Below are positions 1 through 54,119 of a stretch of 54,119 nt of DNA, one piece after another. The DNA lies in assembly GCA_001767435.1 (NCBI GenBank), contig MEKT01000120.1, forward strand, positions 30,977 to 85,095, given 5' to 3'. This stretch comes from Acidobacteria bacterium RIFCSPLOWO2_02_FULL_65_29 (GTDB taxonomy: Bacteria; Acidobacteriota; Vicinamibacteria; Vicinamibacterales; CAVVIG01). Below the pieces are notes generated by a model. That model made no database searches. It worked only from the letters and a program-made list of their open reading frames with translations, and was not told the origin of the DNA. Position numbers and translations under genes: made by a program. Positions within the stretch are counted from its first letter, which is position 1, and every line of letters starts with the position of its first letter.

Positions 1-49
1 CGGCGTTTGGGCTCGGGACGAGAAGAGACCGAATGTCTTCCAGCCAGTA

Positions 50-93
50 GTCCCGAATCCCTAATCCCGAATCCCGAATCCCGAATCCCGAGT
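50..93. repeat. Heptamer array, unit CCCGAAT
   Basis: Five to six imperfect copies of CCCGAAT (one reads CCCTAAT) lie head to tail. The stop codon of nuoI falls inside the array, so the last residues of NuoI are translated repeat. It belongs to the class of short-unit arrays seen at many gene ends in this window. Confidence 0.85.
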
Positions 94-552
94 CTGTGCC
101 TCTGTCCCTGCTCGGGGCTGTGGCGACGAAACCGCCGCGGGCACGAGCAGGTCCTTCTTGTCCCAGACGAAGTCGGCCTTGCTGTAGACGGCGAGCTCGT
201 AGTCCTTGCCCATGAAGATGGCGCCGACCGGACACGCCTCCTCGCAGTAGCCGCAGAAGATGCAGCGGGTCTTGTGAATCTGGTAGACCGACGCGTAGCG
301 CGGGCCGGCCATCACCGTGCCGTCGTTCTCGGCCGCCTCGAGGTAGATCGCGTCGGCGGGACAGGCCACCGAGCACAAGCCGCAGGCCACGCATTTCTCG
401 AGGCCGTTCTCGTCGCGCATCAGCACCTGTTTCCCACGGTACTTGGGAAACATCGGGAACTTCTGTTCGGGGTAGTTCACCGTGATCGGCTTCCGGAACA
501 GGTGTTTGAGGGTGGTGGCGAAGCCGACGAGGAGCGGACCGATGACGGCCAT
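61..552 (-). CDS. nuoI: NADH-quinone oxidoreductase subunit I (NuoI)
   Basis: Subunit of respiratory complex I carrying the two [4Fe-4S] clusters that pass electrons along the peripheral arm toward quinone. The 163-residue product has both ferredoxin-type motifs: C54, C57, C60, C64 (CVACGLCSVACP) and C97, C100, C103, C107 (CIFCGYCEEACP). The N-terminal part LLVGFATTLKHLFRKPIT and the segment YRGKQVL are typical of NuoI. The reading frame is intact; the last ten or so residues (RDSGFGIRD) come from the CCCGAAT array at the 3' end and are not family sequence. The rest of the nuo operon would lie upstream on this strand but is not here: the next gene at 591 is divergent, so nuoI is either alone or the head of an operon continuing past the left edge. 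Confidence 0.95.
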   Translation of the reverse strand: MAVIGPLLVGFATTLKHLFRKPITVNYPEQKFPMFPKYRGKQVLMRDENGLEKCVACGLCSVACPADAIYLEAAENDGTVMAGPRYASVYQIHKTRCIFCGYCEEACPVGAIFMGKDYELAVYSKADFVWDKKDLLVPAAVSSPQPRAGTEAQTRDSGFGIRD

Positions 553-590
553 TGCTCTCAGTGTACCTGGCCGATAAGATCAAGTAAATC

Positions 591-1916
591 ATGCAGGGCG
601 CCCAATTTCTCTCTGCCGGACAGCTCCTGCTCACGACCCTGGTCGTCAAGCTCGCCGTCATGGCGGCGCTCGCCACGATGCTGGTCCGGTATCGCCGGTT
701 CCGGCACATCCTGATTTTCGAGCGTCGCAGCTGGCCCGATCGCATCACCTTCGTCCTCGCGCTCGGCGTGCCGCTCATGGCCAGCGTGGCGTCGCGGCTG
801 CTCCTCAATTACAAGGCCGCGGACCTGACGCTCGAGGGCGCGTTTCTCGCGGGGCTGATCGCCGGACCGTACGCCGGCGCCATCGTCGGGGCGATGGTCG
901 GGATTCCGCCGCTCGCGAGCGGCGAGCTCATCGCGCTGCCCTTCGCCGTGGGCTGCGGATTTGCGGGCGGAGGCCTGCGCGAGCTGTGCCCCAAAGAGGC
1001 CATCTGGCACTTCTCCCCCTTCGTCTTCACGCGGCTTCACCGCCGCGCCTGGACGATGATGCGGACCTTGGAGGTCGACTGGCAGGTCGTGCTCCTGCTC
1101 GCGCCGGTGGCGCTCGAGCTCCTGCGCCAGCTGCTCGGCGCCCGCTGGAGCGAGCACCAACGGTTGTTCTACCTCGAACCCGGGCCAGCCTGGTGGACGT
1201 GGGCCGTCATCCTGCTCGCCACGGTGCTCGCCGTCGCCACGCCCATCAAGATCTGGAACAACGCGCGGATCGAGCACCGGCTGCAGGAGCAGGAGAAGCT
1301 GCTCCTCGCCGCGAAGATCGAGGCGCTCGCCAGCCAGATCAATCCGCATTTCCTCTTCAACACGCTGACGTCGATCTCCTCGCTCATTCGCACCAAGCCC
1401 GAAACGGCGCGCATGCTGATTATCAAACTGTCGGGCCTCCTGCGCCGTCTCATGCGCAGCAGCGATCATTTCGTGACGCTGCGCGAGGAGCTCGAATCGA
1501 TTGACGAGTACCTCGATATCGAAACCGTGCGCTTCGGGCCGCAGCTCGAGGTCGAGAAGGTGATCAGCCGCGACACGCTCGACATCATCGTGCCGAGCAT
1601 GATTCTGCAGCCGCTCGTCGAGAACTCCATCAAGCACGGCCTGTCGCGCAAGGTCGGGGGCGGCCGCATCACCATCACGACGGCGCTCCGAGACGGCCGC
1701 GCGCTGATCGAAGTGCGCGACGACGGGCTCGGCATGAGCGAGGATCGGCTGGAGCACCCCTTTGTCGGAGGCATCGGGCTGTCGAACGTCGACGAGCGCC
1801 TGCGGACCATCTACGGCGCCGCGGGCCGCCTGAGGTTGACGAGCACTGAGGGACACGGCACGGTCGCGAGCGTCGAGATTCCGCTGCTGACGGTGGCGGA
1901 GCGGATTACTGCGTGA
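591..1916 (+). CDS. LytS-type sensor histidine kinase
   Basis: Membrane sensor kinase of the LytS/YehU type. About six hydrophobic segments fill residues 8-215 (5TM-LYT-like sensor region, with the Gly-rich stretch AGLIAGPYAGAIVGAMVGI). A short coiled coil follows (RIEHRLQEQEKLLLAAKIEAL), then the His_kinase domain with phospho-acceptor His253 in QINPHFLFNT, and a HATPase domain with N box (QPLVENSIKHG) and G boxes (DDGLGMS, GGIGLSNV). It is followed 100 bp later by a LytTR response regulator on the same strand, the expected cognate partner. It starts 38 bp from the divergent nuoI start, so both promoters must lie in that short gap. The ligand is unknown. Confidence 0.93.
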   Translation: MQGAQFLSAGQLLLTTLVVKLAVMAALATMLVRYRRFRHILIFERRSWPDRITFVLALGVPLMASVASRLLLNYKAADLTLEGAFLAGLIAGPYAGAIVGAMVGIPPLASGELIALPFAVGCGFAGGGLRELCPKEAIWHFSPFVFTRLHRRAWTMMRTLEVDWQVVLLLAPVALELLRQLLGARWSEHQRLFYLEPGPAWWTWAVILLATVLAVATPIKIWNNARIEHRLQEQEKLLLAAKIEALASQINPHFLFNTLTSISSLIRTKPETARMLIIKLSGLLRRLMRSSDHFVTLREELESIDEYLDIETVRFGPQLEVEKVISRDTLDIIVPSMILQPLVENSIKHGLSRKVGGGRITITTALRDGRALIEVRDDGLGMSEDRLEHPFVGGIGLSNVDERLRTIYGAAGRLRLTSTEGHGTVASVEIPLLTVAERITA

Positions 1917-2016
1917 TGGAGGCGACAATCCTGGACGCCCAACAGTGTGGTCCGCGGTATCCTCTGTGTCCTCCGTGGTGGCGATTTTCGCGGTTGTGGC
2001 GAGCGTGACGGCTGAC

Positions 2017-2808
2017 ATGGACCTGAAAGCCGTCCTCGTTGACGACGAACAGCTCGCCCGCGATGAGCTCACGTACCTGCTTGGACAGATCGGCGGCGTC
2101 GAGGTCGCCGGCCAGTCCGGCAACGGCGTCGAGGGGCTGGCGACCATCGACCGATTGCGGCCCGACCTGGTGTTTCTGGACATCCAGATGCCGGGGCTGA
2201 CGGGATTCGAAGTCGCGCGGCGAATGCTCGAGACCGGCTCGCCCTCGCACATCATCTTCGTGACGGCGTACGATGCGCACGCCATCGAAGCGTTCGAGGT
2301 CAACGCCGTCGATTATCTGCTCAAGCCGGTCGATCAGGCGCGGCTGGAGCTGGCGCTCGATCGCGCCCGCCGCCGGGTCTCGCTCGAACGGCGCCAGGGG
2401 GGCGACGCGGCCGGTGTGAGCCGACAGCAGCTCGAGACACTCGTCCAACTGGTGGCCGAGCGGCGGAGCCGGCCCGAGCAGCTGGCCGTGAAGGTTGGCG
2501 AGCGCTTCATGCTCGTGCAGACCGACGAAATGATTTTTGCGTCGCTCGTCGACGATAGCATTACCGTGGTCACGGGCCAGCATGCCGGGACGTCCAATTA
2601 CCGGACGCTCGACGAGCTGCAGACGCGGCTCGACCCGGCCGTGTTCTGGCGCGTCCATCGATCGCATCTCGTGAACATCAACAAGATCAAGGAGATCGTG
2701 CCTTGGTTCAGCCGGAATTACATTCTGAGGATGAAGGACGCGAAGGCGACCGAGATTCCGGTCAGCCGCACGCAGACGCGACGGCTGCGGGATTATCTGA
2801 AGCTGTAG
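2017..2808 (+). CDS. LytTR-family response regulator
   Basis: Partner of the upstream kinase. From the ATG at 2017 (MDLKAVLVDDE) the protein has 263 residues: a receiver domain with acidic pocket D9/D10, phospho-acceptor D55 (FLDIQMPG), the switch Thr (IIFVTAY) and conserved Lys (LLKPV), then a C-terminal LytTR DNA-binding domain (LAVKVGERF...VFWRVHRSHLVNI...IPVSRTQTRRLRDYL). The frame is open back to 1945, but those extra residues are translated repeat-like DNA (TCCTCTGTGTCCTCCGTGG), so I prefer 2017. Its last 106 bp overlap the signal peptidase gene in another frame. Confidence 0.93.
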   Translation: MDLKAVLVDDEQLARDELTYLLGQIGGVEVAGQSGNGVEGLATIDRLRPDLVFLDIQMPGLTGFEVARRMLETGSPSHIIFVTAYDAHAIEAFEVNAVDYLLKPVDQARLELALDRARRRVSLERRQGGDAAGVSRQQLETLVQLVAERRSRPEQLAVKVGERFMLVQTDEMIFASLVDDSITVVTGQHAGTSNYRTLDELQTRLDPAVFWRVHRSHLVNINKIKEIVPWFSRNYILRMKDAKATEIPVSRTQTRRLRDYLKL

Positions 2809-3560
2809 CGCCCGCGCCGTCCGAAGCGCTCGGATTCGACGATGGCGGGCCTGCCCCGCCGGAGCCGCTTGGCTTTCAGACGGCGGAGGGGCCTGCCCCG
2901 ACGCAGCCGCTCGGCTTTCAAACGGCGGAGGCGGGGCCTGCCGCGCCGCAGCCGCTCGGCTTTCAAACGGCGGAGGCGGGAGAGGTCGGCCTCGCCCTCG
3001 AACCGTCGGCCGAGCTACGGCTGCCGAGCCCCGGCATCCGGCTGGCGCAGGTCCAGGAAGAGATCGTCGCGTGGGTCAAGACGCTCGTGTCGGCCGGCGT
3101 CTACGCCGTGCTCATCGTCACCTTCGGCATTCAGGTGGCGCGCGTGGAAGGCCAGAGCATGGCGCCGACGCTCGAAGACCAGGACCGGCTGATCGTCAAC
3201 AAGCTCGTGTACCGGATCGGCGAGCCGCGGCGCGGCGACATCGTGATGCTGTACTACCCGCTCGACCCCGACAAGTCGTTCGTCAAGCGCGTCATCGCCG
3301 AGGAACAGGACACGGTCAGAATCGTCGACGGTCTCGTCTACGTGAACGACGTCCCGCTGGGCGACGACTACGTGCCCGAGGACTACCGCAGCCACGACGA
3401 CTGGGGCCCGCAGGTGATTCCCGAAGGCTACTACTTCGTGATGGGCGACCATCGCAACAACAGCTCCGACAGCAGAAACTGGGGATTCGTGCCCAAGAGG
3501 TACATCATCGGCAAAGTGCAGCTCCGTTGGTGGCCCATGTCGGCGGCGCGACTGTTCTAG
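2703..3560 (+). CDS. lepB: Signal peptidase I with repeat-built N-terminal extension
   Basis: Membrane serine protease removing signal peptides from exported proteins. The peptidase part starts near residue 115: one membrane anchor (TLVSAGVYAVLIVTFGIQVA), catalytic Ser152 in VEGQSMAPTL, general-base Lys195 in SFVKRVIA, and the C-terminal box GDHRNNSSDSR. No ATG, and no convincing GTG, precedes the catalytic region; the only start that gives a full protein is TTG at 2703, inside the response regulator gene. Residues 38-95 are four imperfect 13-15-residue repeats of the type PxxPLGFQTAEAG, absent from the usual family and rich in Pro, Ala and Gly. The overlap of about 106 bp suggests translational coupling to the upstream regulator. 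The true start is uncertain; the catalytic part is not. Confidence 0.88.
   Translation: MVQPELHSEDEGREGDRDSGQPHADATAAGLSEAVAPAPSEALGFDDGGPAPPEPLGFQTAEGPAPTQPLGFQTAEAGPAAPQPLGFQTAEAGEVGLALEPSAELRLPSPGIRLAQVQEEIVAWVKTLVSAGVYAVLIVTFGIQVARVEGQSMAPTLEDQDRLIVNKLVYRIGEPRRGDIVMLYYPLDPDKSFVKRVIAEEQDTVRIVDGLVYVNDVPLGDDYVPEDYRSHDDWGPQVIPEGYYFVMGDHRNNSSDSRNWGFVPKRYIIGKVQLRWWPMSAARLF
2827..2983 (+). repeat. In-frame tandem repeat in lepB (39-45 bp unit)
   Basis: Four degenerate units, each holding a copy of a CTCGGCTTTCAAACGGCGGA-like core followed by GGGGCCTGCC, arranged so that the lepB frame stays open. Units 3 and 4 are nearly identical; the first (ALGFDDGG) is the most diverged. This points to recent unit duplication. 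Confidence 0.85.
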
Positions 3561-3640
3561 GATTTGAGGACTTGAGGATTTGAGGATTTGAGGATTTGGA
3601 GAGGCCTTGAGGCGTTGAGGATTCAAGGATTTGGGATTTG
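3561..3640. repeat. Octamer array, unit GAGGATTT
   Basis: Starts at the base after the lepB stop codon and runs as GAGGATTTGAGGACTT-type copies, decaying toward the next gene. The same unit recurs at 6513, 6625 (inverted), 11189 and 27041 (inverted). Confidence 0.9.
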
Positions 3641-3662
3641 CGGGCCCGTCGTCGTCCCTGCC

Positions 3663-4418
3663 ATGGTTGCCGGCGTCGCGTGCGTGGCCGGCGACGCGGT
3701 CGAACAGACCACGAAGTCGGCTGCCCTTCCCACGTACGGATACACGGTCGTGCGCACGTATCCGCACGACCCGACGGCGTTCACGCAGGGCCTTCAGTAC
3801 GTGGACGGGTTTCTGTACGAAGGCACCGGACAAAATGGGCAGTCGTCGATCCGCAAAGTGAACCTCGAGACCGGCGTGGTGCTGCAACGCCGCGACCTGG
3901 CGAAGGAGCACTTCGGCGAGGGCATCACGGTCTGGAACGACGAAGTCTACCAACTCACGTGGCAGTCGGGCATCGGCTTCGTCTACGACCGTCAGACATT
4001 TGCGCCCAAGCGCACGTTTCGGTACACCGGCGAAGGGTGGGGCCTCACCCGCGACGCCGACGGGCTCATCATGAGCGACGGGACCGACACGCTGCGCTTC
4101 GTCGATCCGGCCACGTTTGCCGAACGCCGCCGGGTGAAGGTGACGGCCGCCGGCGCGGCCGTCCCGCGCCTGAACGAGCTGGAGTACGTGAAGGGCGAGA
4201 TCTTCGCCAACGTGTGGACAACAGACGAAGTGGCGCGCATCGATCCGGCGACGGGCCGAGTGACCGGCTGGGTCGACCTCGGTCATCTGCTCACCGACCG
4301 CGAGCGCGCGTCGACCGACGTGATGAACGGCATCGCGTACGACGCGGCCGGCGATCGGCTGTTTGTCACCGGTAAATGGTGGCCGAAGCTGTTCGAAGTC
4401 CGACTGCAACGAAGGTAG
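3663..4418 (+). CDS. Glutaminyl-peptide cyclotransferase (glutamine cyclotransferase)
   Basis: Predicted secreted beta-propeller enzyme of the plant/bacterial glutamine cyclotransferase family, which converts N-terminal Gln to pyroglutamate. Family signatures read through the whole protein: YPHDPTAFTQGL, GFLYEGTGQNGQSSI, FGEGITVW, YQLTWQSG, GEGWGLT, MSDGTDTL, LNELEYVKGEIFANVW, VMNGIAYD and FVTGKWWP near the end. The ATG at 3663 leaves only a short hydrophobic leader (MVAGVACVAGDA). The frame stays open upstream to a TTG at 3588, which lies inside the GAGGATTT array; with the extra residues (VVVPA before the Met) the signal peptide would be longer, so the start is uncertain. Length, about 251 residues, is normal. 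Confidence 0.9.
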   Translation: MVAGVACVAGDAVEQTTKSAALPTYGYTVVRTYPHDPTAFTQGLQYVDGFLYEGTGQNGQSSIRKVNLETGVVLQRRDLAKEHFGEGITVWNDEVYQLTWQSGIGFVYDRQTFAPKRTFRYTGEGWGLTRDADGLIMSDGTDTLRFVDPATFAERRRVKVTAAGAAVPRLNELEYVKGEIFANVWTTDEVARIDPATGRVTGWVDLGHLLTDRERASTDVMNGIAYDAAGDRLFVTGKWWPKLFEVRLQRR

Positions 4419-4588
4419 CCGCTCAGAACGCTCGATCCCTCTATTCTCGCTCCGTGAGCAACCTGCGATGGTGGCGACCTTTGTCGAAGGAATGGCCATC
4501 GTGTCGGCACGGCGCTACACTGACGGCCGTCGTTCGAGTATCGGGATAGAGAGTTGAGCCGACTACTCGTTGGCCAGCTTGATTGAAA

Positions 4589-4933
4589 CTACAAGCCCAG
4601 GATCAATCGAAGACCGTTCTCGACATCTTCGAGGAACTGGCCTCGCACGCGACCAACGAGCTCAATCAGAAATTCCCGATCGATGGTGATGACCTGCGAC
4701 ACATTCGCCACCGAGTCTTTTCTCGAGCCCGACGCCTTGGCGGGGATCAAGACATTTCCTGGCGCGTCGACAAGACGAACGTTGGTGCTCAACACGACCG
4801 CAATGACCGTGTGCAAACGGCTCCGGTTGAAGGCGTCGGTTTGGACGATCAACACCGGTCGGTTGTACCCGGGCTCGGAGCCCTCGGGCTCACCGAGATC
4901 CGCGGTCCAGACTTGGCCCCGTTCGACTATCAC
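4589..4933 (-). CDS. MazF/PemK-family endoribonuclease toxin
   Basis: Type II toxin that cleaves mRNA. The 114-residue product has the MazF fold signatures: N-terminal RGQVWTADLG, GYNRPVLIVQTDAFN, VIAVVLSTN, the SVANVSQVITIDRE strand and the C-terminal helix. It overlaps the upstream antitoxin gene by 4 bp (ATGA), so the two are translationally coupled. Frame and motifs look intact, so it is probably active. Downstream lies the convergent cyclotransferase gene. Confidence 0.92.
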   Translation of the reverse strand: MIVERGQVWTADLGEPEGSEPGYNRPVLIVQTDAFNRSRLHTVIAVVLSTNVRLVDAPGNVLIPAKASGSRKDSVANVSQVITIDREFLIELVGRVRGQFLEDVENGLRLILGL

Positions 4934-5163
4934 AGCTCGCGACGGAGTGACCGGGTTTGCAAACGCCGCAGGGCTCGGGGCAGCCGACTGTCTTCCGACG
5001 CGTATACCGCGTTGAGGCGCTCGGTGATCTTTCGACCGCGATTCTTCGCAACGAATTCAGCGAGCGCGGTAGCATAGAGGCGGCTGCGGGACACACCGAG
5101 CCGTTTGCTCAACGTCTCGCCGGATTCAAACAGTTCATCGGGTATCGACAATGCGACTTTCAT
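4930..5163 (-). CDS. Ribbon-helix-helix antitoxin of the MazF-type toxin
   Basis: Small DNA-binding protein of 77 residues with an RHH N-terminus (KVALSIPDELFESGETLSKR, then LGVSRSRLYATALAEFV) and a basic C-terminal tail that would wrap the toxin. First gene of the pair; its ATG is directly preceded by a near-perfect palindrome (5164-5182), the likely autoregulatory operator. Confidence 0.9.
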   Translation of the reverse strand: MKVALSIPDELFESGETLSKRLGVSRSRLYATALAEFVAKNRGRKITERLNAVYASEDSRLPRALRRLQTRSLRREL

Positions 5164-5182
5164 ACCGTAGTATTACCACGGT
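5164..5182 (-). promoter_or_regulatory. Palindromic operator of the mazEF-like pair
   Basis: The 19-bp stretch ACCGTAGTATTACCACGGT has arms ACCGT/ACGGT and inner GTA/TAC, leaving only three unpaired positions. It abuts the antitoxin start codon and contains TAATACT on the coding strand, which could serve as a -10 element. Autorepression by the antitoxin is inferred. Confidence 0.6.
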
Positions 5183-5524
5183 GGGAGGCGCCAGGCAAGC
5201 TGGCTCACAAGGCGCGCTGGAGCCGTCGGCGCCGGCGAGTCGGAGGCGCCGCGGCTCAGCGCTGGACACGTTTCCCTTGGTCGTGCGGGCGGGAGGTACT
5301 CTCGCGGGTCGACGTCCCAACGGTCCTCGACCACTTCCGCGATCAGGCGGGCCTCGATCTCGGGAACCAGCCGATCGACGTGGAGCACTATCGAGGAGAA
5401 GACGCCGCTGAGAAATGGGCTTCGGCGGCACGGGCACACCAGGGGCGCAAGGCCTGAGCCTCACGAATGGAGCCGACGCGCCGCGGAGGCCAAAGTCCCG
5501 GACATTATCCTCACATTCGCCTCA
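5183..5524. other. Gap without a supportable gene
   Basis: About 340 bp between the antitoxin promoter and the hydroxyacid dehydrogenase stop. A minus-strand open frame of 88 codons (5173-5439) is present but has no start context or family signature; it may be a decayed gene end. I see no RNA gene or terminator. Confidence 0.4.
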
Positions 5525-6508
5525 TCAGTACCCGACGTGCTTGTCGACAACGTTGACGAGCGGACGCCCTGCCTCGAATCGCCGCAGGTTGTCAGAAAAC
5601 AGCGCGACGAGCGGCGTCCAGTAGTCCTCCATCGCTCCTGCGATGTGCGGCGTGACGATGACATTGGGCAGGTCCCAGTACGGGCTGGCCGCGTCGAGCG
5701 GCTCTTTCGTGAACACATCGAGCGCGGCGCCTCCCAGCCGGCCGTCGCGAAGCGCCTCGACAACCGCGAGGTCGTCGATCAGCCTGCCGCGGCCCACGTT
5801 CACCAGGAGCGCGCCCCGTTTGACGTGCTCGAGCGCCTGACGGCCGACGAGACCGGTGGTGTCGGCCGTGAGCGGCGCCGAGAGCACTACGACGTCGCTC
5901 CGCGCGAGCAGCTCGAACAGGCGGTCGGGCGGCAGGGCTTCGTCGACCGACGGCGGGAGCGGCAGATCCACGCGCCGCCGGATCGCCGACACCCGCAGCC
6001 CGAAAGGCGCCGCCACGCGCGCCACTTCGATCCCGATCGCCCCGACACCGACGATGGCCATGCGCCGGCCGAGGAGCGTGCGAACCGATCCGCTCGTTTC
6101 GATTTCGTTGAGGGCCCAGACGTGCGCCGCCTGGCGTCTGAGGACCAGCGGGAGCTGACGGGCCAGCGCGATGGTGACACCTAACACGTGCTCGGCGATG
6201 GCACGCGCGCGGACACCGCGCGCGCTCGTCACGACGATCGGACTCGCGACCAGCTCGGGCCCGAGCATGCCGCCTACGCCCGTCGCGGGGCTCTGCACCC
6301 ACCGGAGGCGCGGCAGCGCCGCAAACGCCGATCGATCGATCGCCGCCGCAAAGGCGATGTCGGCCTCAGGCAGATGGCGGCGGAGGGTCTCGGCGTCCCA
6401 AGCATCGAGGAACGTGTGCTGGGGAAAGTCACGGCGCAGGTCGTCGACACACGCGCGTGGCAAGGTCCACGCAGGGCCCGCGCTGTAGACGGCGATGAGG
6501 ATGGTCAT
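5525..6508 (-). CDS. D-2-hydroxyacid dehydrogenase (NAD-binding)
   Basis: Cytoplasmic oxidoreductase of the D-isomer-specific 2-hydroxyacid dehydrogenase family; substrate not deducible. The 327-residue protein has the split catalytic domain (VQSPATGVGGM) and an inserted Rossmann domain with AIVGVGAIGIEVAR, then the catalytic triad regions: Arg in LLVNVGRGRLID, Glu in LDVFTKEPLD, and His in VIVTPHIAGAMEDY. Length and motif order are normal. It starts just downstream of a GAGGATTT array and shares strand with moaC, but 160 bp of repeats lie between, so co-transcription is doubtful. Confidence 0.92.
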   Translation of the reverse strand: MTILIAVYSAGPAWTLPRACVDDLRRDFPQHTFLDAWDAETLRRHLPEADIAFAAAIDRSAFAALPRLRWVQSPATGVGGMLGPELVASPIVVTSARGVRARAIAEHVLGVTIALARQLPLVLRRQAAHVWALNEIETSGSVRTLLGRRMAIVGVGAIGIEVARVAAPFGLRVSAIRRRVDLPLPPSVDEALPPDRLFELLARSDVVVLSAPLTADTTGLVGRQALEHVKRGALLVNVGRGRLIDDLAVVEALRDGRLGGAALDVFTKEPLDAASPYWDLPNVIVTPHIAGAMEDYWTPLVALFSDNLRRFEAGRPLVNVVDKHVGY

Positions 6509-6512
6509 GGAA

Positions 6513-6585
6513 GTTGAGGATTTGAGGATTTGAGGACTTGAGGATTTAGAACCATTTGAGGACTTAGAGCCATCTGAATATTTGT
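6513..6585. repeat. Octamer array GAGGATTT, left arm
   Basis: Copies of GAGGATTT/GAGGACTT decaying into GAGGACTTAGAGCC. Together with the oppositely oriented array at 6625-6681 it would fold into a long imperfect stem. Confidence 0.85.
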
Positions 6586-6624
6586 CACAACGTTCGACCG
6601 GCTTCCCAAATTCTCGAATGTTTC

Positions 6625-6681
6625 CAGATCCTCAGATCCTCAGATTTTCAAATCCTCAAATCCTCAAATCCTCAAATCCTC
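6625..6681. repeat. Octamer array AAATCCTC, right arm
   Basis: Reverse-complement orientation of the GAGGATTT unit (CAGATCCT, then four AAATCCTC copies). It overlaps the last codons of moaC, whose stop codon TGA lies inside a repeat unit. Confidence 0.88.
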
Positions 6682-7145
6682 CGATACGTGCCAGTTCGCC
6701 CTCCGGTCTTCTTCATGAGCCGGATGTCGCCAATCACCATCCGCTTGTCGACCGCCTTGACCATGTCGTAGATCGTGAGCGCGGCGACGGCAACGGCCGT
6801 GAGGGCCTCCATTTCGACGCCGGTCTGGGCGCGCGTCCTGACGCGCGCCTCGATGGTGTAGCCACGCGCGGTCGGCGTCAGGTCGACGTGGACGCTCGAC
6901 AGCGGCAAGGGGTGACACAGGGGGATCAGCGCCGACGTCTGTTTGGCCGCCATGATGCCGGCGAGCCGGGCCGCCTGGAGCGGGTCGCCTTTTTTCACCA
7001 TCCCGCGACGGATCTGACCGATGGCCGCGCGCGACATCCGAATCGAACCGCGGGCGATCGCTTCGCGATCGGTGACGGGCTTGTCGCCGACGTCGACCAT
7101 CTTCACGCGGCCGCGACGATCGACGTGAGAGAGACGTGTGCTCAT
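6672..7145 (-). CDS. moaC: Cyclic pyranopterin monophosphate synthase (MoaC)
   Basis: Second step of molybdenum cofactor synthesis: converts the GTP-derived cyclic nucleotide made by MoaA to cPMP. The 157-residue protein carries MVDVGDK at the N-terminus, the [16 protein letters not shown] segment, [19 protein letters not shown] and the active-site stretch MVKAVDK near the C-terminus. Length is normal, although the final RRI plus stop is encoded by the AAATCCTC array. No other moa/moe gene lies within the window. A short low-complexity gap separates it from rex upstream. Confidence 0.95.
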
Positions 7146-7158
7146 CTTTTTCCAATGC

Positions 7159-7212
7159 TCGCGGGGACCCCACCCCCGCTCGCTCTGGCGTGGGGCCCCA
7201 CCCCCACGCGAG
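7159..7212. repeat. GC-rich direct repeat between moaC and rex
   Basis: Two copies of a roughly 27-bp GC-rich unit built around GGGGNCCCCACCCCC flanked by CTCGC/GCGAG. Possible stem-loop; function unknown. Confidence 0.55.
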
Positions 7213-7285
7213 ACGCGCTCGCGCCGTGGTGCTCGCGCGTATCCAGAACAGGACGTCGCTGACGGCGTCCGGGGCTATCCGAGGG

Positions 7286-7975
7286 CTATCCGGTCTCGTC
7301 CGTTTCGCCCCGAGCGAGATAGAAGGACAGGCTCTCGAGCGACACGGTGAGGTCGACGCTCTTCAGCTTCACGCCGGGCGGCACCTCCAGGGCGCCTGGC
7401 GAAAAATTCAACACGGCCTTGATGCCAGACGCGACGACCAGGTCGACGACGCGCTGCGCCGATTCGGCCGGCACCGCGATCACGGCGATGCTCACCGCGT
7501 CACGCCGCACGAACTTCTTCAAGTCGTGAATATCGTGAATCGGCACGCCGCCACGCGACTGCTGGCCGACTTTGGCGCTGAGGCTGTCGAAGAGCGCCGT
7601 GATCTCGAAACCTTCCTGCCGGAACCCGGGGTAGTCGGCCAGGGCCAGGCCGAGATTGCCGGCCCCGATGATGGCCACGCGCAGCTTTCTGTCGAGGCCC
7701 AGAATCTGGCGGAGGTGCCGTTTGAGATCGCGGACGTAGTAGCCGACGCCGCGCACGCCGAACTCGCCGAAGTACGCCAGGTCCTTGCGAATCTGCGCTG
7801 CGTTCAGGTGGAACTGCTCGGCCAGCGCCTGGGAGGAAATGGTGCGCACGCCGGCGCCTTCGAGCTGATTGAGGCAGCGCAAATAGACCGACAGGCGGTT
7901 GGTGGTGAGCTCGGAAACCTGATCGAGGTGGGGCCGGGACTTCAGCTTAATGGCCGCTTTGTTCGGTTGTTTCAC
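7286..7975 (-). CDS. rex: Redox-sensing transcriptional repressor Rex
   Basis: Repressor that senses the NADH/NAD+ ratio and controls respiratory and fermentative genes. N-terminal winged helix (LSVYLRCLNQLEGAGVRTIS, then SQALAEQFHLNAAQIRKDLA) and the signature YFGEFGVRGVGY, then a Rossmann domain with AIIGAGNLGLAL and the C-terminal swapped-helix region (LESLSFYLA). 229 residues, normal length. The start is GTG at 7973-7975. The gene is divergent from the OPT transporter with 47 bp between them, so Rex may regulate that transporter or itself. The nuoI gene 7 kb away would be a classic type of Rex target. Confidence 0.94.
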   Translation of the reverse strand: MKQPNKAAIKLKSRPHLDQVSELTTNRLSVYLRCLNQLEGAGVRTISSQALAEQFHLNAAQIRKDLAYFGEFGVRGVGYYVRDLKRHLRQILGLDRKLRVAIIGAGNLGLALADYPGFRQEGFEITALFDSLSAKVGQQSRGGVPIHDIHDLKKFVRRDAVSIAVIAVPAESAQRVVDLVVASGIKAVLNFSPGALEVPPGVKLKSVDLTVSLESLSFYLARGETDETG

Positions 7976-7977
7976 AA
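7959..7977. promoter_or_regulatory. Possible Rex box over the rex start codon
   Basis: TTGTTCG-N5-TTCACAA resembles the Rex operator consensus TTGTGAA-N4-TTCACAA: the right half-site is perfect, the left matches poorly. It covers the rex GTG start. Weak evidence. Confidence 0.3.
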
Positions 7978-8022
7978 GCTGTCGGCCGATTGTAACAGAC
8001 TGCGGATGCTAATATCGGCGCG

Positions 8023-9975
8023 ATGACTCTTCCGGCTTCGTCCCCGTCCACGCCGTCGGCGCCCACCGTGTTCAAGCCGTACGTACCGGCCACCGAATCG
8101 CCGGCCGAGTTCACGGCAAAGGCCATTGTCATCGGCGTCCTCTTCGGTCTGCTCTTCGGGGCGTCCACGGTGTACCTGGGCCTGCGCGCGGGCTTGACCG
8201 TCAGCGCCTCGATTCCGATCGCGGTGCTGGCGATCAGCGTCCTCAAGCGGCTCGGCGGCTCGACGATTCTCGAAAACAACATCGTCCAGACGATTGGATC
8301 GGCCGGCGAATCGGTCGCTGCCGGCGTCGTCTTCACCGTGCCGGCGCTGCTCTTCCTGACGCCGTACGGACCCGCTTACTTTTCGTACTTCCAAATCACC
8401 TTGCTGGCGTTCGCCGGCGGCATCCTCGGGGTGTTGATGATGGTGCCGCTCCGGCGCGCGCTCATCGTCAAGGAACACGGCGTGTTGCCGTACCCCGAGG
8501 GAACGGCATGCGCGGACGTACTGATTGCCGGCGAACGCGGCGGAACGCTGGCGCGAACGGTGTTTCAGGGCTTAGGGGTCGGCGTGTTCTGGAAGGCGCT
8601 GTCTTGGATCATTCAGGTCTTTCGCACGGGCGTCGGCTACAGCATGTCGAGGACCGGATTTTTCCCCAACGCCACGTTGAACGTCGACATCTCGCCGGAG
8701 TATCTGGGCGTCGGCTACGTGATTGGACCGCGCATCGCGGGCGTGATGGTCGCTGGCGGCGTCCTTTCGTGGCTCGTGCTGCTGCCGCTTTTGTCGATTC
8801 TCGGTCGCTACATGCCCGAGCCGTTTCCGCCCGTGCCCGCAAGCGGCCTTCGCATCTCGGAGATGAGTCCGACGCAGCTCTGGAGCGCCTACATCCGCTA
8901 TATCGGCGCCGGAGCCGTGCTCGCGGCGGGGCTCATTACCCTCGCCCGTACGCTCCCGACCATCGTGTCGTCGTTTCGCGAAAGCATGAAAGATTTCGGT
9001 CTCAGACAGCGACAGGAGACCAAGGTGCGCACGGAACGCGACCTGCCGCTCGTGGTCGTCCTGGCGGGATCGCTTCTCCTGGCCTTGTTCCTGGCGGCTG
9101 CGCCCAGGATGCCGACGCAGGGCAACTTCCTCGCGTCAATCCTCGTCGTGATTTTTGGATTCTTTTTTGTCACGGTCTCTTCGCGGATCACCGGCCTCAT
9201 CGGCTCATCGTCGAACCCGGTGTCCGGAATGACGATCGCGACGTTGATTTTGACGTGCACGATCTTCGTCGCGCTTGGCTGGACTGGCGACTACTACGCG
9301 CCAATTGCGATCTGTGTTGGCGCGGTCGTCTGCATTGCCGCCGCCAACGCAGGTGCCACCTCCCAAGATCTCAAGACGGGCTACCTCGTTGGCGCCACAC
9401 CGGTGTACCAGCAGACGGGGTTGATCATTGGTGCGCTCGCCTCTTCGTTCATCATTGGCTTCACGACTCTCTATCTGCATCAGACGATGCAGATCGGGTC
9501 CACGTCTTTGCCGGCGCCACAGGCGACGCTGATGGCGACGATCATCAGAGGTCTGCTGAGTCAGAATCTCCCCTGGGGTCTCGTTCTGGTCGGCGTGTTC
9601 ATCGCGGTGACCCTCGAGCTGAGCGGTATCCATTCGCTGTCGTTCGCGGTCGGCCTGTACCTGCCGATCGCGACGACGGCCCCGATCTTCGTCGGAGGTC
9701 TCGTTCGCGCGTACGTCGAAAGGCAAACCGGACGAAAGGAAGAATCCGAGGTAGGCGCCGGCACGTTGTTCAGCTCCGGCTTGATTGCCGGGGGATCGCT
9801 CGCCGGCATCTTGTATGCCGTGCTGTTTGGCAGGAATCTGATCCGTGACGCCGAGGAGGTGACTGGCCTCATCCCGGTTCTTCACGAGGGCGGGTCAGGG
9901 ATGGTTTTCGGAGCACTCCTGTTTCTCGCCCTTGCGATAGTGACAGCCCGCGTCGCTCGTAGGAAAATAGGTTAG
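8023..9975 (+). CDS. OPT-family oligopeptide transporter
   Basis: Polytopic inner-membrane transporter of the oligopeptide transporter superfamily, prokaryotic branch. The 650-residue protein has about 15 hydrophobic segments, with family features such as the first helix GVLFGLLFGASTVYLGLRAG, ENNIVQTIGSAGESVAAGVV, the conserved PYPEGTACADVL and the late SSNPVSGMTIATL and QDLKTGYLVGATP loops. Substrate (peptides or metal chelates) cannot be read from sequence. It is followed 9 bp later by a secreted protein gene on the same strand, suggesting a two-gene operon, and faces rex divergently. Confidence 0.93.
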   Translation: MTLPASSPSTPSAPTVFKPYVPATESPAEFTAKAIVIGVLFGLLFGASTVYLGLRAGLTVSASIPIAVLAISVLKRLGGSTILENNIVQTIGSAGESVAAGVVFTVPALLFLTPYGPAYFSYFQITLLAFAGGILGVLMMVPLRRALIVKEHGVLPYPEGTACADVLIAGERGGTLARTVFQGLGVGVFWKALSWIIQVFRTGVGYSMSRTGFFPNATLNVDISPEYLGVGYVIGPRIAGVMVAGGVLSWLVLLPLLSILGRYMPEPFPPVPASGLRISEMSPTQLWSAYIRYIGAGAVLAAGLITLARTLPTIVSSFRESMKDFGLRQRQETKVRTERDLPLVVVLAGSLLLALFLAAAPRMPTQGNFLASILVVIFGFFFVTVSSRITGLIGSSSNPVSGMTIATLILTCTIFVALGWTGDYYAPIAICVGAVVCIAAANAGATSQDLKTGYLVGATPVYQQTGLIIGALASSFIIGFTTLYLHQTMQIGSTSLPAPQATLMATIIRGLLSQNLPWGLVLVGVFIAVTLELSGIHSLSFAVGLYLPIATTAPIFVGGLVRAYVERQTGRKEESEVGAGTLFSSGLIAGGSLAGILYAVLFGRNLIRDAEEVTGLIPVLHEGGSGMVFGALLFLALAIVTARVARRKIG

Positions 9976-9984
9976 CGCCAAGCC

Positions 9985-11175
9985 ATGGCCAACTTTAAGG
10001 TGATACCTTCGCCGCGGCTTCACAGGCTGCGGCTCGGCATAGCCGCAGGCGCTGCGGCTGTCGCTGCGGCCCTGATGACGACGACGGCGGCGACGCTCGT
10101 CGCGCAGCAATCGCCGCGGCGCGCGACCAACATTGCCGCGCTCAGGAGCTTCCCCGCGTTCTTCCACCTGCGCCCTGTTGTCGTCATCGGCAATCTGTCC
10201 CTGTCGGACAACGGCGATCTGCGCCTGGCCGACGAGACGAGCTCGGTGCGTGTGGTGTTCAAGGGCGCCACGCCAGAGGGGCTTGCCGAAGTGCGCGGCG
10301 AGTTCTGGGACCTCGGACGCATGAACGCCGACGATGCGCGGCTGGCCGGTTACGACCTGCCCAAGACCTTCCGGATCGATCCGGAAGGATCGTGGCCGCG
10401 CCCCGGAACCGTGACCGCCATCCTGGCGAGCGCCGTCGCGGAAACGACGCCGCCGTCGAGCGCGACCATTCGAGGCATGGTGCTGAACCCGGCGAGATTT
10501 CTCGATCAGAAAGTCACGGTCACCGGACAATTCGCCGGCAGAAACCTGCTGGGCGATCTCCCGGACGCGCCCGCCAAGAGCCGATACGACTTCGTGATTC
10601 GATCCGCCGATGCCGCGATCTGGGTGGCCAATCTGCGGCCCCGCGGAAAAGACTTCGAGCTGGCGCTCGACGCGCGGATCGACACCGGACGGTGGGTGGA
10701 AGTGTCTGGTGTGCTGCAGCAGGGCCGCGGCCTGCAATGGCTGGACGCGACCGGCACGGCGATCGCCTTGTCGACACCGCCCGTGGAAACAACGGCGCAG
10801 GAAACGCCGATCCGCGTACCGGCGGCTCCCGCGCCGGAGGTCGTCTTCAGTACTCCGACGTCGGAGGAGACCGACGTCCCGATGACCACGAATATCCGGA
10901 TTCAGTTTTCACGCGACATCGACGCGTCGACGCTCAAAGGGCACATCACGGTGAAGTACGCCGAGGGAAACACCCAACCGCGTGGCGAGCCCGAAGCGCT
11001 CACCACCGAATTCACCACGCAGTACCTGCCCGGCAACCGGGTGCTGGAGATTCGCTTCGCCAAGCCGCTCGAACCATTGCGGCTGGTGAACGTCGACCTC
11101 GGCGACGGCATTCTGGGGATGGACCGGCAGCCGCTGGTGCCGTGGACGCTCACCTTCACGACGGGGGCACCCTGA
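9985..11175 (+). CDS. Secreted protein with C-terminal Ig-like (Big_5-type) domain
   Basis: 396 residues with an N-terminal signal (LGIAAGAAAVAAALMTTTAA, then LVAQQ). Two beta-rich segments follow (about 45-115, VVVIGNLSLSDNGDLRLADE; about 160-260, GQFAGRNLLGDLPD and WVEVSGVLQQGRGLQWLDAT), which read like OB-fold or tRNA-anticodon-type beta barrels (inference). The C-terminal 100 residues (VVFSTPTSEETDVPMTTNIR, then IQFSRDIDASTLKGHITVKY) match the bacterial Ig-like Big_5 pattern common in surface proteins. Likely co-transcribed with the OPT transporter. Function unknown. Confidence 0.75.
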   Translation: MANFKVIPSPRLHRLRLGIAAGAAAVAAALMTTTAATLVAQQSPRRATNIAALRSFPAFFHLRPVVVIGNLSLSDNGDLRLADETSSVRVVFKGATPEGLAEVRGEFWDLGRMNADDARLAGYDLPKTFRIDPEGSWPRPGTVTAILASAVAETTPPSSATIRGMVLNPARFLDQKVTVTGQFAGRNLLGDLPDAPAKSRYDFVIRSADAAIWVANLRPRGKDFELALDARIDTGRWVEVSGVLQQGRGLQWLDATGTAIALSTPPVETTAQETPIRVPAAPAPEVVFSTPTSEETDVPMTTNIRIQFSRDIDASTLKGHITVKYAEGNTQPRGEPEALTTEFTTQYLPGNRVLEIRFAKPLEPLRLVNVDLGDGILGMDRQPLVPWTLTFTTGAP

Positions 11176-11188
11176 CGCGTGGGACGCG

Positions 11189-11268
11189 AATTTGAGGATT
11201 TGAGGATTTGAGGATTTGAGGATTTGAGGATTTGAGAATCTGAGGATTTGGAGAGATTTGGGGATTTC
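11189..11268. repeat. Octamer array GAGGATTT
   Basis: Six to seven near-perfect GAGGATTT copies, then diverged ones (GAGAATCT, GAGGATTT, GGAGAGATTT), starting 13 bp after the stop of the Ig-like protein gene. No inverted partner next to it. Confidence 0.9.
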
Positions 11269-11290
11269 TCAACGATCTCTGCGGCCTCTG

Positions 11291-11331
11291 CCCTTCGACT
11301 GGCTCAGGGTCGCCCCGAGCCCAGTCGAGGG
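11291..11331. repeat. Hairpin element CCCTTCGACTGGCTC
   Basis: CCCTTCGACTGGCTC and GAGCCCAGTCGAGGG form a stem with a short GC-rich loop. Elements with CCTTCGACT...AGTCGAAGG-like ends are widespread dispersed repeats in environmental bacteria (general knowledge). It supplies the last codons of the VWFA-like remnant. Confidence 0.6.
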
Positions 11332-11816
11332 ACGACAAGCTCAGGGCATCGCGAGCCCGCCGAGGGTCGCTTCACGCGGACCCTGACTGCGTGGAATTTC
11401 CCGTCAAACTTGCCGGTCGAATAGTACGCAAGCAGGTAGTACGACGACAGATCGGCGGTCACGCGCCGCAGTCCGGCCTCGAGATCGTTGGTGGCGACGA
11501 TGGCGAGGCCGTCGGTGGCGAAGGCGAGGTCGCGGAGCGGAACACCGTCTTCGAGCACCTCGAAGTCTTCCTGCCGCAGGTCCACGACGGGCGCGCCGTT
11601 CGCCGTTGGATAGACGTCGACGCGCACGTAGTTGGCTTCGGTGCGAAATGTCGGTGTTTGAGCGTCCTGCAGGTCGCGTCCGGCTTCAGCCGGACTCAGG
11701 AGGTCGTGTTCGGCTTTAGCCGGATTCAGGAGGTAGTGTCCGGCTTTAGCCGGACTTGTCAGGGTGACGACGACCGATGCGATGACGAGCGGGGACAACC
11801 TTCGGACCAAGCACAT
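11304..11816 (-). pseudogene. Collapsed VWFA-related protein (vWA core deleted)
   Basis: The reading frame is open (170 codons), but the protein seems to be the two ends of a much longer family. N-terminal part: signal peptide, then RTEANYVRVDVYP...VVDLRQEDFEVLEDGVP, the start of acidobacterial VWFA-related proteins. C-terminal part: FATDGLAIVATNDLEAGLRR, then SSYYLLAYYSTGKFDGKFHA and VRVRVKRP, the usual end. The von Willebrand A core with its metal site that should lie between (well over 100 residues) is missing. Three copies of a 30-bp hairpin repeat sit between signal peptide and domain, and another hairpin repeat supplies the C-terminus. It could be an expressed mini-protein, but an internal-deletion relic is more likely. 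Confidence 0.65.
11679..11757. repeat. Three tandem 30-bp units with TCCGGCTTTAGCCGGA hairpin
   Basis: Units start at about 11679, 11709 and 11739; each is TCCGGCTTYAGCCGGA plus TCAGGAGGTNGTG. The palindrome has 7-8 bp arms around a 2-base centre. In the VWFA-like frame the array encodes three 10-residue repeats (SPAKAGHYLL type). Confidence 0.85.
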
Positions 11817-11830
11817 GCCGTCGACACTCT

Positions 11831-11868
11831 ACTTGATCTTAACTTTTTACTTTTCACTTTTCACTTCC
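11831..11868. repeat. Short array ACTTTT/CACTTTT
   Basis: Copies of a 7-8 bp unit (TTTTCACT) at the 3' end of the acyltransferase gene, a sequence family related to the AGTTAAG/GTGAGAA arrays elsewhere. Confidence 0.6.
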
Positions 11869-12592
11869 CCAGGTTTTCCGCTCTCCCAGCGAGCATCTTC
11901 TGAATGTCCGCGCGGACGTGCTTGATGAGGCTGGCACGGTCGTCGAGCGTCAGGCCGGCGGTCTCGATGGGCGGGCCCACCTGCAGAGTGACGGTCACCG
12001 GCTTGATGATCCAGCTCCCCCTGCGCAGCGCCGATCGACCGCCCTGAACGGCTACGGGCACGATGGGCGCGCCCGCCTTGATGGCCATGATGAAGCCGCC
12101 CTTCTTGAACGGCAGGAGCTCGCCGGTCCGGCTGCGCGTCCCTTCGGGAAAAATCAGGAACGAATTGCCCGACCGGATCGACGCCGCGCCGGCTTCAATC
12201 GAGCGCAGTGCCGACTCCCGGTTTCGGCGATCGATCGGGATGAAGCCGCCAAGGCGGAACGAACGAGCCAGGACGGGAATCGCGTCGATCTCGTGCTTGT
12301 AGAGGATGTGCATGCGCGGGTGGAGCGCGTCGAACACCACCGGCGGATCGACGTTGCTCTGGTGGTTCGAGCAATAGACGGCCGCACGATCGCGGGGAAT
12401 GTGCTCGCGGCCCACGACGCGGTAGCTGATCCCCGAGAGCGCGAGACCGAGCCGAACGCCGGCATGCCCGAGCACGTAGAGAAGACCCTTCCAGCGAAAG
12501 GCGAGCGCCAGGAGCATTCCCGGCGGGCCGACGATCAGGACGTAGAGGGAAACGAGGACGTACGTGGCGAGGGACCGAACGGCGGCCAACAC
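11861..12592 (-). CDS. plsC: 1-acyl-sn-glycerol-3-phosphate acyltransferase (PlsC family)
   Basis: Membrane enzyme acylating lysophosphatidate in phospholipid synthesis. The 243-residue protein has a hydrophobic N-terminus (LATYVLVSLYVLIVGPPGML), acyltransferase motif I NHQSNVDP (H-x4-D), motif II region GGFIPIDR, motif III FPEGTRSRTG and motif IV IVPVAVQG. Length is usual. It ends at an ACTTTT array and begins next to a long AGTTAAG array, so it is probably a single-gene unit. Confidence 0.9.
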   Translation of the reverse strand: MLAAVRSLATYVLVSLYVLIVGPPGMLLALAFRWKGLLYVLGHAGVRLGLALSGISYRVVGREHIPRDRAAVYCSNHQSNVDPPVVFDALHPRMHILYKHEIDAIPVLARSFRLGGFIPIDRRNRESALRSIEAGAASIRSGNSFLIFPEGTRSRTGELLPFKKGGFIMAIKAGAPIVPVAVQGGRSALRRGSWIIKPVTVTLQVGPPIETAGLTLDDRASLIKHVRADIQKMLAGRAENLGK

Positions 12593-12613
12593 GGACGGAT
12601 GATACTAGACGGG

Positions 12614-12727
12614 AAAGTTAAAAGTGAAAAGTCAAAAGTTAAAAGTTGAGAGTTAAGAGAGTTAAGAGTTAAGAGTTAAGAGAAGTTAAGAGTTGAAAGT
12701 TAACAGTGAGAAGTGAGAAGTGAGAAC
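12614..12727. repeat. Heptamer array AGTTAAG / GTGAGAA
   Basis: More than a dozen units that drift from AGTTAAAAGT through GTTAAGA to GTGAGAA over 110 bp. With 12781-12817 (reverse-complement units CTTCTAA) it brackets the carD terminator and would extend the terminator hairpin into a long imperfect stem. Confidence 0.88.
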
Positions 12728-12732
12728 CTGAG

Positions 12733-12772
12733 CAAAACAAAAGCCCGCCGCGTAGTTCTTACGTCGGCGGGC
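12733..12772 (-). terminator. Rho-independent terminator of carD
   Basis: On the minus strand GCCCGCCG pairs with CGGCGGGC (12743-12750 with 12765-12772), extended by CGTA/TACG, and is followed by TTTTGTTTTG. Correctly placed 43 bp after the carD stop. Confidence 0.85.
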
Positions 12773-12780
12773 CGCGTTGT

Positions 12781-12817
12781 CCTTCTAACTTCTAACTTCC
12801 AACTTCTTAATTTCTCA
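12781..12817. repeat. Heptamer array CTTCTAA (inverted partner of 12614-12727)
   Basis: Units CTTCTAA, CTTCTAA, CTTCCAA, CTTCTTAA. It reaches the carD stop codon (12815). Confidence 0.8.
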
Positions 12818-13417
12818 AGAGGCTCGCGCGGCGCGGCGCGTTGCGGCTGCGGCCACCGACGTGACCGGCGGACGCGGAGCGACCTTGGCGACCTTCGCGC
12901 GCGGGGGCGGGGCCATCCGCGCCTTGGTCGTGAAGCACCGCTCGAGCGCGCGGTCCACGCGGCCTTCGATCGCCACGGCCGTTTCCCGCATCACTTCCGA
13001 GACCTCGGAGATGATGAGGAACTTCGCCCGATCGAGCATCCGTTTTTCGCGGAACGACAGGCTCTTGGACTTCGCAAGAAACGTCAGGCTCTTGAGGACG
13101 TCGGCGACCTCGTAAATCGAGCCGCTGCGCATCTTGTCGGAGTTGTCCTTGAAGCGGCCCTTCCAGTTCTGATGGCTGTCGATCTTCCCGTCGCCGAGCA
13201 GGCCGAACAACCGTTCGACTTCATCGTCGCCGATCGCGCGGCGGAGGCCGACGCCGTCGACATTGGCGAGCGGCACGAGCACGGTGGTGTCGTTGGCGAC
13301 GATGCGAAGATGGTAAAACCCGCAGGTCGTTCCAAGAATGGTCTTGTCCTCAATTCGTTCTACGACGCCCAAACCATGGTTCGGGTAAATGACCTTGTCG
13401 CCGACTTCGAATGTCAC
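12815..13417 (-). CDS. carD: CarD-family RNA polymerase-binding transcription factor
   Basis: CarD/CdnL-type regulator that binds the RNA polymerase beta subunit and stabilises open complexes, mainly at housekeeping promoters. Start GTG at 13417 (VTFEVGDKVIYPNHGLGVVE) is chosen because AGGGGGAA lies 4 bp upstream; an upstream ATG at 13474 would add 19 unlikely residues and overlap the promoter. N-terminal Tudor-like RID domain (residues 1-60), then a helical DNA-binding domain with LSFREKRMLDRAKFLIISEV. The C-terminal 40 residues are Ala/Pro/Arg/Lys-rich and disordered. It has its own promoter (13476-13505) and terminator, so a monocistronic unit. Confidence 0.93.
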   Translation of the reverse strand: MTFEVGDKVIYPNHGLGVVERIEDKTILGTTCGFYHLRIVANDTTVLVPLANVDGVGLRRAIGDDEVERLFGLLGDGKIDSHQNWKGRFKDNSDKMRSGSIYEVADVLKSLTFLAKSKSLSFREKRMLDRAKFLIISEVSEVMRETAVAIEGRVDRALERCFTTKARMAPPPRAKVAKVAPRPPVTSVAAAATRRAARAS

Positions 13418-13475
13418 GGTTCCCCCTGTCAGGAAGCTCGGTATGGAAGGCCGAAAACGTGCCGGCAGTCCCATT

Positions 13476-13505
13476 AGTATACCCCAGGTTCGACCCGCTG
13501 TTCAA
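13476..13505 (-). promoter_or_regulatory. Sigma70-type promoter of carD
   Basis: On the minus strand TTGAAC (13500-13505) and TATACT (13476-13481) are separated by 18 bp, about 60 bp upstream of the GTG start. Confidence 0.7.
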
Positions 13506-13866
13506 CGAGAAAGGCCAGAAATATTGGACTTTTCTCGCATTTTCGTGGTTCGGCGCTGGCGCCTGAGCCACGCGCTCGAAGTCATCAAGACACCTAAGTA
13601 CTTGTGTCTTTGGACCTTGATATGGTCTGAGTCCGATGACCCTGCCCGCGCAACTCGACCGTCGCGAGTCCTGAGACTTACGACCGCTTCCGTCGCATGG
13701 CGTTCTGGCGACCCGCGGGCGGACCCGAGCCGCGTCGGCCACAGCGACCCGGCCGGCTGCGGCTACTGGTAGGCTTCGGAACGGATCGCCAAGGGGTAAT
13801 CGGGTAATCTGATATGACCCGATGACCAGATGATCCAATGATCAGGTCTCCCGGGTAGTTCCCCGG
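13506..13866. other. Intergenic region with TAATCGGG-type repeats before tRNA-Leu
   Basis: About 360 bp without a supportable gene. From 13793 to about 13850 it holds short degenerate units (GGTAATC, GATGACC, GATGATCC, AATGATC), another short-unit array. The tRNA promoter must lie here, but I cannot pick it out. Confidence 0.5.
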
Positions 13867-13953
13867 GCCGGAGTGGTGAAACTGGCAGACGCGCGGGACT
13901 CAAAATCCCGTGACCGCAAGGTCGTGAGGGTTCGATTCCCTCCTCCGGCACCA
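13867..13953 (+). tRNA. tRNA-Leu (anticodon CAA)
   Basis: 87-nt class II tRNA. Acceptor stem GCCGGAG/CTCCGGC, anticodon stem CGGGA/TCCCG with loop CTCAAAA (anticodon CAA, reads UUG), a long variable arm (TGACCGCAAGGTCG), T arm GAGGG-TTCGATT-CCCTC, discriminator A and encoded CCA. No sign of integration at its 3' end. Confidence 0.96.
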
Positions 13954-14021
13954 TTGTTGAAGTCAGATGGTTCGACTATGAGGTAGGCCCGTGATATACA
14001 TCGCCCCGCCCGCCTCGACGC

Positions 14022-14444
14022 TCACGCCTGAAGAAGAGCGGGGGATTCCTCAATCGTGATCGACCGTACCGGCGATGTGACGATCCGCCGCCCATCCACC
14101 GACATTTCCACGCGCAGGCCAACGCCGATCCAACCGATCTTCAGCAGGCTGCCGTGGATCGTCGCGCCATTCAGCCGCACCCGCGTGGCGTCACGAAACA
14201 GCTGGCCGCCCGTCACGGTCACATCGAGGTCCGCGCTGTCCAGCACCACCACACGATATTCGGAGTTCCGTGTCTGCACGATCAACGTCGTGCCGGGCTC
14301 CAGTGACTGAATCGCGACGCCTTCATCGCCACCGGCCTCATCCGAGAAACTTTCCAACGTGCCGTAGCGAGGAACGAAATCAGCTCGGTTGTCGCTGCCG
14401 ATTCCGAGATTCAAGTCGCCAGGTTCAACGTTCCGCGTAACCAC
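14022..14444 (-). CDS. Hypothetical protein, beta-rich
   Basis: 140 residues, no signal peptide or membrane segment. After a polar N-terminus (about 50 residues) come alternating beta strands (TTLIVQTRNSEYRVVVLDSA, DVTVTGGQLF, TRVRLNGATIHGSLLKIGWI, MSVDGRRIVTSPVRSITIE). The pattern looks like a small conserved beta-barrel protein of unknown function; I do not recognise a named family. It lies alone between tRNA-Leu and the DnaJ-domain gene. Confidence 0.7.
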   Translation of the reverse strand: MVTRNVEPGDLNLGIGSDNRADFVPRYGTLESFSDEAGGDEGVAIQSLEPGTTLIVQTRNSEYRVVVLDSADLDVTVTGGQLFRDATRVRLNGATIHGSLLKIGWIGVGLRVEMSVDGRRIVTSPVRSITIEESPALLQA

Positions 14445-14634
14445 AACGCTTCTCCTTCAGACCGTCGGGAGGTCTCCCGATAAGTACCGATCCGCGATAA
14501 CGGTTGTGTCCTTGAGCAACGGCCGTGCCATTGGGGAGACCCGAGAATCGGCGCTATGGACATGTGGCTTCGTGCCGGGGTCGGGCCGGATGGGAACTAT
14601 TTCGCAACCGTAGCCGATAAAGCCCCAGGAGAGG

Positions 14635-15447
14635 CTACAAATCCATCATCAACCTGAAGAGTGGCAGCAACACGGCGAGGAGCCCGAGAAACACCCACGC
14701 CATTCTTCTCGACCACGCGTCGGCATACCAGATCACCCACAGCAGTGGCAGCGTCCAGAGCGCCGAGCCGATGAGAGAGGCGAGCACGGGGCCCGTCGCG
14801 GGCAGCGCCGGCTTGATGCCGCGCATCGCAAAGCGGGGCCAGGGATGGCGCCACGTCTGGATGATGTCGACCAGCATGTACGCGCAGACAAAGGCCAGCG
14901 ACAGCCCACGATTCCAGGGGTCGTTGAGAATCTGCTCACGGAGCGTCTGTCGACGGCCACGGCCCTGGAGCGCGTCGATGAGCGCATCGATCTGCTCTCG
15001 CGTGAGCGGAGCCACCGGGCGCGGCGGCGTGGGGTCGGAGGCGGTCGCTCGCCCCCTCTCCGCGCGAGCCGAGTCGGCTTGCCCCGCTTTCGCTCCATCA
15101 GCGGCGGGGCGATCGTCCCGGGCTTGCCCCGCCGTCGCTCGCCTGGACTCTGAGCGAGCGTCCCGGGCTTGCCCCGCCGAAGCTCGCTGAGGATCCTCGC
15201 GAGCGTAGGCGGGATCGCGCGGCGCCTGGGGAATCGCATGCCGCAGGCCGGTCTGCAGAATGGTGCTGTACGCGTTGTTGATCACCCGAAGGCGATCGTT
15301 GGCCTCGGCCTTGCCCTGCGGGTCGTTGGCGAAGCGGTCCGGATGCCAGCGCCGGACGAGGGCCTTGAACTGGCGCCTGACTCTGTGCAGCGACGCGCCC
15401 GGCCGGAGGCCGAGGACGGCGTAGGCGCTGCGAATCTCATCCGGCAT
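14635..15447 (-). CDS. J-domain membrane protein with repeat linker
   Basis: 270 residues. The N-terminal J domain (residues about 4-65) has YAVLGLRPGASLHRVRRQFK and the HPD motif (WHPDRFANDP) needed to stimulate DnaK ATPase. It is not a full DnaJ: there is no Gly/Phe region or zinc domain. Residues about 80-150 are a low-complexity linker with repeated AGQARD segments (ASAGQARDARS, ATAGQARDDRP, AKAGQADSARA) encoded by a DNA repeat. The C-terminal 100 residues contain about three membrane helices (PVLASLIGSALWTLPLLWVI, MAWVFLGLLAVLLPLFRLMM). It likely recruits DnaK to the membrane; target unknown. Confidence 0.85.
   Translation of the reverse strand: MPDEIRSAYAVLGLRPGASLHRVRRQFKALVRRWHPDRFANDPQGKAEANDRLRVINNAYSTILQTGLRHAIPQAPRDPAYAREDPQRASAGQARDARSESRRATAGQARDDRPAADGAKAGQADSARAERGRATASDPTPPRPVAPLTREQIDALIDALQGRGRRQTLREQILNDPWNRGLSLAFVCAYMLVDIIQTWRHPWPRFAMRGIKPALPATGPVLASLIGSALWTLPLLWVIWYADAWSRRMAWVFLGLLAVLLPLFRLMMDL
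15040..15190. repeat. In-frame repeat in J-domain gene (GGCTTGCCCCGCC)
   Basis: Three units with the core GGGCTTGCCCCGCCG flanked by GCTCGC/GCGAGC blocks, spaced about 40-60 bp. The core resembles GGGCCTGCCCCGCC in the lepB N-terminal repeat, so both linkers may derive from one dispersed repeat family. Confidence 0.65.
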
Positions 15448-15486
15448 GGGTACTGTGTTCCATTAGCTTAGAATAACCAGATTGCC

Positions 15487-16290
15487 GTGACGGACGCTCG
15501 CCTGACTCGCCGCTCGTTTGTCACCGGCAGCCTCGCGCTGTGCGGCCTGGCCTCCGCCCCGCTGCGCGCAGCCGCCGTTCTTGGCCAGCACTGCCTCGCG
15601 GCGGCTCGATGCAGCTCTTTCGCCGATTCTCGTACGGATCGCTCGCGTCCTTCTTCGTCCTCGACGCGCGCCAGTTCCGCACCGACCAGCCGTGCGGGGA
15701 TCGCAGTGAGCCGGGAGGTCTTCGACGAGAGAGCCTCCTTGCTCGGCGACGAGCAGGAACGCTGGCTGTTCGACGGATTCAACGGATCGAAGGCGCGATG
15801 GAACGTCATCCCGCAGCAGGTGATGGTGGCGCCGGCGGATCACGCGGCCGGGCCGGATCGGACCTTCTCGATGGATCAATGGTCCGGCTGCGATGCGGCA
15901 CGGACACGGCTGATGAAGTTCCTGGCCACCCGTCGGCCGTCGAACCCCATCGTCCTGACCGGAGACATCCACAGCAACTGGGTCAACGACCTGAAGGTCG
16001 ATTTCTTCGATCCGAAGTCGCCGGTCGTGGCCACCGAGTTTGTCGGCAGGTCCATCACGTCGGGCGGAGACGGGGCCGACCGGCCGGACAACTATTCGAC
16101 AATTCTGGCCGAGAACCCCTTCGTGAAGTTCTACAACGGCCAGCGCGGGTACGTGTCCCGCGAGGTCACCGCGAAACAGATGCGCGCCGACTACCGCATC
16201 GTGGAGTACGTGACGCGGCCCGGCGCTCCCCGCCAGACACGCGCGAGCTTCGTCGTGGAAGACGGGAGGCCAGGGGCTCAGGAGGCTTAG
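15487..16290 (+). pseudogene. Broken phoD-like alkaline phosphatase/phosphodiesterase
   Basis: Family: Tat-exported PhoD phosphatases, normally near 500 residues. The N-terminus has a Tat signal (LTRRSFVTGSLALCGLASAP) in frame 1. The next recognisable block, QLFRRFSYGSLASFFVLDAR then QFRTDQPCGD (about 15609-15705), is in frame 3, and the sequence returns to frame 1 with LLGDEQERWLFDGF, WNVIPQQVM, PIVLTGDIHSNW and the C-terminal SREVTAKQMRADYRIVEYV. So there are two frame changes plus a large deletion removing the N-terminal and metal-binding middle part. A continuous frame-1 translation of 267 residues exists but is nonsense between about residue 35 and 75. Probably inactive. Confidence 0.85.
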
Positions 16291-16295
16291 AGCTC

Positions 16296-18260
16296 ATGGA
16301 ACGCGTCACGAAGCTGTTGGTGATCGGCTCCGCCTGCGCCTTTGTGGCGTTGAAAGTGGCGCTCTTGTCGTACGGGTGGCCACGCCTCCTGCCGATGTCG
16401 GCAGGCGCGTTCGTCTGTGGGGCTGTGCTCGCCACTGTCGATCGCCGGGCAATTCGCCTCGTCTTGGTGTTCCTCTACGTCTTTCCGGCGCTGATCGCGC
16501 TCCTGCACGGACCGTATCACGTGGACTACGACGTGCTCTGGCTGAGCGCGTTGCTCGGCGTGCTCGCGCCAGACGCCTTTCGCACCCCGTGGCACCTGCC
16601 GGCCCGCTGGCGGGCTCCGTTGGTGTTGTGGGCGCTCGTCACCGCGGTCGGCACCCTCATCGTCTTCGGTCGAGAGATGGATTTCTATCCGGCGCTGCTC
16701 GACGAACGGGGAGTGCTCAACTCGGCCTCCGGCGGCGGGGGGCCGTCCTTCGTCATCCGCTGGATCCTGCATGTCGGTCTGATACCTCTCGTCGGCATTT
16801 TGTGGTTCGACTGGCTGTTTGGCGCGACGGCCAGCCTCGATTTTCACAAGAATGTCGCGATGCCGCTCCTCGTGAGCTGCCTCGTGCTCGCTGCGGTGTC
16901 GATGTACCAGCTGTTCGTCGATTTTTCATTTCTGAACGCCAACGTGTTCGGCGGGACGGGCCGCGCCTCGGGGACGATGTTCGACGCCAATGCGAGCGGC
17001 GTCACGGCGGCGTTTTGGACCGGCGGCGCCGTGCTGTGGGCGTCCGGGCTCCGTCGCTGGCGCACGCCGCTCTTCGCGCTCGCCTTCTCGGCCGCGTGGC
17101 TCGCCGTGTGGGCGTCCGGCTCTCGCAACGCGTTTCTGTTCGCCCTCGTCTCGAGCGCATTCGCGATCCTGGCCTTTCGCGGTACGTTCGTCCGTCTCGC
17201 GCGAAAGGTCGGCCCGGCCCAGATGGCCGCTGTCCTGGCGCTTGCCATCGGTCTGGTCTGGCTGGCGTCGAACGTCAACCCCGAGATCGTCGGTCCGTTG
17301 GCACGCGTCCGAGCCACGCTTCCCGAGGCGTCCATGGCGTCGGTCCGATCGTTTGCGTGGCGGATGTGGGACCGCGATCGGTACGGCTCGACCGCGCTGT
17401 CGATGATTGGCGCGTTTCCGGCGTTCGGTGTGGGCATCGGCGGCTATCACCTGATGCTCGGCGACTTCTTGGCCGACAAACGGCCGCTGCCTCCCGACAA
17501 CGCGCAGAATTGGTTCCGGCATCAACTCGTCGAGTTCGGCGTCGTCGGAAGCCTGGGTTGGCTGGCCTGGGTCGTCGGCTTCGCCTGGTTCGTCCTGAGC
17601 CCGCGGCCCGACGCGCCGCCGGCCGCGCGGCTGGCCCGGGGCGTGTTGATCGGGTTTGTCCTGATCTCGCTCGTCGGCATGCCCGCGCAGGTCCTTGCGG
17701 TGTCGATCACATTCTGGACCATGGCGTTCTGGTTCGTGCTTCTGGTCGAGAAGCCGAAACCGGCCGCGGAAGCGGCTTTACCGCTGCGCGCGTGGGCGCT
17801 CGTGGCCGCTGTCGTCATTGCGTACACGGCAGGAACCGTCGATCTCGCGAATAGCCGCCTTCGTGTGCCGGTCCGCGCGCAGCACGCCGGCTGGCCGTTT
17901 TCCTACGGGTTCTACTATCCTGAGCCAGACGGCAGCGGAGGAGAGGTGCGCTGGGCGCGGCGCCGGGCGGCGATCGTACTCGACGCGAAGGGCCCGCTGA
18001 TAGAAATCGCCGTGAGCGTGAATCACCGGGACATCGCGAGTCATCCCGTGGACGTCAAGGTCTGGAGCGACGGCCGTCTCGAGATGAACACGCGCCTCAC
18101 CGACGCCACCTGGCAGACGCTGCGTGTGCGGGTTCGCGAGCGGCGCGTCCTGCTCGAGACGCGGGTCAGCCGCGTCGTGCGCCCGATCGATTTCGGCGTT
18201 GACGATGGCCGCGAGCTCGGCCTGCTCGTCAAGTGGCGCTTTTTCGACCCGAGTCCTTGA
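16296..18260 (+). CDS. O-antigen ligase/polymerase-like membrane protein
   Basis: 654 residues from the ATG at 16296, preceded by GGAGG; it starts 6 bp after the phoD remnant. About 11-12 hydrophobic segments cover residues 1-480. The Wzy_C/WaaL pattern shows in the large periplasmic loop (FGVGIGGYHLMLGDF... PPDNAQNWFRHQLVEFGVVG), as in O-antigen ligases and polymerases. A C-terminal soluble domain (about 520-654, RWARRRAAIVLDAKGPLIEI...VSVNHRDIASHPVDVKVWSD) is beta-rich. Likely role: polymerising or ligating a surface glycan on the periplasmic side. It heads the glycan cluster; the stop codon is directly followed by a dispersed repeat. Confidence 0.82.
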   Translation: MERVTKLLVIGSACAFVALKVALLSYGWPRLLPMSAGAFVCGAVLATVDRRAIRLVLVFLYVFPALIALLHGPYHVDYDVLWLSALLGVLAPDAFRTPWHLPARWRAPLVLWALVTAVGTLIVFGREMDFYPALLDERGVLNSASGGGGPSFVIRWILHVGLIPLVGILWFDWLFGATASLDFHKNVAMPLLVSCLVLAAVSMYQLFVDFSFLNANVFGGTGRASGTMFDANASGVTAAFWTGGAVLWASGLRRWRTPLFALAFSAAWLAVWASGSRNAFLFALVSSAFAILAFRGTFVRLARKVGPAQMAAVLALAIGLVWLASNVNPEIVGPLARVRATLPEASMASVRSFAWRMWDRDRYGSTALSMIGAFPAFGVGIGGYHLMLGDFLADKRPLPPDNAQNWFRHQLVEFGVVGSLGWLAWVVGFAWFVLSPRPDAPPAARLARGVLIGFVLISLVGMPAQVLAVSITFWTMAFWFVLLVEKPKPAAEAALPLRAWALVAAVVIAYTAGTVDLANSRLRVPVRAQHAGWPFSYGFYYPEPDGSGGEVRWARRRAAIVLDAKGPLIEIAVSVNHRDIASHPVDVKVWSDGRLEMNTRLTDATWQTLRVRVRERRVLLETRVSRVVRPIDFGVDDGRELGLLVKWRFFDPSP

Positions 18261-18378
18261 CAGCCCGTAGTGAAAGTCTGGCGTCGCACCGAGGCGGGCG
18301 AGGCGCCCCGCCGGCAAGGTGCGACGACCGAGAATCCGGGAGTATTTGAGCGAGGAGCAACACAGCCGGCGGGGATGG
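18261..18378 (+). repeat. Dispersed element, truncated copy (CAGCCCGTAGTGAAAGTCTGG end)
   Basis: Begins at the base after the stop codon of the preceding gene. About 118 bp match the reverse complement of the complete 158-bp copy at 40383-40540 with only scattered mismatches (for example GGCGAGGCGCCCCGCCGGCA is identical in both), then similarity stops, so the far terminal repeat is missing. Confidence 0.9.
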
Positions 18379-18505
18379 CCGCGGGAATCCTTGAATGCCG
18401 ACGCTTTTCGGGCGCGCCGCCGGACCGACTATAGTAGCCAAGGGAACCGAGGAGATCGGACGTCGCCCTCACGATAACTTGGTAGACACACAAAATCCTG
18501 GCGAG

Positions 18506-19435
18506 GTGAATCGCCCGTCAGGCAGGCGTTGGCTGCTTTCAGGCGTGGCGGTCGTCCTGTTGGCGGCCATGGCGGCCTACGTCTCCAAGAGACACGAGGA
18601 ACTGGCCTATTTTCAGCGCCTGTCGGCCTCGGTTCTGATCATTACGCTTTTCTTTCAATTTCTGTCCCAGCTCTTCTTCAACGGCGCGATGCTCGTGCCG
18701 CTTCAAATCCATGTGAAAGGGCTCGGCTTCTGGGAGTTCTTCATGGTTCGAACCGGAGGGCTCCTGATCGGTAACATCCTCCCTGTCGCTGGCGGCGTAG
18801 CCGTTCGACTGGCGTACCTCAGGGGTCGCGGACTCACGTATGCGGACTTCGCATGGGCGACTCTCCTGAGCAACGTGTTGGCGCTTGGCGCAGCGGCCGC
18901 GCTGGCCGTTGTCGCGGTGGGAGTTCTCTGGATGGTTGCGGGCACCCCGCCGATCCTCGTGCTCGGCCTTTCGGCGGGCCTGCTGGCCCTCAGCGTCGCG
19001 ACACTGGCGGCTGTCCAGCTGACTCCCCGCATGGCTGGTCAGGGTCGGCTCCAGAACTGGCGTTGGCTCTCTGGCTCGAGCGGCTTCAAAGTGAGCCGTC
19101 GAACGATCACGAGCGTGTTTTCGCTCTCCCTGGCCCGACATTGTCTCAACTTCGCGACCTTCGGGCTGCTCTATCAATCTCTGAACCGCCTGCCGGGCGA
19201 TTTTCTGGCGGGCGGATTGGTCTACGCCCTGACGAGTCCCCTCAGAATGGTCAACATCACTCCGGGGAACCTGGGCGTCAACGAATGGGCGGTCGCCCTT
19301 GTCGGAAAATTGGTGGCCTTCGACGTCACAACCGGATTGATTGTCGCTGTCGTGTTCAGGGGCATCGCGGTCTCGGCTCAAGGGTTGGGTGCGCTGTTGG
19401 GGTTGGGATGGCTCGCCCTGTGGAGCAAGCCTTGA
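18506..19435 (+). CDS. Flippase-like membrane protein (lysylphosphatidylglycerol synthase TM family)
   Basis: Integral membrane protein with about eight helices of the UPF0104/flippase-like domain family, often found in glycan and lipid clusters. Hallmarks: HVKGLGFWEFFMVRTGGLLI, GNILPVAGGVAVRLAYLRGRG near the middle and TPGNLGVNEWAVALVGKLVA near the end. I chose GTG at 18506, shortly before the first helix; the frame is open upstream to an ATG at 18395, but that would add 37 polar residues right behind the repeat element, and a TATAGT box at about 18430 would lie inside it. Probably involved in lipid or lipid-linked sugar translocation (inference). Confidence 0.78.
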   Translation: MNRPSGRRWLLSGVAVVLLAAMAAYVSKRHEELAYFQRLSASVLIITLFFQFLSQLFFNGAMLVPLQIHVKGLGFWEFFMVRTGGLLIGNILPVAGGVAVRLAYLRGRGLTYADFAWATLLSNVLALGAAAALAVVAVGVLWMVAGTPPILVLGLSAGLLALSVATLAAVQLTPRMAGQGRLQNWRWLSGSSGFKVSRRTITSVFSLSLARHCLNFATFGLLYQSLNRLPGDFLAGGLVYALTSPLRMVNITPGNLGVNEWAVALVGKLVAFDVTTGLIVAVVFRGIAVSAQGLGALLGLGWLALWSKP

Positions 19436-19457
19436 TCGGCACGCCCTGAAGACAGGA

Positions 19458-20396
19458 CTACAGCCCGTAGGCCGACACGAGATCTTTCAAGGATTCCTCC
19501 AGATGAAAGCGCGGACTCCAGCGCGTCGCGCGACGAATTTTCTTTATGTCGGCGACGAGCAGCATCCGTTCGGTTTCCCTGACCCGCGAAGGCTCCTGCA
19601 CGACCACGATGGGCCGGGCGAGGATGCGGCGCAGCGATTCCACGATGTCGCCGACGGAGCAGGCCCGACCGGTGCCGACGTTGAGCACACGGAGCCCGTT
19701 CGATCGGTCCAACACCGACAGCAGCGCTTCCGCCACATCACGCGTGTCGATGTAATCGCGGCGCGGCGCGATGTTTCCCAGGGCGATCACGTCCGATGTC
19801 CGCAGCGATTCGAAAATGTGGGGGATCACGTGCGGGTTGGTTTCGTGTCGCCCCACCGCATTGAACACGCGCACGATGCTGGTCGCGATACCGGTGTCCT
19901 CGTGAAACGCGCGGACCAATTGCTCAGCCGCAACTTTCGATTCACCGTAAATCTCCATCGGCCGGAGCGGGGTGGTGTCCTCGACACATGCACCCTCTGT
20001 CGGAGCGTACACGGCCGCGCTCGATGCAAAGATGAAGCTTCGCACGGCGCTGCCGCGGCAACGTTCGAGAACCCGACGCGTGCCTTCGACGTTGACGTCG
20101 AGCGTGTCGTGCGGTCGCGCGATGCAATCCGGAATGAAATGCATCGCGGCCAGGTGAATCACGCAGTCGGGCCTGATGGCCGACAGCGTCTCATCGAAAC
20201 GGGCGCGATCGCGAATGTCACCCTCGACGAGCGTGACGCCCTGGGGCAGGCACTCGCGGCGGCCACGCGACAGGTCGTCGTACCCGACCACGCGATGCCC
20301 CGGCGACAAGAGCCGGTGGCACAGCGCAGAACCAATGAAGCCGGCGGCCCCCGTGACAAGAATGGTGCGCGGCGCCCAAAGGGCTGCCTCGGTCAC
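19458..20396 (-). CDS. NAD-dependent nucleotide-sugar epimerase/dehydratase
   Basis: Extended SDR enzyme making a nucleotide-sugar precursor. From the GTG at 20396 it has 312 residues: Rossmann motif ILVTGAAGFIGSALC, acidic Asp ending the second strand (VVGYDDLSRG), catalytic Ser in FIFASSAAVYAP and the YGESK motif (YxxxK). C-terminal substrate region RRDYIDTRDVAEALL and LNVGTGRACSVGDI. UDP-glucose 4-epimerase-like, but exact substrate uncertain. The frame is open 18 codons further upstream, inside the neighbouring glycosyltransferase; the GTG lies 3 bp past that gene's stop. Last gene of the minus-strand run 19458-24262. Confidence 0.88.
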   Translation of the reverse strand: MTEAALWAPRTILVTGAAGFIGSALCHRLLSPGHRVVGYDDLSRGRRECLPQGVTLVEGDIRDRARFDETLSAIRPDCVIHLAAMHFIPDCIARPHDTLDVNVEGTRRVLERCRGSAVRSFIFASSAAVYAPTEGACVEDTTPLRPMEIYGESKVAAEQLVRAFHEDTGIATSIVRVFNAVGRHETNPHVIPHIFESLRTSDVIALGNIAPRRDYIDTRDVAEALLSVLDRSNGLRVLNVGTGRACSVGDIVESLRRILARPIVVVQEPSRVRETERMLLVADIKKIRRATRWSPRFHLEESLKDLVSAYGL

Positions 20397-20398
20397 GC

Positions 20399-21574
20399 TC
20401 AGGCCCTCGCCTTCAAGAGATCGGTGAACACCGTCCAGTAGCTCTCGCACATCCTTTGCAGCGAGTACCGCTCCACGGCAACGGCCCGACAGGTCTGTTT
20501 CATCTCGATGAGCGTGGACCGCTGGGCCAGCACGTCTCGCAGCGTGGCGACGACGCTCTGTACGTTTTCCGGATCATCCACGTACCAGCCGGTGTGCCCC
20601 GGGGTGATCGGTTCGCGCACACCGGGAAGATTGGACACGATGCATGGAACGCCGGACGCCAGCGCCTCCAGCGTCGCGATCGACAAGCCTTCCCGAGTCG
20701 ACAGCTGCACGAACGCATCGGCTTCGGACAGAAGCGTGCGCTTCTGAGCTTCGTCGATGAACCCGACAAAGCGCACCGAGCCCGCACTCCGCCGAGCGAG
20801 CCGTTCGATCCGATCTTTTTCCGGGCCGGTCCCGGCGATCACCAGGGAGAGGCTGCCGCCCTCCGTCACGATCTGCTCAACAGCCGCGATCAAGACGTGG
20901 ATATTCTTGCGCGGCACCAATCGGCACACCGAGAACAAATTCACCGCCGTTCCTGCAGCGCGTCCAGACCGAAACTGGTCGACGTCCACGCCGTTTGGAA
21001 TCACCGTGACGTTCGGCACTCCCATCGCGTTCTGCAGGTAATGTGCGAGATCGTGGCTGACGCTGACCACCGCATCCGCGCGTTTGAGCACCGCGCGCGT
21101 GACCGGCGCCAGCGTCGGCGGCAGTTCGTAGACATCGGCATTACCGTGAACGGTGACGATCAGTGGCCGGTTGATGAACGCGCGCACCGCCAGCGCGCTC
21201 AGGCCGAGCGGCAATGGGAAGTGCAGGTGCACGAGGTCCGACTCGACCGCCAGCCTGCGCAGCGGGCCCAGCGAGCAGATCACATCCAGACCGGTGACCA
21301 CGCACTTCTGCAGGAACGACACATGGCGAGCGCCCGTTGCATAGTCTTTCCAGGCTTCGGGTGCAGGATTCCAATAACGGCGAACCGAGAGGTGCTCGTA
21401 GTCTTCGCAAGCGGCCGTGTCCCGGAAGCGCCGTGTGAGCACCGTGTTCGAGATCTGCGGCGACAGTCCTTGCGCGATTGCCGCCAGCACCATTTGTCCG
21501 CCTCCCTGCCTGGGCCAGAACGTTGGATAGAGCGACAGCAGACGAATGGGTCGTCCCAACGGATTGGGTCTCAC
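20399..21574 (-). CDS. Glycosyltransferase family 4
   Basis: 391-residue GT-B enzyme adding a sugar to a cytoplasmic lipid-linked glycan. N-terminal LLSLYPTFWPRQGGGQMVLA, the loop HLHFPLPLG and VTVHGNADVY; the C-terminal domain has IPNGVDVDQF, VCRLVPRKNIHVLI, LVIAGTGPEKDRI, and the donor-binding E-x7-E-like stretch (STREGLSIATLEALASGVPC). Overlaps the pyruvyltransferase gene start-to-stop by 4 bp, so translation is coupled. Confidence 0.92.
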   Translation of the reverse strand: MRPNPLGRPIRLLSLYPTFWPRQGGGQMVLAAIAQGLSPQISNTVLTRRFRDTAACEDYEHLSVRRYWNPAPEAWKDYATGARHVSFLQKCVVTGLDVICSLGPLRRLAVESDLVHLHFPLPLGLSALAVRAFINRPLIVTVHGNADVYELPPTLAPVTRAVLKRADAVVSVSHDLAHYLQNAMGVPNVTVIPNGVDVDQFRSGRAAGTAVNLFSVCRLVPRKNIHVLIAAVEQIVTEGGSLSLVIAGTGPEKDRIERLARRSAGSVRFVGFIDEAQKRTLLSEADAFVQLSTREGLSIATLEALASGVPCIVSNLPGVREPITPGHTGWYVDDPENVQSVVATLRDVLAQRSTLIEMKQTCRAVAVERYSLQRMCESYWTVFTDLLKARA

Positions 21575-22593
21575 GCCACGCCCCGCAGGCCATCGCGCAG
21601 AGTCCCCAATCCTGCCCGCGCAAGTTCCTGCAACTCATGCAGAGTGTGATCGGCCAGGAGGTGCTTCAGACCCTGCATCTTGTGCGGCTCGCGATTCGAC
21701 AGAACCTGCGCCGGCTTGCCGAGCACCGCGGCGCAAATGGCCGGATGATAACGGTCCGACACGACGCCGGACGAGCCAGCGACGAGCTGCACGAGCTCCG
21801 TGACGCGACGACAGCCGACCCAGGACACGCCGAGTCTGCGCGCGGCGATCGACAGGAAGCGCTGGTCCCGCCGATAGTCGCTCGTGGCCAGCACCAGCCG
21901 ATCGTTCGACGCCTCCGCGATCAATCTCGAGCCCTCGAACAGCGCGCCGTCTTCGAGTCGCAGCGCACTGGCATCGAGATTATTCGATCGCAAGAACACC
22001 AGATGATAAGGAGGCTCGACGGACCCCGGCGCGGTCTGTTCAGGGTACGGATAGAGAAACGCCAGGTCGGCGGACAGGGAACACGAGATCCCCCGCTCGC
22101 GCAAGTAGGCATGAGTCGAAGGCTCGCGCGCGATGCGGACCGTGACCTTGGCGACAGCCGCAAGGGCTTCTGGCTGGAGTGGACCAATCGAGTGGCTCGA
22201 GAGAACGACGGGCAGACCGAGCCCACTCGCGACCGTGATGTCACACAGGGCGCTCGGGGCGCGGGCGTCGTAGTCCGCAAGGTATGGCCCGGGGGCACAG
22301 ACGATCGCATCGTAGCGCGAGAAGAGCGCCTCGCGCCGTTTCCTCCACAGCGGCTCGAGCAACAGCTTTCCAACGAGCTTCGGCGAGACGTTCCAGTACC
22401 AGGCGAAAGGCTCGGCCACGTAGTGGTCGGACAGCGCCAGCACTTCCGCCGCTTCATCGGCCGGTCGAGCCGGAAACCCTGCCAGATCCAACGCACGCGG
22501 TTTCAGCTCGCGCAGCGCCGAAAGCAGCACCGAGAGCTGCAGCACGTCCCCCAGATTGCCCCTCAGCCACGCATGAACCACGAGGATTCTCAT
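21571..22593 (-). CDS. Polysaccharide pyruvyl transferase-like protein
   Basis: Family transferring pyruvate from PEP as ketal onto glycan sugars. I start at MRILVVHAWLRGNLGD (22593) because GNLGD is the N-terminal family signature; an ATG-type start 11 codons upstream (22626) is possible. Other marks: YDAIVCAPGPYLADYD, VVLSSHSIGPL, PSTHAYLRERGI and a C-terminal VSDRYHPAICAAVLGKPAQV segment, which is the His-rich end of the family (normally SxRxHxxI). About 340 residues. Middle gene of the coupled minus-strand run. Confidence 0.85.
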   Translation of the reverse strand: MRILVVHAWLRGNLGDVLQLSVLLSALRELKPRALDLAGFPARPADEAAEVLALSDHYVAEPFAWYWNVSPKLVGKLLLEPLWRKRREALFSRYDAIVCAPGPYLADYDARAPSALCDITVASGLGLPVVLSSHSIGPLQPEALAAVAKVTVRIAREPSTHAYLRERGISCSLSADLAFLYPYPEQTAPGSVEPPYHLVFLRSNNLDASALRLEDGALFEGSRLIAEASNDRLVLATSDYRRDQRFLSIAARRLGVSWVGCRRVTELVQLVAGSSGVVSDRYHPAICAAVLGKPAQVLSNREPHKMQGLKHLLADHTLHELQELARAGLGTLRDGLRGVA

Positions 22594-22633
22594 GCAGTTG
22601 CCGAAAATCATGCCTCCACGAGTCAACGCTGGG

Positions 22634-24262
22634 TCAGTGATCCGGGATTCGACGCCGCTCCAACGTGGCGATAGCGAAGGCGGGATCGCCCGACGGATTG
22701 GGCTGCGAGTAGTTGACGAGCACCGGATTGGTGCCGAACGTCTTCTCGACGCGCCAGTGACGTGAGACCTCGTTCAAAGCGTCCGCGATCTCCTGGCCGC
22801 TGAACCGCGAATCCGCCCCCCAACGGGGCACCAGGATCACGGCTGGTTCCTGAACGCCGCTCAACAGTCCACGGAGCGCGTCGGCGTTCGCAGCCGATTG
22901 GAGGTTGACATCCACGACGTGGAATCCGCGCGCCTCGAGCCCTCGCGCGTCGAAGGCCAGCTGGGACGGGATCACGATCGTCCAATCAGGCGGCAGGCGA
23001 CTCTCGATCCAGGCTTGCGCCAGCTTGCGCGAATCGGTGCGGTCTCGGAACTGGTCGCGGACGTGCGTAGCCGGAATCGCTACGACAACCAGAAGCAGGC
23101 CGACCAGGAGACTGACCGGTCGTTCGACCCGCGGCGAGGTCCACCCGCGACGGTGGGCCTCCCGCATGGCCCATCCGTGGACGGCGACGATACCGTACGC
23201 CACCGCCATCGCGATCATCGGGTGAAGGCCTAGGACGTTCCTGGCGAAACGCACCCGGTGGGCCACCAGGAGCCAGATGAGCCCAAATGGAAAGCTGAAG
23301 AGGACGACGGCCCGGCGCCAATCGGCGATGCCGAACGCGAGCACCCCCAGCACCGCCAGCGCCGCTCCTACCGCGCCGAAATCCGACGCGAAGTGCCGGG
23401 CATAGTACGCAAGCTGCGCCAGGCCTGGCTCTCCCTCGGCGCCGACGTGCCCTCCCGAATAGTGCGCGGCGCTGAAGGCCACTCCGTTCAAGAACAGCGG
23501 GATGTCGAGAAGGCTGTACGGCACGGCGATAAGGAATGCCGCGGCCATCGCCGCGATGGCCGCAAGACATGCCTGGACTCTGCGCCCGGCGGGAACGTAC
23601 ATCTGAATAGCCAGAAGCACCGGCACGATGACGAGCGCGAGGGTGTATTTGCTGCCAGTCGCCAGTCCAGCACACACGCCCGGGACGAGGGCGGACCGCT
23701 GGATGGACGGCTGCCCGATCGCGTGAAGGCAGGCAACAAGCGTCAGCACCACGAAGCATGCGCCGACAATGTCGACGTTCAAATAGGTCCAGGAGTGGTA
23801 AAAGAAGAGCGGGGACGCTGCCAGGACGAGCGGAGACAGCAAGATGGCCGCGGGCTTTCGGAAGGCGAGCCAGCCGGCAACCCCGATGGCGGCCAGCGTG
23901 ACGACCGACAAGAACGCGAACAGCTCTCTGGCGCCTTGCAGGGCGCGAGGCGTTTGATAGTACGGAAAACCGGCGTTGCCCAGTTTCTGGATCTCTGTGA
24001 TCTCGTGTTGCCCGGCAGCGCGAACGAACCCGACGGCCATGCCAACGGCGGCCAGATACTTCGGGAGCGACGGATAGATGAAATTGTAGGGATGCAGCGT
24101 GCCGGTGACGATCGTGCGAGCCGCGGGCCCTGCGACGTACCCCTCGTCGATGTCGTGCGGATATGGAAGGGTGCGCTCGATGTTCCGGAACTGCAGCCAC
24201 AGACACCCGGCGCAGAGCAGAACCAGCGCGGCAGTCCATTTCCTGATGGCTCGACGCTCCAC
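22634..24262 (-). CDS. GT-C membrane glycosyltransferase (PMT/ArnT-like)
   Basis: 542 residues: about 10-11 membrane helices up to residue 400, then a periplasmic domain. The first periplasmic loop has the acidic motif HDIDEGYVAG, matching the catalytic Asp/Glu of GT39/ArnT-like enzymes that use polyprenyl-phosphate sugars; FIYPSLPKYLAAVG is also typical. Role: transferring a sugar from a lipid carrier on the periplasmic side. First gene of the minus-strand run; divergent from the other GT-C gene at 24320 with 57 bp between them. Confidence 0.85.
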   Translation of the reverse strand: MERRAIRKWTAALVLLCAGCLWLQFRNIERTLPYPHDIDEGYVAGPAARTIVTGTLHPYNFIYPSLPKYLAAVGMAVGFVRAAGQHEITEIQKLGNAGFPYYQTPRALQGARELFAFLSVVTLAAIGVAGWLAFRKPAAILLSPLVLAASPLFFYHSWTYLNVDIVGACFVVLTLVACLHAIGQPSIQRSALVPGVCAGLATGSKYTLALVIVPVLLAIQMYVPAGRRVQACLAAIAAMAAAFLIAVPYSLLDIPLFLNGVAFSAAHYSGGHVGAEGEPGLAQLAYYARHFASDFGAVGAALAVLGVLAFGIADWRRAVVLFSFPFGLIWLLVAHRVRFARNVLGLHPMIAMAVAYGIVAVHGWAMREAHRRGWTSPRVERPVSLLVGLLLVVVAIPATHVRDQFRDRTDSRKLAQAWIESRLPPDWTIVIPSQLAFDARGLEARGFHVVDVNLQSAANADALRGLLSGVQEPAVILVPRWGADSRFSGQEIADALNEVSRHWRVEKTFGTNPVLVNYSQPNPSGDPAFAIATLERRRIPDH

Positions 24263-24319
24263 GGTGGCTATGTTAGTTCACGCAATGACGGTGGACTCTA
24301 CTAAAATGCGGACACCGGC

Positions 24320-25996
24320 ATGCACGATTCACACGAGTCGGTGACAGCGTCCGCGTCGACCGGGAACGAGCCGCCTCGACCGGCTCGCCCCGAGTCTGAT
24401 CCCCGGCGACGCTCGGCCGCACACTGGACCTTCGTGGCACTCGCCGCAACGCTGCTGCCCGTGATGGTCCTCGCGTCCTTCGATTTCGGTGTGACGTGGG
24501 ACGAAAAATCCCGTCACCGGTACGGCGAGCTCATCTGGGAATTCTTCAGAGGCCTCCGGAGCCGCGATTCCTTCACCGAAACCGGGGGACACCTGTACGG
24601 CGGCCTGTTCGATACGATCTGCGTCGGCCTCGAGCAGTGGCTCCCCGGCAACCGTTACGTCATCCGCCACGCGGCAAACGCGACCTTCGGCTGGATCGGC
24701 GTGGTGTACTGCGGGCGGCTGGCGGCGCGGCTCTTTGGGACGTGGTCGGGGGTGCTCGCGATGGTCCTCCTCGCGGCATCGCCACGGTATTTCGCCGACT
24801 CGATGAACAACCCGAAGGACGTGCCATTCGCGGCGATGACCGTCATGGCGCTCTACTACATCTCGACCGTCTCGCCGCGATGGCCGTACCTGTCGTGGGC
24901 GACGGCGGCCAAGATCGCTGTCTCGCTGGCGCTGGCGCTGAACATCCGTGTCGGCGCACTGCTCTACGTCGGTTATTTCGGGCTCCTGGTCGCCGCGTTC
25001 GCAATCATCGAGCGGAACACGGACTGGCGCCGCCTCGCAAGCACCGCGTTCCGCCTGGCAGCGGTCGCCCTCGCGGTACTTCTGCTCGGCACGGTGTTCT
25101 GGCCGTGGGCACAAGGCTCGCCGTTGACGCGGCCTTTTCGGGCGCTCCTCGGCGTGGCAAGTTTTCCGTTTGGCGGTCTCGTTCTCTTCAACGGTCACGA
25201 GTACGGGGCCGGCGACCTACCCTGGTACTACGCGCCCTGGTGGATCCTGATTTCGACACCGCCCGTCGTCATCGGAGGCGCCCTGTTGTCCGCGACGTTT
25301 CTGCCGAGCCGCGGGGACGCACTTCGACGGCTCGCGCTCTGGTCGATTGCCCTCCTTCCGATGTGTCTGGCCATCGTCATGGGCTCGACACTGTACGACG
25401 GCATTCGCCACCTGCTGTTCATCTACCCGATCCTCGTCGCGCTGGCGGCCGCGGGATGGACGGCCGTGCTCTTCGATCGCTCGTACGCGCAGCTGCGCCG
25501 AGGCGCGGCCGTTCTCCTCGCCGTGGGGCTCGTCAGCATGCTGAGTTTCGACGTGCGATTCCATCCCAATCAAGGCGTCTATTTCAACGCGCTGGTCTCC
25601 GGACCACGCGGAGCCTTCGCGAGATACGACATGGACTACTGGGGCAATTGCGTGCTCGAAGCGGTGACCTGGAGCGCCGAAACGGCCCGGACGCTCGGCA
25701 TCCCCCTCACGATCTCCGGCAATCCGGCGCATCTGGTGCAGCTCGACGCCGAGCGCTTTCACGAGCTGTACTTCACCGACCCGGTTCGAGGCCGGCACTA
25801 CCTGCACATCCGGCTCGCGCGCGGCCCCGTGGCGGGCGTCACCGAACTGGCCGAACAACCCGCGCTCTATCAGGTGAAGACGGCCGACGGCGCGGTGCTC
25901 TGCAACATCATTCCCGGCCCAGCCTACGGCGAGCTGCAGGCACTCCAGTCCCGCTCCACGCCGCGAGCGGCGTCACCCGAGGCACACCCGCAGTGA
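24320..25996 (+). CDS. GT-C membrane glycosyltransferase
   Basis: 558 residues with about ten hydrophobic segments starting at residue 38. The first loop carries DFGVTWDEKSRHRYGE, the acidic pair expected for a GT39/PMT-type catalytic site, and the later SPRYFADSMNNPKDVPFAAM segment is characteristic of a subgroup often paired with DPM1-like enzymes. A soluble C-terminal part (about 430-558) follows. Its stop overlaps the next gene's start (TGATG), a two-gene operon with the GT2 enzyme that likely makes its lipid-linked donor. Confidence 0.87.
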   Translation: MHDSHESVTASASTGNEPPRPARPESDPRRRSAAHWTFVALAATLLPVMVLASFDFGVTWDEKSRHRYGELIWEFFRGLRSRDSFTETGGHLYGGLFDTICVGLEQWLPGNRYVIRHAANATFGWIGVVYCGRLAARLFGTWSGVLAMVLLAASPRYFADSMNNPKDVPFAAMTVMALYYISTVSPRWPYLSWATAAKIAVSLALALNIRVGALLYVGYFGLLVAAFAIIERNTDWRRLASTAFRLAAVALAVLLLGTVFWPWAQGSPLTRPFRALLGVASFPFGGLVLFNGHEYGAGDLPWYYAPWWILISTPPVVIGGALLSATFLPSRGDALRRLALWSIALLPMCLAIVMGSTLYDGIRHLLFIYPILVALAAAGWTAVLFDRSYAQLRRGAAVLLAVGLVSMLSFDVRFHPNQGVYFNALVSGPRGAFARYDMDYWGNCVLEAVTWSAETARTLGIPLTISGNPAHLVQLDAERFHELYFTDPVRGRHYLHIRLARGPVAGVTELAEQPALYQVKTADGAVLCNIIPGPAYGELQALQSRSTPRAASPEAHPQ

Positions 25997-26973
25997 TGTC
26001 GCATTCGGAGGCTTCAGCCGGTCCACCGGCGTTCTCGATCGTCATTCCCGTCTATAACGAGGAAGAAAGTCTCGAAGAGCTCCTGGCCTCGATCGAGACG
26101 GCGATGAAGGCGCTCGGCCGGAGCTACGAAATCGTGTTCGTCGACGACGGGTCGATCGACGGCACGCTCGATACCCTCAAGCGGCTGTCTCAGATCCGCC
26201 GGCACGTGCGGGTGTTCTCATTTCGCAGAAATCTGGGCAAGTCCCAGGCGCTGTTGTGCGGTTTCCAGATGGCCGCCGGGGACTACGTCCTGACGCTGGA
26301 CGCGGACCTGCAGGACGATCCCAACAACCTCCGGCCGATGTTCGACCACCTGACGTCCCAGCGGGCGGACATCGTCAGCGGCTGGAGGAAGGAGCGGCGG
26401 GACAACGCCCTGAAGGTGGCGTCGTCGAGACTCTTCAACCGGGTGATGGTTCGTCTGCTGTTTGGCTTCTCGTTCGAGGACATGAACAGCGGTCTCAAGC
26501 TGTACAAGGCCGATGTCGCTCGCGAGCTCCGACTGTACGGCGGCATGCATCGGTTCATCCCGCTAATCGCGTCGGAGATGGGCTACCGGGTCGTCGAGTT
26601 CGCGGTCAAGCACAACGAGCGGAAGTACGGCTCGTCGAAATACCCCCCCGCGAAGATCCTCACCGAAGTGCCCGACCTGCTGACGATGTTTTTCCTGATC
26701 AAGTACACGACCAAGCCGCTTCATTTCTTCGGAAGAATCGGCTCGGCGCTTTTCGCCGTCGGCTTCGCATGCCTCGCGTACTTGACGATTCTCTGGACTC
26801 AGAGCATCCCCATCGGCACCCGGCCCCTTCTGACCTTCGGCGTGCTGCTCGTCCTGATCGGCGGCCAGACGGTCTTCACGGGCCTGCTGGCGGACCTGAT
26901 CGTGAACGTGAATCAAAACAAGAGGCAGGAGTTTCCCCTGAGGCACGTTTCCGACAGAACGGCGGGGCCCTGA
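25996..26973 (+). CDS. GT2 polyprenyl-phosphate sugar transferase (DPM1-like)
   Basis: 325-residue enzyme that transfers a sugar from a nucleotide donor to polyprenyl phosphate. GT-A fold with VIPVYNEEESLEELL, VFVDDGSIDGT (residues 48-57), RRNLGKSQALLCGFQMA, and LDADLQDDP (101-109), the DxD-containing signature. Two C-terminal membrane helices (FGRIGSALFAVGFACLAYLT and LTFGVLLVLIGGQTVFTGLL). The ATG overlaps the TGA of the upstream GT-C gene. The pair fits the usual donor-maker plus donor-user arrangement. Confidence 0.93.
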   Translation: MSHSEASAGPPAFSIVIPVYNEEESLEELLASIETAMKALGRSYEIVFVDDGSIDGTLDTLKRLSQIRRHVRVFSFRRNLGKSQALLCGFQMAAGDYVLTLDADLQDDPNNLRPMFDHLTSQRADIVSGWRKERRDNALKVASSRLFNRVMVRLLFGFSFEDMNSGLKLYKADVARELRLYGGMHRFIPLIASEMGYRVVEFAVKHNERKYGSSKYPPAKILTEVPDLLTMFFLIKYTTKPLHFFGRIGSALFAVGFACLAYLTILWTQSIPIGTRPLLTFGVLLVLIGGQTVFTGLLADLIVNVNQNKRQEFPLRHVSDRTAGP

Positions 26974-27040
26974 TCGCAGTCGAGCTCGCCTTCGAGCCAG
27001 TGATGGCAGCGGGGCACATCAGTTGCCCGACCAGCGGCTC

Positions 27041-27072
27041 CCTCAATCCTCAACTCCTCAAATCCTCAAATT
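27041..27072. repeat. Octamer array AAATCCTC
   Basis: CTCAATCCTCAACTCCTC then AAATCCTCAAAT, directly downstream of the stop of the PQQ-propeller gene at 27075 (minus strand). Confidence 0.85.
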
Positions 27073-27074
27073 CG

Positions 27075-28550
27075 CTATTTCGCCCTGATATCGAACGCCG
27101 CCATCTCACGGACGTTGCGCACGAGCAGCCGTCCGTCGGCGATGACGGGATGGTTCCAGGTCTTGCCGTCGATGGCCGCGAATCGCGCGATCTCCTCGTG
27201 CCGTTCCGGCGTCGCCTTCACGAGCACGACCTCGCCATCCTCGGTCAGCACGATCAGATGGTCGCCGGCCAGCAGGACCTGACCGTAGCCGTAGCGGCCG
27301 CCCTTCCACTTCAATTCTCCGGTCGCGGCGTCGATACAGGCGAGAATCGACTCGTCCAGACCGTAGAGGTAGCCGTTGTGCAGAAGCGACGTCGTGAACT
27401 TGTTCTTCATCCTCCGATTTTCCCAAACCGTCCGCGCCGAGAGCGCGTCGCCGCTCCGGGTCACCTGAATGACGCTCGCGCCGTGGTCATATCCCGCGGA
27501 CAGGAACACGCGATCGCCGTCGAGCAGCACGGGCTGGGCGACGTTGATGCCCATGTTGGTCTGCCAGGGATACTCCCAGAGCAGTCGCCCGTCGGCGGGG
27601 GTGAGGCCCATCGCCCGCGTGGCGCTCACGACGAGAATCTGGCGGACACCGGCAATCGTGACCAGCATCGGCGACGTGTAGGCCTGGCGGTCGTCGAGCG
27701 ACGACCAGGCGAGCTGGCCGGTCAGCCTGTTGTATGCCACCACTGATTTGCCGCGAGGCCCTCCCGGCAGCACAATGACCGTGTCGTCGACGACGAGCGG
27801 CGAAGCCGCCATGCCCCAGTCGAGATTCGCCGCGCCGTTCTCGTCGAGAATGTTCTTGCGCCAGATGACCGCGCCGGTCGCCGCGTCGAGGCAGCGGAAT
27901 TCACCGAGGGCTCCGAGCGCGTACACGCGGCCCTCGTGGTAGGTGGGCGTGGCCCGTGGACCGTTGCCGCCCATGCCTTCGACGAACTCGCCGTCCCAAC
28001 TGTTGGTCCACAGTTCGCGGCCTGACTCGACGTCGTAGGCGGACGCGATTTCCTGCCGCCGCCGCTGCTCGATCGTGAACGCGCGGCCGTCGGCCACGAC
28101 GAACGAGGCGTAGCCGAGGCCGATCGGCTGCCTCCACAGGCGGGGCAATCCGTCTTTCGGCCAGTCGAGGCGAATCGGCGCCGCGTCGTAGCGGCCGCTG
28201 CGGTGCGGGCCTCGGAAATCCGGCCACGAGGCTCGCAGCGGTGCAACCGACGCTGACGCCGGCGCGGCGACGGCTGACGTTGGCGACGGCGACGCCCCGC
28301 TCTCCACATCCGGTACTGGGCCGCGAGAGGGCGGCGCTGGCGCCGAAGGCGCTGCCGTCGGCATGGGCTGCCGACGCTGCCTCGCCCGATCGGCCTCGAG
28401 CGCGTCGTAGTCGGGCGCGCTCGACAAGAAGCGCGGGATCACGCCGCTGCCATCGGGCGCGAGCCGAAACCCCGCCATGTAGAGTCCCACCAAGGCGGTA
28501 GCCACGCCAATCGCGACAGCCATCGCCGCGAAAGCGACTTTCTTGACCAT
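27075..28550 (-). CDS. Membrane-anchored PQQ-type beta-propeller protein
   Basis: 491 residues: N-terminal membrane anchor (VAFAAMAVAIGVATALVGLY), Pro/Ala linker (about 60-105), then a beta-propeller. The blades show recurrent motifs: DVESGRELWTNS, LDAATGAVIWRKN, NRLTGQLAWSS, IDAATGELKWKG; each [DN]xxTGxxxW turn marks one blade. N-terminal WPDFRGPHRSGRYD is the usual entry motif. Propellers of this kind (BamB- or dehydrogenase-like) rarely bind PQQ; no catalytic residues can be assigned. Divergent from the related gene at 28585 with 34 bp between the starts. Confidence 0.85.
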   Translation of the reverse strand: MVKKVAFAAMAVAIGVATALVGLYMAGFRLAPDGSGVIPRFLSSAPDYDALEADRARQRRQPMPTAAPSAPAPPSRGPVPDVESGASPSPTSAVAAPASASVAPLRASWPDFRGPHRSGRYDAAPIRLDWPKDGLPRLWRQPIGLGYASFVVADGRAFTIEQRRRQEIASAYDVESGRELWTNSWDGEFVEGMGGNGPRATPTYHEGRVYALGALGEFRCLDAATGAVIWRKNILDENGAANLDWGMAASPLVVDDTVIVLPGGPRGKSVVAYNRLTGQLAWSSLDDRQAYTSPMLVTIAGVRQILVVSATRAMGLTPADGRLLWEYPWQTNMGINVAQPVLLDGDRVFLSAGYDHGASVIQVTRSGDALSARTVWENRRMKNKFTTSLLHNGYLYGLDESILACIDAATGELKWKGGRYGYGQVLLAGDHLIVLTEDGEVVLVKATPERHEEIARFAAIDGKTWNHPVIADGRLLVRNVREMAAFDIRAK

Positions 28551-28584
28551 TCAGTCAGTATAGCGCCGTGTTATCGTCTGCTCG

Positions 28585-29868
28585 ATGCGCCCAGGGCTGC
28601 TCATGCTTCTGCGATTGACGACAGCCGTGCTCGTCGCGGGCGCTGGCCTGGTAGCCCGTGGTGTCGCGCACCAAGGGCTGCCGGCCGCCTCCGACTGGCC
28701 CCAGTTCCTCGGGCCCACGAGAAACGGGGTCTACACCGGGCCCCCGCTCGCCGCGACATGGCCGGCGAACGGTCCTCGCGTCGTCTGGAGAAAACAGGTG
28801 GGCGCCGGGTTCGCGGGTCCGGCCGTGGCGGGCAATCGCGTCATCCTGTTTCACCGCGTCGGCCGCGAGGAAGTCGTCGAGTCGCTCGACAACCGAACCG
28901 GCGCCGCCCAGTGGCGCTACGCGTATCCGACGACCTATCGCGACGACTTCGGATTCGACGAAGGCCCTCGCGCTGTGCCGGTCGTCGTCAACGGCCGCGT
29001 GTACACGTTCGGTGCGCAGGGCGTGTTGAGCGCGATCGACCTGGAGACGGGCAAACAGATCTGGACCGTCGACACGGCGAAGCGGTTCGAAGTGCCGAAG
29101 GGATTTTTCGGCCAGTCCGGCTCGCCGCTCGTCGACGACGGCCGCGTGCTCGCCAACGTCGGCGGCATGGACGGCACGAAGAACGCGGGCATCGTGGCGC
29201 TCAGCGCCGACACGGGCGCTGTTCTCTGGACCGCCACCGATCACGAGGCCAGTTACTCGTCGCCTGTCGGCGCCACGTTCAGCGGCCGGAAGCTGGCGCT
29301 GTTCTTCACGCGCCAGGCGCTCGTCGGCCTGGACCCCGCGAACGGCCGGGTGCAGTTCCAGCGCACCTGGCGGTCGCGCTCGCAGAGCTCCGTGAACGCC
29401 GCCTCACCCCTCGTCGTCGACGACGCGGTGTTCGTCTCGGCCACGTACGAAACGGGCGCAACAGTGCTGCGCGTGGCGGGAGCGACGCTCGAACCTCTAT
29501 GGGCCAACGACGACACGCTGTCGAATCACTATGCGACAAGCGTGTATTTCGAGGGCCATCTGTACGGGTTCCACGGACGGCAGGAATTCGGGCAAGCGCT
29601 GCGCGCCGTCGAGCTCAAGACTGGAAAGGTGAAGTGGAGCCAGGAGCGGTTCATGGCCGGCACGGTCCTTCTGGCCGGCAACCGGCTGGTCATCCTGCGC
29701 GAGAACGGCGAGCTGGTGTTTGCCGCGGCGTCGCCGGACGCGTTCCGGCCGCTCGCGCGCGCGCAAGTCCTCCAGGGCGTGGTACGCGCGTACCCGGCGC
29801 TGGCCGACGGCTACCTCTACGCCAGGAACAGCGGCGATACGCTCCTCTGCCTCGATCTCCGTCGCTGA
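28585..29868 (+). CDS. Secreted PQQ-type beta-propeller protein
   Basis: 427 residues with a signal peptide (LMLLRLTTAVLVAGAGLVAR). Same architecture as the divergent neighbour: entry motif DWPQFLGPTRNGVYTG, then blades with LDNRTGAAQWRY, IDLETGKQIWTVD, LSADTGAVLWTATD, LDPANGRVQFQRT, VELKTGKVKWSQE. Likely a periplasmic binding or scaffold protein; function unknown. A third family member is at 49945. The gene ends about 150 bp before the tRNA fragment marking the island edge. Confidence 0.86.
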   Translation: MRPGLLMLLRLTTAVLVAGAGLVARGVAHQGLPAASDWPQFLGPTRNGVYTGPPLAATWPANGPRVVWRKQVGAGFAGPAVAGNRVILFHRVGREEVVESLDNRTGAAQWRYAYPTTYRDDFGFDEGPRAVPVVVNGRVYTFGAQGVLSAIDLETGKQIWTVDTAKRFEVPKGFFGQSGSPLVDDGRVLANVGGMDGTKNAGIVALSADTGAVLWTATDHEASYSSPVGATFSGRKLALFFTRQALVGLDPANGRVQFQRTWRSRSQSSVNAASPLVVDDAVFVSATYETGATVLRVAGATLEPLWANDDTLSNHYATSVYFEGHLYGFHGRQEFGQALRAVELKTGKVKWSQERFMAGTVLLAGNRLVILRENGELVFAAASPDAFRPLARAQVLQGVVRAYPALADGYLYARNSGDTLLCLDLRR

Positions 29869-30016
29869 TGATGCAGCGCTCACGCGACGGCGAGGCGTTG
29901 CGACCACGGCTACGGCCCGTGGATCGACCTGATCGTCGGCGGCAGGCAGTCGGCTGGTGCAACTGCGGTCAGTCATGACGGGTGGTCTTGAGCGAACCCC
30001 GTTTTCCGTCCTGAAT

Positions 30017-30061
30017 CTGCTCACAACCCGAAGGTCGCGGGTTCAAATCCCGCCCCCGCAA
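30017..30061 (+). pseudogene. 3' part of a tRNA (island-edge remnant)
   Basis: A complete T arm (GCGGG-TTCAAAT-CCCGC, 30037-30053) and the 3' strand of an acceptor stem (CCCCGCA) follow CTCACAACCCGAAGGTC, which looks like part of an anticodon loop and variable region. The 5' half does not pair or resemble a tRNA. Such 3' tRNA fragments are what integrating elements leave or bring. The intact parent tRNA is not in this window; identity (Val-CAC or a Met-like tRNA) is uncertain. Confidence 0.75.
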
Positions 30062-30460
30062 ATCCCAAATCCAAAAGTCGAACCGAATCAATCAGTTCCA
30101 GCCGCCACGTCGGCTAGGCACGATTTGAACCCCTGGCCTTGTTCATCTGATTGGCGCGGTCACGTTATTGGCCACGGTCGGCTCTTTCGCCAGTGCAGCG
30201 CTCTTCGGTATTCGACGCGGTCGCAGACAGTCTTCGTCGTGAGGATGGCCTGACGTGGTCTGCGTTCTTCGAAAGAGCCGTCGCGTCGAATCGCAATTCG
30301 TGAGGCACCGCTGCTGAATCAGGGGTTGCTCGAGGGATCGTGGTTCATCCTGATCAATTCGCAGAATCCCTCGGGCACTCGCTCAGTCGAGCCAAGGCTG
30401 TCGCAGATGGAGTGCATTCACTGTGCGTACGCGGATTGGCCGCCGACCCAAGGCCGGCCG
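30062..30460. other. Gap between tRNA remnant and permease gene
   Basis: About 400 bp. The only coding-like stretch is a plus-strand frame from a GTG at 30193 to TGA at 30301-30303, reading VFDAVADSLRREDGLTWSAF then FERAVASNRNS, reminiscent of the C-terminal half of a short ribbon-helix-helix antitoxin. Nothing else recognisable. Confidence 0.35.
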
Positions 30461-32926
30461 CTACTCGTAGCGGAGCGCCTCGACCGGATTCACGCGCGCG
30501 GCGCGACGCGCGGGAATGTAGGTCGCCAGCAGCGTGACGACGAGCACGATCGGCACGACCATGACGATCGCCATCGTGTCGCGCTCGTCGCTGCCCGTCG
30601 GGAACGCGGCGACGAGCAGCCGGCCGGCGACCACGCTGCCGGCCAGTCCGACGACGAGACCGGTCAACGCCGGCGACAATCCCTGCCGCAGCACGAGCCG
30701 CACCACCGAGCCGCGCTCCGCGCCGATGGCGATGCGGATGACGATCTCGCGCGTCCGCCGGCCGGCGGCGTACGCCACGAGGCCGTAGAGCCCGATGATG
30801 GCGAGGCCGAGTCCCATGGCGCCCATCGCGGCGATGATCGTGACGAGGACGTTGAAGATGCTCGTCGCGCGCATGCGATAGCGCTCTTCCATGGTGCGGA
30901 CGTTGAAGATCGGCATGTTCGGATCGAGGCCGCGCACGACCTCGCGCAGCGGCGCGGCCAGCGCCGAGGCCTCGCCCGCCGATCGCGCGAGCAGGATCAT
31001 CTGCCGCGGACGCGTCTGCCGGTACGGGAAGTACACGAAGTCGCTCGGCGGTTCGGCGATGAAGACGTACTTGCTCGTCTTCGCGAGCCCGACGACCTGC
31101 ACCCACGCGTTGTCGTCGCCGGCGCGGAGCCGCTTGCCGATCGGATCCTGGTTCGGCCAGAAGTGCTTCGCGAACTGTTCGTTGACGATCGCCACGCGCG
31201 GCGCATCGGGACCGTCGGTTTCCAGGAGGCCGCGGCCGCGCAAGAGCGTCAGCCCCATCGTGTCGAAGTAGTGCTCGTCGATGCGCGACGCGAGGATGCG
31301 CGTGTTCTCGCGCCCGCGCGGGAACTGGAAGCCTTCCGGCGCCACCGTTTCGAAGCCGATCGAATCGTTCGACATCGGCACCATCGTCGTCATCGTCACG
31401 CTGGAGACGCCCGGAACCGCGCGGGCGCGATCGGCGACCTGCGTGAAGAACTGGCGCGTCTGGTCCGGCGTGTAGCGGACGAGGGACGGATCGAAACTCA
31501 TCATCACCAGATGATCGGTGCGATAGCCCGGTCCGTTCGCGAGCTGCTGCCCGAAGCCGCGGTACATGAACATCGCGACGACGAGGAGGACCACCGACAC
31601 GGCCACCTGTCCGCAGACCAGCACGGCGCGTCCCCATCGGCGGCGCCGTCCTGGCGCGACGGCGCCGCCGGCTTTCATCACCGCGGTGAGATCCGTCCGC
31701 ATGGCGTGCACGGCGGGCACGAGGCCGAACACGAGCGCGCTTCCAACGGCGACGGCGAAGCTGAAGACGAGGGCGCGCAGATCGAGACGGAACGACAGAT
31801 TGATCGGCAGGTCGGTGGGCAGCTGAATCTGGCGGAACAGCGACATGCCGGCGTAGCCGATGGCGAGGCCGAGAACGCCGCCGCCGATGGCGAGCAGCAG
31901 GCTTTCGGTGACGAGCTGGCGGATCAGCCGGCCGCGGCCCGCGCCGATCGCGAGGCGCAGGGCCATCTCGCGCGCGCGCGCCGGCGCGCGGCTGGTGAGA
32001 AGACCCGCGACGTTCGCGCACGCGACGAACAGCACGGCAAACGCGAGCGTCGACAGCATGGCGACGAGCGTCGCGTCAGGCGCGTGCTGCGCGATCCGCT
32101 CCTGCAGCTCGGTGCGGACGGCAAGCCGGCGGTTCCGGTTCGTGTCCGGGTACGCGCGTTCGAGGTCGGTGCCGATCGCGGTGAGTTCGGCCTGTGCGGT
32201 GGCCTGCGAGACGCCCGGCTTCAGCCGCCCCTTCACGCGAAGGTTGCGCGCGTCGCGCGCCTCGAGCGACGCGGCTTTCGGATCGCCGACCAGGCGCGGC
32301 GACATCATCATCGGCACGAAGAAGTCCGCGCGCACGAACTGATCCATGCCGGAGAAGGCGGGCGGCGTCACGCCGATCACGGTGAAGTCGAAGCCGTTGA
32401 TCCGGATGCGCCGCCCCAGCACGTTCGGATCGCTGCCGAAGTCCTGCTCCCACAGCGCCCCTCCCAGAATGACGACGGGGTCGCGGCCGGGCACTTGATC
32501 TTCGTCGGGGCTGAAGTCGCGTCCCATCGTCGGCGCGACGCCCATCAGCGACAGCAGGTTGCCGGTGACGAGGAGGCCGAGTTTCAACTTCGGCTGCGCG
32601 TTCGCGTCGGCGGCGAATCCGACGGTGACGTTGCTGAACGCGGCGAGCCCTTCGAAGCTGGCGGCGCGGTTCTTGACGTCCACGAAGTCGCGGTACGACG
32701 AGACGAGCGACGATCCGAAGAAGTCCACGCTCGACGTCGACCCGACGGTGAGCACCTCGCCGGGCCTGGCAACCGGCAGCGGCCGGAGAAGCAGCGCATC
32801 GGCGAAGCTGAAGATGGCGCAGTTGGCGCCGATGCCGATGGCCAGCGACAGCAGGGCAACTGTCGTGAATCCGGGGCTGGCCGCCAGCATCCGGAACCCG
32901 TAGCGGACGTCCTGCCAGAGCGTCAT
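30461..32926 (-). CDS. Orphan MacB/FtsX-type ABC permease (ADOP-like)
   Basis: 821 residues. It starts WQDVRYGFRMLAASPGFTTV, AIGIGANCAIFSFADALLLR, the standard opening of acidobacterial orphan permeases. One N-terminal helix, a MacB-type periplasmic domain (about 45-245), a first FtsX core (about 285-435), a second periplasmic domain, and a C-terminal FtsX core ending in IPARRAARVNPVEALRYE. No ATPase gene lies nearby, so it is a permease without its own ATPase. The operon with a PadR repressor and a small protein upstream is typical. Substrate unknown; drug, lipid or peptide export are the usual proposals. Confidence 0.92.
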   Translation of the reverse strand: MTLWQDVRYGFRMLAASPGFTTVALLSLAIGIGANCAIFSFADALLLRPLPVARPGEVLTVGSTSSVDFFGSSLVSSYRDFVDVKNRAASFEGLAAFSNVTVGFAADANAQPKLKLGLLVTGNLLSLMGVAPTMGRDFSPDEDQVPGRDPVVILGGALWEQDFGSDPNVLGRRIRINGFDFTVIGVTPPAFSGMDQFVRADFFVPMMMSPRLVGDPKAASLEARDARNLRVKGRLKPGVSQATAQAELTAIGTDLERAYPDTNRNRRLAVRTELQERIAQHAPDATLVAMLSTLAFAVLFVACANVAGLLTSRAPARAREMALRLAIGAGRGRLIRQLVTESLLLAIGGGVLGLAIGYAGMSLFRQIQLPTDLPINLSFRLDLRALVFSFAVAVGSALVFGLVPAVHAMRTDLTAVMKAGGAVAPGRRRRWGRAVLVCGQVAVSVVLLVVAMFMYRGFGQQLANGPGYRTDHLVMMSFDPSLVRYTPDQTRQFFTQVADRARAVPGVSSVTMTTMVPMSNDSIGFETVAPEGFQFPRGRENTRILASRIDEHYFDTMGLTLLRGRGLLETDGPDAPRVAIVNEQFAKHFWPNQDPIGKRLRAGDDNAWVQVVGLAKTSKYVFIAEPPSDFVYFPYRQTRPRQMILLARSAGEASALAAPLREVVRGLDPNMPIFNVRTMEERYRMRATSIFNVLVTIIAAMGAMGLGLAIIGLYGLVAYAAGRRTREIVIRIAIGAERGSVVRLVLRQGLSPALTGLVVGLAGSVVAGRLLVAAFPTGSDERDTMAIVMVVPIVLVVTLLATYIPARRAARVNPVEALRYE

Positions 32927-32981
32927 CTGCCACCTCGTTTCACCATCGGGCTCGACGGACTCGGCCGCGTCAACCGAGCGG

Positions 32982-33665
32982 TTAGTAGGGATCCGGGACG
33001 ACCCGCTCGAGCACCATCACGACTTCGAAAGGCCCCTTGGGTCCGCTGCCTTTGTTCGTGACGGTCAGTGTCTTTCCATCGGCGGACACCTTGTACCGTC
33101 CGGCCCCGAGCACCTGACCGTCCACGTCTGAACCGAGCTCGAGGGTTTGGGGATCCGGCCGGCTGCCGAACGTCATCGCGCCTGCAGGCACACCGGGGAT
33201 CGGCCGTCCGTTCAAGTCGAGCAGGGGGCGGCGACGTCCGTCCGCGATGATCATCTGCGGGCGCTCGGCACACGCCTCACCGTTCACCACGCCGTATGCC
33301 ACCATCAGGTACCCGGTGTCGGTGGGCTCGAACCGCAGATAGGCTTGCTGCGGCGCCGGCCGATCGACCTTCCACTGCGAGGCCTCGCTCTGCGTGGCGC
33401 GCCACGTACCTTCGAAGAAATCATCTGGCATGGTTGCCTCCCTCAATCTGTCTGCCCACGTCGAGAAGTGTTCGCATGGCAGACGTAACGCGAGATCCCC
33501 AAACAGCCGAATCAACCCGACGACACCCTGCTGCTGCCACACACGCGGCACGAGGTCTTCCCCGAGCTGCTCCAGTCCATCACCGCAGATCGCCCGGTAC
33601 TGGTGAGGAAAGGCGCGCGCAATCCGCCGATAGGCGCGACAGCACCCCATCACGAACGTGCTCAT
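32982..33665 (-). CDS. Hypothetical protein between PadR and orphan permease
   Basis: 227 residues, no clear membrane segment. The first 75 residues are helical (FVMGCCRAYRRIARAFPHQY), then a beta-rich part begins with DDFFEGTWRATQSEASQWKV and continues with GYLMVAYGVVNGEACAERPQ, YKVSADGKTLTVTNKGSG and VMVLERV, resembling a lipocalin/avidin-like or DUF1579-like barrel describing a stability assay-type domain; I do not assign a family. It overlaps the PadR gene by 4 bp and precedes the permease by 55 bp, so all three are one operon. The N-terminal helices may correspond to the prefix domain that other orphan permeases carry fused. Confidence 0.7.
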   Translation of the reverse strand: MSTFVMGCCRAYRRIARAFPHQYRAICGDGLEQLGEDLVPRVWQQQGVVGLIRLFGDLALRLPCEHFSTWADRLREATMPDDFFEGTWRATQSEASQWKVDRPAPQQAYLRFEPTDTGYLMVAYGVVNGEACAERPQMIIADGRRRPLLDLNGRPIPGVPAGAMTFGSRPDPQTLELGSDVDGQVLGAGRYKVSADGKTLTVTNKGSGPKGPFEVVMVLERVVPDPY

Positions 33666-34018
33666 GATCGCGCTTCCTGTCGGCGTCTTGCATCGAGCAC
33701 CCGCACCAAATCCTTGAGCCGCTGACTTTCCAGATCGAGCACCTGCCGGCCGAGCGGCGTCAGCTTGTAATACCGACGACGGGCATCGTCGAGCTCAGGC
33801 GCTGGACGCTCGCCGGACTCGGCGATCAGACCCTTCTCGATCAGCCGTTTTAACGAGCCGTACAACGTTGCTGGCCACAGCCGCACCTTTCCGCCGCTCC
33901 GTTCCAGCACGTCCAGCATGATGCCGTAGCCATGCTGCTCACCCTCGACTAGGCAGATGAGAATGTGGAACCAGTTGCTCTTGAGCGGCAGGAACGCGTC
34001 AGGCTTCGGTTTTGGCAC
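33662..34018 (-). CDS. PadR-family transcriptional regulator
   Basis: 118 residues. Winged helix typical of PadR-s1: FHILICLVEGEQHGYGIMLD, VRLWPATLYGSLKRLIEKGL, RRRYYKLTPLGRQVLDLESQ, then a C-terminal dimerisation helix. PadR proteins usually repress the adjacent transporter and release DNA on ligand binding. First gene of the permease operon, with a perfect palindrome 9 bp upstream of its start. Confidence 0.94.
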   Translation of the reverse strand: MPKPKPDAFLPLKSNWFHILICLVEGEQHGYGIMLDVLERSGGKVRLWPATLYGSLKRLIEKGLIAESGERPAPELDDARRRYYKLTPLGRQVLDLESQRLKDLVRVLDARRRQEARS

Positions 34019-34026
34019 GCCAAAAG

Positions 34027-34042
34027 TATATCAAGTGATATA
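34027..34042 (-). promoter_or_regulatory. Palindromic PadR operator candidate
   Basis: TATATCA-AG-TGATATA, a perfect 7-bp inverted repeat, just upstream of the PadR gene in an AT-rich island of otherwise GC-rich DNA. It would overlap the promoter, giving autoregulation of the operon. Confidence 0.65.
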
Positions 34043-34059
34043 TATATGCGTCAAGTACT

Positions 34060-34090
34060 AGGTGGTCGGTGGTTGGTGGTTCGTGGTCGG
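34060..34090. repeat. Heptamer array GGTGGTT
   Basis: Four units (GGTGGTC, GGTGGTT, GGTGGTT, CGTGGTC) in the gap between the PadR operator and the recombinase 3' end. Another member of the 7-8 bp unit class. Confidence 0.75.
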
Positions 34091-34161
34091 TATGGCAGCA
34101 CGGTCAGCTGAGACTCGCACAGGGCCACCGGGTTTGATGCCTTCAACGCCGCCGTGCTAGC

Positions 34162-35120
34162 TCAGGCCGCATATCGCCAAAGCTGCAGATAATGGTGGTT
34201 GCGAGCCCCCGCAACCAATTGAATCGGCACGTGAAGGTCGCCTGTCTCGGGCGACCTTTTCGTTTGTTGGGCAGCAGTCAACATCGCGGCCAGATTTCCC
34301 CTCAACTCGATCCGGAGCTGGCCCCCATCCGGCATCAAGACGATCGAATCGATCAGCCCGCGAAGCATCTCCGAGGCTTCCAAGCGCGTATCTTCGCGCT
34401 GGAGTGCCGCGGCCAGCTCCTCGACCTTGGAGCGATAGAGGTCGGCCATGCTCGGGTGCAGGAGCGGCGGCGGTTCGTCTGCCACTACCAGCTGTGCGAG
34501 CAGCGCTTCCTTCCGAGCCTGCAGATCCGCCATCCGGTCCTTCAGCTCCGAACCCTTCACGCCATCGACGATCGCCTCGATGACCTTCTGGATGTCGCGC
34601 TTGACGCGCTCCAATTCGCGTTTGGCGCCGGTCAGGCCGGCCCGTTGCTCCATCCGGAGCCGGTTCATCTCCCGCGCGAACTCGCGGCAGAACTCCTCGA
34701 AGAAGTCCTTATGCATCAACTTGTCTTGCAGGGCGCTGAGCACACGCGCCTCGACTTCCAGTCGCGAAATAGTCAGCTTGTTGGTGCACGTCCCACGGTC
34801 GCGAGTGCCGAAGCATCCGAGCTGCTCGCGCGAGTAGACGACGAAGCCGGCGCCGCACTCGCCGCATTTCGTCAGGCCGGAGAACAGATACTTCGGCCGG
34901 CGGAACTGGTTGAAGCGCTTACCTTCCTCGGCTGACTTCCATTTCCGCTGCACGCCGGCGTATCGCGTCTGCACGGCCTGCCACAGCTCATCGCGCAGAA
35001 TCCGCAGCTCGGGCACGTCCTTGGTGATCCACTCCGACCGCGGATTCGGTCGTGCGACTCGCTTGACAGGCCGTTGCTTGCCGACCGTTAGCCCTCTGTC
35101 GATCGCAATCCTTTCCGTGG
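34162..35120 (-). pseudogene. Large serine recombinase, 5'-truncated
   Basis: About 310 codons of a phage/ICE-type serine recombinase. Present: the end of the Recombinase domain (RPNPRSEWITKDVPELRIL), the zinc ribbon (LTKCGECGAGFVVYSREQLG, then a CTNKL Cys), the coiled-coil arm (EFAREMNRLRMEQRAGLTGA, ELERVKRDIQKVIEAIVDGV) and the C-terminal segment LRGLIDSIVLMPDGGQLRIE. Missing: the whole N-terminal catalytic resolvase domain with its Ser nucleophile. The frame continues upstream into DNA that belongs to the AbiEii gene in another frame, so the break is near 35115. It cannot catalyse recombination alone. Its last codons (LVAGARNHHYLQLW) contain the island core repeat. Confidence 0.88.
34177..34218. 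repeat. Island core repeat, copy in recombinase 3' end
   Basis: Plus strand: AGCTGCAGATAATGGTGG then TTGCGAGCCCCCGCAACCAA. GGTTGCG...CGCAACC is a 7-bp inverted repeat around GAGCCC-type loop. Similar sequence recurs at 43329 and 46113 without the gene, and the core CCCCCGCAACCAA alone at 39824. Confidence 0.8.
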
Positions 35121-35123
35121 GAT

Positions 35124-35990
35124 CTACGACGACGAACTGAGGATGCGAGCGACGAAGTCTCGGACCCTGACGAGCGCCATGTCGACGTCCGTTTCGGCCA
35201 GCTCGAGTTCGAGGGCGAGTTGCGCAAAAGGCTCCGTCCAATGGGACGGCATGGTGGCCAAATCGGGTGGCCACGGATGGGTTCTCCGACTGCGGAAGAC
35301 CAGTTCGCATGCCTCACGAAGAGCGACGTAGTCGTGGGTGACCAGTGCTTCCATCAGGAGCAAATCGACCAGGTCTCGGAACCGCTCGTTCTGCTTGCCA
35401 GGCCGTGGTGGAAGCGTCAATCCATGCAGCTTCTGCGCGACGTGGAACCGAAGTGGCAGGCACGGCAGCAGCGCTGGGCCCGTGACGCCGAAGGCGTCGG
35501 TCAGAGCGATGGCTTCCACCCATTCGACCTCGGATTCGCCAGCCTCCGCGCGAGCGATGTCGACGCTGATGCTGGTCCAGGGCTGGCCCCGATACGTGAC
35601 GGCGAACTCCATGTTGACCGCCCCGTTGTCAAGCAGGAGCGGCTGGCCTTTGCGGCGGAATGAGAACCCTTGATACGCCTCACCAGTCAGTGGCTGCTCG
35701 AGAGCGTCGGCGAGGTCTGCCTTCGTGTCGCGAAGGACGATATCGATGTCCTTGGTCGCGCGGGCTCGGTCACGCAGACGCAACTCGAGCGCAACCCCGC
35801 CCTTGACGATGAACCTTGGCACGTCGGCACCGGTGGCACGCTCGAGCACACCCGCCAGGATCATGTAGGCCACCCATGCGCGAACGCGACCTTCGGCGAC
35901 CCCGAGCTCGCGCGCGTACGCCTGCGCATACCTCGCCAGCACGCCGGCCGACGGCGGAGGGCCGGTCGGTCGTTTCGGATCCGCCGTCAC
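35124..35990 (-). CDS. abiEii: AbiEii-type nucleotidyltransferase toxin
   Basis: Toxin of the type IV AbiE toxin-antitoxin/phage-exclusion system. 288 residues with the minimal nucleotidyltransferase pattern: RFIVKGGVALELRL (GG..L), then RATKDIDIVL (T-DID metal-binding Asp pair), SVDIARAE, and C-terminal LPLRFHVAQKLHGLTLPPRP with FRDLVDLLLM (the K/H and D-L motif of the COG2253 group). Complete at both ends. Its start overlaps the AbiEi stop by 4 bp. Its 3' end abuts the truncated recombinase, which marks a rearrangement next to the defence system. Confidence 0.9.
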   Translation of the reverse strand: MTADPKRPTGPPPSAGVLARYAQAYARELGVAEGRVRAWVAYMILAGVLERATGADVPRFIVKGGVALELRLRDRARATKDIDIVLRDTKADLADALEQPLTGEAYQGFSFRRKGQPLLLDNGAVNMEFAVTYRGQPWTSISVDIARAEAGESEVEWVEAIALTDAFGVTGPALLPCLPLRFHVAQKLHGLTLPPRPGKQNERFRDLVDLLLMEALVTHDYVALREACELVFRSRRTHPWPPDLATMPSHWTEPFAQLALELELAETDVDMALVRVRDFVARILSSSS

Positions 35991-36601
35991 CTCGCATCCA
36001 CGCGCGCGGGCGTCGCGCGCCGGCGTTTCGGCCGGGTCCCAAGCAGCTCGCGTTCCAGGCGATCAGCTTCGACGATAGAAAGGACACCCGAGCGTCGTCC
36101 ATCGGCGATCGCCTGGCCAACGAGGTCGTTCCCAAGGTGGCTGGCGTGCGCGTCACGAATGGACCTGGCCGGTTTCGTGACGGGCACACCTTCAACGCGC
36201 TCGACATCGCCGGCCGCCAGATCCGTGTAGTGAATGGCCAGCCTTTTGGGCACCTCCCGGCGGATGCGAACGGTGGTCGGCAGCGTGACGTGGACACGCG
36301 CCGGGCTAACGTCAGACAGCTCGTGGATGGACAGGGCGGACTGATGGGAGATCACGCCGACGACATCGGGCCGGCGGACCTGGGGCCACAGAACGGCCTC
36401 CATGTAGCTGCCAAGTCGGGACACCGGGAACCGGGTGAAACGGTACACACCGCGAGACACGCGATCGATGTCCCCCTGCTGGGCGAGTTGGACGAGACGG
36501 ACCTGATGCAGCCCGGCCGCCCGGGCTTGGGCGGCCGTGAAGTAGCCGGCCTGATCTTCGGCGATTCCGTAGAGGACGGTGTCCCATTGGCGTTTATGCA
36601 T
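35987..36601 (-). CDS. abiEi: AbiEi-type antitoxin/transcriptional repressor
   Basis: 204 residues from ATG 36601 (MHKRQWDTVLYGIAED). N-terminal winged helix (GYFTAAQARAAGLHQVRLVQ then DRVSRGVYRFTRFP) typical of AbiEi family-4 antitoxins, then a C-terminal domain (VVGVISHQSALSIHELSDVS, TLPTTVRIRREVPKRLAIHY, VTKPARSIRDAHAS). The frame is open 38 codons further upstream, but those residues are not family-like. An AT-rich stretch (AATAATATAACG, about 36621-36632) just upstream probably holds the promoter. The antitoxin normally binds repeats in this region to autoregulate. Confidence 0.9.
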   Translation of the reverse strand: MHKRQWDTVLYGIAEDQAGYFTAAQARAAGLHQVRLVQLAQQGDIDRVSRGVYRFTRFPVSRLGSYMEAVLWPQVRRPDVVGVISHQSALSIHELSDVSPARVHVTLPTTVRIRREVPKRLAIHYTDLAAGDVERVEGVPVTKPARSIRDAHASHLGNDLVGQAIADGRRSGVLSIVEADRLERELLGTRPKRRRATPARVDAR

Positions 36602-36734
36602 GACGACCTGGCCTGATGGCAATAATATAACGTCTTTGAGTATTAATGACAGCGCTTCCAGACTGCAGAGCTTCGCGGATCGGAGGCCACCCGAATTAGC
36701 GAACAGGCTTCGCACAAGCTCCGACCCCCGCCCG

Positions 36735-37730
36735 TCAGGTGGTCCGAGCGCGTACGAGCTCCCGAGCGTGCTGGAAGAACTTCGGATCTTCGGCGTGCTT
36801 GCTCACGAGCCAATCGACAAAGGCTTCCGTGTACTTCCGCGGCGAATGCTGAGCCTGATAGGAGAACATCGGATCGTCGTCGACTTTGTGGACGCGGCGA
36901 ACACATTGAAGGTCGTGTCCGCTGACGCTGGTCTGTCCACCCAGACGTTCCGCGAGCCGCTGAACCAATTCCTTTTGTCGATGCGGATAGAGCTTGTCCG
37001 CCTGCATCACGCTCAGGGTGGGGGCACTCTCGTCATTGGTCAACCGGATTGCGGTTGCTTCCGGCGTGTCTCGGAGGGCGACGCTGTCTACGCCCACTGT
37101 GGGTGCTCCGTCGCCAGTGGTCAGTCGAACCGGAGTGGCTTCAGCTGAATCCTTCAGCGTGATCGCTCGCTGAACGATCTGAACCGTCGATCCGGCCGGT
37201 GCGGCCATGACCTTCCCGATGCCATCCAGCCAGAATCCCTTCACCTGCTCAAGCTCGCGTTCCAGGGCCTGCCGCAAGTCATCGGTGGTTCCAGGCTCAC
37301 TCTTCGCGCCGTGCCGGAAGTAGACGCTTCCTTTGACAAACGCCGCCTTCTGGCCGCCGCCCGGTGCCGCGTAGCCGCCATGCGCTGTGAACACGATCGG
37401 GATGCGCGACGCACCGACCTTGATGACAGCCACGGGCTTGCCGAAGCGCAGGCCTTGAACGATGTCAAATGCTGCGAAGTGCTGATCAGTGTAGCTGTGG
37501 ACTCTGTTCGTTACGTCGGCAGGATCAACTGCCAGCAAAGGAGCAATGTCCGAGTTCGACAGGTTCCCATCATCATCGACGCCGACGACGATCGATCCGC
37601 CGCCGGAGTTGGACATGGCGACTATGTCCTTGATCAGCTCACACCAATCCTGTTTCGACTCCGGATCGAAGGACGACTTGAAATCGAGAGAAGCCGATTC
37701 TCCGTCGAGGGCGTCAATATCGATTGCCAT
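36735..37730 (-). CDS. AlbA_2 (Schlafen-type) ATP-binding/DNA-binding protein
   Basis: 331 residues. The N-terminal AlbA_2/AAA_4 domain (residues 9-125) has SLDFKSSFDPESKQDWCELI, KDIVAMSNSGGGSIVVGVDD and VYFRHGAKSEP near its end. The middle holds two copies of one motif: AITLKDSAEATPVRLTTGDG (about 190) and VALRDTPEATAIRLTNDESA (about 220). The C-terminus (LYPHRQKELVQRLAERLGG, CVRRVHKVDDDPMFSYQ, YTEAFVDWLVSK) is a small domain seen with such proteins. AlbA_2 proteins occur widely in defence and mobile islands; biochemical role not assigned. Upstream of abiE on the same strand with about 130 bp between. Confidence 0.82.
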   Translation of the reverse strand: MAIDIDALDGESASLDFKSSFDPESKQDWCELIKDIVAMSNSGGGSIVVGVDDDGNLSNSDIAPLLAVDPADVTNRVHSYTDQHFAAFDIVQGLRFGKPVAVIKVGASRIPIVFTAHGGYAAPGGGQKAAFVKGSVYFRHGAKSEPGTTDDLRQALERELEQVKGFWLDGIGKVMAAPAGSTVQIVQRAITLKDSAEATPVRLTTGDGAPTVGVDSVALRDTPEATAIRLTNDESAPTLSVMQADKLYPHRQKELVQRLAERLGGQTSVSGHDLQCVRRVHKVDDDPMFSYQAQHSPRKYTEAFVDWLVSKHAEDPKFFQHARELVRARTT

Positions 37731-37829
37731 GGTGAGGGCAGACTGGACAGATCAGCTTATAACGGCGGCGCAGTGAGGTGGCTGACGTCGTGTCGTCGTC
37801 CCCCGCAGACGAGGTGATGCGTAGGACAA

Positions 37830-38819
37830 CTAGGACACGTTGACCAGGGGAGAGAGATGACCGTATCGGTGGCCGAGTTCAAGCGTCTCAATCCGCCCGG
37901 CCCCGGCCTGCACGGCATTCTGAATGGCGCTTGACGCCAGGCCGGCGAGCGCCGCGTCGCCCTCCTTCTTCCAGAGCTTGAACAGCACGTGGTACTTCGG
38001 TGCGGCGAGTAGGTCGCGGTTCTCGACATGGTGATCCGTGGGGCCGAAGTCGAACGGGTAGTGCTGCGTTCGCACGCCCTCGAAGCGCTGACGAACAGCG
38101 GCGATGTCGTCCGGGCTCAGTGCCGGCATGGCCAGTTGGGTGAAGAACGCCTGCTTCACCCGCTGCGCCAGATCCGAGAACTGCGGCGGAACGACGACGC
38201 GCACGGTCCACGCTGGTAGGGCGCGAAGGACCGCGGAGTGCCGCTCCAGGAAGAGGCGAAAGTCGTTCAGTGTCGGATCAAGAACGACGTAGACCAGGAC
38301 GCCACGCCCGGACAGGTGAATGCCGATCGGCAAGCGGTCAGGGAAGGACCGCACTATCCGCCGCTCGCCGTTGCGGATTGACACGTGAGGGAGGTCCTCA
38401 GGCGTGATGCTGGTGAGCGCCGTCAGATGATTGGCCTTGTCCTCGGCAGTGCCGAGCCAGATCATCTCCGCGTCCTCGACGATGGCGTCGAGCACCATCA
38501 ATCGCTGGATCGCGTGGTTCAGCGTGAGCGGTCGCCGGAGCTTGCTGTCTGCCTCCCCGATGGCCGCGTAGAGCGCCCGCTGGTTGACGTGGTAAATGCG
38601 CGCGCGGTTGTGACGGCAGTCGTACATCGACGCGCAATGAAGCCGCACGAGCTTGGCGAAGAACTTCCTCGTCTTCGCACCGTGCACGATGCCACAGTAG
38701 CGCGCGTACTGACGCGGTACGCCGACACCCGCATGCAGCATAACGGTTGTCAGGAATCGCGCCTGGCGCTCTGTGAACCCCTTCTTGGCGACGGCCTGAA
38801 CGCGCTCGTCGAACGTCAT
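37830..38819 (-). CDS. Winged-helix protein, second gene of an unassigned island pair
   Basis: 329 residues, not assigned to a named family. N-terminal winged helix (FTERQARFLTTVMLHAGVGV then YARYCGIVHGAKTRKFFAKL, YHVNQRALYAAIGEADSKLR). The middle (LTLNHAIQRLMVLDAIVEDA, WLGTAEDKANHLTALTSITP) and the beta-rich end (VLVYVVLDPTLNDFRLFLER, LPAWTVRVVVPPQFSDLAQR) are reminiscent of replication-relaxation-type proteins of mobile elements (inference). The ATG overlaps the stop of the 308-residue partner by 4 bp, so the two are one translational unit. Confidence 0.72.
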   Translation of the reverse strand: MTFDERVQAVAKKGFTERQARFLTTVMLHAGVGVPRQYARYCGIVHGAKTRKFFAKLVRLHCASMYDCRHNRARIYHVNQRALYAAIGEADSKLRRPLTLNHAIQRLMVLDAIVEDAEMIWLGTAEDKANHLTALTSITPEDLPHVSIRNGERRIVRSFPDRLPIGIHLSGRGVLVYVVLDPTLNDFRLFLERHSAVLRALPAWTVRVVVPPQFSDLAQRVKQAFFTQLAMPALSPDDIAAVRQRFEGVRTQHYPFDFGPTDHHVENRDLLAAPKYHVLFKLWKKEGDAALAGLASSAIQNAVQAGAGRIETLELGHRYGHLSPLVNVS

Positions 38820-39742
38820 CGCAGCAGCTCCTCGATGATGCTGGGTGTCCGTCCACCACTGCGTCCACCGCCGCCGCTACGTGTCGAGAAGTAGAGCGTG
38901 AAGCCCGAACCGGACTTCGCGGCAGCGTGCGCGCCTCGGTAGTGCGGCGTCATGACCTCGACGTCGAGCGTGTGGTCGTGGCCGTCGATGTCGTACTCGA
39001 TCCGGACGTCGGGGAACTGCACGTGCCCCTGGTCGTCACACGGCAGGTTGTGCTCACGCGCCCAGTTTTGGATCTCCAACGGGTCACGGTCGGGCCGGCC
39101 GTCGCTGTCGGCACGGCCACGATTTCGCTCCTGAAGGAACTGCTGGTACTCGCGCTTCAGCTCGTAGTCCAGGACGATGCGATCGACTCGCGCACCGCGC
39201 TGCTCGAGGCGCTCGGCTTCGCGCTCGTACGCCCGGTAGATCTGCGAGTCGTGCTCGACCTCACGTGGCTTCTTCAGCTCCGCGTAGAACCGTTGTCGCC
39301 AGTCGTCCTCGTTCCGGCCACCGCGGCCCTCGCGGTCGCGGCTGCCGGCGTGCTGTTTCCGATGCGACTCCAGCAGATCCTTGCCGCGGTCCGTCAGGAC
39401 GACGACGCCATGGCGGTGGCCGGCGAGCGGAATGGTGCGAACAAGACCCTGCTCGCGGAGGTGACGAAGGTCGCCCTTGCGCGGGTCGCAGGGCTGACCG
39501 TTGTGGTCCTGCAGGTCACGCGCTGGAATGACGCGGAAGACCCCGACGAGACTCAGCGTGCGGGATTCGGAACCACGAAGCGTGTACTCCCGGTCGCGGT
39601 CACGGACCAGCTCGCGTTCGTGTCCGCGAGGCAAGTCGAGCTGGTTGACGAAGACGTCCCGAGGATCGACCGGGTCTCTGTCGCGTGCGTCGTCGTCGCG
39701 TTCACGAGGATCGCTTCCCCAACGAGGATCATCATCAAACAT
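38816..39742 (-). CDS. Charged protein with winged helix and nuclease-like C-terminus, first gene of the pair
   Basis: 308 residues, unusually rich in Asp, Arg and Glu. Order: acidic/basic N-terminus (1-35); a stretch EREYTLRG-like (RDREYTLRGSESRTLSLVG) leading to a winged helix (FRVIPARDLQD, LRHLREQGLVRTIPLAGHRH, LTDRGKDLLESHRK, about 50-130); a long charged helix (ELKKPREVEHDSQIYRAYER, about 155-215); a C-terminal alpha/beta part (FPDVRIEYDIDGHDHTLDVE, VMTPHYRGAHAAAKSGSG, about 250-290) with a D...ExM/K arrangement resembling a PD-(D/E)XK nuclease core, although the lysine is not convincing. Probably involved in mobile-element DNA processing; no family name assigned. Confidence 0.72.
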   Translation of the reverse strand: MFDDDPRWGSDPRERDDDARDRDPVDPRDVFVNQLDLPRGHERELVRDRDREYTLRGSESRTLSLVGVFRVIPARDLQDHNGQPCDPRKGDLRHLREQGLVRTIPLAGHRHGVVVLTDRGKDLLESHRKQHAGSRDREGRGGRNEDDWRQRFYAELKKPREVEHDSQIYRAYEREAERLEQRGARVDRIVLDYELKREYQQFLQERNRGRADSDGRPDRDPLEIQNWAREHNLPCDDQGHVQFPDVRIEYDIDGHDHTLDVEVMTPHYRGAHAAAKSGSGFTLYFSTRSGGGGRSGGRTPSIIEELLR

Positions 39743-39823
39743 GGTCGGAACCTCCTGAAATAACGGCGTTTAGACGTGCTCACGCCGCCACCCAACAGAG
39801 CTTCCGGTACAATCGGAGGCGCC

Positions 39824-39836
39824 CCCCCGCAACCAA
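39824..39836. repeat. Island core repeat CCCCCGCAACCAA (isolated copy)
   Basis: Identical over 13 bp to the cores at 34206 and 46141, without the recombinase tail around it. It lies 16 bp upstream of the Xre-type antitoxin start, between two oppositely oriented gene blocks. Confidence 0.6.
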
Positions 39837-39851
39837 CGGGACCGACGGCCC

Positions 39852-40382
39852 TTGAGCCCGACGGACTTCGGCCCGAGTGAAGTGACTTTTGTGTTTTCGC
39901 TGTCAGACCGGAACGACTGGCGTTACGGGAACGCCATCGCCGACGCTCCCGTTCACGACCGCCACGGTGTCTTCAGACGCGTCCAAGAGATCCTCGGCGT
40001 CCAGCGATTACGCACGGACCAGGATCTCGTCACGCTCGTCGTCGAGCAGCGGCTGTCGTCCCGTGCCATCGATTCGTTGCGTCAATCCGGTCTCACCGAT
40101 GAAGAGATCTACTCCCTCGTCGTCCCCAGGCGCACGCTGACGCATCGCCGCGCACGACGAGAAGCGCTGAGCCGCGACGAGTCGGATCGTGTGGTTCGGA
40201 TCGCACGGGTGGTGGCTCTGTGCGAGGAGGTGTTTGCCGATCGCGAGCGCTCTTGGCGTTGGCTTCGAGCCGCCAAGCGCCAGTTCCAGGGACGTGCGCC
40301 ACTGCAGCTGCTTGCCACCGAAGCGGGCGCGAGGTTCGTGGAAGAATTGCTCTGTCGCATCGACGAGGGCATGGCCGCCTAG
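39852..40382 (+). CDS. Xre/MbcA/ParS-family antitoxin of a RES toxin
   Basis: 176 residues (TTG start). After a 45-residue leader (start uncertain; family members are nearer 140-150 residues) come VQEILGVQRLRTDQDLVTLV, a helix-turn-helix-like part, the block VVPRRTLTHRRARREALSRD then ESDRVVRIARVVALCEEVFA, and the C-terminal toxin-binding domain PLQLLATEAGARFVEELLCR ending IDEGMAA. These are the standard marks of Xre antitoxins paired with RES toxins. The RES toxin follows, separated only by the 158-bp mobile repeat. Confidence 0.9.
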   Translation: MSPTDFGPSEVTFVFSLSDRNDWRYGNAIADAPVHDRHGVFRRVQEILGVQRLRTDQDLVTLVVEQRLSSRAIDSLRQSGLTDEEIYSLVVPRRTLTHRRARREALSRDESDRVVRIARVVALCEEVFADRERSWRWLRAAKRQFQGRAPLQLLATEAGARFVEELLCRIDEGMAA

Positions 40383-40540
40383 CAGCCCGTGGTGAAAGTC
40401 TGGCTGCACTCGACGGGCGATGCATCCTCTCCGGCTGCGTTGCTCCTCGCTCAAGTACTCCCGGTATTCTCGGTCGTCGCGCCTTGCCGGCGGGGCGCCT
40501 CGCCCGTCTCGGTGCCACGCCAGACGTTCACCACGGGCTG
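40383..40540 (-). mobile_element. 158-bp MITE-like element between Xre and RES genes
   Basis: Terminal inverted repeats CAGCCCGTGGTGAAMGTCTGG at both ends (21 bp, one mismatch), flanked by CTAG on both sides (40379-40382 and 40541-40544). Deleting the element and one CTAG restores GCC-TAG-GTG-GTC: antitoxin stop next to toxin start. A copy with about 118 matching bp lies at 18261 in the opposite orientation. It encodes no protein; movement would need a transposase in trans. Confidence 0.88.
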
Positions 40541-40544
40541 CTAG

Positions 40545-40994
40545 GTGGTCCCGTGGCGCATCAGCAATCACGTCTCGCTGGCTGGCGACGGAGGCCTGCG
40601 GGCTTCCGGCCGATGGCACACGCGTGGGCGCCGGATCATCTACTGCAGCCAAACTCCGGCAGCGGCGTTGCTGGAGATCTTGGTCCATTTCGAGATTGAC
40701 GTTCGCGATCTGCCCGCTCGCTACCGACTCCTGCGGCTTCAAGCGCCAAACGATCTGGTCGTCGAACACGTGACGTTACAGGATTTGCCTGAAGACTGGG
40801 TCGAAACGACCGACGTCACGCGATCGCACGGAGATCGATGGCTTCAAGCAGAGCGGTCGGCGCTACTAGCCGTACCTTCGGCGGTGGCGCCGGACACGTT
40901 CAATGTGCTGCTGAATCCGTCGCACCAGGACGCCAAACGGGTCGCCGTGGTCCAGGTCAGTGAGCACACGATAGACCCCCGCCTTTTCAGCTAG
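40545..40994 (+). CDS. RES-domain NAD-degrading toxin
   Basis: 149 residues, GTG start right after the mobile repeat. Signatures: N-terminal WRISNHVSLAGDGGLRASGR then WHTRGRRIIYCSQTPAAALL and EILVHFE, giving the conserved Arg, Tyr and Glu of RES toxins, and the C-terminal NVLLNPSHQDAKRV containing the conserved Ser. Family members phosphorolyse or hydrolyse NAD+ and are neutralised by the Xre partner. Frame intact. The inserted element has taken the place of the normally tight gene junction, so coupling to the antitoxin may be changed. Confidence 0.92.
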   Translation: MVPWRISNHVSLAGDGGLRASGRWHTRGRRIIYCSQTPAAALLEILVHFEIDVRDLPARYRLLRLQAPNDLVVEHVTLQDLPEDWVETTDVTRSHGDRWLQAERSALLAVPSAVAPDTFNVLLNPSHQDAKRVAVVQVSEHTIDPRLFS

Positions 40995-41062
40995 TCTGTT
41001 GGATTGCGCGAATGGCAAGGACCGTCAGTGAGTTTGAAGCAGAAAACAAATGGGCGCCGGTT

Positions 41063-41230
41063 TCGCCTATACCGCTAGAAGGTCGCGGCACTGGCCGAGG
41101 GCCTCGAGCATCCAGAGACCCGCACCGAGGCCTTCGAGGCGCTTCGTGGCCTCATCGACGCCATCGTCCTGACGCCGAACCAGGGCGAGTTGCAAATCGA
41201 ACTGAAAGGGAATCTGGCGGCGATGCTGGC
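41063..41230 (+). pseudogene. C-terminal recombinase fragment (plus strand)
   Basis: Plus-strand reading: LYR-stop-KVAALAEGLEHPETRTEA then FEALRGLIDAIVLTPNQGEL and QIELKGNLAAMLA, matching the C-terminal region of the serine recombinase at 34162 (LRGLIDSIVLMPDGGQLRIE). It ends abruptly at about 41230, where the inverted partner begins. Confidence 0.8.
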
Positions 41231-41231
41231 C

Positions 41232-41439
41232 CGGCCATCTCCGGGTGAAGCAGCGGCGGCGGCGCGTCCGCGGCGGCGAGCTTGGCTTTCAATTCCTCGC
41301 GTCTGACCGCGTTCGCGTTCAGCTCGTCTTTGACTTCGCTGGCTGGAACGCCCTCCATGATGGACTCAACGAGCTTCTTCCGTCGCGCCTCGATGCGCTC
41401 GATCTCGCACTCGGCGGCTGACATGCCTGCGCGGTGCAC
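41232..41439 (-). pseudogene. Coiled-coil recombinase fragment (minus strand)
   Basis: Minus-strand reading AECEIERIEARRKKLVESIM, EGVPASEVKDELNANAVRRE, ELKAKLAAADAPPPLLHPEM, the coiled-coil arm just before the segment found inverted at 41063. Together the pieces reconstruct one recombinase 3' half cut at the HPEMADLYR position, with one part flipped. Confidence 0.8.
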
Positions 41440-41444
41440 CCCTG

Positions 41445-41863
41445 AGGCCGATCGTCGAATCGCACATCGCGGTGGTCAAGCCGGCCACCGAGTTCGCCCG
41501 GCATGCACGGCACAACAGCATCGCGCACCGGAACCTCAAGGTTGCGCTTGGGTCACACCTCTCGCGCGCGGAAGCCGCAACGACATTCGCGGGGCGCTCA
41601 AGGCCATCGACGACCTACTTCACGCGATCGAGCACCATTTCCTGAAGACGAACCCCACGAACTACGACTTCCTCGACAACGTCGGAGGTGTGGACAGCCT
41701 GCTCGACATCGTCGAGCGAGGGCTCAAAAGCCGTGACGCACAGTCGGGTACTTTCGGAGCTCCCATCCGGCCGATCCAACCTGACTCGCACGCGTCAGCC
41801 ACGCTGAGCCGCCAGTTCTGCGGCATGACTTGCGGCTGCGAGAACCTCGATCGGAGGGTGTAG
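41445..41863 (+). pseudogene. HEPN/AbiU2-like protein, 5'-truncated and frameshifted
   Basis: First reading PIVESHIAVVKPATEFARHA then RHNSIAHRNLKVALG (an RNx4-6H-like HEPN motif in RHNSIAHRN), then a frame change near 41560 and continuation SRNDIRGALKAIDDLLHAIE, HHFLKTNPTNYDFLDNVGGV, DSLLDIVERGLKSRD. HEPN domains of this kind are RNases in toxin and abortive-infection systems. The N-terminal half is absent. It abuts the recombinase fragments directly. Confidence 0.7.
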
Positions 41864-41991
41864 ACGCTCGGTATCGCCTCGCGACACCGCCTCCTCGAAC
41901 AGGTTGCCAGCGTAGTGCCCCCGAGGTTCAACCGGCCGATGCGTTCAACAGCCCCGACGCCGAAGCCCAAAAGACCGCCGCTTGGCGGACC

Positions 41992-42007
41992 ATCCCAGAA
42001 GTGGGAT
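41992..42007 (+). promoter_or_regulatory. Palindromic operator/promoter of higBA-like pair
   Basis: ATCCCA-GAAG-TGGGAT is a perfect 6-bp inverted repeat; GATAAT (42005-42010) overlapping its right arm could be the -10, 7 bp before the ATG. Good candidate for HigA-type autoregulation, possibly with a very short leader. Confidence 0.6.
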
Positions 42008-42016
42008 AATTGCTAC

Positions 42017-42400
42017 ATGCGACGCGTCCTGGCTGCCAGCGAGAAACCGCTGCACTGGGTCGGGTCCTCCAAGCGCGATTTCTTGAGCTTCCCAGCGGCC
42101 GTCAAGGAGGATATGGGAAACGCCCTCGGCATCGCGCAGTTCGGTGGAACTGCACCAACGGCGAAGCCGTGGAAGGGACTCGGTCCGGGAGTGCTGGAGG
42201 TCGTTGAGTCGCACGACGGAAACGCGTATCGAGCCGTGTATACGGTTCGGTTCGAGAAAGCGGTGTACGTCCTCCACGCGTTTCAGAAGAAGTCGCCGTC
42301 CGGCATCCGGACGGCCAAACGGGATGTTGATCTCGTCGCCGAACACCTGAAAAGCGCCCAGAGGGATCACGAGGAGCAGTATGGCACGCAGAAGCGCTGA
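42017..42400 (+). CDS. HigB/Gp49-like RelE-superfamily toxin
   Basis: 127 residues from ATG 42017. Phage-derived Gp49-like/HigB pattern: PLHWVGSSKRDFLSFPAAVK, DMGNALGIAQFGGTAPTAKP, WKGLGPGVLEVVESHDGNAY, RAVYTVRFEKAVYVLHAFQK and KSPSGIRTAKRDVDLVAEHL. These mRNA interferases act on translating ribosomes. Toxin-first gene order with a downstream HTH antitoxin overlapping by 20 bp is typical. Frame intact. Confidence 0.9.
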   Translation: MRRVLAASEKPLHWVGSSKRDFLSFPAAVKEDMGNALGIAQFGGTAPTAKPWKGLGPGVLEVVESHDGNAYRAVYTVRFEKAVYVLHAFQKKSPSGIRTAKRDVDLVAEHLKSAQRDHEEQYGTQKR

Positions 42401-42725
42401 ACGGAGATTACCGGTAACTCGCGGCACCGGAAACGTGTTTGCGGATCTCGGGTTTCCAGACGCCGCCGAGCGTCAGGCTAAGCTGCGCCTGGCTTATGCG
42501 CTGAATCAAGTGCTCGAAGCGCGCAAACTCTCGCAAGCCGATGCCGCCAAAGTGCTGGGGGTGACGCAGCCGAAGGTGTCTGCACTTCGTCACTACAAGC
42601 TGGCCGGTTTCTCCGTCGAGCGCCTGATGAACCTGTTGACGGCGCTCGACCAGGATGTCGAGATCGTGATTCGGCGCAAGCCTCGGTCTCGGAAGGCTGG
42701 TCGGATTAGCGTCGTCGCGGCGTAG
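42381..42725 (+). CDS. HigA-like Xre antitoxin
   Basis: 114 residues with an HTH (LRLAYALNQVLEARKLSQAD then AAKVLGVTQPKVSALRHYKL) and the tail FSVERLMNLLTALDQDVEIV typical of HigA2-type antitoxins (COG5606). Overlaps the toxin gene by 20 bp, so translational coupling is likely. Confidence 0.92.
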   Translation: MARRSAERRLPVTRGTGNVFADLGFPDAAERQAKLRLAYALNQVLEARKLSQADAAKVLGVTQPKVSALRHYKLAGFSVERLMNLLTALDQDVEIVIRRKPRSRKAGRISVVAA

Positions 42726-42840
42726 TGCTGTGAGAAGGACACCTACAATTCGAAAACCTGACTCCACAGTGAGGCATGTGAGCCGTGGAATGCGGATCTC
42801 GGCTAATTGACCGCCGGAACGGCTTAAGTCCTCCTACGAC

Positions 42841-43288
42841 ATGTCCACGACAGACGATATCGCCGAGATCCTCAAGAGCCGCAACTTGGCTGCCCTGAAA
42901 AGGCCTCAAGGAGAACCAATGGTTCGACGCCAAGAGGGCTGCCGGATATAACCTCGCGACTGCTGCAGGGCGGTTCGAACTTGCCAAAGACGTATCCGCG
43001 CTGGCGAATGCGGAAGGCGGGCACATCCTGGTTGGGCTTACGACAATCGACCTTCCCGACGAGCAAACCGAGGAGGTTGACGGACTGGATCTGCTGCCGA
43101 GTGGCGCTTTCAATGCCGTAGCTATTCAGGGCGTTCTCAAGGAGTACTTGCACCCGAAGGTCCAAGGCCTGGAAGTGTTCTGGGTCGAAGACGCCAACCA
43201 GATTCCCTATGTCAGCGGGGCTGACATAGATTGCGTGATCGACGTAGACACGTTGCGGCGCGGAGGAAAAGGGGCTCAGCCAGGTTGA
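42841..43288 (+). pseudogene. Second AlbA_2-type gene, frameshifted and 3'-truncated
   Basis: Starts ATG 42841 as STTDDIAEILKSRNLAALKR, then a one-base shift near 42900 and continues KENQWFDAKRAAGYNLATAA, GRFELAKDVSALANAEGGHI, LVGLTTIDLPDEQTEEVDG, the AlbA_2 core. It runs to a TGA at 43286 after VIDVDTLRRGGKGAQPG, losing the family C-terminus. Distantly related to the intact gene at 36735. Likely non-functional. Confidence 0.8.
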
Positions 43289-43328
43289 GGCCCATTGTGG
43301 AGCTCCGTGACGCTATGTAACGCCGCTC

Positions 43329-43367
43329 CACAGCTGCAAGTACCGCTGGTTGCAGACCCCCGCAACC
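43329..43367. repeat. Island core repeat, orphan recombinase tail
   Basis: Minus strand reads VAGVCNQRYLQLW, the same tail as in the recombinase gene (VAGARNHHYLQLW), but no recombinase precedes it. Core CCCCCGCAACC at 43357-43367. Confidence 0.8.
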
Positions 43368-43423
43368 CAACGATACTTGCTGGAACGCAATCCGGCCCCA
43401 CGCGAGGAATCGCTTAACCCTAC

Positions 43424-44164
43424 ATGCTCCGAGACTTCGTGGCACGAATCTCGCACCGCTTCGCCGGCATGATCCTAGCCCCCGCGTGCCGTGGCGGTAC
43501 CGGCCGGAGATGCGCAGTTATCGGTCCGCCGTCGAAGCGTCGGTTCGCGGCCCGATCCTCGGTGTGCGGCTGGACGACGGTGCTGATGCTGCTTCTGCGT
43601 TCGGCGTCTGCACAGGCTCAGGTTGAATGGTTGGGAGTGGTGATTCCGACCGAGTTCTCCGTGGGTCTCGGCGGCGTGATCGATCAACCCTCTCGTCAGA
43701 GCTCACTTGCCGTCAACTTCGGGCTCTCTAGACCGCCGTCTCTGGGAAGCAAATTCAGACGCGATCAGTGGGTCGAGCCAGCCTTTGAGGGCGGGTTTGG
43801 GCCGACGAGCGATGAAGCCCCGTGCCAGGATGGAGGGCCGCTCGCGCGCCCTGAAACCTGCTTTGATGCCTATGCCGTGATCGGGCCGCGCTTTCGCCCT
43901 CTCCGGGAGTCCGACCGGCTGTGGCGTCCGTTCATCCACTTTCTTGTGGGGGGATACTGGAAGGGCACCGGCTTGAAGGAGCCAGAGTTCCTGCCCAGCG
44001 ATTTCACGCTGCAGATAGGGGGAGGGGTCGATCTCCGCCGACCGGCGTCGATTCACGGCCTGAGACTCTCGACCGACTACCGGCGTGTCTTCGCCGACCG
44101 TGGCAGGCAGCAACTGCAGCTTCTCGTCTCCTATTTTGTCGGATGGCGGGGCAAACCGGACTGA
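43424..44164 (+). CDS. Secreted/outer-membrane beta-barrel-like protein
   Basis: 246 residues if started at ATG 43424; a GTG at 43562 gives a better signal peptide (CGWTTVLMLLLRSASAQAQ) and may be the true start. Mature part is beta-rich with alternating patterns (FSVGLGGVIDQP, LAVNFGLSRPPSLGSKFRRD, FIHFLVGGYWKGTGLKEPEF, FTLQIGGGVDLRRP, LRLSTDYRRVFADRGRQQLQ, LLVSYFVGW), as in outer-membrane beta-barrel or porin-like proteins. One Cys pair (C at DEAPCQ and RPETCF). Function unknown. It lies between two copies of the island core repeat. Confidence 0.65.
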   Translation: MLRDFVARISHRFAGMILAPACRGGTGRRCAVIGPPSKRRFAARSSVCGWTTVLMLLLRSASAQAQVEWLGVVIPTEFSVGLGGVIDQPSRQSSLAVNFGLSRPPSLGSKFRRDQWVEPAFEGGFGPTSDEAPCQDGGPLARPETCFDAYAVIGPRFRPLRESDRLWRPFIHFLVGGYWKGTGLKEPEFLPSDFTLQIGGGVDLRRPASIHGLRLSTDYRRVFADRGRQQLQLLVSYFVGWRGKPD

Positions 44165-44212
44165 AGCGACTGGGCGATTCGCGTACGACACTCGTACCAC
44201 TCCAAGGCGGCT

Positions 44213-44345
44213 TCCGCCATTGCCGCGGACGGCCACAAGCACGCGCTGGGACTCTTGGAGGGCTCGACGGAGAACGCAACCGTCTGTCGGGGCCTGCTGA
44301 CGAATCTACAGAGTCGCGGCCTCCGCACCGATCGCAACGTGCTCG
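44213..44345 (+). pseudogene. IS256-type transposase fragment
   Basis: Plus-strand reading SAIAADGHKHALGLLEGSTE, NATVCRGLLTNLQSRGLRTD, RNVLVILDGS matches the catalytic core of mutator/IS256-family transposases (the GxxxGLREG...VxxDG region). About 45 codons only; no ends, terminal repeats or catalytic DDE set. Confidence 0.75.
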
Positions 44346-44391
44346 TCATCCTTGATGGCTCTGCACGCCCCGGCAACCATTTGAACTTGCA

Positions 44392-44540
44392 GCGAGAGGT
44401 CACTGGTTTCTGAAGGACGTCGAGCGTCTCGATCGTGACGAGCGCCTCATGCTCGGCGTACTCGGCATGGAAGTGTGGCGGCGCATGGTCAGAAGGAACA
44501 TCTTGATCACGATGCCGAAAAACCGGCTGATCTCCGGCAC
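44392..44540 (-). pseudogene. DUF4160-type gene, frameshifted
   Basis: Minus-strand GTG at 44540 starts PEISRFFGIVIKMF, the hallmark of DUF4160 proteins; a frame change after the next codons is needed to continue DHAPPHFHAEYAEHEALVTI then ETLDVLQKP. These small proteins usually sit next to a DUF2442 partner in TA-like pairs; none is seen. A TATACT box (44565-44570 on the plus strand as AGTATA) lies upstream. Confidence 0.75.
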
Positions 44541-44942
44541 GTCATCCCGCTCAGGATCGCTTCGAGTATAGCGCGGTGTCAGCCAACCGGCCGCCGCTTG
44601 CAGGATAAGTCCATACCATAGGGGAATTCTCCCCTCGCCACTCGTGTTACGAAGCCCTATCGCTCCCGGCGGCAGGGTGTTTCCCGCGATTTCGCCTTCG
44701 ATGTCGGCTGATTCGCGGTCTTCCTGCGTGATTCGATCTGGCGTGATGTCTGCAAATCGTTTCAAGGCAAGGGGCCCAACCGCCCCTCGTGGACCGGCGC
44801 CCGGCTGGCCGTCGGTTTATGGTTTACCGGCTGAACCTTCGGTCGCACGCACGGACGTGGCACCGCAGCCGCTTTCCAGGCGGCAGGCGACACCGCAGGG
44901 ATTTCGTTCGCGGGACTAGCAGGGAAGCTCACCGTTGGCCAG
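44541..44942. other. Gap upstream of the second outer-membrane-like pseudogene
   Basis: About 400 bp. From about 44835 it already reads in frame with the following pseudogene (AAFQAAGDTAGISFAGLAGK, LTVGQ before its first ATG), so the 5' end of that gene has probably lost its start. Between 44571 and 44830 I recognise nothing. Confidence 0.4.
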
Positions 44943-46011
44943 ATGGTGATCGTCGTCGATCGCAACGGGTTGGAAATCAGTGGTCTGGTCGACAGTCTTT
45001 CGTTGACGTCGCTGCGGTTGATGGTTGATGGGCAGGAGCGTGACTTTCTGGCAACGGAGGTGCGCGCCATCTTCAGGCCGGAACGTGGCGCTGGCCGTGC
45101 CGCTTGGATTGGTCTTGCTGTGGGCGCGGGCATCGTGGTCTGGCCAGCGGCCGCGCTCGGGGCCTTCGGCGTCCCCGCGATTCTCGGTGGCATCGGGGCC
45201 GGCATCGGTGCGGTGGCGGGGTCGGCGTTCGTGCATCGGAAGCAAATCTACGAGACGACTCCCGATCCGGCGAGGCCGACGGGCGAACGAGTCGTGCCGC
45301 CGCGCGCTCCGGAGGTGCCGTCGGTGCAGGCAACCGCGCCCAACCTGGCGCGGCCGCGCCCCGATCGGAAGTGGGCAGCGGCTTTTCTGATGGGACCCAC
45401 CTCGAGCGGGCCCGCGCGGGATTTGGCGCAAGCGATGAGGGACGCACAGTTCGACGAGAGCCGTTTCTGTGTCTTCGTATGTTCTGGTAGCGACCCCCAT
45501 CCAGTCTCGCAGACGGGTTTCGGGGCGGAAGGTTTTCCGTGGCACCTGAGCCTGCAGCGCCGGCTGTCCCCCTGGGCCGCCCTTGGTGTGTCCGCGGGTC
45601 ATGCGGCCATCGGCAGGACGAATGGGCTGAAGCGAGATCGCTTTCTGGACTACCTCTTGATCTCGTACGGCGTCACTACCGTGGCGCCACTCTTCATCGG
45701 CGGTCCGGCCGAGGGATTCCACGCGGCGGCTGGCCCCGCGCTCTTCTCCACTGGCTTCCGCGACGTCGGCGCGCGGTGGTCAGCGGGGCTCGCACCGCAA
45801 CCTGGGGTTTGTCACCGAGTTCGGCATGGCTGTGCCTCCGCGGTCACCGGTGTTTGGGGAGCTGCTGGTGCAGTACCGACACGTGGGCAACGTAGAGGCC
45901 GGCCCCTTCACGACGAGTGCTTCTGTCTACGGGGTGGGCTCATCGCTTCCGGCGGCCGAGGTGGGCATGAATCACTGGTTCGTCGGTTTCGGGGCGGGGG
46001 TACGCTTCTGA
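44943..46011 (+). pseudogene. Outer-membrane-like protein with frameshift
   Basis: Frame 1 reads QMVIVVDRNGLEISGLVDSL, a small beta domain, then a Gly-rich membrane hairpin (AAWIGLAVGAGIVVWPAAAL, GAFGVPAILGGIGAGIGAVA) and a proline-rich linker, then barrel-like strands up to DVGARWSAGLA. The sensible continuation HRNLGFVTEFGMAVPPRSPV, FGELLVQYRHVGNVEAGPFT ... NHWFVGFGAGVRF lies in another frame, so one base was lost near 45797. The final aromatic Phe is a typical outer-membrane barrel end. The 5' end is also unclear. Confidence 0.7.
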
Positions 46012-46112
46012 GGCAAGCAGTTGGCGTCTCGATCTGATCGCGACAGGTTGGGCCTTCGGGCAGGCTCGACTCCCCAAGGTCGCAGCAAGAGCCAGCCTAC
46101 GCTGCGGCCCAC

Positions 46113-46153
46113 CACAGCTGCAAGTACCGGCGGTTGCGAGCCCCCGCAACCAA
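46113..46153. repeat. Island core repeat, second orphan recombinase tail
   Basis: Minus strand reads LVAGARNRRYLQLW; core CCCCCGCAACCAA at 46141-46153. Same orientation as the copies at 34177 and 43329, with no recombinase gene attached. Confidence 0.82.
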
Positions 46154-46159
46154 TTTACG

Positions 46160-46569
46160 CACCGTCTTACTGAGCCAGTCCTTGCTTGCGCCGATTCGGA
46201 GCAGGTCGTGATTGTCGGTCGCCAAACCCAATCATCCAGTTTTCGCCGGTCTGACGATCGCCGAGTCGGTCGGCTACCCCGCCGTCGTGGCCGGTCACAC
46301 GGGGCGCTCGCGACGTCGAGCGACACGAAGGCCTTCGCCTGCTGCATGGGCGTGAATCATTCCGCGAACGTTGTCCGGCCTACGTCATCTTCCCGAGAAT
46401 CTTGCCCATTTTCTCGGCGTTGAACGCGCGCAGGCCGTGCGTGCGGCTGGCCGGCACGTGGACGAGAGGCCAGGGGAATATTACCGGGAACGCGAGACAA
46501 TCCCCGCAGGTGTTCGCTGACTTTGTCTGCGGTGGTCGAAACGACGCTGTGAAGCGATGCGTGGAACCC
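46160..46569. other. Decayed DNA between orphan tail and PIN pseudogene
   Basis: About 410 bp. A minus-strand stretch ending at 46380 reads RAFNAEKMGKILGKMT before a stop, which looks like the end of a real protein, but I cannot name it and its upstream part is not coherent. No RNA gene seen. Confidence 0.35.
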
Positions 46570-47045
46570 CTATTCCGCCGCAAGCGGATCGCGGATGCGA
46601 ACGCCTCGTACCACTTGTCCGTCGTTCAGATCCTCAGTCCAGAGCACGTCAGATCACGATTCCGCGGGGCGTGAACCACCATGGCGTCCCAGAAACTCAG
46701 CTTGGCCTGTTTGTGGAGCGCGATCACGGCAAGAACGTCATCCGCGGTCGGCGCGAACACCTTCCAGGTCGCCAGCTCGCGAACGCGGTCGGCGGCTTCG
46801 TCACCCGAGAGGGGTTTGGCCACCTTCCCTGTCACAGTGACGAAGAACTGTTGCAAGACCTGCACGCTGAGGCAACCGATCCCCGCCTCCCACAGTCGTG
46901 CGAGCAATCGTTCAGCCGCGGTCTTTTTCTTGCCAGCGGAAGCGTCGAAGGCGTAGACGAGGACGTTGGCGTCGACGAATTCGCGAGCCGGCTCAGCGCT
47001 CGTGAAGCTCGTCGCGGGTCCAGGTCCGCCGCCCGCGCGTGCCAA
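46570..47045 (-). pseudogene. PIN-domain toxin with C-terminal frameshift
   Basis: VapC-like RNase of the PIN family: first acidic residue in FVDANVLVYAFD, then LSVQVLQQFFVTVTGK and LSFWDAMVVHA. After VVHAPRNRDL the frame shifts (near 46640): the present frame ends TCSGLRI at 46626, while the family C-terminus VLWTEDLNDGQVVRGVRIRD continues in another frame to a TAG at 46570-46572. The lost TED segment normally supplies a metal-binding acidic residue, so the toxin is probably dead. Start codon unclear (TTG at 47045, inside the antitoxin gene). Confidence 0.82.
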
Positions 47046-47238
47046 GCGATCGAGCGGATTTCATCGCCGCGAGCGCTCGCTTTCTCGCGGCTGAATATCG
47101 GCGATCCTCGTCCGCCAGGCGGGACAGCGCCTCGGTCATGAGCGCCGACACCGACGTGTCGCGATCGGCCGCCACGCGCTTGATCCGCCTGAGCAGCTCT
47201 CGAGGGAGGCTCAGAGTGACGTTCTGATTCTCGGCCAC
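46993..47238 (-). CDS. Ribbon-helix-helix antitoxin of the PIN toxin
   Basis: 81 residues from GTG 47238: AENQNVTLSLPRELLRRIKR, VAADRDTSVSALMTEALSRL, then a basic tail (RYSAARKRALAAMKSARSLG, TRDELHER). RHH DNA-binding antitoxin, frame intact, upstream of the disrupted toxin. The frame stays open much further upstream but that part overlaps the permease gene end and has no family sequence. Confidence 0.85.
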   Translation of the reverse strand: MAENQNVTLSLPRELLRRIKRVAADRDTSVSALMTEALSRLADEDRRYSAARKRALAAMKSARSLGTRGRRTWTRDELHER

Positions 47239-47309
47239 GAAAAACAGTGTAGCAGGTGAACTACTCGTGAATCGACCGTCAACGCGTTTGAAGACGCGAC
47301 TCGCGGCAC

Positions 47310-49733
47310 TCAGACCCGCAACGCGACCGCCGGATCGACGCACGTCGCCCGCCGTGCGGGGACGTAACACGCTGCCGCGGCCACAGCCAGGAGCGTGAGC
47401 GTGACGCCGACAAACACGCTGGCGTCGAGCGGATCCACGCCGAACAGCAGGCCGCTCAGATACCGTGTGAGCAACGCCGACGCGGCGAGGCCGATCGCCA
47501 GGCCCACACCGGCGGTCCGTAGTCCCTCCGTCAGCACGAGCGAGAGAATCGCCGGCCGATCCGCGCCGAGCGCCTGCCGGATGCCAAGCTCGCGCTCGCG
47601 CTGCGCCACGCCGTACGCCAGCACGCCATAGATGCCCATCGCCGCCAGCACCAGTGCCACGACGCCAAACAACGCCAGCAGTAACGTCGGCGTTCGCCGT
47701 CCTTCGAGCGATCGCGACACCCACTCCTCCATTGTGCGAACGTCCGAGATCGGCTGTTCCGAGTCGATCGAGGCGACGGCCGCTCTGAGCTCCGATACCA
47801 GCGCCAGCGGGCTGCGGGTCGTCTTCAGCACAAGCCCCATGGCGGGTCGCGGCTGCTGCTTCAACGGATAGTAGAGACGCTCCTTGGCGACCGGTTGACC
47901 AAGGTCGATCGCGTTGATGGTGCCCACCACGCCGACGATGGTGAAGGCGGGGCTCGTGGGACCGCCGCGGCGAATCTGCTGGCCAATGGGATCTCTCCCC
48001 GAGAAGTAGCGGCCCACGAGATACTGGTCGATGACCACGGACGGCATCGCGCCGGTGACGTCGGCGTCGTTGAAGAGACGGCCGGTGACGAGCGGGATCT
48101 GCATCGCGCGGAAGTAGTCGGCGCCGACGACTTCCTGGCGGCCGTGCGGCTGCGCCTCGCCCGTCGGCGGGGTGTAGCCGAGGATCGAATAGCTGCCCGA
48201 GCTGACATTGCCGTTGAACGGAATATTCGACGTGAGGCCGGCGGCGGTCACACCCGGCACGACGCGCGCTTTTTCGATCAGCCGATCCCAGAACGCGGTC
48301 CTGGCGACCGCGTCGGGATATCGCGCCTGGGGGAGAGCAATCTGTGCGGTGAGCACGCCTCCAGGAGAGAAACCGGGATCGACGTCGAGCAGGCGCGCAA
48401 AGCTCTTGACGAGGAGACCCGTGCCAACGAGCAGCATCAGCGCGAGCGCGGTTTCGGCGACCACCAGCGTGGCGCGCGCCGCGCCTACGCCACGCCCGCC
48501 GGTATTTCTGGTCCCATCGTCTTTGAGCAACGCGCCGACGTTGCCGCGCATGGCGGCAAACGCCGGAACCATCCCGAAGAACACGCCGGTCGCCATGGTC
48601 AGCCCCAGCGTGAAGACCAGTACCGCTGGGTGTACGGACGCCTCGACGTGCGACGGCAGCTCGGCGGCGACCGACGACACGAGCAGCCGGACGCCGGCGA
48701 AGCCAAGGCCAAGGCCGGCGAGGCCGCCCGCCGCCGAGAGCACGAGCCCTTCGACGAGCGTCTGCCGCAGCAGCCGGCCGCGCCCGGCGCCGAGCGCGGT
48801 GCGAATCGCCAGCTCGCGGCCACGCCCGGTGGCGCGCATCAACAGCAGGTTCGCCACGTTGACGCAGGCGATCACGAGCAGCAACGCGACGCCGACCTGC
48901 AGCACCAGAATCGGGGTGCGCGTGTCGCCCGCGAGCTCGTCGCGCAGCGGAACGGCGAAGCCGCCGAACCCGCTGGCTTCGGCAAAGACACGGCGCTCGG
49001 GCAGGCGCTCGAGGTTGCGGCTGACGATGGCCTGCATGTCGGCGTTTGCCTGCGCGATCGTGGCGGAGGGTCGGAGCCGCGCGATCATCTGGCTGAATTC
49101 GTTGCCGCGACCTGCGTCCGACCTCTGCTGCGCGGTAAACGCGAAGGGTACGAGCAAGGCCACGTCCCGCATGGGCAAGGTGAAATCTCGAGGGAGCACG
49201 CCCACCACCGCGTACGGCTCGCCGCCCAGCCGCACGTCCCGGCCAACGATGGAGGGATCAGCGCCAAAACGGGTTGTCCAGAGTCCGTAGGTGAGAATCG
49301 CAAAGTTGTCGGCGTCCGGCGTCGCGTCCTCGTCGATGAAGGCGCGCCCGAGCATCGGCGACCGCCCGAGCGTTGAGAAAAACGACGGCGTTACGGCCAG
49401 GGTGCGAAGCTGAGCGGGCTCCCCTTCCGCCGCGAGCGATAGGCTGCCGCCGGTGAAGAGCGTCGCATCTTCAATCGAAGGAGCTTGGGTCCGCCGATCG
49501 AGGTAGTCGGGAATCGACACACTGGCCTTCGGCAGGCCCATTCGCGAGTACATGTTCCAGACGTAGACGAGGCGGTCCGCCTGTGGATACGGCAGGGGAC
49601 GAAGGAAGACCTGATAGAGCAGGCTGAAAATGGCGGTGTTCGCGCCAATGCCGATTGCGAGCGTCAGCGTCGCGACGAGCGCGAACGCCGGCTGGCGGAC
49701 GAGCGTGCGGACGGCAAAGCGGACGTCCCGCAT
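47310..49733 (-). CDS. Orphan MacB/FtsX-type ABC permease (ADOP-like)
   Basis: 807 residues, same family as 30461-32926: opening VRFAVRTLVRQPAFALVATL, TLAIGIGANTAIFSLLYQVF, MacB-type periplasmic domain with ILTYGLWTTRFGADPSIVGR, first FtsX core with LLLMRATGRGRELAIRTALG, second periplasmic domain, and C-terminal FtsX core ending VPARRATCVDPAVALRV. About eight membrane helices. No PadR gene and no ATPase next to it. It is flanked upstream by an inverted pair of hairpin/heptamer repeats. Confidence 0.92.
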   Translation of the reverse strand: MRDVRFAVRTLVRQPAFALVATLTLAIGIGANTAIFSLLYQVFLRPLPYPQADRLVYVWNMYSRMGLPKASVSIPDYLDRRTQAPSIEDATLFTGGSLSLAAEGEPAQLRTLAVTPSFFSTLGRSPMLGRAFIDEDATPDADNFAILTYGLWTTRFGADPSIVGRDVRLGGEPYAVVGVLPRDFTLPMRDVALLVPFAFTAQQRSDAGRGNEFSQMIARLRPSATIAQANADMQAIVSRNLERLPERRVFAEASGFGGFAVPLRDELAGDTRTPILVLQVGVALLLVIACVNVANLLLMRATGRGRELAIRTALGAGRGRLLRQTLVEGLVLSAAGGLAGLGLGFAGVRLLVSSVAAELPSHVEASVHPAVLVFTLGLTMATGVFFGMVPAFAAMRGNVGALLKDDGTRNTGGRGVGAARATLVVAETALALMLLVGTGLLVKSFARLLDVDPGFSPGGVLTAQIALPQARYPDAVARTAFWDRLIEKARVVPGVTAAGLTSNIPFNGNVSSGSYSILGYTPPTGEAQPHGRQEVVGADYFRAMQIPLVTGRLFNDADVTGAMPSVVIDQYLVGRYFSGRDPIGQQIRRGGPTSPAFTIVGVVGTINAIDLGQPVAKERLYYPLKQQPRPAMGLVLKTTRSPLALVSELRAAVASIDSEQPISDVRTMEEWVSRSLEGRRTPTLLLALFGVVALVLAAMGIYGVLAYGVAQRERELGIRQALGADRPAILSLVLTEGLRTAGVGLAIGLAASALLTRYLSGLLFGVDPLDASVFVGVTLTLLAVAAAACYVPARRATCVDPAVALRV

Positions 49734-49753
49734 GAGGGCCTCCGACAGGACAC

Positions 49754-49811
49754 AGGTTGCTGAAAAGCCAGCAACCTGAAGTGAGAAGTGAGAACTGAGA
49801 AGTCAGAAGTT
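49754..49811 (+). repeat. REP-like hairpin plus GTGAGAA array (plus orientation)
   Basis: AGGTTGCTG-AAAAGC-CAGCAACCT (perfect 9-bp stem), followed by GAAGTGAGAAGTGAGAACTG-type heptamers. Paired with the opposite copy at 49884-49944. Confidence 0.85.
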
Positions 49812-49883
49812 TTGGGTTTAGACGGAATCCAGAGGTCAAGGGTTGCCACGACCTAAGACTCGAACGAAACCTGGCCAGATTTC

Positions 49884-49944
49884 GCAGTCCTTCTAACTTC
49901 TCACTTCTAAGTCTTCACTTCAGGCTGCGTTCGTCAGCAGCCTG
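49884..49944 (-). repeat. REP-like hairpin plus GAAGTGA array (minus orientation)
   Basis: Minus strand: CAGGCTGC-TGACGAAC-GCAGCCTG (perfect 8-bp stem), followed by GAAGTGAAGACTTAGAAGTG-type heptamers. The hairpin begins at the base after the TAG stop of the PQQ-propeller gene (CTAG just before it). Confidence 0.85.
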
Positions 49945-51264
49945 CTAGCCACCGATCGCGATGATGTGATCGTCGGTCCGGATGAACAGGCGTCCACTGG
50001 AAATCGCCGGCGACGCCAGCGCGCGTCCATCGAGGGCGTTGCGGGCGAGCACTTCAGGCGTCCGGCCGGCCTTGAGAACGAGCGTCTCGCCGCCTTCGCC
50101 GAGCAGGTAGATCTTTCCATCGGCCGCCACCGGGGACGCCGTGTAGACGCCGCCCAGGCGCTCGCGCCAGACTCGTTCGCCGGTCTTCGCGTCCACGCAC
50201 GTGATCACGCCGACGTCGCCGGCCATATAGAGGAGGCCGTCGTAGTACACGAGCGAGGAGATGTAGGGCGCTCCCGTCGGCACGTGCCAGAGCATGTTCG
50301 TCTTCGAGATATCGCCGCGGCCGCCGGGCCGAATGGCGGCGTACGGGCCGCTTCGATAGCCGCGTGAGAGATAGATCACGCCCTCGTGGTGCATCGCCAT
50401 CGGAATCGGATACTGATTCGGCTCGTTGTAGTGCCAGAGCGCGCGCCCGTTGACCGGGTCGTAGGCCTCGACGCCGACACTCGAATTCACGACCAGCTCG
50501 TCTCCTCCCGGCACGGGCACGACGAGCGGCGTGGAATAGGACAGCACCCCACGCGGCCTGTTGGTCCGCCAGATCTCCTTGCCCGAGGCCCGGTCGAGCG
50601 CCAGCAGATACGAGGCGTTCCCGTGATAGCAGACGAGGATGATCGAGTTGCGGTAGACGACGGGCGAGCTGCCGTTGCCCCAATTGATGTCCCACGGCGC
50701 GACGTCCCGACCCAGGTTGCGCGCCCAGATCAACTTGCCGGAAACGTCCGCGGCCACCACCTGGCCCGTGCCAAAGACGGCGTACACACGTTCCCCGTCG
50801 GTCACGGGACTGGCGCTGGCCAGGTTGTGCTTGTCGTGAACAGGCGGCAGCTCGCCCTCCGCCGGCACCGCCAAGACCCACTGGCGATTTCCATCCACTC
50901 GGCCGAACGCTTCGATGAGAAACCGCACGGTCCGATCGCCGGCGTTGGCTCGGCTCAGTGAGCGTTCAGCGGAAGAGGCCTCGGCACCCTGGCCAAGCCG
51001 CGGACCCACACGGCTTTCGCCGGCGCCGGCCTGCGATGTCACGAACACGCGATCGCCCCAGACAATCGGCGACGAGATGCCAAGGCCACCGAGCCGGCTT
51101 TTCCACGCCACGTTCTCGGTGTCGCTCCACCTGGTCGGCAGACCCTTCTCGATCGACACACCGTCAGCCGCCGGCCCGCGCCACTGCGGCCAGTTGTCGG
51201 CGGAAAGCGAACCGCTCAGCGCCAATATGACGCCCGTCGTCGCGAAGAATGTGCCCGTTCGCAT
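49945..51264 (-). CDS. Secreted PQQ-type beta-propeller protein
   Basis: 439 residues with signal peptide (FFATTGVILALSGSLSA). Entry motif DNWPQWRGPAADGVSIEKGL, propeller blades with VSGKLIWARNLG, LDRASGKEIWRTN, YDPVNGRALWHYN, VDAKTGERVWRER and ISSGRLFIRTDDHIIAIG as the closing strand. An insert of about 45 residues (VGPRLGQGAEASSAERSLSR) in the first blades is unusual. Third member of this family in the window (with 27075 and 28585). Role unknown; substrate or cofactor binding cannot be inferred. Confidence 0.87.
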   Translation of the reverse strand: MRTGTFFATTGVILALSGSLSADNWPQWRGPAADGVSIEKGLPTRWSDTENVAWKSRLGGLGISSPIVWGDRVFVTSQAGAGESRVGPRLGQGAEASSAERSLSRANAGDRTVRFLIEAFGRVDGNRQWVLAVPAEGELPPVHDKHNLASASPVTDGERVYAVFGTGQVVAADVSGKLIWARNLGRDVAPWDINWGNGSSPVVYRNSIILVCYHGNASYLLALDRASGKEIWRTNRPRGVLSYSTPLVVPVPGGDELVVNSSVGVEAYDPVNGRALWHYNEPNQYPIPMAMHHEGVIYLSRGYRSGPYAAIRPGGRGDISKTNMLWHVPTGAPYISSLVYYDGLLYMAGDVGVITCVDAKTGERVWRERLGGVYTASPVAADGKIYLLGEGGETLVLKAGRTPEVLARNALDGRALASPAISSGRLFIRTDDHIIAIGG

Positions 51265-51269
51265 GTCCC

Positions 51270-51330
51270 CTCTAACTTTCCTCTAACTTCCTCTTAACTT
51301 CTAACTTCTCAGTTCTAACTTCTAACTTTT
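51270..51330. repeat. Heptamer array CTTCTAA / CTCTAAC
   Basis: Units CTCTAACTTT, CTCTAACTTC, CTCTTAACTT, CTAACTTCTC, CTAACTTCTA spanning 60 bp between the PQQ gene start and the small gene stop. Confidence 0.85.
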
Positions 51331-51331
51331 C

Positions 51332-51586
51332 TTACCAGTGCTCCATCCACCCCTGCCGCTCGAGCTCCGCGCGCTTGCCGGCGGCCTCGGCGAGCGCCGC
51401 GTCGCGCGTCGGCCACAGGCGCCTGTAGGTGAGCCCGCCGTTCAGCAGAAACTGAATCTCGACGCCCTCGCCACGCTCGGCGGCGCGAAGCTCGGCGTCG
51501 ACGGAATGCTGACGCTTTCGCAGCCGCCACACGCGCTGGCCGGTTTGCTGATCTCGGTTGATTATCGCCCACCCCGCCGGGTCCAC
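51332..51586 (-). CDS. Small hypothetical protein (84 residues)
   Basis: Coding looks real: WAIINRDQQTGQRVWRLRKR, AELRAAERGEGVEIQFLLNG, LTYRRLWPTRDAALAEAAGK, RAELERQGW. Beta strands then an amphipathic helix; soluble, basic-acidic mixed. Resembles small proteins of unknown function, no name assigned. The stop lies at the edge of the CTTCTAA array. Start not certain; a few codons upstream (DPAGW) are possibly non-native. Confidence 0.6.
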   Translation of the reverse strand: MDPAGWAIINRDQQTGQRVWRLRKRQHSVDAELRAAERGEGVEIQFLLNGGLTYRRLWPTRDAALAEAAGKRAELERQGWMEHW

Positions 51587-52171
51587 AGCCTACCCGCCCT
51601 ACCCAGCCTACCTGACTTACGCGACTTTCCCTACCCGGCCCGCCATCGGCTCCCTGCAAGTCTGCTTCGTGTTTTCGTGGCTGACCGTACACGTCTTCTT
51701 CGTGACCTCGTGCCTTCGCGGCCCTTTTTCGTATTTTCGGGTTTTCGTGGCTCTTCTTCGTGTCTTCGTGCCTTCGTGGCCCTTTTCGTGGTTTCGTGGT
51801 TTCGTGGCTCTTCTTCGTGTCTTCGTGCCTTCGTGGCAGCAGGGGCCTCCGGCGATCGCGCCGAAGGGCTGTCACTGGCAGGGGTGAGAGGGGATCCTCC
51901 AAAGGAGGATGAACGAACGGATAAGCCCGGATCGTAGTCGTCGGCCGGCCGTTTCCGGCCACGCGCTCCCGGCTTTCCTTCAGCAGCCAGTCGCACGACC
52001 GAACGACCACAATCCGGTGGGCCGCACAATGGCCGGCCCGTACTCGAGAACGAGGAGTCCGAACGATTGACCCCCAGAGCAAGCGTCGTGCCGCGCTCGA
52101 ACGGCCGTAAGTGCGCGTAAATTGGACGCGAGCCGGAGGAAACCCGCGGATTTTTTCGAGGGGTGTGGGGA
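51587..52171. other. Intergenic region with CTTCGTGT octamer arrays
   Basis: About 585 bp without a gene. From about 51700 to 51842 it holds some fifteen degenerate copies of the units CTTCGTGT, CTTCGTGC, CTTCGTGG and TTTCGTGG. The same phrase recurs at 54030. The remaining 330 bp contain nothing I recognise. Confidence 0.75.
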
Positions 52172-53038
52172 TTATTTGATGGTGACTTTCACGTGAGCGT
52201 TCGTCCAGCAGCACTGGAAGCCGCCGCCGCCGTCACCGGAAGAATCGTTGACCTGCGCGCGGACGATGTACTCGCCTGCCGTCGAGAAAGTCGCCTGGGC
52301 CACAACCTTCCCGTCTTGCTTCGACACGTCGGGGCGTTCCCTGGTGAACTTCACGTCGCCCGGTCCCCGGAACTTGTGCAGCGAGACGCTGGGGCCTGCT
52401 CCACCGCGGCCGAAGCCACCGCCGCCGGGCCCGGCCCCCACTGACGCTGTGTAGCCGACATCCGCCACCCAGAATTCAAAGTCAACGGGCTGGCCGGCGG
52501 CACTCGTGTAGCTCGCGGCGATGCCGCGCGGCGGACCGGTCAGCGCTGGACCCGCCGGAGAGAACTTGATGGTAGGCGGCGTATTGCCCATCGCCTCTTT
52601 GAAGGGCGAAATCTCCCAAGCGGGATTCAGGGTCAAGGGAATAGCCGTCGTCTCGCCGTTGGCCGCGAGGGTCCAGGTGAGCTTCTTGGTGCCGAAGTCC
52701 TTCGGGACGACGATCGTGAAGACGCCCCACGCACGGCGCGGCGCGAAGAGGGTCGGCTGTCCCTGGTCGGGGCCGCCCGGGTCGATGCGGTTGTTCGGCC
52801 CGACAGGAATCTCGAGCGTTTGGCCCGAGTTTCGGTTGTAGGACCCCATCAGCAGCGTGAACGTGCCGTCGGGATTCTTATACCAGCCCTCGTACGCGCC
52901 GGTGACACCGTTGCCGCGTTCCCTGCGCGGCTCGAGCGGAAGCTGACCCGCCGCGGTGTCGCTCGTGCCGACGAGCAACCACGCGGCGACCGCGACCAGA
53001 ACGCCGACGGTCACGACGGACGTCTTCCTGGCTTGCAT
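52172..53038 (-). CDS. Secreted hypothetical protein
   Basis: 288 residues from ATG 53038 (MQARKTSVVTVGVLVAVAAW), preceded by GAGGAGC; an upstream ATG at 53086 would break the signal peptide. The signal (VVTVGVLVAVAAWLLVGTSD) is followed by RERGNGVTGAYEGWYKNPDG, SYNRNSGQTLEIPVGPNNRI, WGVFTIVVPKDFGTKKLTWT, a Gly-rich loop (GPGGGGFGRGGAG) and PDVSKQDGKVVAQATFSTAG then EYIVRAQVNDSSGD. The last part looks like a PKD/Ig-like beta sandwich. Two Cys near the end (FQCCWTN). Periplasmic or extracellular; function unknown. Confidence 0.72.
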   Translation of the reverse strand: MQARKTSVVTVGVLVAVAAWLLVGTSDTAAGQLPLEPRRERGNGVTGAYEGWYKNPDGTFTLLMGSYNRNSGQTLEIPVGPNNRIDPGGPDQGQPTLFAPRRAWGVFTIVVPKDFGTKKLTWTLAANGETTAIPLTLNPAWEISPFKEAMGNTPPTIKFSPAGPALTGPPRGIAASYTSAAGQPVDFEFWVADVGYTASVGAGPGGGGFGRGGAGPSVSLHKFRGPGDVKFTRERPDVSKQDGKVVAQATFSTAGEYIVRAQVNDSSGDGGGGFQCCWTNAHVKVTIK

Positions 53039-53192
53039 CCGAATGCTCCTCGATGTCGCGCGATATTCGTGAGCGACAACTGACATTCTACTACTCTGTC
53101 ATTTTCGGGCTATGCCGGCGTCGCCGCGGCTGTGCGATCTGGCAAGGTAATAGCTACAGCAGTTTTCAGGACGTGCAGGCGCGCCGCCGTAG

Positions 53193-53256
53193 GCAGGACT
53201 GAAGTCCTGCACTACATCGCTGCATCGCGCAGCGCGGGGCAGGACTACAGTCCTGC
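53193..53256. repeat. Two GCAGGACT-hairpins upstream of the cupin gene
   Basis: GCAGGACT-GA-AGTCCTGC (53193-53210) and GCAGGACT-AC-AGTCCTGC (53239-53256), both 8-bp perfect stems with 2-base centres. They lie 60-120 bp upstream of the cupin gene start, in its leader or promoter region. Confidence 0.85.
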
Positions 53257-53314
53257 ACTGAACGCTGGTGGAAAGCGCTCGAGGAGACCGACTCGCGTCG
53301 TATAATCTGACGCC

Positions 53315-53791
53315 ATGAAACCAACCTGCCTTGCCCTGTTCGCCGTTTCGATCGTCGCTCTCGGGCTGACAGTCTCCGCCCAAACGCCGGCGTCGTCGCT
53401 CCCGGCCACCTACGTGAGCAACGCCGATCTCTCGGCTGCGCTCAAGAAGGCGACCGAGGCCACTCCGAACATGTCCACGGCCAATGTGAAGAACTCGGAT
53501 CAGTACCGCATCAACATCGTGCATCGCGGGAGAAGCGCTGGCGCGCTGGCGCACGTTCCGGGCACCGAACTGCATTACATCATCGAGGGCGCAGGCACGG
53601 TCGTCACCGGGGGGCGGATCATCAGACCAGCATCCGGTGCCGGCGGCACGGCGACGATCGAGGGCGGCGAAACACGTCGCGTGGGAAAAGGCGATGCGAT
53701 TCTGATCCCGGAAGGCACGCCGCATTGGTACAAGGACGTCGAGGGATCGATCACCTACCTCGAAGTGCGCTTCAACGTTCCCGTCAAGTAA
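53315..53791 (+). CDS. Secreted cupin-domain protein
   Basis: 158 residues: signal peptide (LALFAVSIVALGLTVSAQ), then a single small cupin barrel. Cupin motif 1: GALAHVPGTELHYIIEGAGT with conserved His/Glu metal ligands, motif 2: GDAILIPEGTPHWYKDVEG with His. No named activity; metal-binding periplasmic cupins are diverse. Monocistronic by context: hairpin repeats upstream, array downstream. Confidence 0.9.
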   Translation: MKPTCLALFAVSIVALGLTVSAQTPASSLPATYVSNADLSAALKKATEATPNMSTANVKNSDQYRINIVHRGRSAGALAHVPGTELHYIIEGAGTVVTGGRIIRPASGAGGTATIEGGETRRVGKGDAILIPEGTPHWYKDVEGSITYLEVRFNVPVK

Positions 53792-53793
53792 CG

Positions 53794-53902
53794 TGAATCG
53801 GGTAATTGGATAATCGAGTAATCGAGTAATTGAATCGCGCGACGGCGTCTTTCAGCGGGATTGCTCAATCACACAATTCAATTACCCGATTACCCAATTC
53901 AC
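53794..53902. repeat. Inverted pair of TAATCGAG / CAATTACC arrays
   Basis: Left arm 53794-53838 (GGTAATTGGATAATCGAG, TAATCGAG, TAATTGAA), right arm 53866-53902 (CAATCACACAATTCAATTAC then CCGATTACCCAATTCACC). The arms pair over most of their length. It starts right after the cupin stop codon. Confidence 0.88.
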
Positions 53903-53911
53903 CGTCAGCCG

Positions 53912-53966
53912 ATAGTCCGCAGTTGACAGTTCACCGCGGCGCAAGTGTCAACTGTCGACTGTCCGC
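53912..53966. repeat. Hairpin CAGTTGACA / TGTCAACTG with flanking GTCCGC
   Basis: CAGTTGACA (53920-53928) and TGTCAACTG (53946-53954) form a perfect 9-bp stem. On both sides repeated units (CAGTTGACAGTT, GTCAACTGTCGACTGTC) make it another heptamer-type element. Confidence 0.8.
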
Positions 53967-54029
53967 GATCCCCGTCCGTCTCAGACCTGCCCGGCAGGAC
54001 TAGCGACGTGGCTATTGAAGCCGCGGAGG

Positions 54030-54060
54030 TCTTCTTCGTGTCTTCGTGCCTTCGTGGCTA
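54030..54060. repeat. Octamer array CTTCGTGT at a gene end
   Basis: CTTCTTCGTGTCTTCGTGCC then TTCGTGGC, directly abutting the stop codon of the partial gene at the right edge. Same units as 51700-51842. Confidence 0.85.
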
Positions 54061-54119
54061 GAACTGCCACAGCCTGTTCACCTTCACCACAAACGCGCGA
54101 TTCCTGAGGCCGGGGAAGC
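54058..54119 (-). CDS. C-terminal end of a gene running off the window
   Basis: Minus-strand reading FPGLRNRAFVVKVNRLWQF and a TAG stop at 54058-54060. The strand-like end with a terminal aromatic residue resembles an outer-membrane barrel end, as in TonB-dependent receptors or DUF5916 proteins common in acidobacteria. Too short for assignment. Confidence 0.5.
   Translation of the reverse strand, partial: FPGLRNRAFVVKVNRLWQF

Follow-up and report, generated by a model that had tools for sequence, protein, structure and literature searches.

We identified a two-gene module, P1–P2, in the window (the whole stretch of DNA analyzed here, 54,119 nucleotides from an Acidobacteriota genome), which is well supported as a mobilization module and whose first product is predicted to be a nicking relaxase, as seems likely. 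The pair most likely encodes a DNA-nicking protein (a highly divergent relaxase akin to restriction enzymes) and a partner, which together would initiate DNA transfer from cell to cell, rather than a means of virus defense. Homologues occur in T4SS operons and on T4SS-less integrative islands, which supports the original prediction of a DNA-processing module. In the mechanism that we consider probable, P1–P2 would be the DNA-processing module of phylum-wide acidobacterial ICEs and of smaller T4SS-less integrative elements. P1 would bind an origin of transfer through its winged helix, with the non-coding DNA ahead of its gene as the probable site, and would nick one strand through its PD...DxE domain, aided by the invariant Tyr268 and/or a metal. 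P2, as a translationally coupled winged-helix partner, would shape or recruit the complex, and the nicked complex would pass to the VirD4-type coupling protein encoded beside the pair in ICEs or, in T4SS-less islands, to a coupling protein from a helper element.

The 2 genes, called as open reading frames of 308 aa (P1) and 329 aa (P2), overlap by the 4 bp noted originally, in an ATGA stop/start (Table 1). This spacing of exactly −4 bp was identified in 29 of 56 homologous pairs, and 50 of the 56 measured pairs, with start codons picked by a heuristic, are spaced between −11 and +3 bp. Approximately 55 homologous pairs were found in Acidobacteriota, with P1 and P2 together in nearly all of ~60 loci, and the pairwise distances of the 2 proteins are correlated (r = 0.91 across the whole set, 0.59 in the window's order alone, and 0.23 at most in shuffles). 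Because of the co-occurrence, the tight spacing, and the correlated distances, the pairing is far from chance. No homology between P1 and P2 was detectable when their profiles were compared. The 5.5-Mb genome harbors 1 full-length copy of each gene. A P2 paralogue fragment with 39% identity was also identified on another contig of the source genome (G000:C12:5692-5976, L003) and is probably a relic of another such element.

Table 1. Coordinates of the P1–P2 pair and of surrounding features in the window.
Feature	Position	Strand	Remark
P1	38816..39742	-	Disordered DPRD-rich N-terminus, MarR-like winged helix, C-terminal PD...DxE domain; candidate MOBC-like relaxase
P2	37830..38819	-	N-terminal winged helix and alpha/beta domain, no conserved catalytic acids; obligate P1 partner
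P1–P2 stop/start overlap, ATGA	38816..38819	-	Kept in 29/56 pairs; putative translational coupling
att-like core repeat TTGGTTGCGGGGGG	39823..39836	-	Upstream end of P1–P2 element
att-like core repeat TTGGTTGCGGGGGC	34205..34218	-	Within 3′ end of serine integrase remnant
Third att-like core repeat	46140..46153	-	Far end of neighboring tandem island
Large serine recombinase, C-terminal part only	34162..35310	-	Catalytic resolvase domain missing
AlbA_2 (Schlafen) protein, cargo	36735..37730	-	
AbiEi antitoxin, cargo	35987..36715	-	
AbiEii nucleotidyltransferase toxin, cargo	35124..35990	-	
Rearranged fragments of second serine recombinase (neighboring island)	41067..41433	.	
tRNA-Met-like 3′ half, without 5′ half	30019..30061	+	Putative attachment-site remnant, ~4 kb past P1–P2 element

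A P1 scan of 84,980 species genomes, with patterns that reach close relatives, gave matches in Acidobacteriota only. P1 was present in 11 of the 27 genomes of the window's family, with seven matches in 1 genome, and in 31 of 396 genomes across the phylum. Curated family models miss both proteins: no match beyond chance was found for P1 or P2 in NCBIfam, PHROGs, and PADLOC, with no P1 match and a single chance-level P2 match (E 0.037) in PADLOC-DB. Further, tblastn of 72,556 plasmids found no homologue of either protein, and neither profile had a match among IMG/VR contigs.

Both proteins start with a winged helix, and P1 ends in a D...E-containing alpha/beta domain; the predicted models bear out the original reading on both points. 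In the AlphaFold2 model of P1 (mean pLDDT 71.6), ~40 disordered charged residues precede a winged helix at approximately residues 43 to 140, which aligns with MarR-type regulators (VIA-align Z 8-10), and the C-terminal part is alpha/beta. The C-terminal domain holds PD244-245 and DxE260-262, which belong to a second-domain motif H..PD..(D)xE..T..Y. Residues H164, D165, R188, P244, D245, E262, Y268, G280, and F281 show no variation in 59 of 59 P1 homologues, D260 is D in 55 of the 59, and T265 is T or S in all. The N-termini of P1 (residues 1-40) and of its homologues have repeated DPRD/DPRE motifs and are predicted to be disordered; this segment is possibly a signal recruiting the coupling protein.

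The Pfam family PF13814 (Replic_Relax) corresponds to the MOBC relaxase class (PMC5357655). Members of this class share a kinship with restriction endonucleases in the active site, and their prototype has an N-terminal winged HTH (PMC12857230). Like MOBC/PF13814 proteins, such as CloDF13 MobC and pAD1 TraX, P1 has a MarR-like winged helix at the N-terminus and a C-terminal H..PD..[DE]x[DE]; as with MOBC, which is used by ICEs and IMEs, its gene adjoins that of a VirD4-type coupling protein (PMC12857230, PMC5357655). These features support the original likening of P1 to restriction-type nucleases or replication-relaxation proteins. The MOBC/Replic_Relax reference set has an invariant H, PD, and ExD/ExE pair, mostly followed by T. 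CloDF13 MobC is frameshifted in NC_002119, and a relative was used in its place.

The window P1 is unmatched by PF13814, and no member of the P1 family reaches the gathering score: the P1 of locus L097 scores 24.6 bits (E 3e-5) against a cut-off of 25.3, and 4 further homologues match weakly. A search of 13 host genomes with PF13814 gave 0 matches at E 1e-3, where control genomes also gave none. Profile-profile comparison of P1 with MobC and phage Replic_Relax proteins supported the winged helix part alone (E ~0.005); the strand and helix order of the C-terminal domain is compatible with the PD-(D/E)XK type in the model, with profile support stopping at the winged helix. Foldseek and VIA comparisons with the PDB likewise matched winged helices alone, in both P1 and P2, and since one domain filled the match list, the lack of a PDB nuclease match for the P1 C-terminal domain does not count as evidence. 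Unlike MOBC, P1 has a disordered DPRD-rich N-terminus, an obligate partner (P2), and a distance of ~80 residues between H and PD, as against 34. After ExE, MOBC proteins have K and R-Y residues (K167, R171, and Y172 in MobC); P1 shows no conservation of these at the corresponding spacing and has Y268 and H272 nearby instead. We call P1 MOBC-like and not MOBC, because no P1 scores above the family cut-off, profile comparison covers the winged helix alone, and P1 lacks the K and RY of MOBC.

Among viral models, the top BFVD structural match of P1 was Bacillus phage G gp146, which is itself a PF13814 protein (4e-25) and the best whole-length neighbor of P1; the match spans 265 columns and is weak (E 0.007, TM ~0.2, 11% identity in the structural alignment). 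Unlike P1, the phage Replic_Relax proteins (gp146 and SPO1 gp27.3) are encoded by single genes, with no P2 counterpart seen alongside. Related phage proteins are annotated as "replication initiation by nicking", and MOBT proteins do both jobs (PMC5357655), so P1 might chiefly start replication by nicking and thereby maintain the excised circle, with transfer secondary; we consider this quite improbable, as the pair is embedded in T4SS operons beside the coupling protein. In the SPO1-like phages L126 and L127, the Replic_Relax gene gp27.3 comes directly after the P-loop NTPase gene gp27.4, an order that recalls how MOBC plasmids pair a coupling protein with the relaxase.

The model of P2 has its winged helix at residues 1-90 (Z 6-7), followed by a second alpha/beta part, and no conserved acid pair was identified in the alignment of its homologues. 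P2 is likely an auxiliary relaxosome protein. The candidate reading of P2 as a dead MOBC copy was set aside when a collinear MobC alignment (E 0.0012) shrank to the winged helix once phage sequences were added.

The pair was identified inside a T4SS operon in 31 of the 59 rows of the P1 tree, a placement seen in 3 deep clades of Acidobacteriota. The outcome that was originally named as refuting the prediction, homologues always lying within known conjugation operons, holds for these 31 rows (about half) and fails for the rest, which are mobilizable-type islands. In L099, the gene order is VirB4, VirB9, VirB10, VirB6, VirB8, a small protein, P1, P2, an RHH-like protein, VirD4, and VirB11. Pfam identified the VirB4-type ATPase, VirB9 (CagX), VirB10 (TrbI), VirB6 (TrbL), VirB8, the VirD4-type coupling protein, and VirB11; the RHH-like protein (105 aa), without a Pfam match, was recognized by eye. 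Across 20 genomes, 10 of 11 full-length VirB4 relatives lie within ~8 kb of P1–P2. The window's genome harbors no full-length VirB4 relative and no T4SS of the family associated with P1–P2. Several of the T4SS loci end with a serine integrase overlapping or adjoining the 3′ end of a tRNA (tRNA-Ala, -Gln, -Met, or -Phe), and a P1–P2 T4SS element of ~40 kb in G164 is bounded on both sides by repeats of the tRNA-Phe end. Because of the serine integrases at tRNA ends and the tRNA-Phe repeats around ~40 kb, we take these T4SS loci to be ICEs. Published criteria would put a VirB4 cluster in which no relaxase is recognized among the putative protein exporters (PMC3158045), and the associated T4SS could accordingly export proteins and not DNA, under the control of P1–P2. 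This is extremely unlikely given that the T4SS sits on tRNA-integrated elements with integrases and that P1–P2 travels without a T4SS too.

A census that covered the 4 relaxase classes MOBP, MOBF, MOBQ, and MOBH was made with their models in 13 P1 host genomes. No relaxase of these 4 classes was found over the cut-off anywhere in 6 genomes (G006, G369, G080, G164, G403, and G192) or within 100 kb of P1 in 12 of the 13; the remaining genomes except G133 had a relaxase on other contigs or >100 kb from P1. The G133 contig that holds P1 and a T4SS also encodes MOBP- and MOBQ-like proteins, 21-25 kb away from P1, as might be seen if some other, unrecognized gene encoded the true relaxase, with P1 and P2 serving as accessory DNA binders or regulating the transfer operon. 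MarR-like winged helices in both proteins would suit such a role, and relaxosomes commonly need auxiliary proteins (PMC12857230). Nevertheless, a regulator would not have to stay with an integrase in T4SS-less islands, as P1–P2 does, and acidic, His, Arg, and Tyr residues are invariant in the second domain of P1; we consider an accessory role rather unlikely and P1 itself the better candidate for the relaxase.

P1–P2 was identified without a T4SS alongside a tyrosine integrase in 9 loci and a serine recombinase in 10 loci (the window counted), often with a tRNA 4-6 kb downstream. Exact 46-nt repeats of a tRNA 3′ end bracket a 5.5-kb element in L092, where the integrase is degraded, and such repeats surround the pair or P1 in L075 (49 nt), L101 (24 nt), and L022 (45 nt). 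Apart from the recombinase, P1–P2 is the only recurrent pair in the T4SS-less islands. Only 3 changes explain the T4SS label on the P1 tree, as against at least 5 for tyrosine integrases and at least 7 for LSR, so integrases have been exchanged around a stable P1–P2 core. These islands show the make-up expected of integrative and mobilizable elements (IMEs), sharing with them an integrase at a tRNA 3′ end, direct repeats, mobilization genes without a T4SS, and TA cargo. They differ from known IMEs in that their mobilization proteins are unrecognized, and their IME status is read here from genes and repeats; they also have no coupling protein of their own, whereas known Streptococcus MobC IMEs encode VirD4 (PMC5704250). 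Upstream of P1, 5 related islands (L084, L086, L100, L105, and L106) share a conserved non-coding stretch of ~200 bp that contains inverted repeats (GCCCTGAACG...CGTTCAGCGC) and is a candidate origin of transfer. No strong inverted repeat marking oriT was found just upstream of P1 in the window. In L075, an integron-integrase-like tyrosine recombinase (10732-11781; IntI-like N-terminus, by eye) adjoins P1 inside the P1–P2 element, in addition to the element's own integrase.

Mobile elements are sorted by their relaxase. With a relaxase that is missed at curated thresholds (Pfam, NCBIfam, PHROGs, and PADLOC), acidobacterial ICEs would look like protein exporters and IMEs like orphan islands, and P1–P2 elements may be misfiled in surveys because recognition of a relaxase is what keeps a T4SS from being listed as a putative protein exporter under published criteria (PMC3158045). 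We suggest tentatively, and with some doubt, that P1–P2 is the founding member of a new relaxase class that has two components, is restriction-enzyme-like, differs from MOBC in its present definition, and serves many ICEs and IMEs of Acidobacteriota, such that relaxase-based surveys would miss the conjugative systems of a whole phylum or call them protein exporters. Through the pair, horizontal transfer could be approached directly in a soil phylum of high abundance, and the altered active site of P1 (without the MOBC lysine and RY, with invariant D, E, and Y) makes it testable how non-HUH relaxases cut and rejoin DNA.

In the window, the sequence TTGGTTGCGGGGG has 3 minus-strand copies: one at 39824-39836, the isolated copy of the island core that had originally been placed next to the pair, and others at 34206 and 46141. 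A longer form, TTGGTTGCGGGGGCTCG, with at most one mismatch, occurs at the 2 outer sites only across the 5.5-Mb genome; the reading of TTGGTTGCGGGGGC as a dispersed repeat was rejected, as the extended form is restricted to this genome region. TTGGTTGCGGGGG is the reverse complement of a tRNA 3′ end, and in L078 a tRNA-Met 3′ half adjoins it. In a related ICE of G412, the serine integrase overlaps tRNA-Met, and positions 34205-34257 of the window are 89% identical to this tRNA-Met end and the adjoining att arm. We infer that the window repeats served as attachment sites; no intact tRNA was found at the 3 positions. Between the 34.2- and 39.8-kb repeats lie, in order, P1, P2, AlbA_2, AbiEi, AbiEii, and the C-terminal part of the serine recombinase, of which window positions 34204-35061 match residues 252-547 of an intact relative of 556 aa. 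P1 and P2 are intact and the integrase is truncated, its catalytic domain being lost, unlike in IMEs. In our reading, the window copy is a mobilizable element that has decayed; it measures ~5.6 kb and forms a tandem with another island that extends to 46.1 kb.

The AlbA_2 and AbiEi/AbiEii genes downstream of the pair and an Xre/MbcA/ParS antitoxin upstream confirm the AlbA_2/AbiE and Xre neighbors first described, and a pair so flanked could be an anti-phage defense or plasmid-maintenance module carried as cargo. We consider this very unlikely: PADLOC gave no match, AbiE and AlbA_2 vary among loci, and the conserved neighbors elsewhere are conjugation (T4SS) genes or integrases, so the suggestion of a defense module is not supported. 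A pair of AbiEi/AbiEii genes very like that of the window was identified in L079 (G006:C44), ~4.6-6.1 kb downstream of the P1 start, beside another P1–P2, which suggests repeated cargo exchange among P1–P2 elements. The neighboring island, between the 39.8- and 46.1-kb repeats, carries the Xre/MbcA/ParS antitoxin at 39852-40382 and a Gp49-like toxin with an HTH_37 antitoxin at 41915-42725.

Follow-up and report, generated by a model that had tools for sequence, protein, structure and literature searches.

The two inverted repeat-array pairs behind the cupin gene are, we are nearly certain, just two among the intergenic 7-8-nt tandem arrays of many unit families that occur throughout this acidobacterial genome, and the focal site is not special within it. 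We consider it probable that these arrays were written locus by locus as independent tandem expansions of shared words at gene edges, and that facing pairs are incidental. This explanation draws on the number, periods, polarity and position of the arrays, the unit family shared by both edges of a gap, the lack of covariation between arms, the swapped units and empty sites seen across genera, and a hairpin retained at one site.

Within the window, by which we mean the whole 54,119-nt stretch of DNA analyzed, the cupin gene ends with TAA (53789-53791) and lies 266 nt from a minus-strand stop (54058), and the gap between them has the array order > < > < < (Table 1). The convergent frame is a putative gene, since the window holds only its last 19 residues. 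Read directly, pair 1 consists of AATCGGGTAATTGGATAATCGAGTAATCGAGTAATTGAATC (about 53796-53836) and the facing ATTCAATTACCCGATTACCCAATTC at a spacing of ~40 nt, with ~4.4 octamers in the left arm and ~2.6 in the right. Pair 2 has just two to three heptamers in each arm; its core, CAGTTGACA (53920-53928) and TGTCAACTG (53946-53954), is a perfect 9-nt inverted repeat nested in a 24-nt imperfect inverted repeat (79%). A sequence-only reading of this DNA had described two consecutive inverted repeat-array pairs 3' of the cupin gene, built from different units, and our results bear this out: the pairs are real by direct reading and by folding, and their units are the octamer GGRTAATY and the heptamer CAGTYRA. 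The spacing of within 10 bp given there is correct (7 nt) if a weak outer match from 53908 is counted, and too short if measured to the core of pair 2 (17 nt). That reading did not include the third array, which can also be read as TCTTCGTG and adjoins the minus-strand stop.

Folded as single-stranded DNA, positions 53780-53980 (201 nt) reach -36.1 kcal/mol, compared with a mean of -25.3 (sd 2.95) for dinucleotide shuffles, none of 200 of which was as good (z -3.67). Searching this stretch against its own 5.5-Mb genome returned 69 matches at E≤0.001, itself included. There was no match in the plasmid collection, and Rfam at gathering thresholds found nothing but one tRNA in the whole window. 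The inner arm ends of pair 1 read CGCGCGA (53836-53842) and TCACACA (53869-53875), with three CG steps opposite CA, a pattern that decay of CG in one arm would give.

Table 1. Arrays and neighboring features of the window
Feature	Position	Strand	Remarks
GAGGATTT array	3551..3641	+	at stop of signal peptidase gene 2703-3560
GAGGATTT facing pair	6510..6685		between g6672 (stop inside array) and predicted start of g5525, 6508
GAGGATTT array	11181..11262	+	3' of stop at 11175
AAAGTNA/GAAGTNA facing arms	12614..12817		flank terminator-like hairpin on both sides
GAGGATTT array	27038..27086	-	at stop of gene 27075-28550 (-)
GAAGTNA facing pair	49778..49912
Cupin-domain gene	53315..53791	+	ORF; Pfam Cupin_2 33.6 bits, cut-off 27.2
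Pair 1 left arm, octamer family GGRTAATY	53796..53835	+	sense strand, 4 nt past cupin stop
Pair 1 loop, between both arms	53836..53875
Pair 1 right arm, reverse-complement octamers	53876..53900	-
Pair 2 left arm, heptamer family CAGTYRA	53918..53935	+
Pair 2 right arm, facing CAGTYRA	53944..53966	-
Third array, TCTTCGTGTCTTCGTGCCTTCGTGG from 54033; (CACGAAGN)n on sense strand of convergent frame	54033..54056	-	ends beside stop of that frame
Convergent reading frame, 3' end (FPGLRNRAFVVKVNRLWQF*)	54058..54117	-	putative gene

In regard to the array population, we sampled the window together with forty 20-kb stretches (853,602 bases after exclusion of N, ~854 kb) and found 238 short-period arrays, 118 with period 7, 73 with period 8, 15 with period 14, 7 with period 15 and 25 with other periods. 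Periods 7, 8, 14 and 15 thus account for 213 of the 238, some period-15 arrays resembling GC-rich coding repeats; a triplet-shuffled control yielded five arrays in total and none with these four periods. At face value this extrapolates to ~1,370 arrays per genome, a density that may be overestimated because the sampled stretches all come from contigs matching the focal site. Coding sequence makes up less than half of the array in 188 of the 213, according to a simple, uncurated codon-usage finder (774 genes at a coding fraction of 0.88). Greedy clustering grouped the units into 35 families, 17 of which have only one or two members. Most families have no GGG on either strand, and the focal arms hold at most one or two GGG tracts by reading; a quadruplex-type GGG unit with four G tracts was found neither in the focal arms nor in most families.

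The arrays of a family nearly always keep a common polarity. In a census of ten words, which were picked from families with visible pairs and which all show facing pairs, 51 gaps were '><', none was simple '<>', one was '><>' and one '<><', and an unsupervised tally found no family with partners on both sides. Among 251 arms, same-family neighbors within 200 nt comprised 52 '><', 0 '<>', 3 '>>' and 4 '<<', and different-family neighbors 5 '><', 2 '<>', 5 '>>' and 2 '<<'. Probed with another word, the CAGTYRA family gave 15 '><', 2 '<>' and 1 '><>' here, and 1 '<>' in relatives. Different-family neighbors that still face each other occur at L051 4612-4776, L050 8491-8652, L069 9524-9646, L048 7559-7642 and L065 6061-6179, and such arms help separate polarity from hairpin formation.

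Polarity goes together with position, most arrays being directed away from a gene into the intergenic gap. For the 157 of 213 arrays that could be placed (known-polarity family, intergenic, a gene on each side), and with array edges blurred by some bases, the 79 '>' arrays are nearer the left gene (61:17, median distance 3 nt) and the 78 '<' arrays nearer the right gene (65:11, median -2.5 nt). Single arrays number 83: 51 occupy sense-strand positions at a stop, 14 occupy antisense-strand positions at a start, and 18 break the rule. When a gap opens with '>' and closes with '<', both arrays belong to the same family in 48 of 55 cases, against an expected 12%, and to different families in seven; outward arms at the two ends of one gene have a family in common in just 1 of 21. 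The purine-rich strand is on the left in 88:16 cases here and 25:12 (2 ties) in relatives. Because this preference is so much weaker in relatives, the polarity rule is one per family rather than a chemical one, and purine-rich-left does not hold universally, with 12 exceptions among the relatives' 39 cases. Supply of a stop codon fits GAGGATTT and GGGTAATC, judged from the words alone, and was rejected as the general cause of polarity since CAGTCAA and TTCAGAG have no forward-strand stop.

A facing layout past stop codons might be expected of bidirectional terminators or 3'-end stabilizers, in which the arms would form a post-stop RNA hairpin with its fold under selection. The distribution among gaps of at least 60 nt agrees with such a role, arrays being present in 19 of the 51 convergent gaps and in 88 of the 280 co-directional ones, as opposed to 12 of the 76 divergent ones, as does the focal stretch folding better than its shuffles. 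Yet no terminator-like site (GC-rich stem, then T run) was found in 53600-54119, arrays of the ten words point in one direction only in 114 of the 173 gaps that have them, and loops fold no better than control gaps (mean z -0.35 for 33 loops, -0.24 for 97 gaps). Together with the lack of covariation between arms, in a test with the power to find it, this leaves a terminator function quite unlikely in our judgment.

The pairing of arms is central to how the facing pairs are understood. Across nine families, own arms paired no better than arms taken from different elements (p 0.45 to 1.0), and over 48 pairs in nine families own-arm pairing was 0.588 against a null of 0.604 (p=0.985), with a mean rank of 0.595 where chance gives 0.5. 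This test used the arm plus half the loop, tolerated transitions, and omitted pairs with overlapping arms and the AGGGCAA family (two pairs only). In a power control, mirrored arms were still detected at 30% simulated substitution (arms only, no indels). Neither hairpin maintenance nor mirror copying is supported by these comparisons. The proposal that the elements are "copied as structures" is not supported: compensatory changes between arms were not detected, and the arms behave independently, which the sequence-only reading had itself named as the contrary outcome. What survives of its idea of one architecture in differing sequences is the layout, which recurs in many unit families and can outlive its sequence; the hairpin as the thing kept or copied does not.

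Fold-back template switching, in which a single post-gene array would be copied across the gap as its mirror image, could account for the family common to both edges in 48 of 55 gaps and for the likeness in pair 1 that extends a few bases beyond the units (GAATCGCGCGA / TCACACAATTC). It predicts, however, that own arms should be more alike than those of other elements, which they are not although mirroring was detectable at the substitution level above (no indels simulated), and inner flanks show no pairing (p=0.72). We find it an improbable origin for these pairs, about as improbable as a terminator role.

Elements resembling MITEs or REPINs, mobilized whole by a transposase acting in trans, would be dispersed between genes as these arrays are, and could explain a facing pair where the genes of relatives abut. 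Many-copy short inverted repeats between genes are also a likeness to REP/REPIN, whose definition is not known to include 7-8-nt tandem units. Short motifs such as GAAGGAC and GGCGA recur at inner arm ends, and loops are somewhat alike within families near the arms (untrimmed, 7.32 within and 5.76 between families; best 16 and 14). Once trimmed by 10 nt per side, however, loop cores are hardly alike (6.35 and 5.63; best 10 and 13) and outer flanks are unique beyond ~6 nt, so homologous whole elements of the MITE kind were not found, and whole-element transposition with homologous loops was rejected. The rarity of same-family arms flanking one gene (1/21) also speaks against mobile elements, as does the absence of any match in this genome to the REP transposase Y1_Tnp (PF01797), for which 5 of 14 control genomes are positive. 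We therefore regard mobilization of whole elements as very unlikely. As for a telomerase-like reverse transcriptase, this genome has a single match to RVT_1, and it is a group II intron maturase; the result covers reverse transcriptases within the reach of RVT_1. Ku is present, which proves nothing.

We thus return to independent expansion at gene edges. An array would be born by tandem expansion of one word, drawn from a shared vocabulary, beside a gene end. Of the gaps scored, 173 in all, 48 carry one word at both edges, oppositely oriented, and these arms may have been written separately, with no copying of one from the other. If so, the hairpin is a by-product and neither the unit of copying nor that of selection. 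The writing step may be slippage of a seeded word or templated addition. The result would be a tolerated spacer 3' of genes, and at some sites the array may provide the stop codon and extend the 3' untranslated region. Several points count against this explanation, namely the 18 rule breakers among 83 single arrays, the two different-family '<>' neighbors, the '<>' cases of CAGTYRA, the sharing of variants in some families, the sites where related genera keep one family, the G017 array that contradicts the rule and the likeness of loops near arms.

Variation within arrays is concentrated at fixed unit positions (TAGTCGN, GAAGTNA, TTCAGAN, CAGTYRA and GGRTAATY), and most other positions are 0.8-1.0 conserved. 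The last position of TAGTCGN is T in 0.50, A in 0.31 and C in 0.17 of units, and the variable position of GAAGTNA is T in 0.53, G in 0.23, C in 0.13 and A in 0.11. In four of eight families, neighboring units agree at the main variable position no more often than expected (GAAGTNA 0.38 vs 0.36, TTCAGAN 0.46 vs 0.44, and also CAGTYRA and GGRTAATY). Sharing exceeds expectation in TAGTCGN (0.52 vs 0.37), at position 2 of TNGGGRC (0.63 vs 0.45), at position 5 of AGGGC (0.78 vs 0.60) and at position 1 of GAAGTNA (0.73 vs 0.58), and GAGGATTT is intermediate. These data are mixed, since slippage alone should give sharing everywhere and constraint or loose templating should give none.

Plain replication slippage from chance seeds, with no common process behind it, is a further candidate origin. 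Slippage of heptamers was proposed in earlier studies, according to PMC4679880 (section 3) and PMC4692102 (discussion), and the varying array lengths and the neighbor variants shared in some families are in keeping with it. It fits poorly with the four families lacking neighbor correlation and with identical words on the identical strand at many loci, GAGGATTT being found in Bacteroidota records as well. It also fits poorly with the array units of relatives (83 in all), 48% of which differ by no more than one base from a word on a hand-made list for this genome, compared with 24%, and at most 36% in 200 trials, for letter-shuffled units. We hold slippage from chance seeds to be unlikely.

Comparison with related genera shows how arrays differ at the same gene ends. 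Window positions 61-13417 are syntenic with 15 related genomes from 11 other genera, and a 16th stretch, L203, showed no synteny with this region. Past the signal peptidase gene, arrays are present in 5 of the 14 genomes that have the gene, counting this one, with GAGGATTT here, TGGGGAC in G010, a TNGGGGC facing pair in G005, TCGGGAT in G014 and a short CCAGGCA array in G002; those of G010, G005 and G014 are related words. Behind the glutaminyl cyclase gene, G010 has a GGGTAATC facing pair and G016 a TTCAGAN facing pair past the stop, and G006 has an array at +90 past the stop (GGGTGATG on the other strand), while no array was detected there in the remaining 13 of 16 genomes. Among cupin orthologues of at least 50% identity, an array was detected in only one of six (G026, 58% identity), where a TAGTCGN array begins with the gene's own stop codon. 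Since one gene end can carry different words in different genera, the layout can outlive the sequence.

Words can thus change under a retained layout, beside sites with an inherited word and many array-free sites. One family is kept at g6672 (GAGGATTT-like in G000, G010 and G020) and at g61 (GGGATTN in G000 and G006), so that part of the pattern is plain inheritance. The g5525/g6672 junction measures 0-2 nt by tblastn ends in G016, G017 and G026 (three genomes, two genera) and 163 nt here, with a GAGGATTT facing pair containing the g6672 stop codon; the GAGGATTT family is present in short form in G010 and G020. Between g11861 and g12815, a GC-rich hairpin after an A run, resembling a terminator of the minus strand, was seen by eye in 8 of 11 relatives, seven of them with no detected array, and here AAAAGCCCGCCG..CGGCGGGC is retained between two arms. 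Break-and-replace of the whole gap was rejected because this hairpin survives between the arms. The G017 array at g12815, beside the hairpin, is an exception to the rule, since on the sense side of the stop it is C-rich.

Arrays of GAGGATTT also occur outside this phylum. Exact scanning of a genome contig collection, from which this genome or very near ones may be missing, yielded 58 stretches with GAGGATTT x3.5. By title these are mostly Bacteroidota, many of them Saprospiraceae, and others include Thiomargarita, an Acidobacteria MAG, Gemmatales, Verrucomicrobia, Clostridium, Methanogenium and more. Block orders in these records were 16 '><', 27 '>', 40 '<' and 0 '<>', and the strand polarity of the octamer family GAGGATTT is maintained in Bacteroidota records. 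The 16 '><' cases are spread over 14 records and nine genomes. By title, these genomes all belong to Bacteroidota groups apart from the Acidobacteria MAG (L143), which is probably no close relative (best cupin match 37% identity). With open frames of 120 codons as a rough proxy for genes, the outer edge of a block coincides with a long-frame stop in 37 of 102 blocks and the inner edge in 9.

It is conceivable, although we think it very doubtful, that a trans-acting templated activity adds one word tandemly to the DNA of gene edges, in every case running 5' to 3' toward the interior of the gap. Both edges would receive the same word, one base per unit would be read with low stringency, and at least one word recurs in different phyla. 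If this were true, the arrays would document the action of a telomere-like machine that adds repeats inside bacterial chromosomes.

The arrays belong with the convergent heptamer arrays described in Xanthomonas, as a variant that spans many unit families and includes octamers. The STRR heptamers of cyanobacteria are likewise tandem units in which one position varies. The Xanthomonas GGGAATC/GGGNATC heptamer arrays, as far as the accessible sections of Rehm et al. 2015 (PMC4692102) go, are mostly intergenic with degenerate positions and lie after stops on the coding strand or before starts on the non-coding strand, mostly within 50 bp; neighbors on opposite strands converge in 70 cases in Xcc and 75 in Xac, and function was left open. 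Degenerate intergenic heptamers, the same stop/start strand layout and facing pairs are shared with the arrays described here: we find tandem 7-nt intergenic units, the gene-end strand layout (51 + 14 of 83) and facing pairs, with focal pair 1 itself being octameric. In contrast to the one G-rich, quadruplex-prone family described in those sections, this genome has many families, octamers among them and many without G runs, and our analysis adds a test of arm independence and a word that differs across genera at one gene end. The Nostoc GGGGA(C/T)T arrays, for which the same sections report few facing pairs, are likewise tandem heptamers with one variable position, and GGGGACT is a rotation of the TGGGGAC variant of this genome, where facing pairs are common.

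TAACTGA direct repeats occur in Beggiatoaceae, Cyanobacteria and Bacteroidetes according to the available part of MacGregor 2015 (PMC4679880), and resemble our arrays as intergenic heptamers that abut a codon of the neighboring gene and are spread over unrelated phyla. Its main genome has one word, mostly just 5' of starts and with one inverted case, whereas arrays here are mostly past stops and often facing. The same part describes Microcystis as carrying various heptamers that are often mixed, which makes multi-word genomes a known phenomenon. The letters of the GAGGATTT array were not found in the literature text searched.

Earlier papers, in the sections available (PMC4692102, PMC4679880), treat heptamer arrays largely word by word, leave their function open and mention slippage among possible causes. 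In the present genome, many words follow one layout rule, and related genera use different words at the same gene end. Origin has now become testable, because any model must cover the fixed strand, the shared word and the independent arms jointly. An effect of the arrays on 3' ends would, by extrapolation, reach several hundred genes per genome; if there is no such effect, they would be a large class of directional neutral DNA.

Repeats of other kinds also occur in the window. A different kind of palindrome lies 5' of the cupin gene, where positions 53193-53256 hold two GCAGGACT(GA/AC)AGTCCTGC palindromes that are 94% complementary as a pair. CTTCGTG arrays lie inside a 57-nt tandem repeat of 2.5 copies at 51694-51837, and 45-nt tandem repeats containing GCCTGCCCCGCCG or GCTTGCCCCGCCG are present at 2847-2980 and 15076-15206. 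The palindrome GTCCGGCTTTAGCCGGAC, tandem at 30 nt in 11671-11756, is also found 3' of the orthologous g9985 in G021 (L198), with a similar one in G026 (L205) and a different palindrome behind g9985 in G016 (L196).
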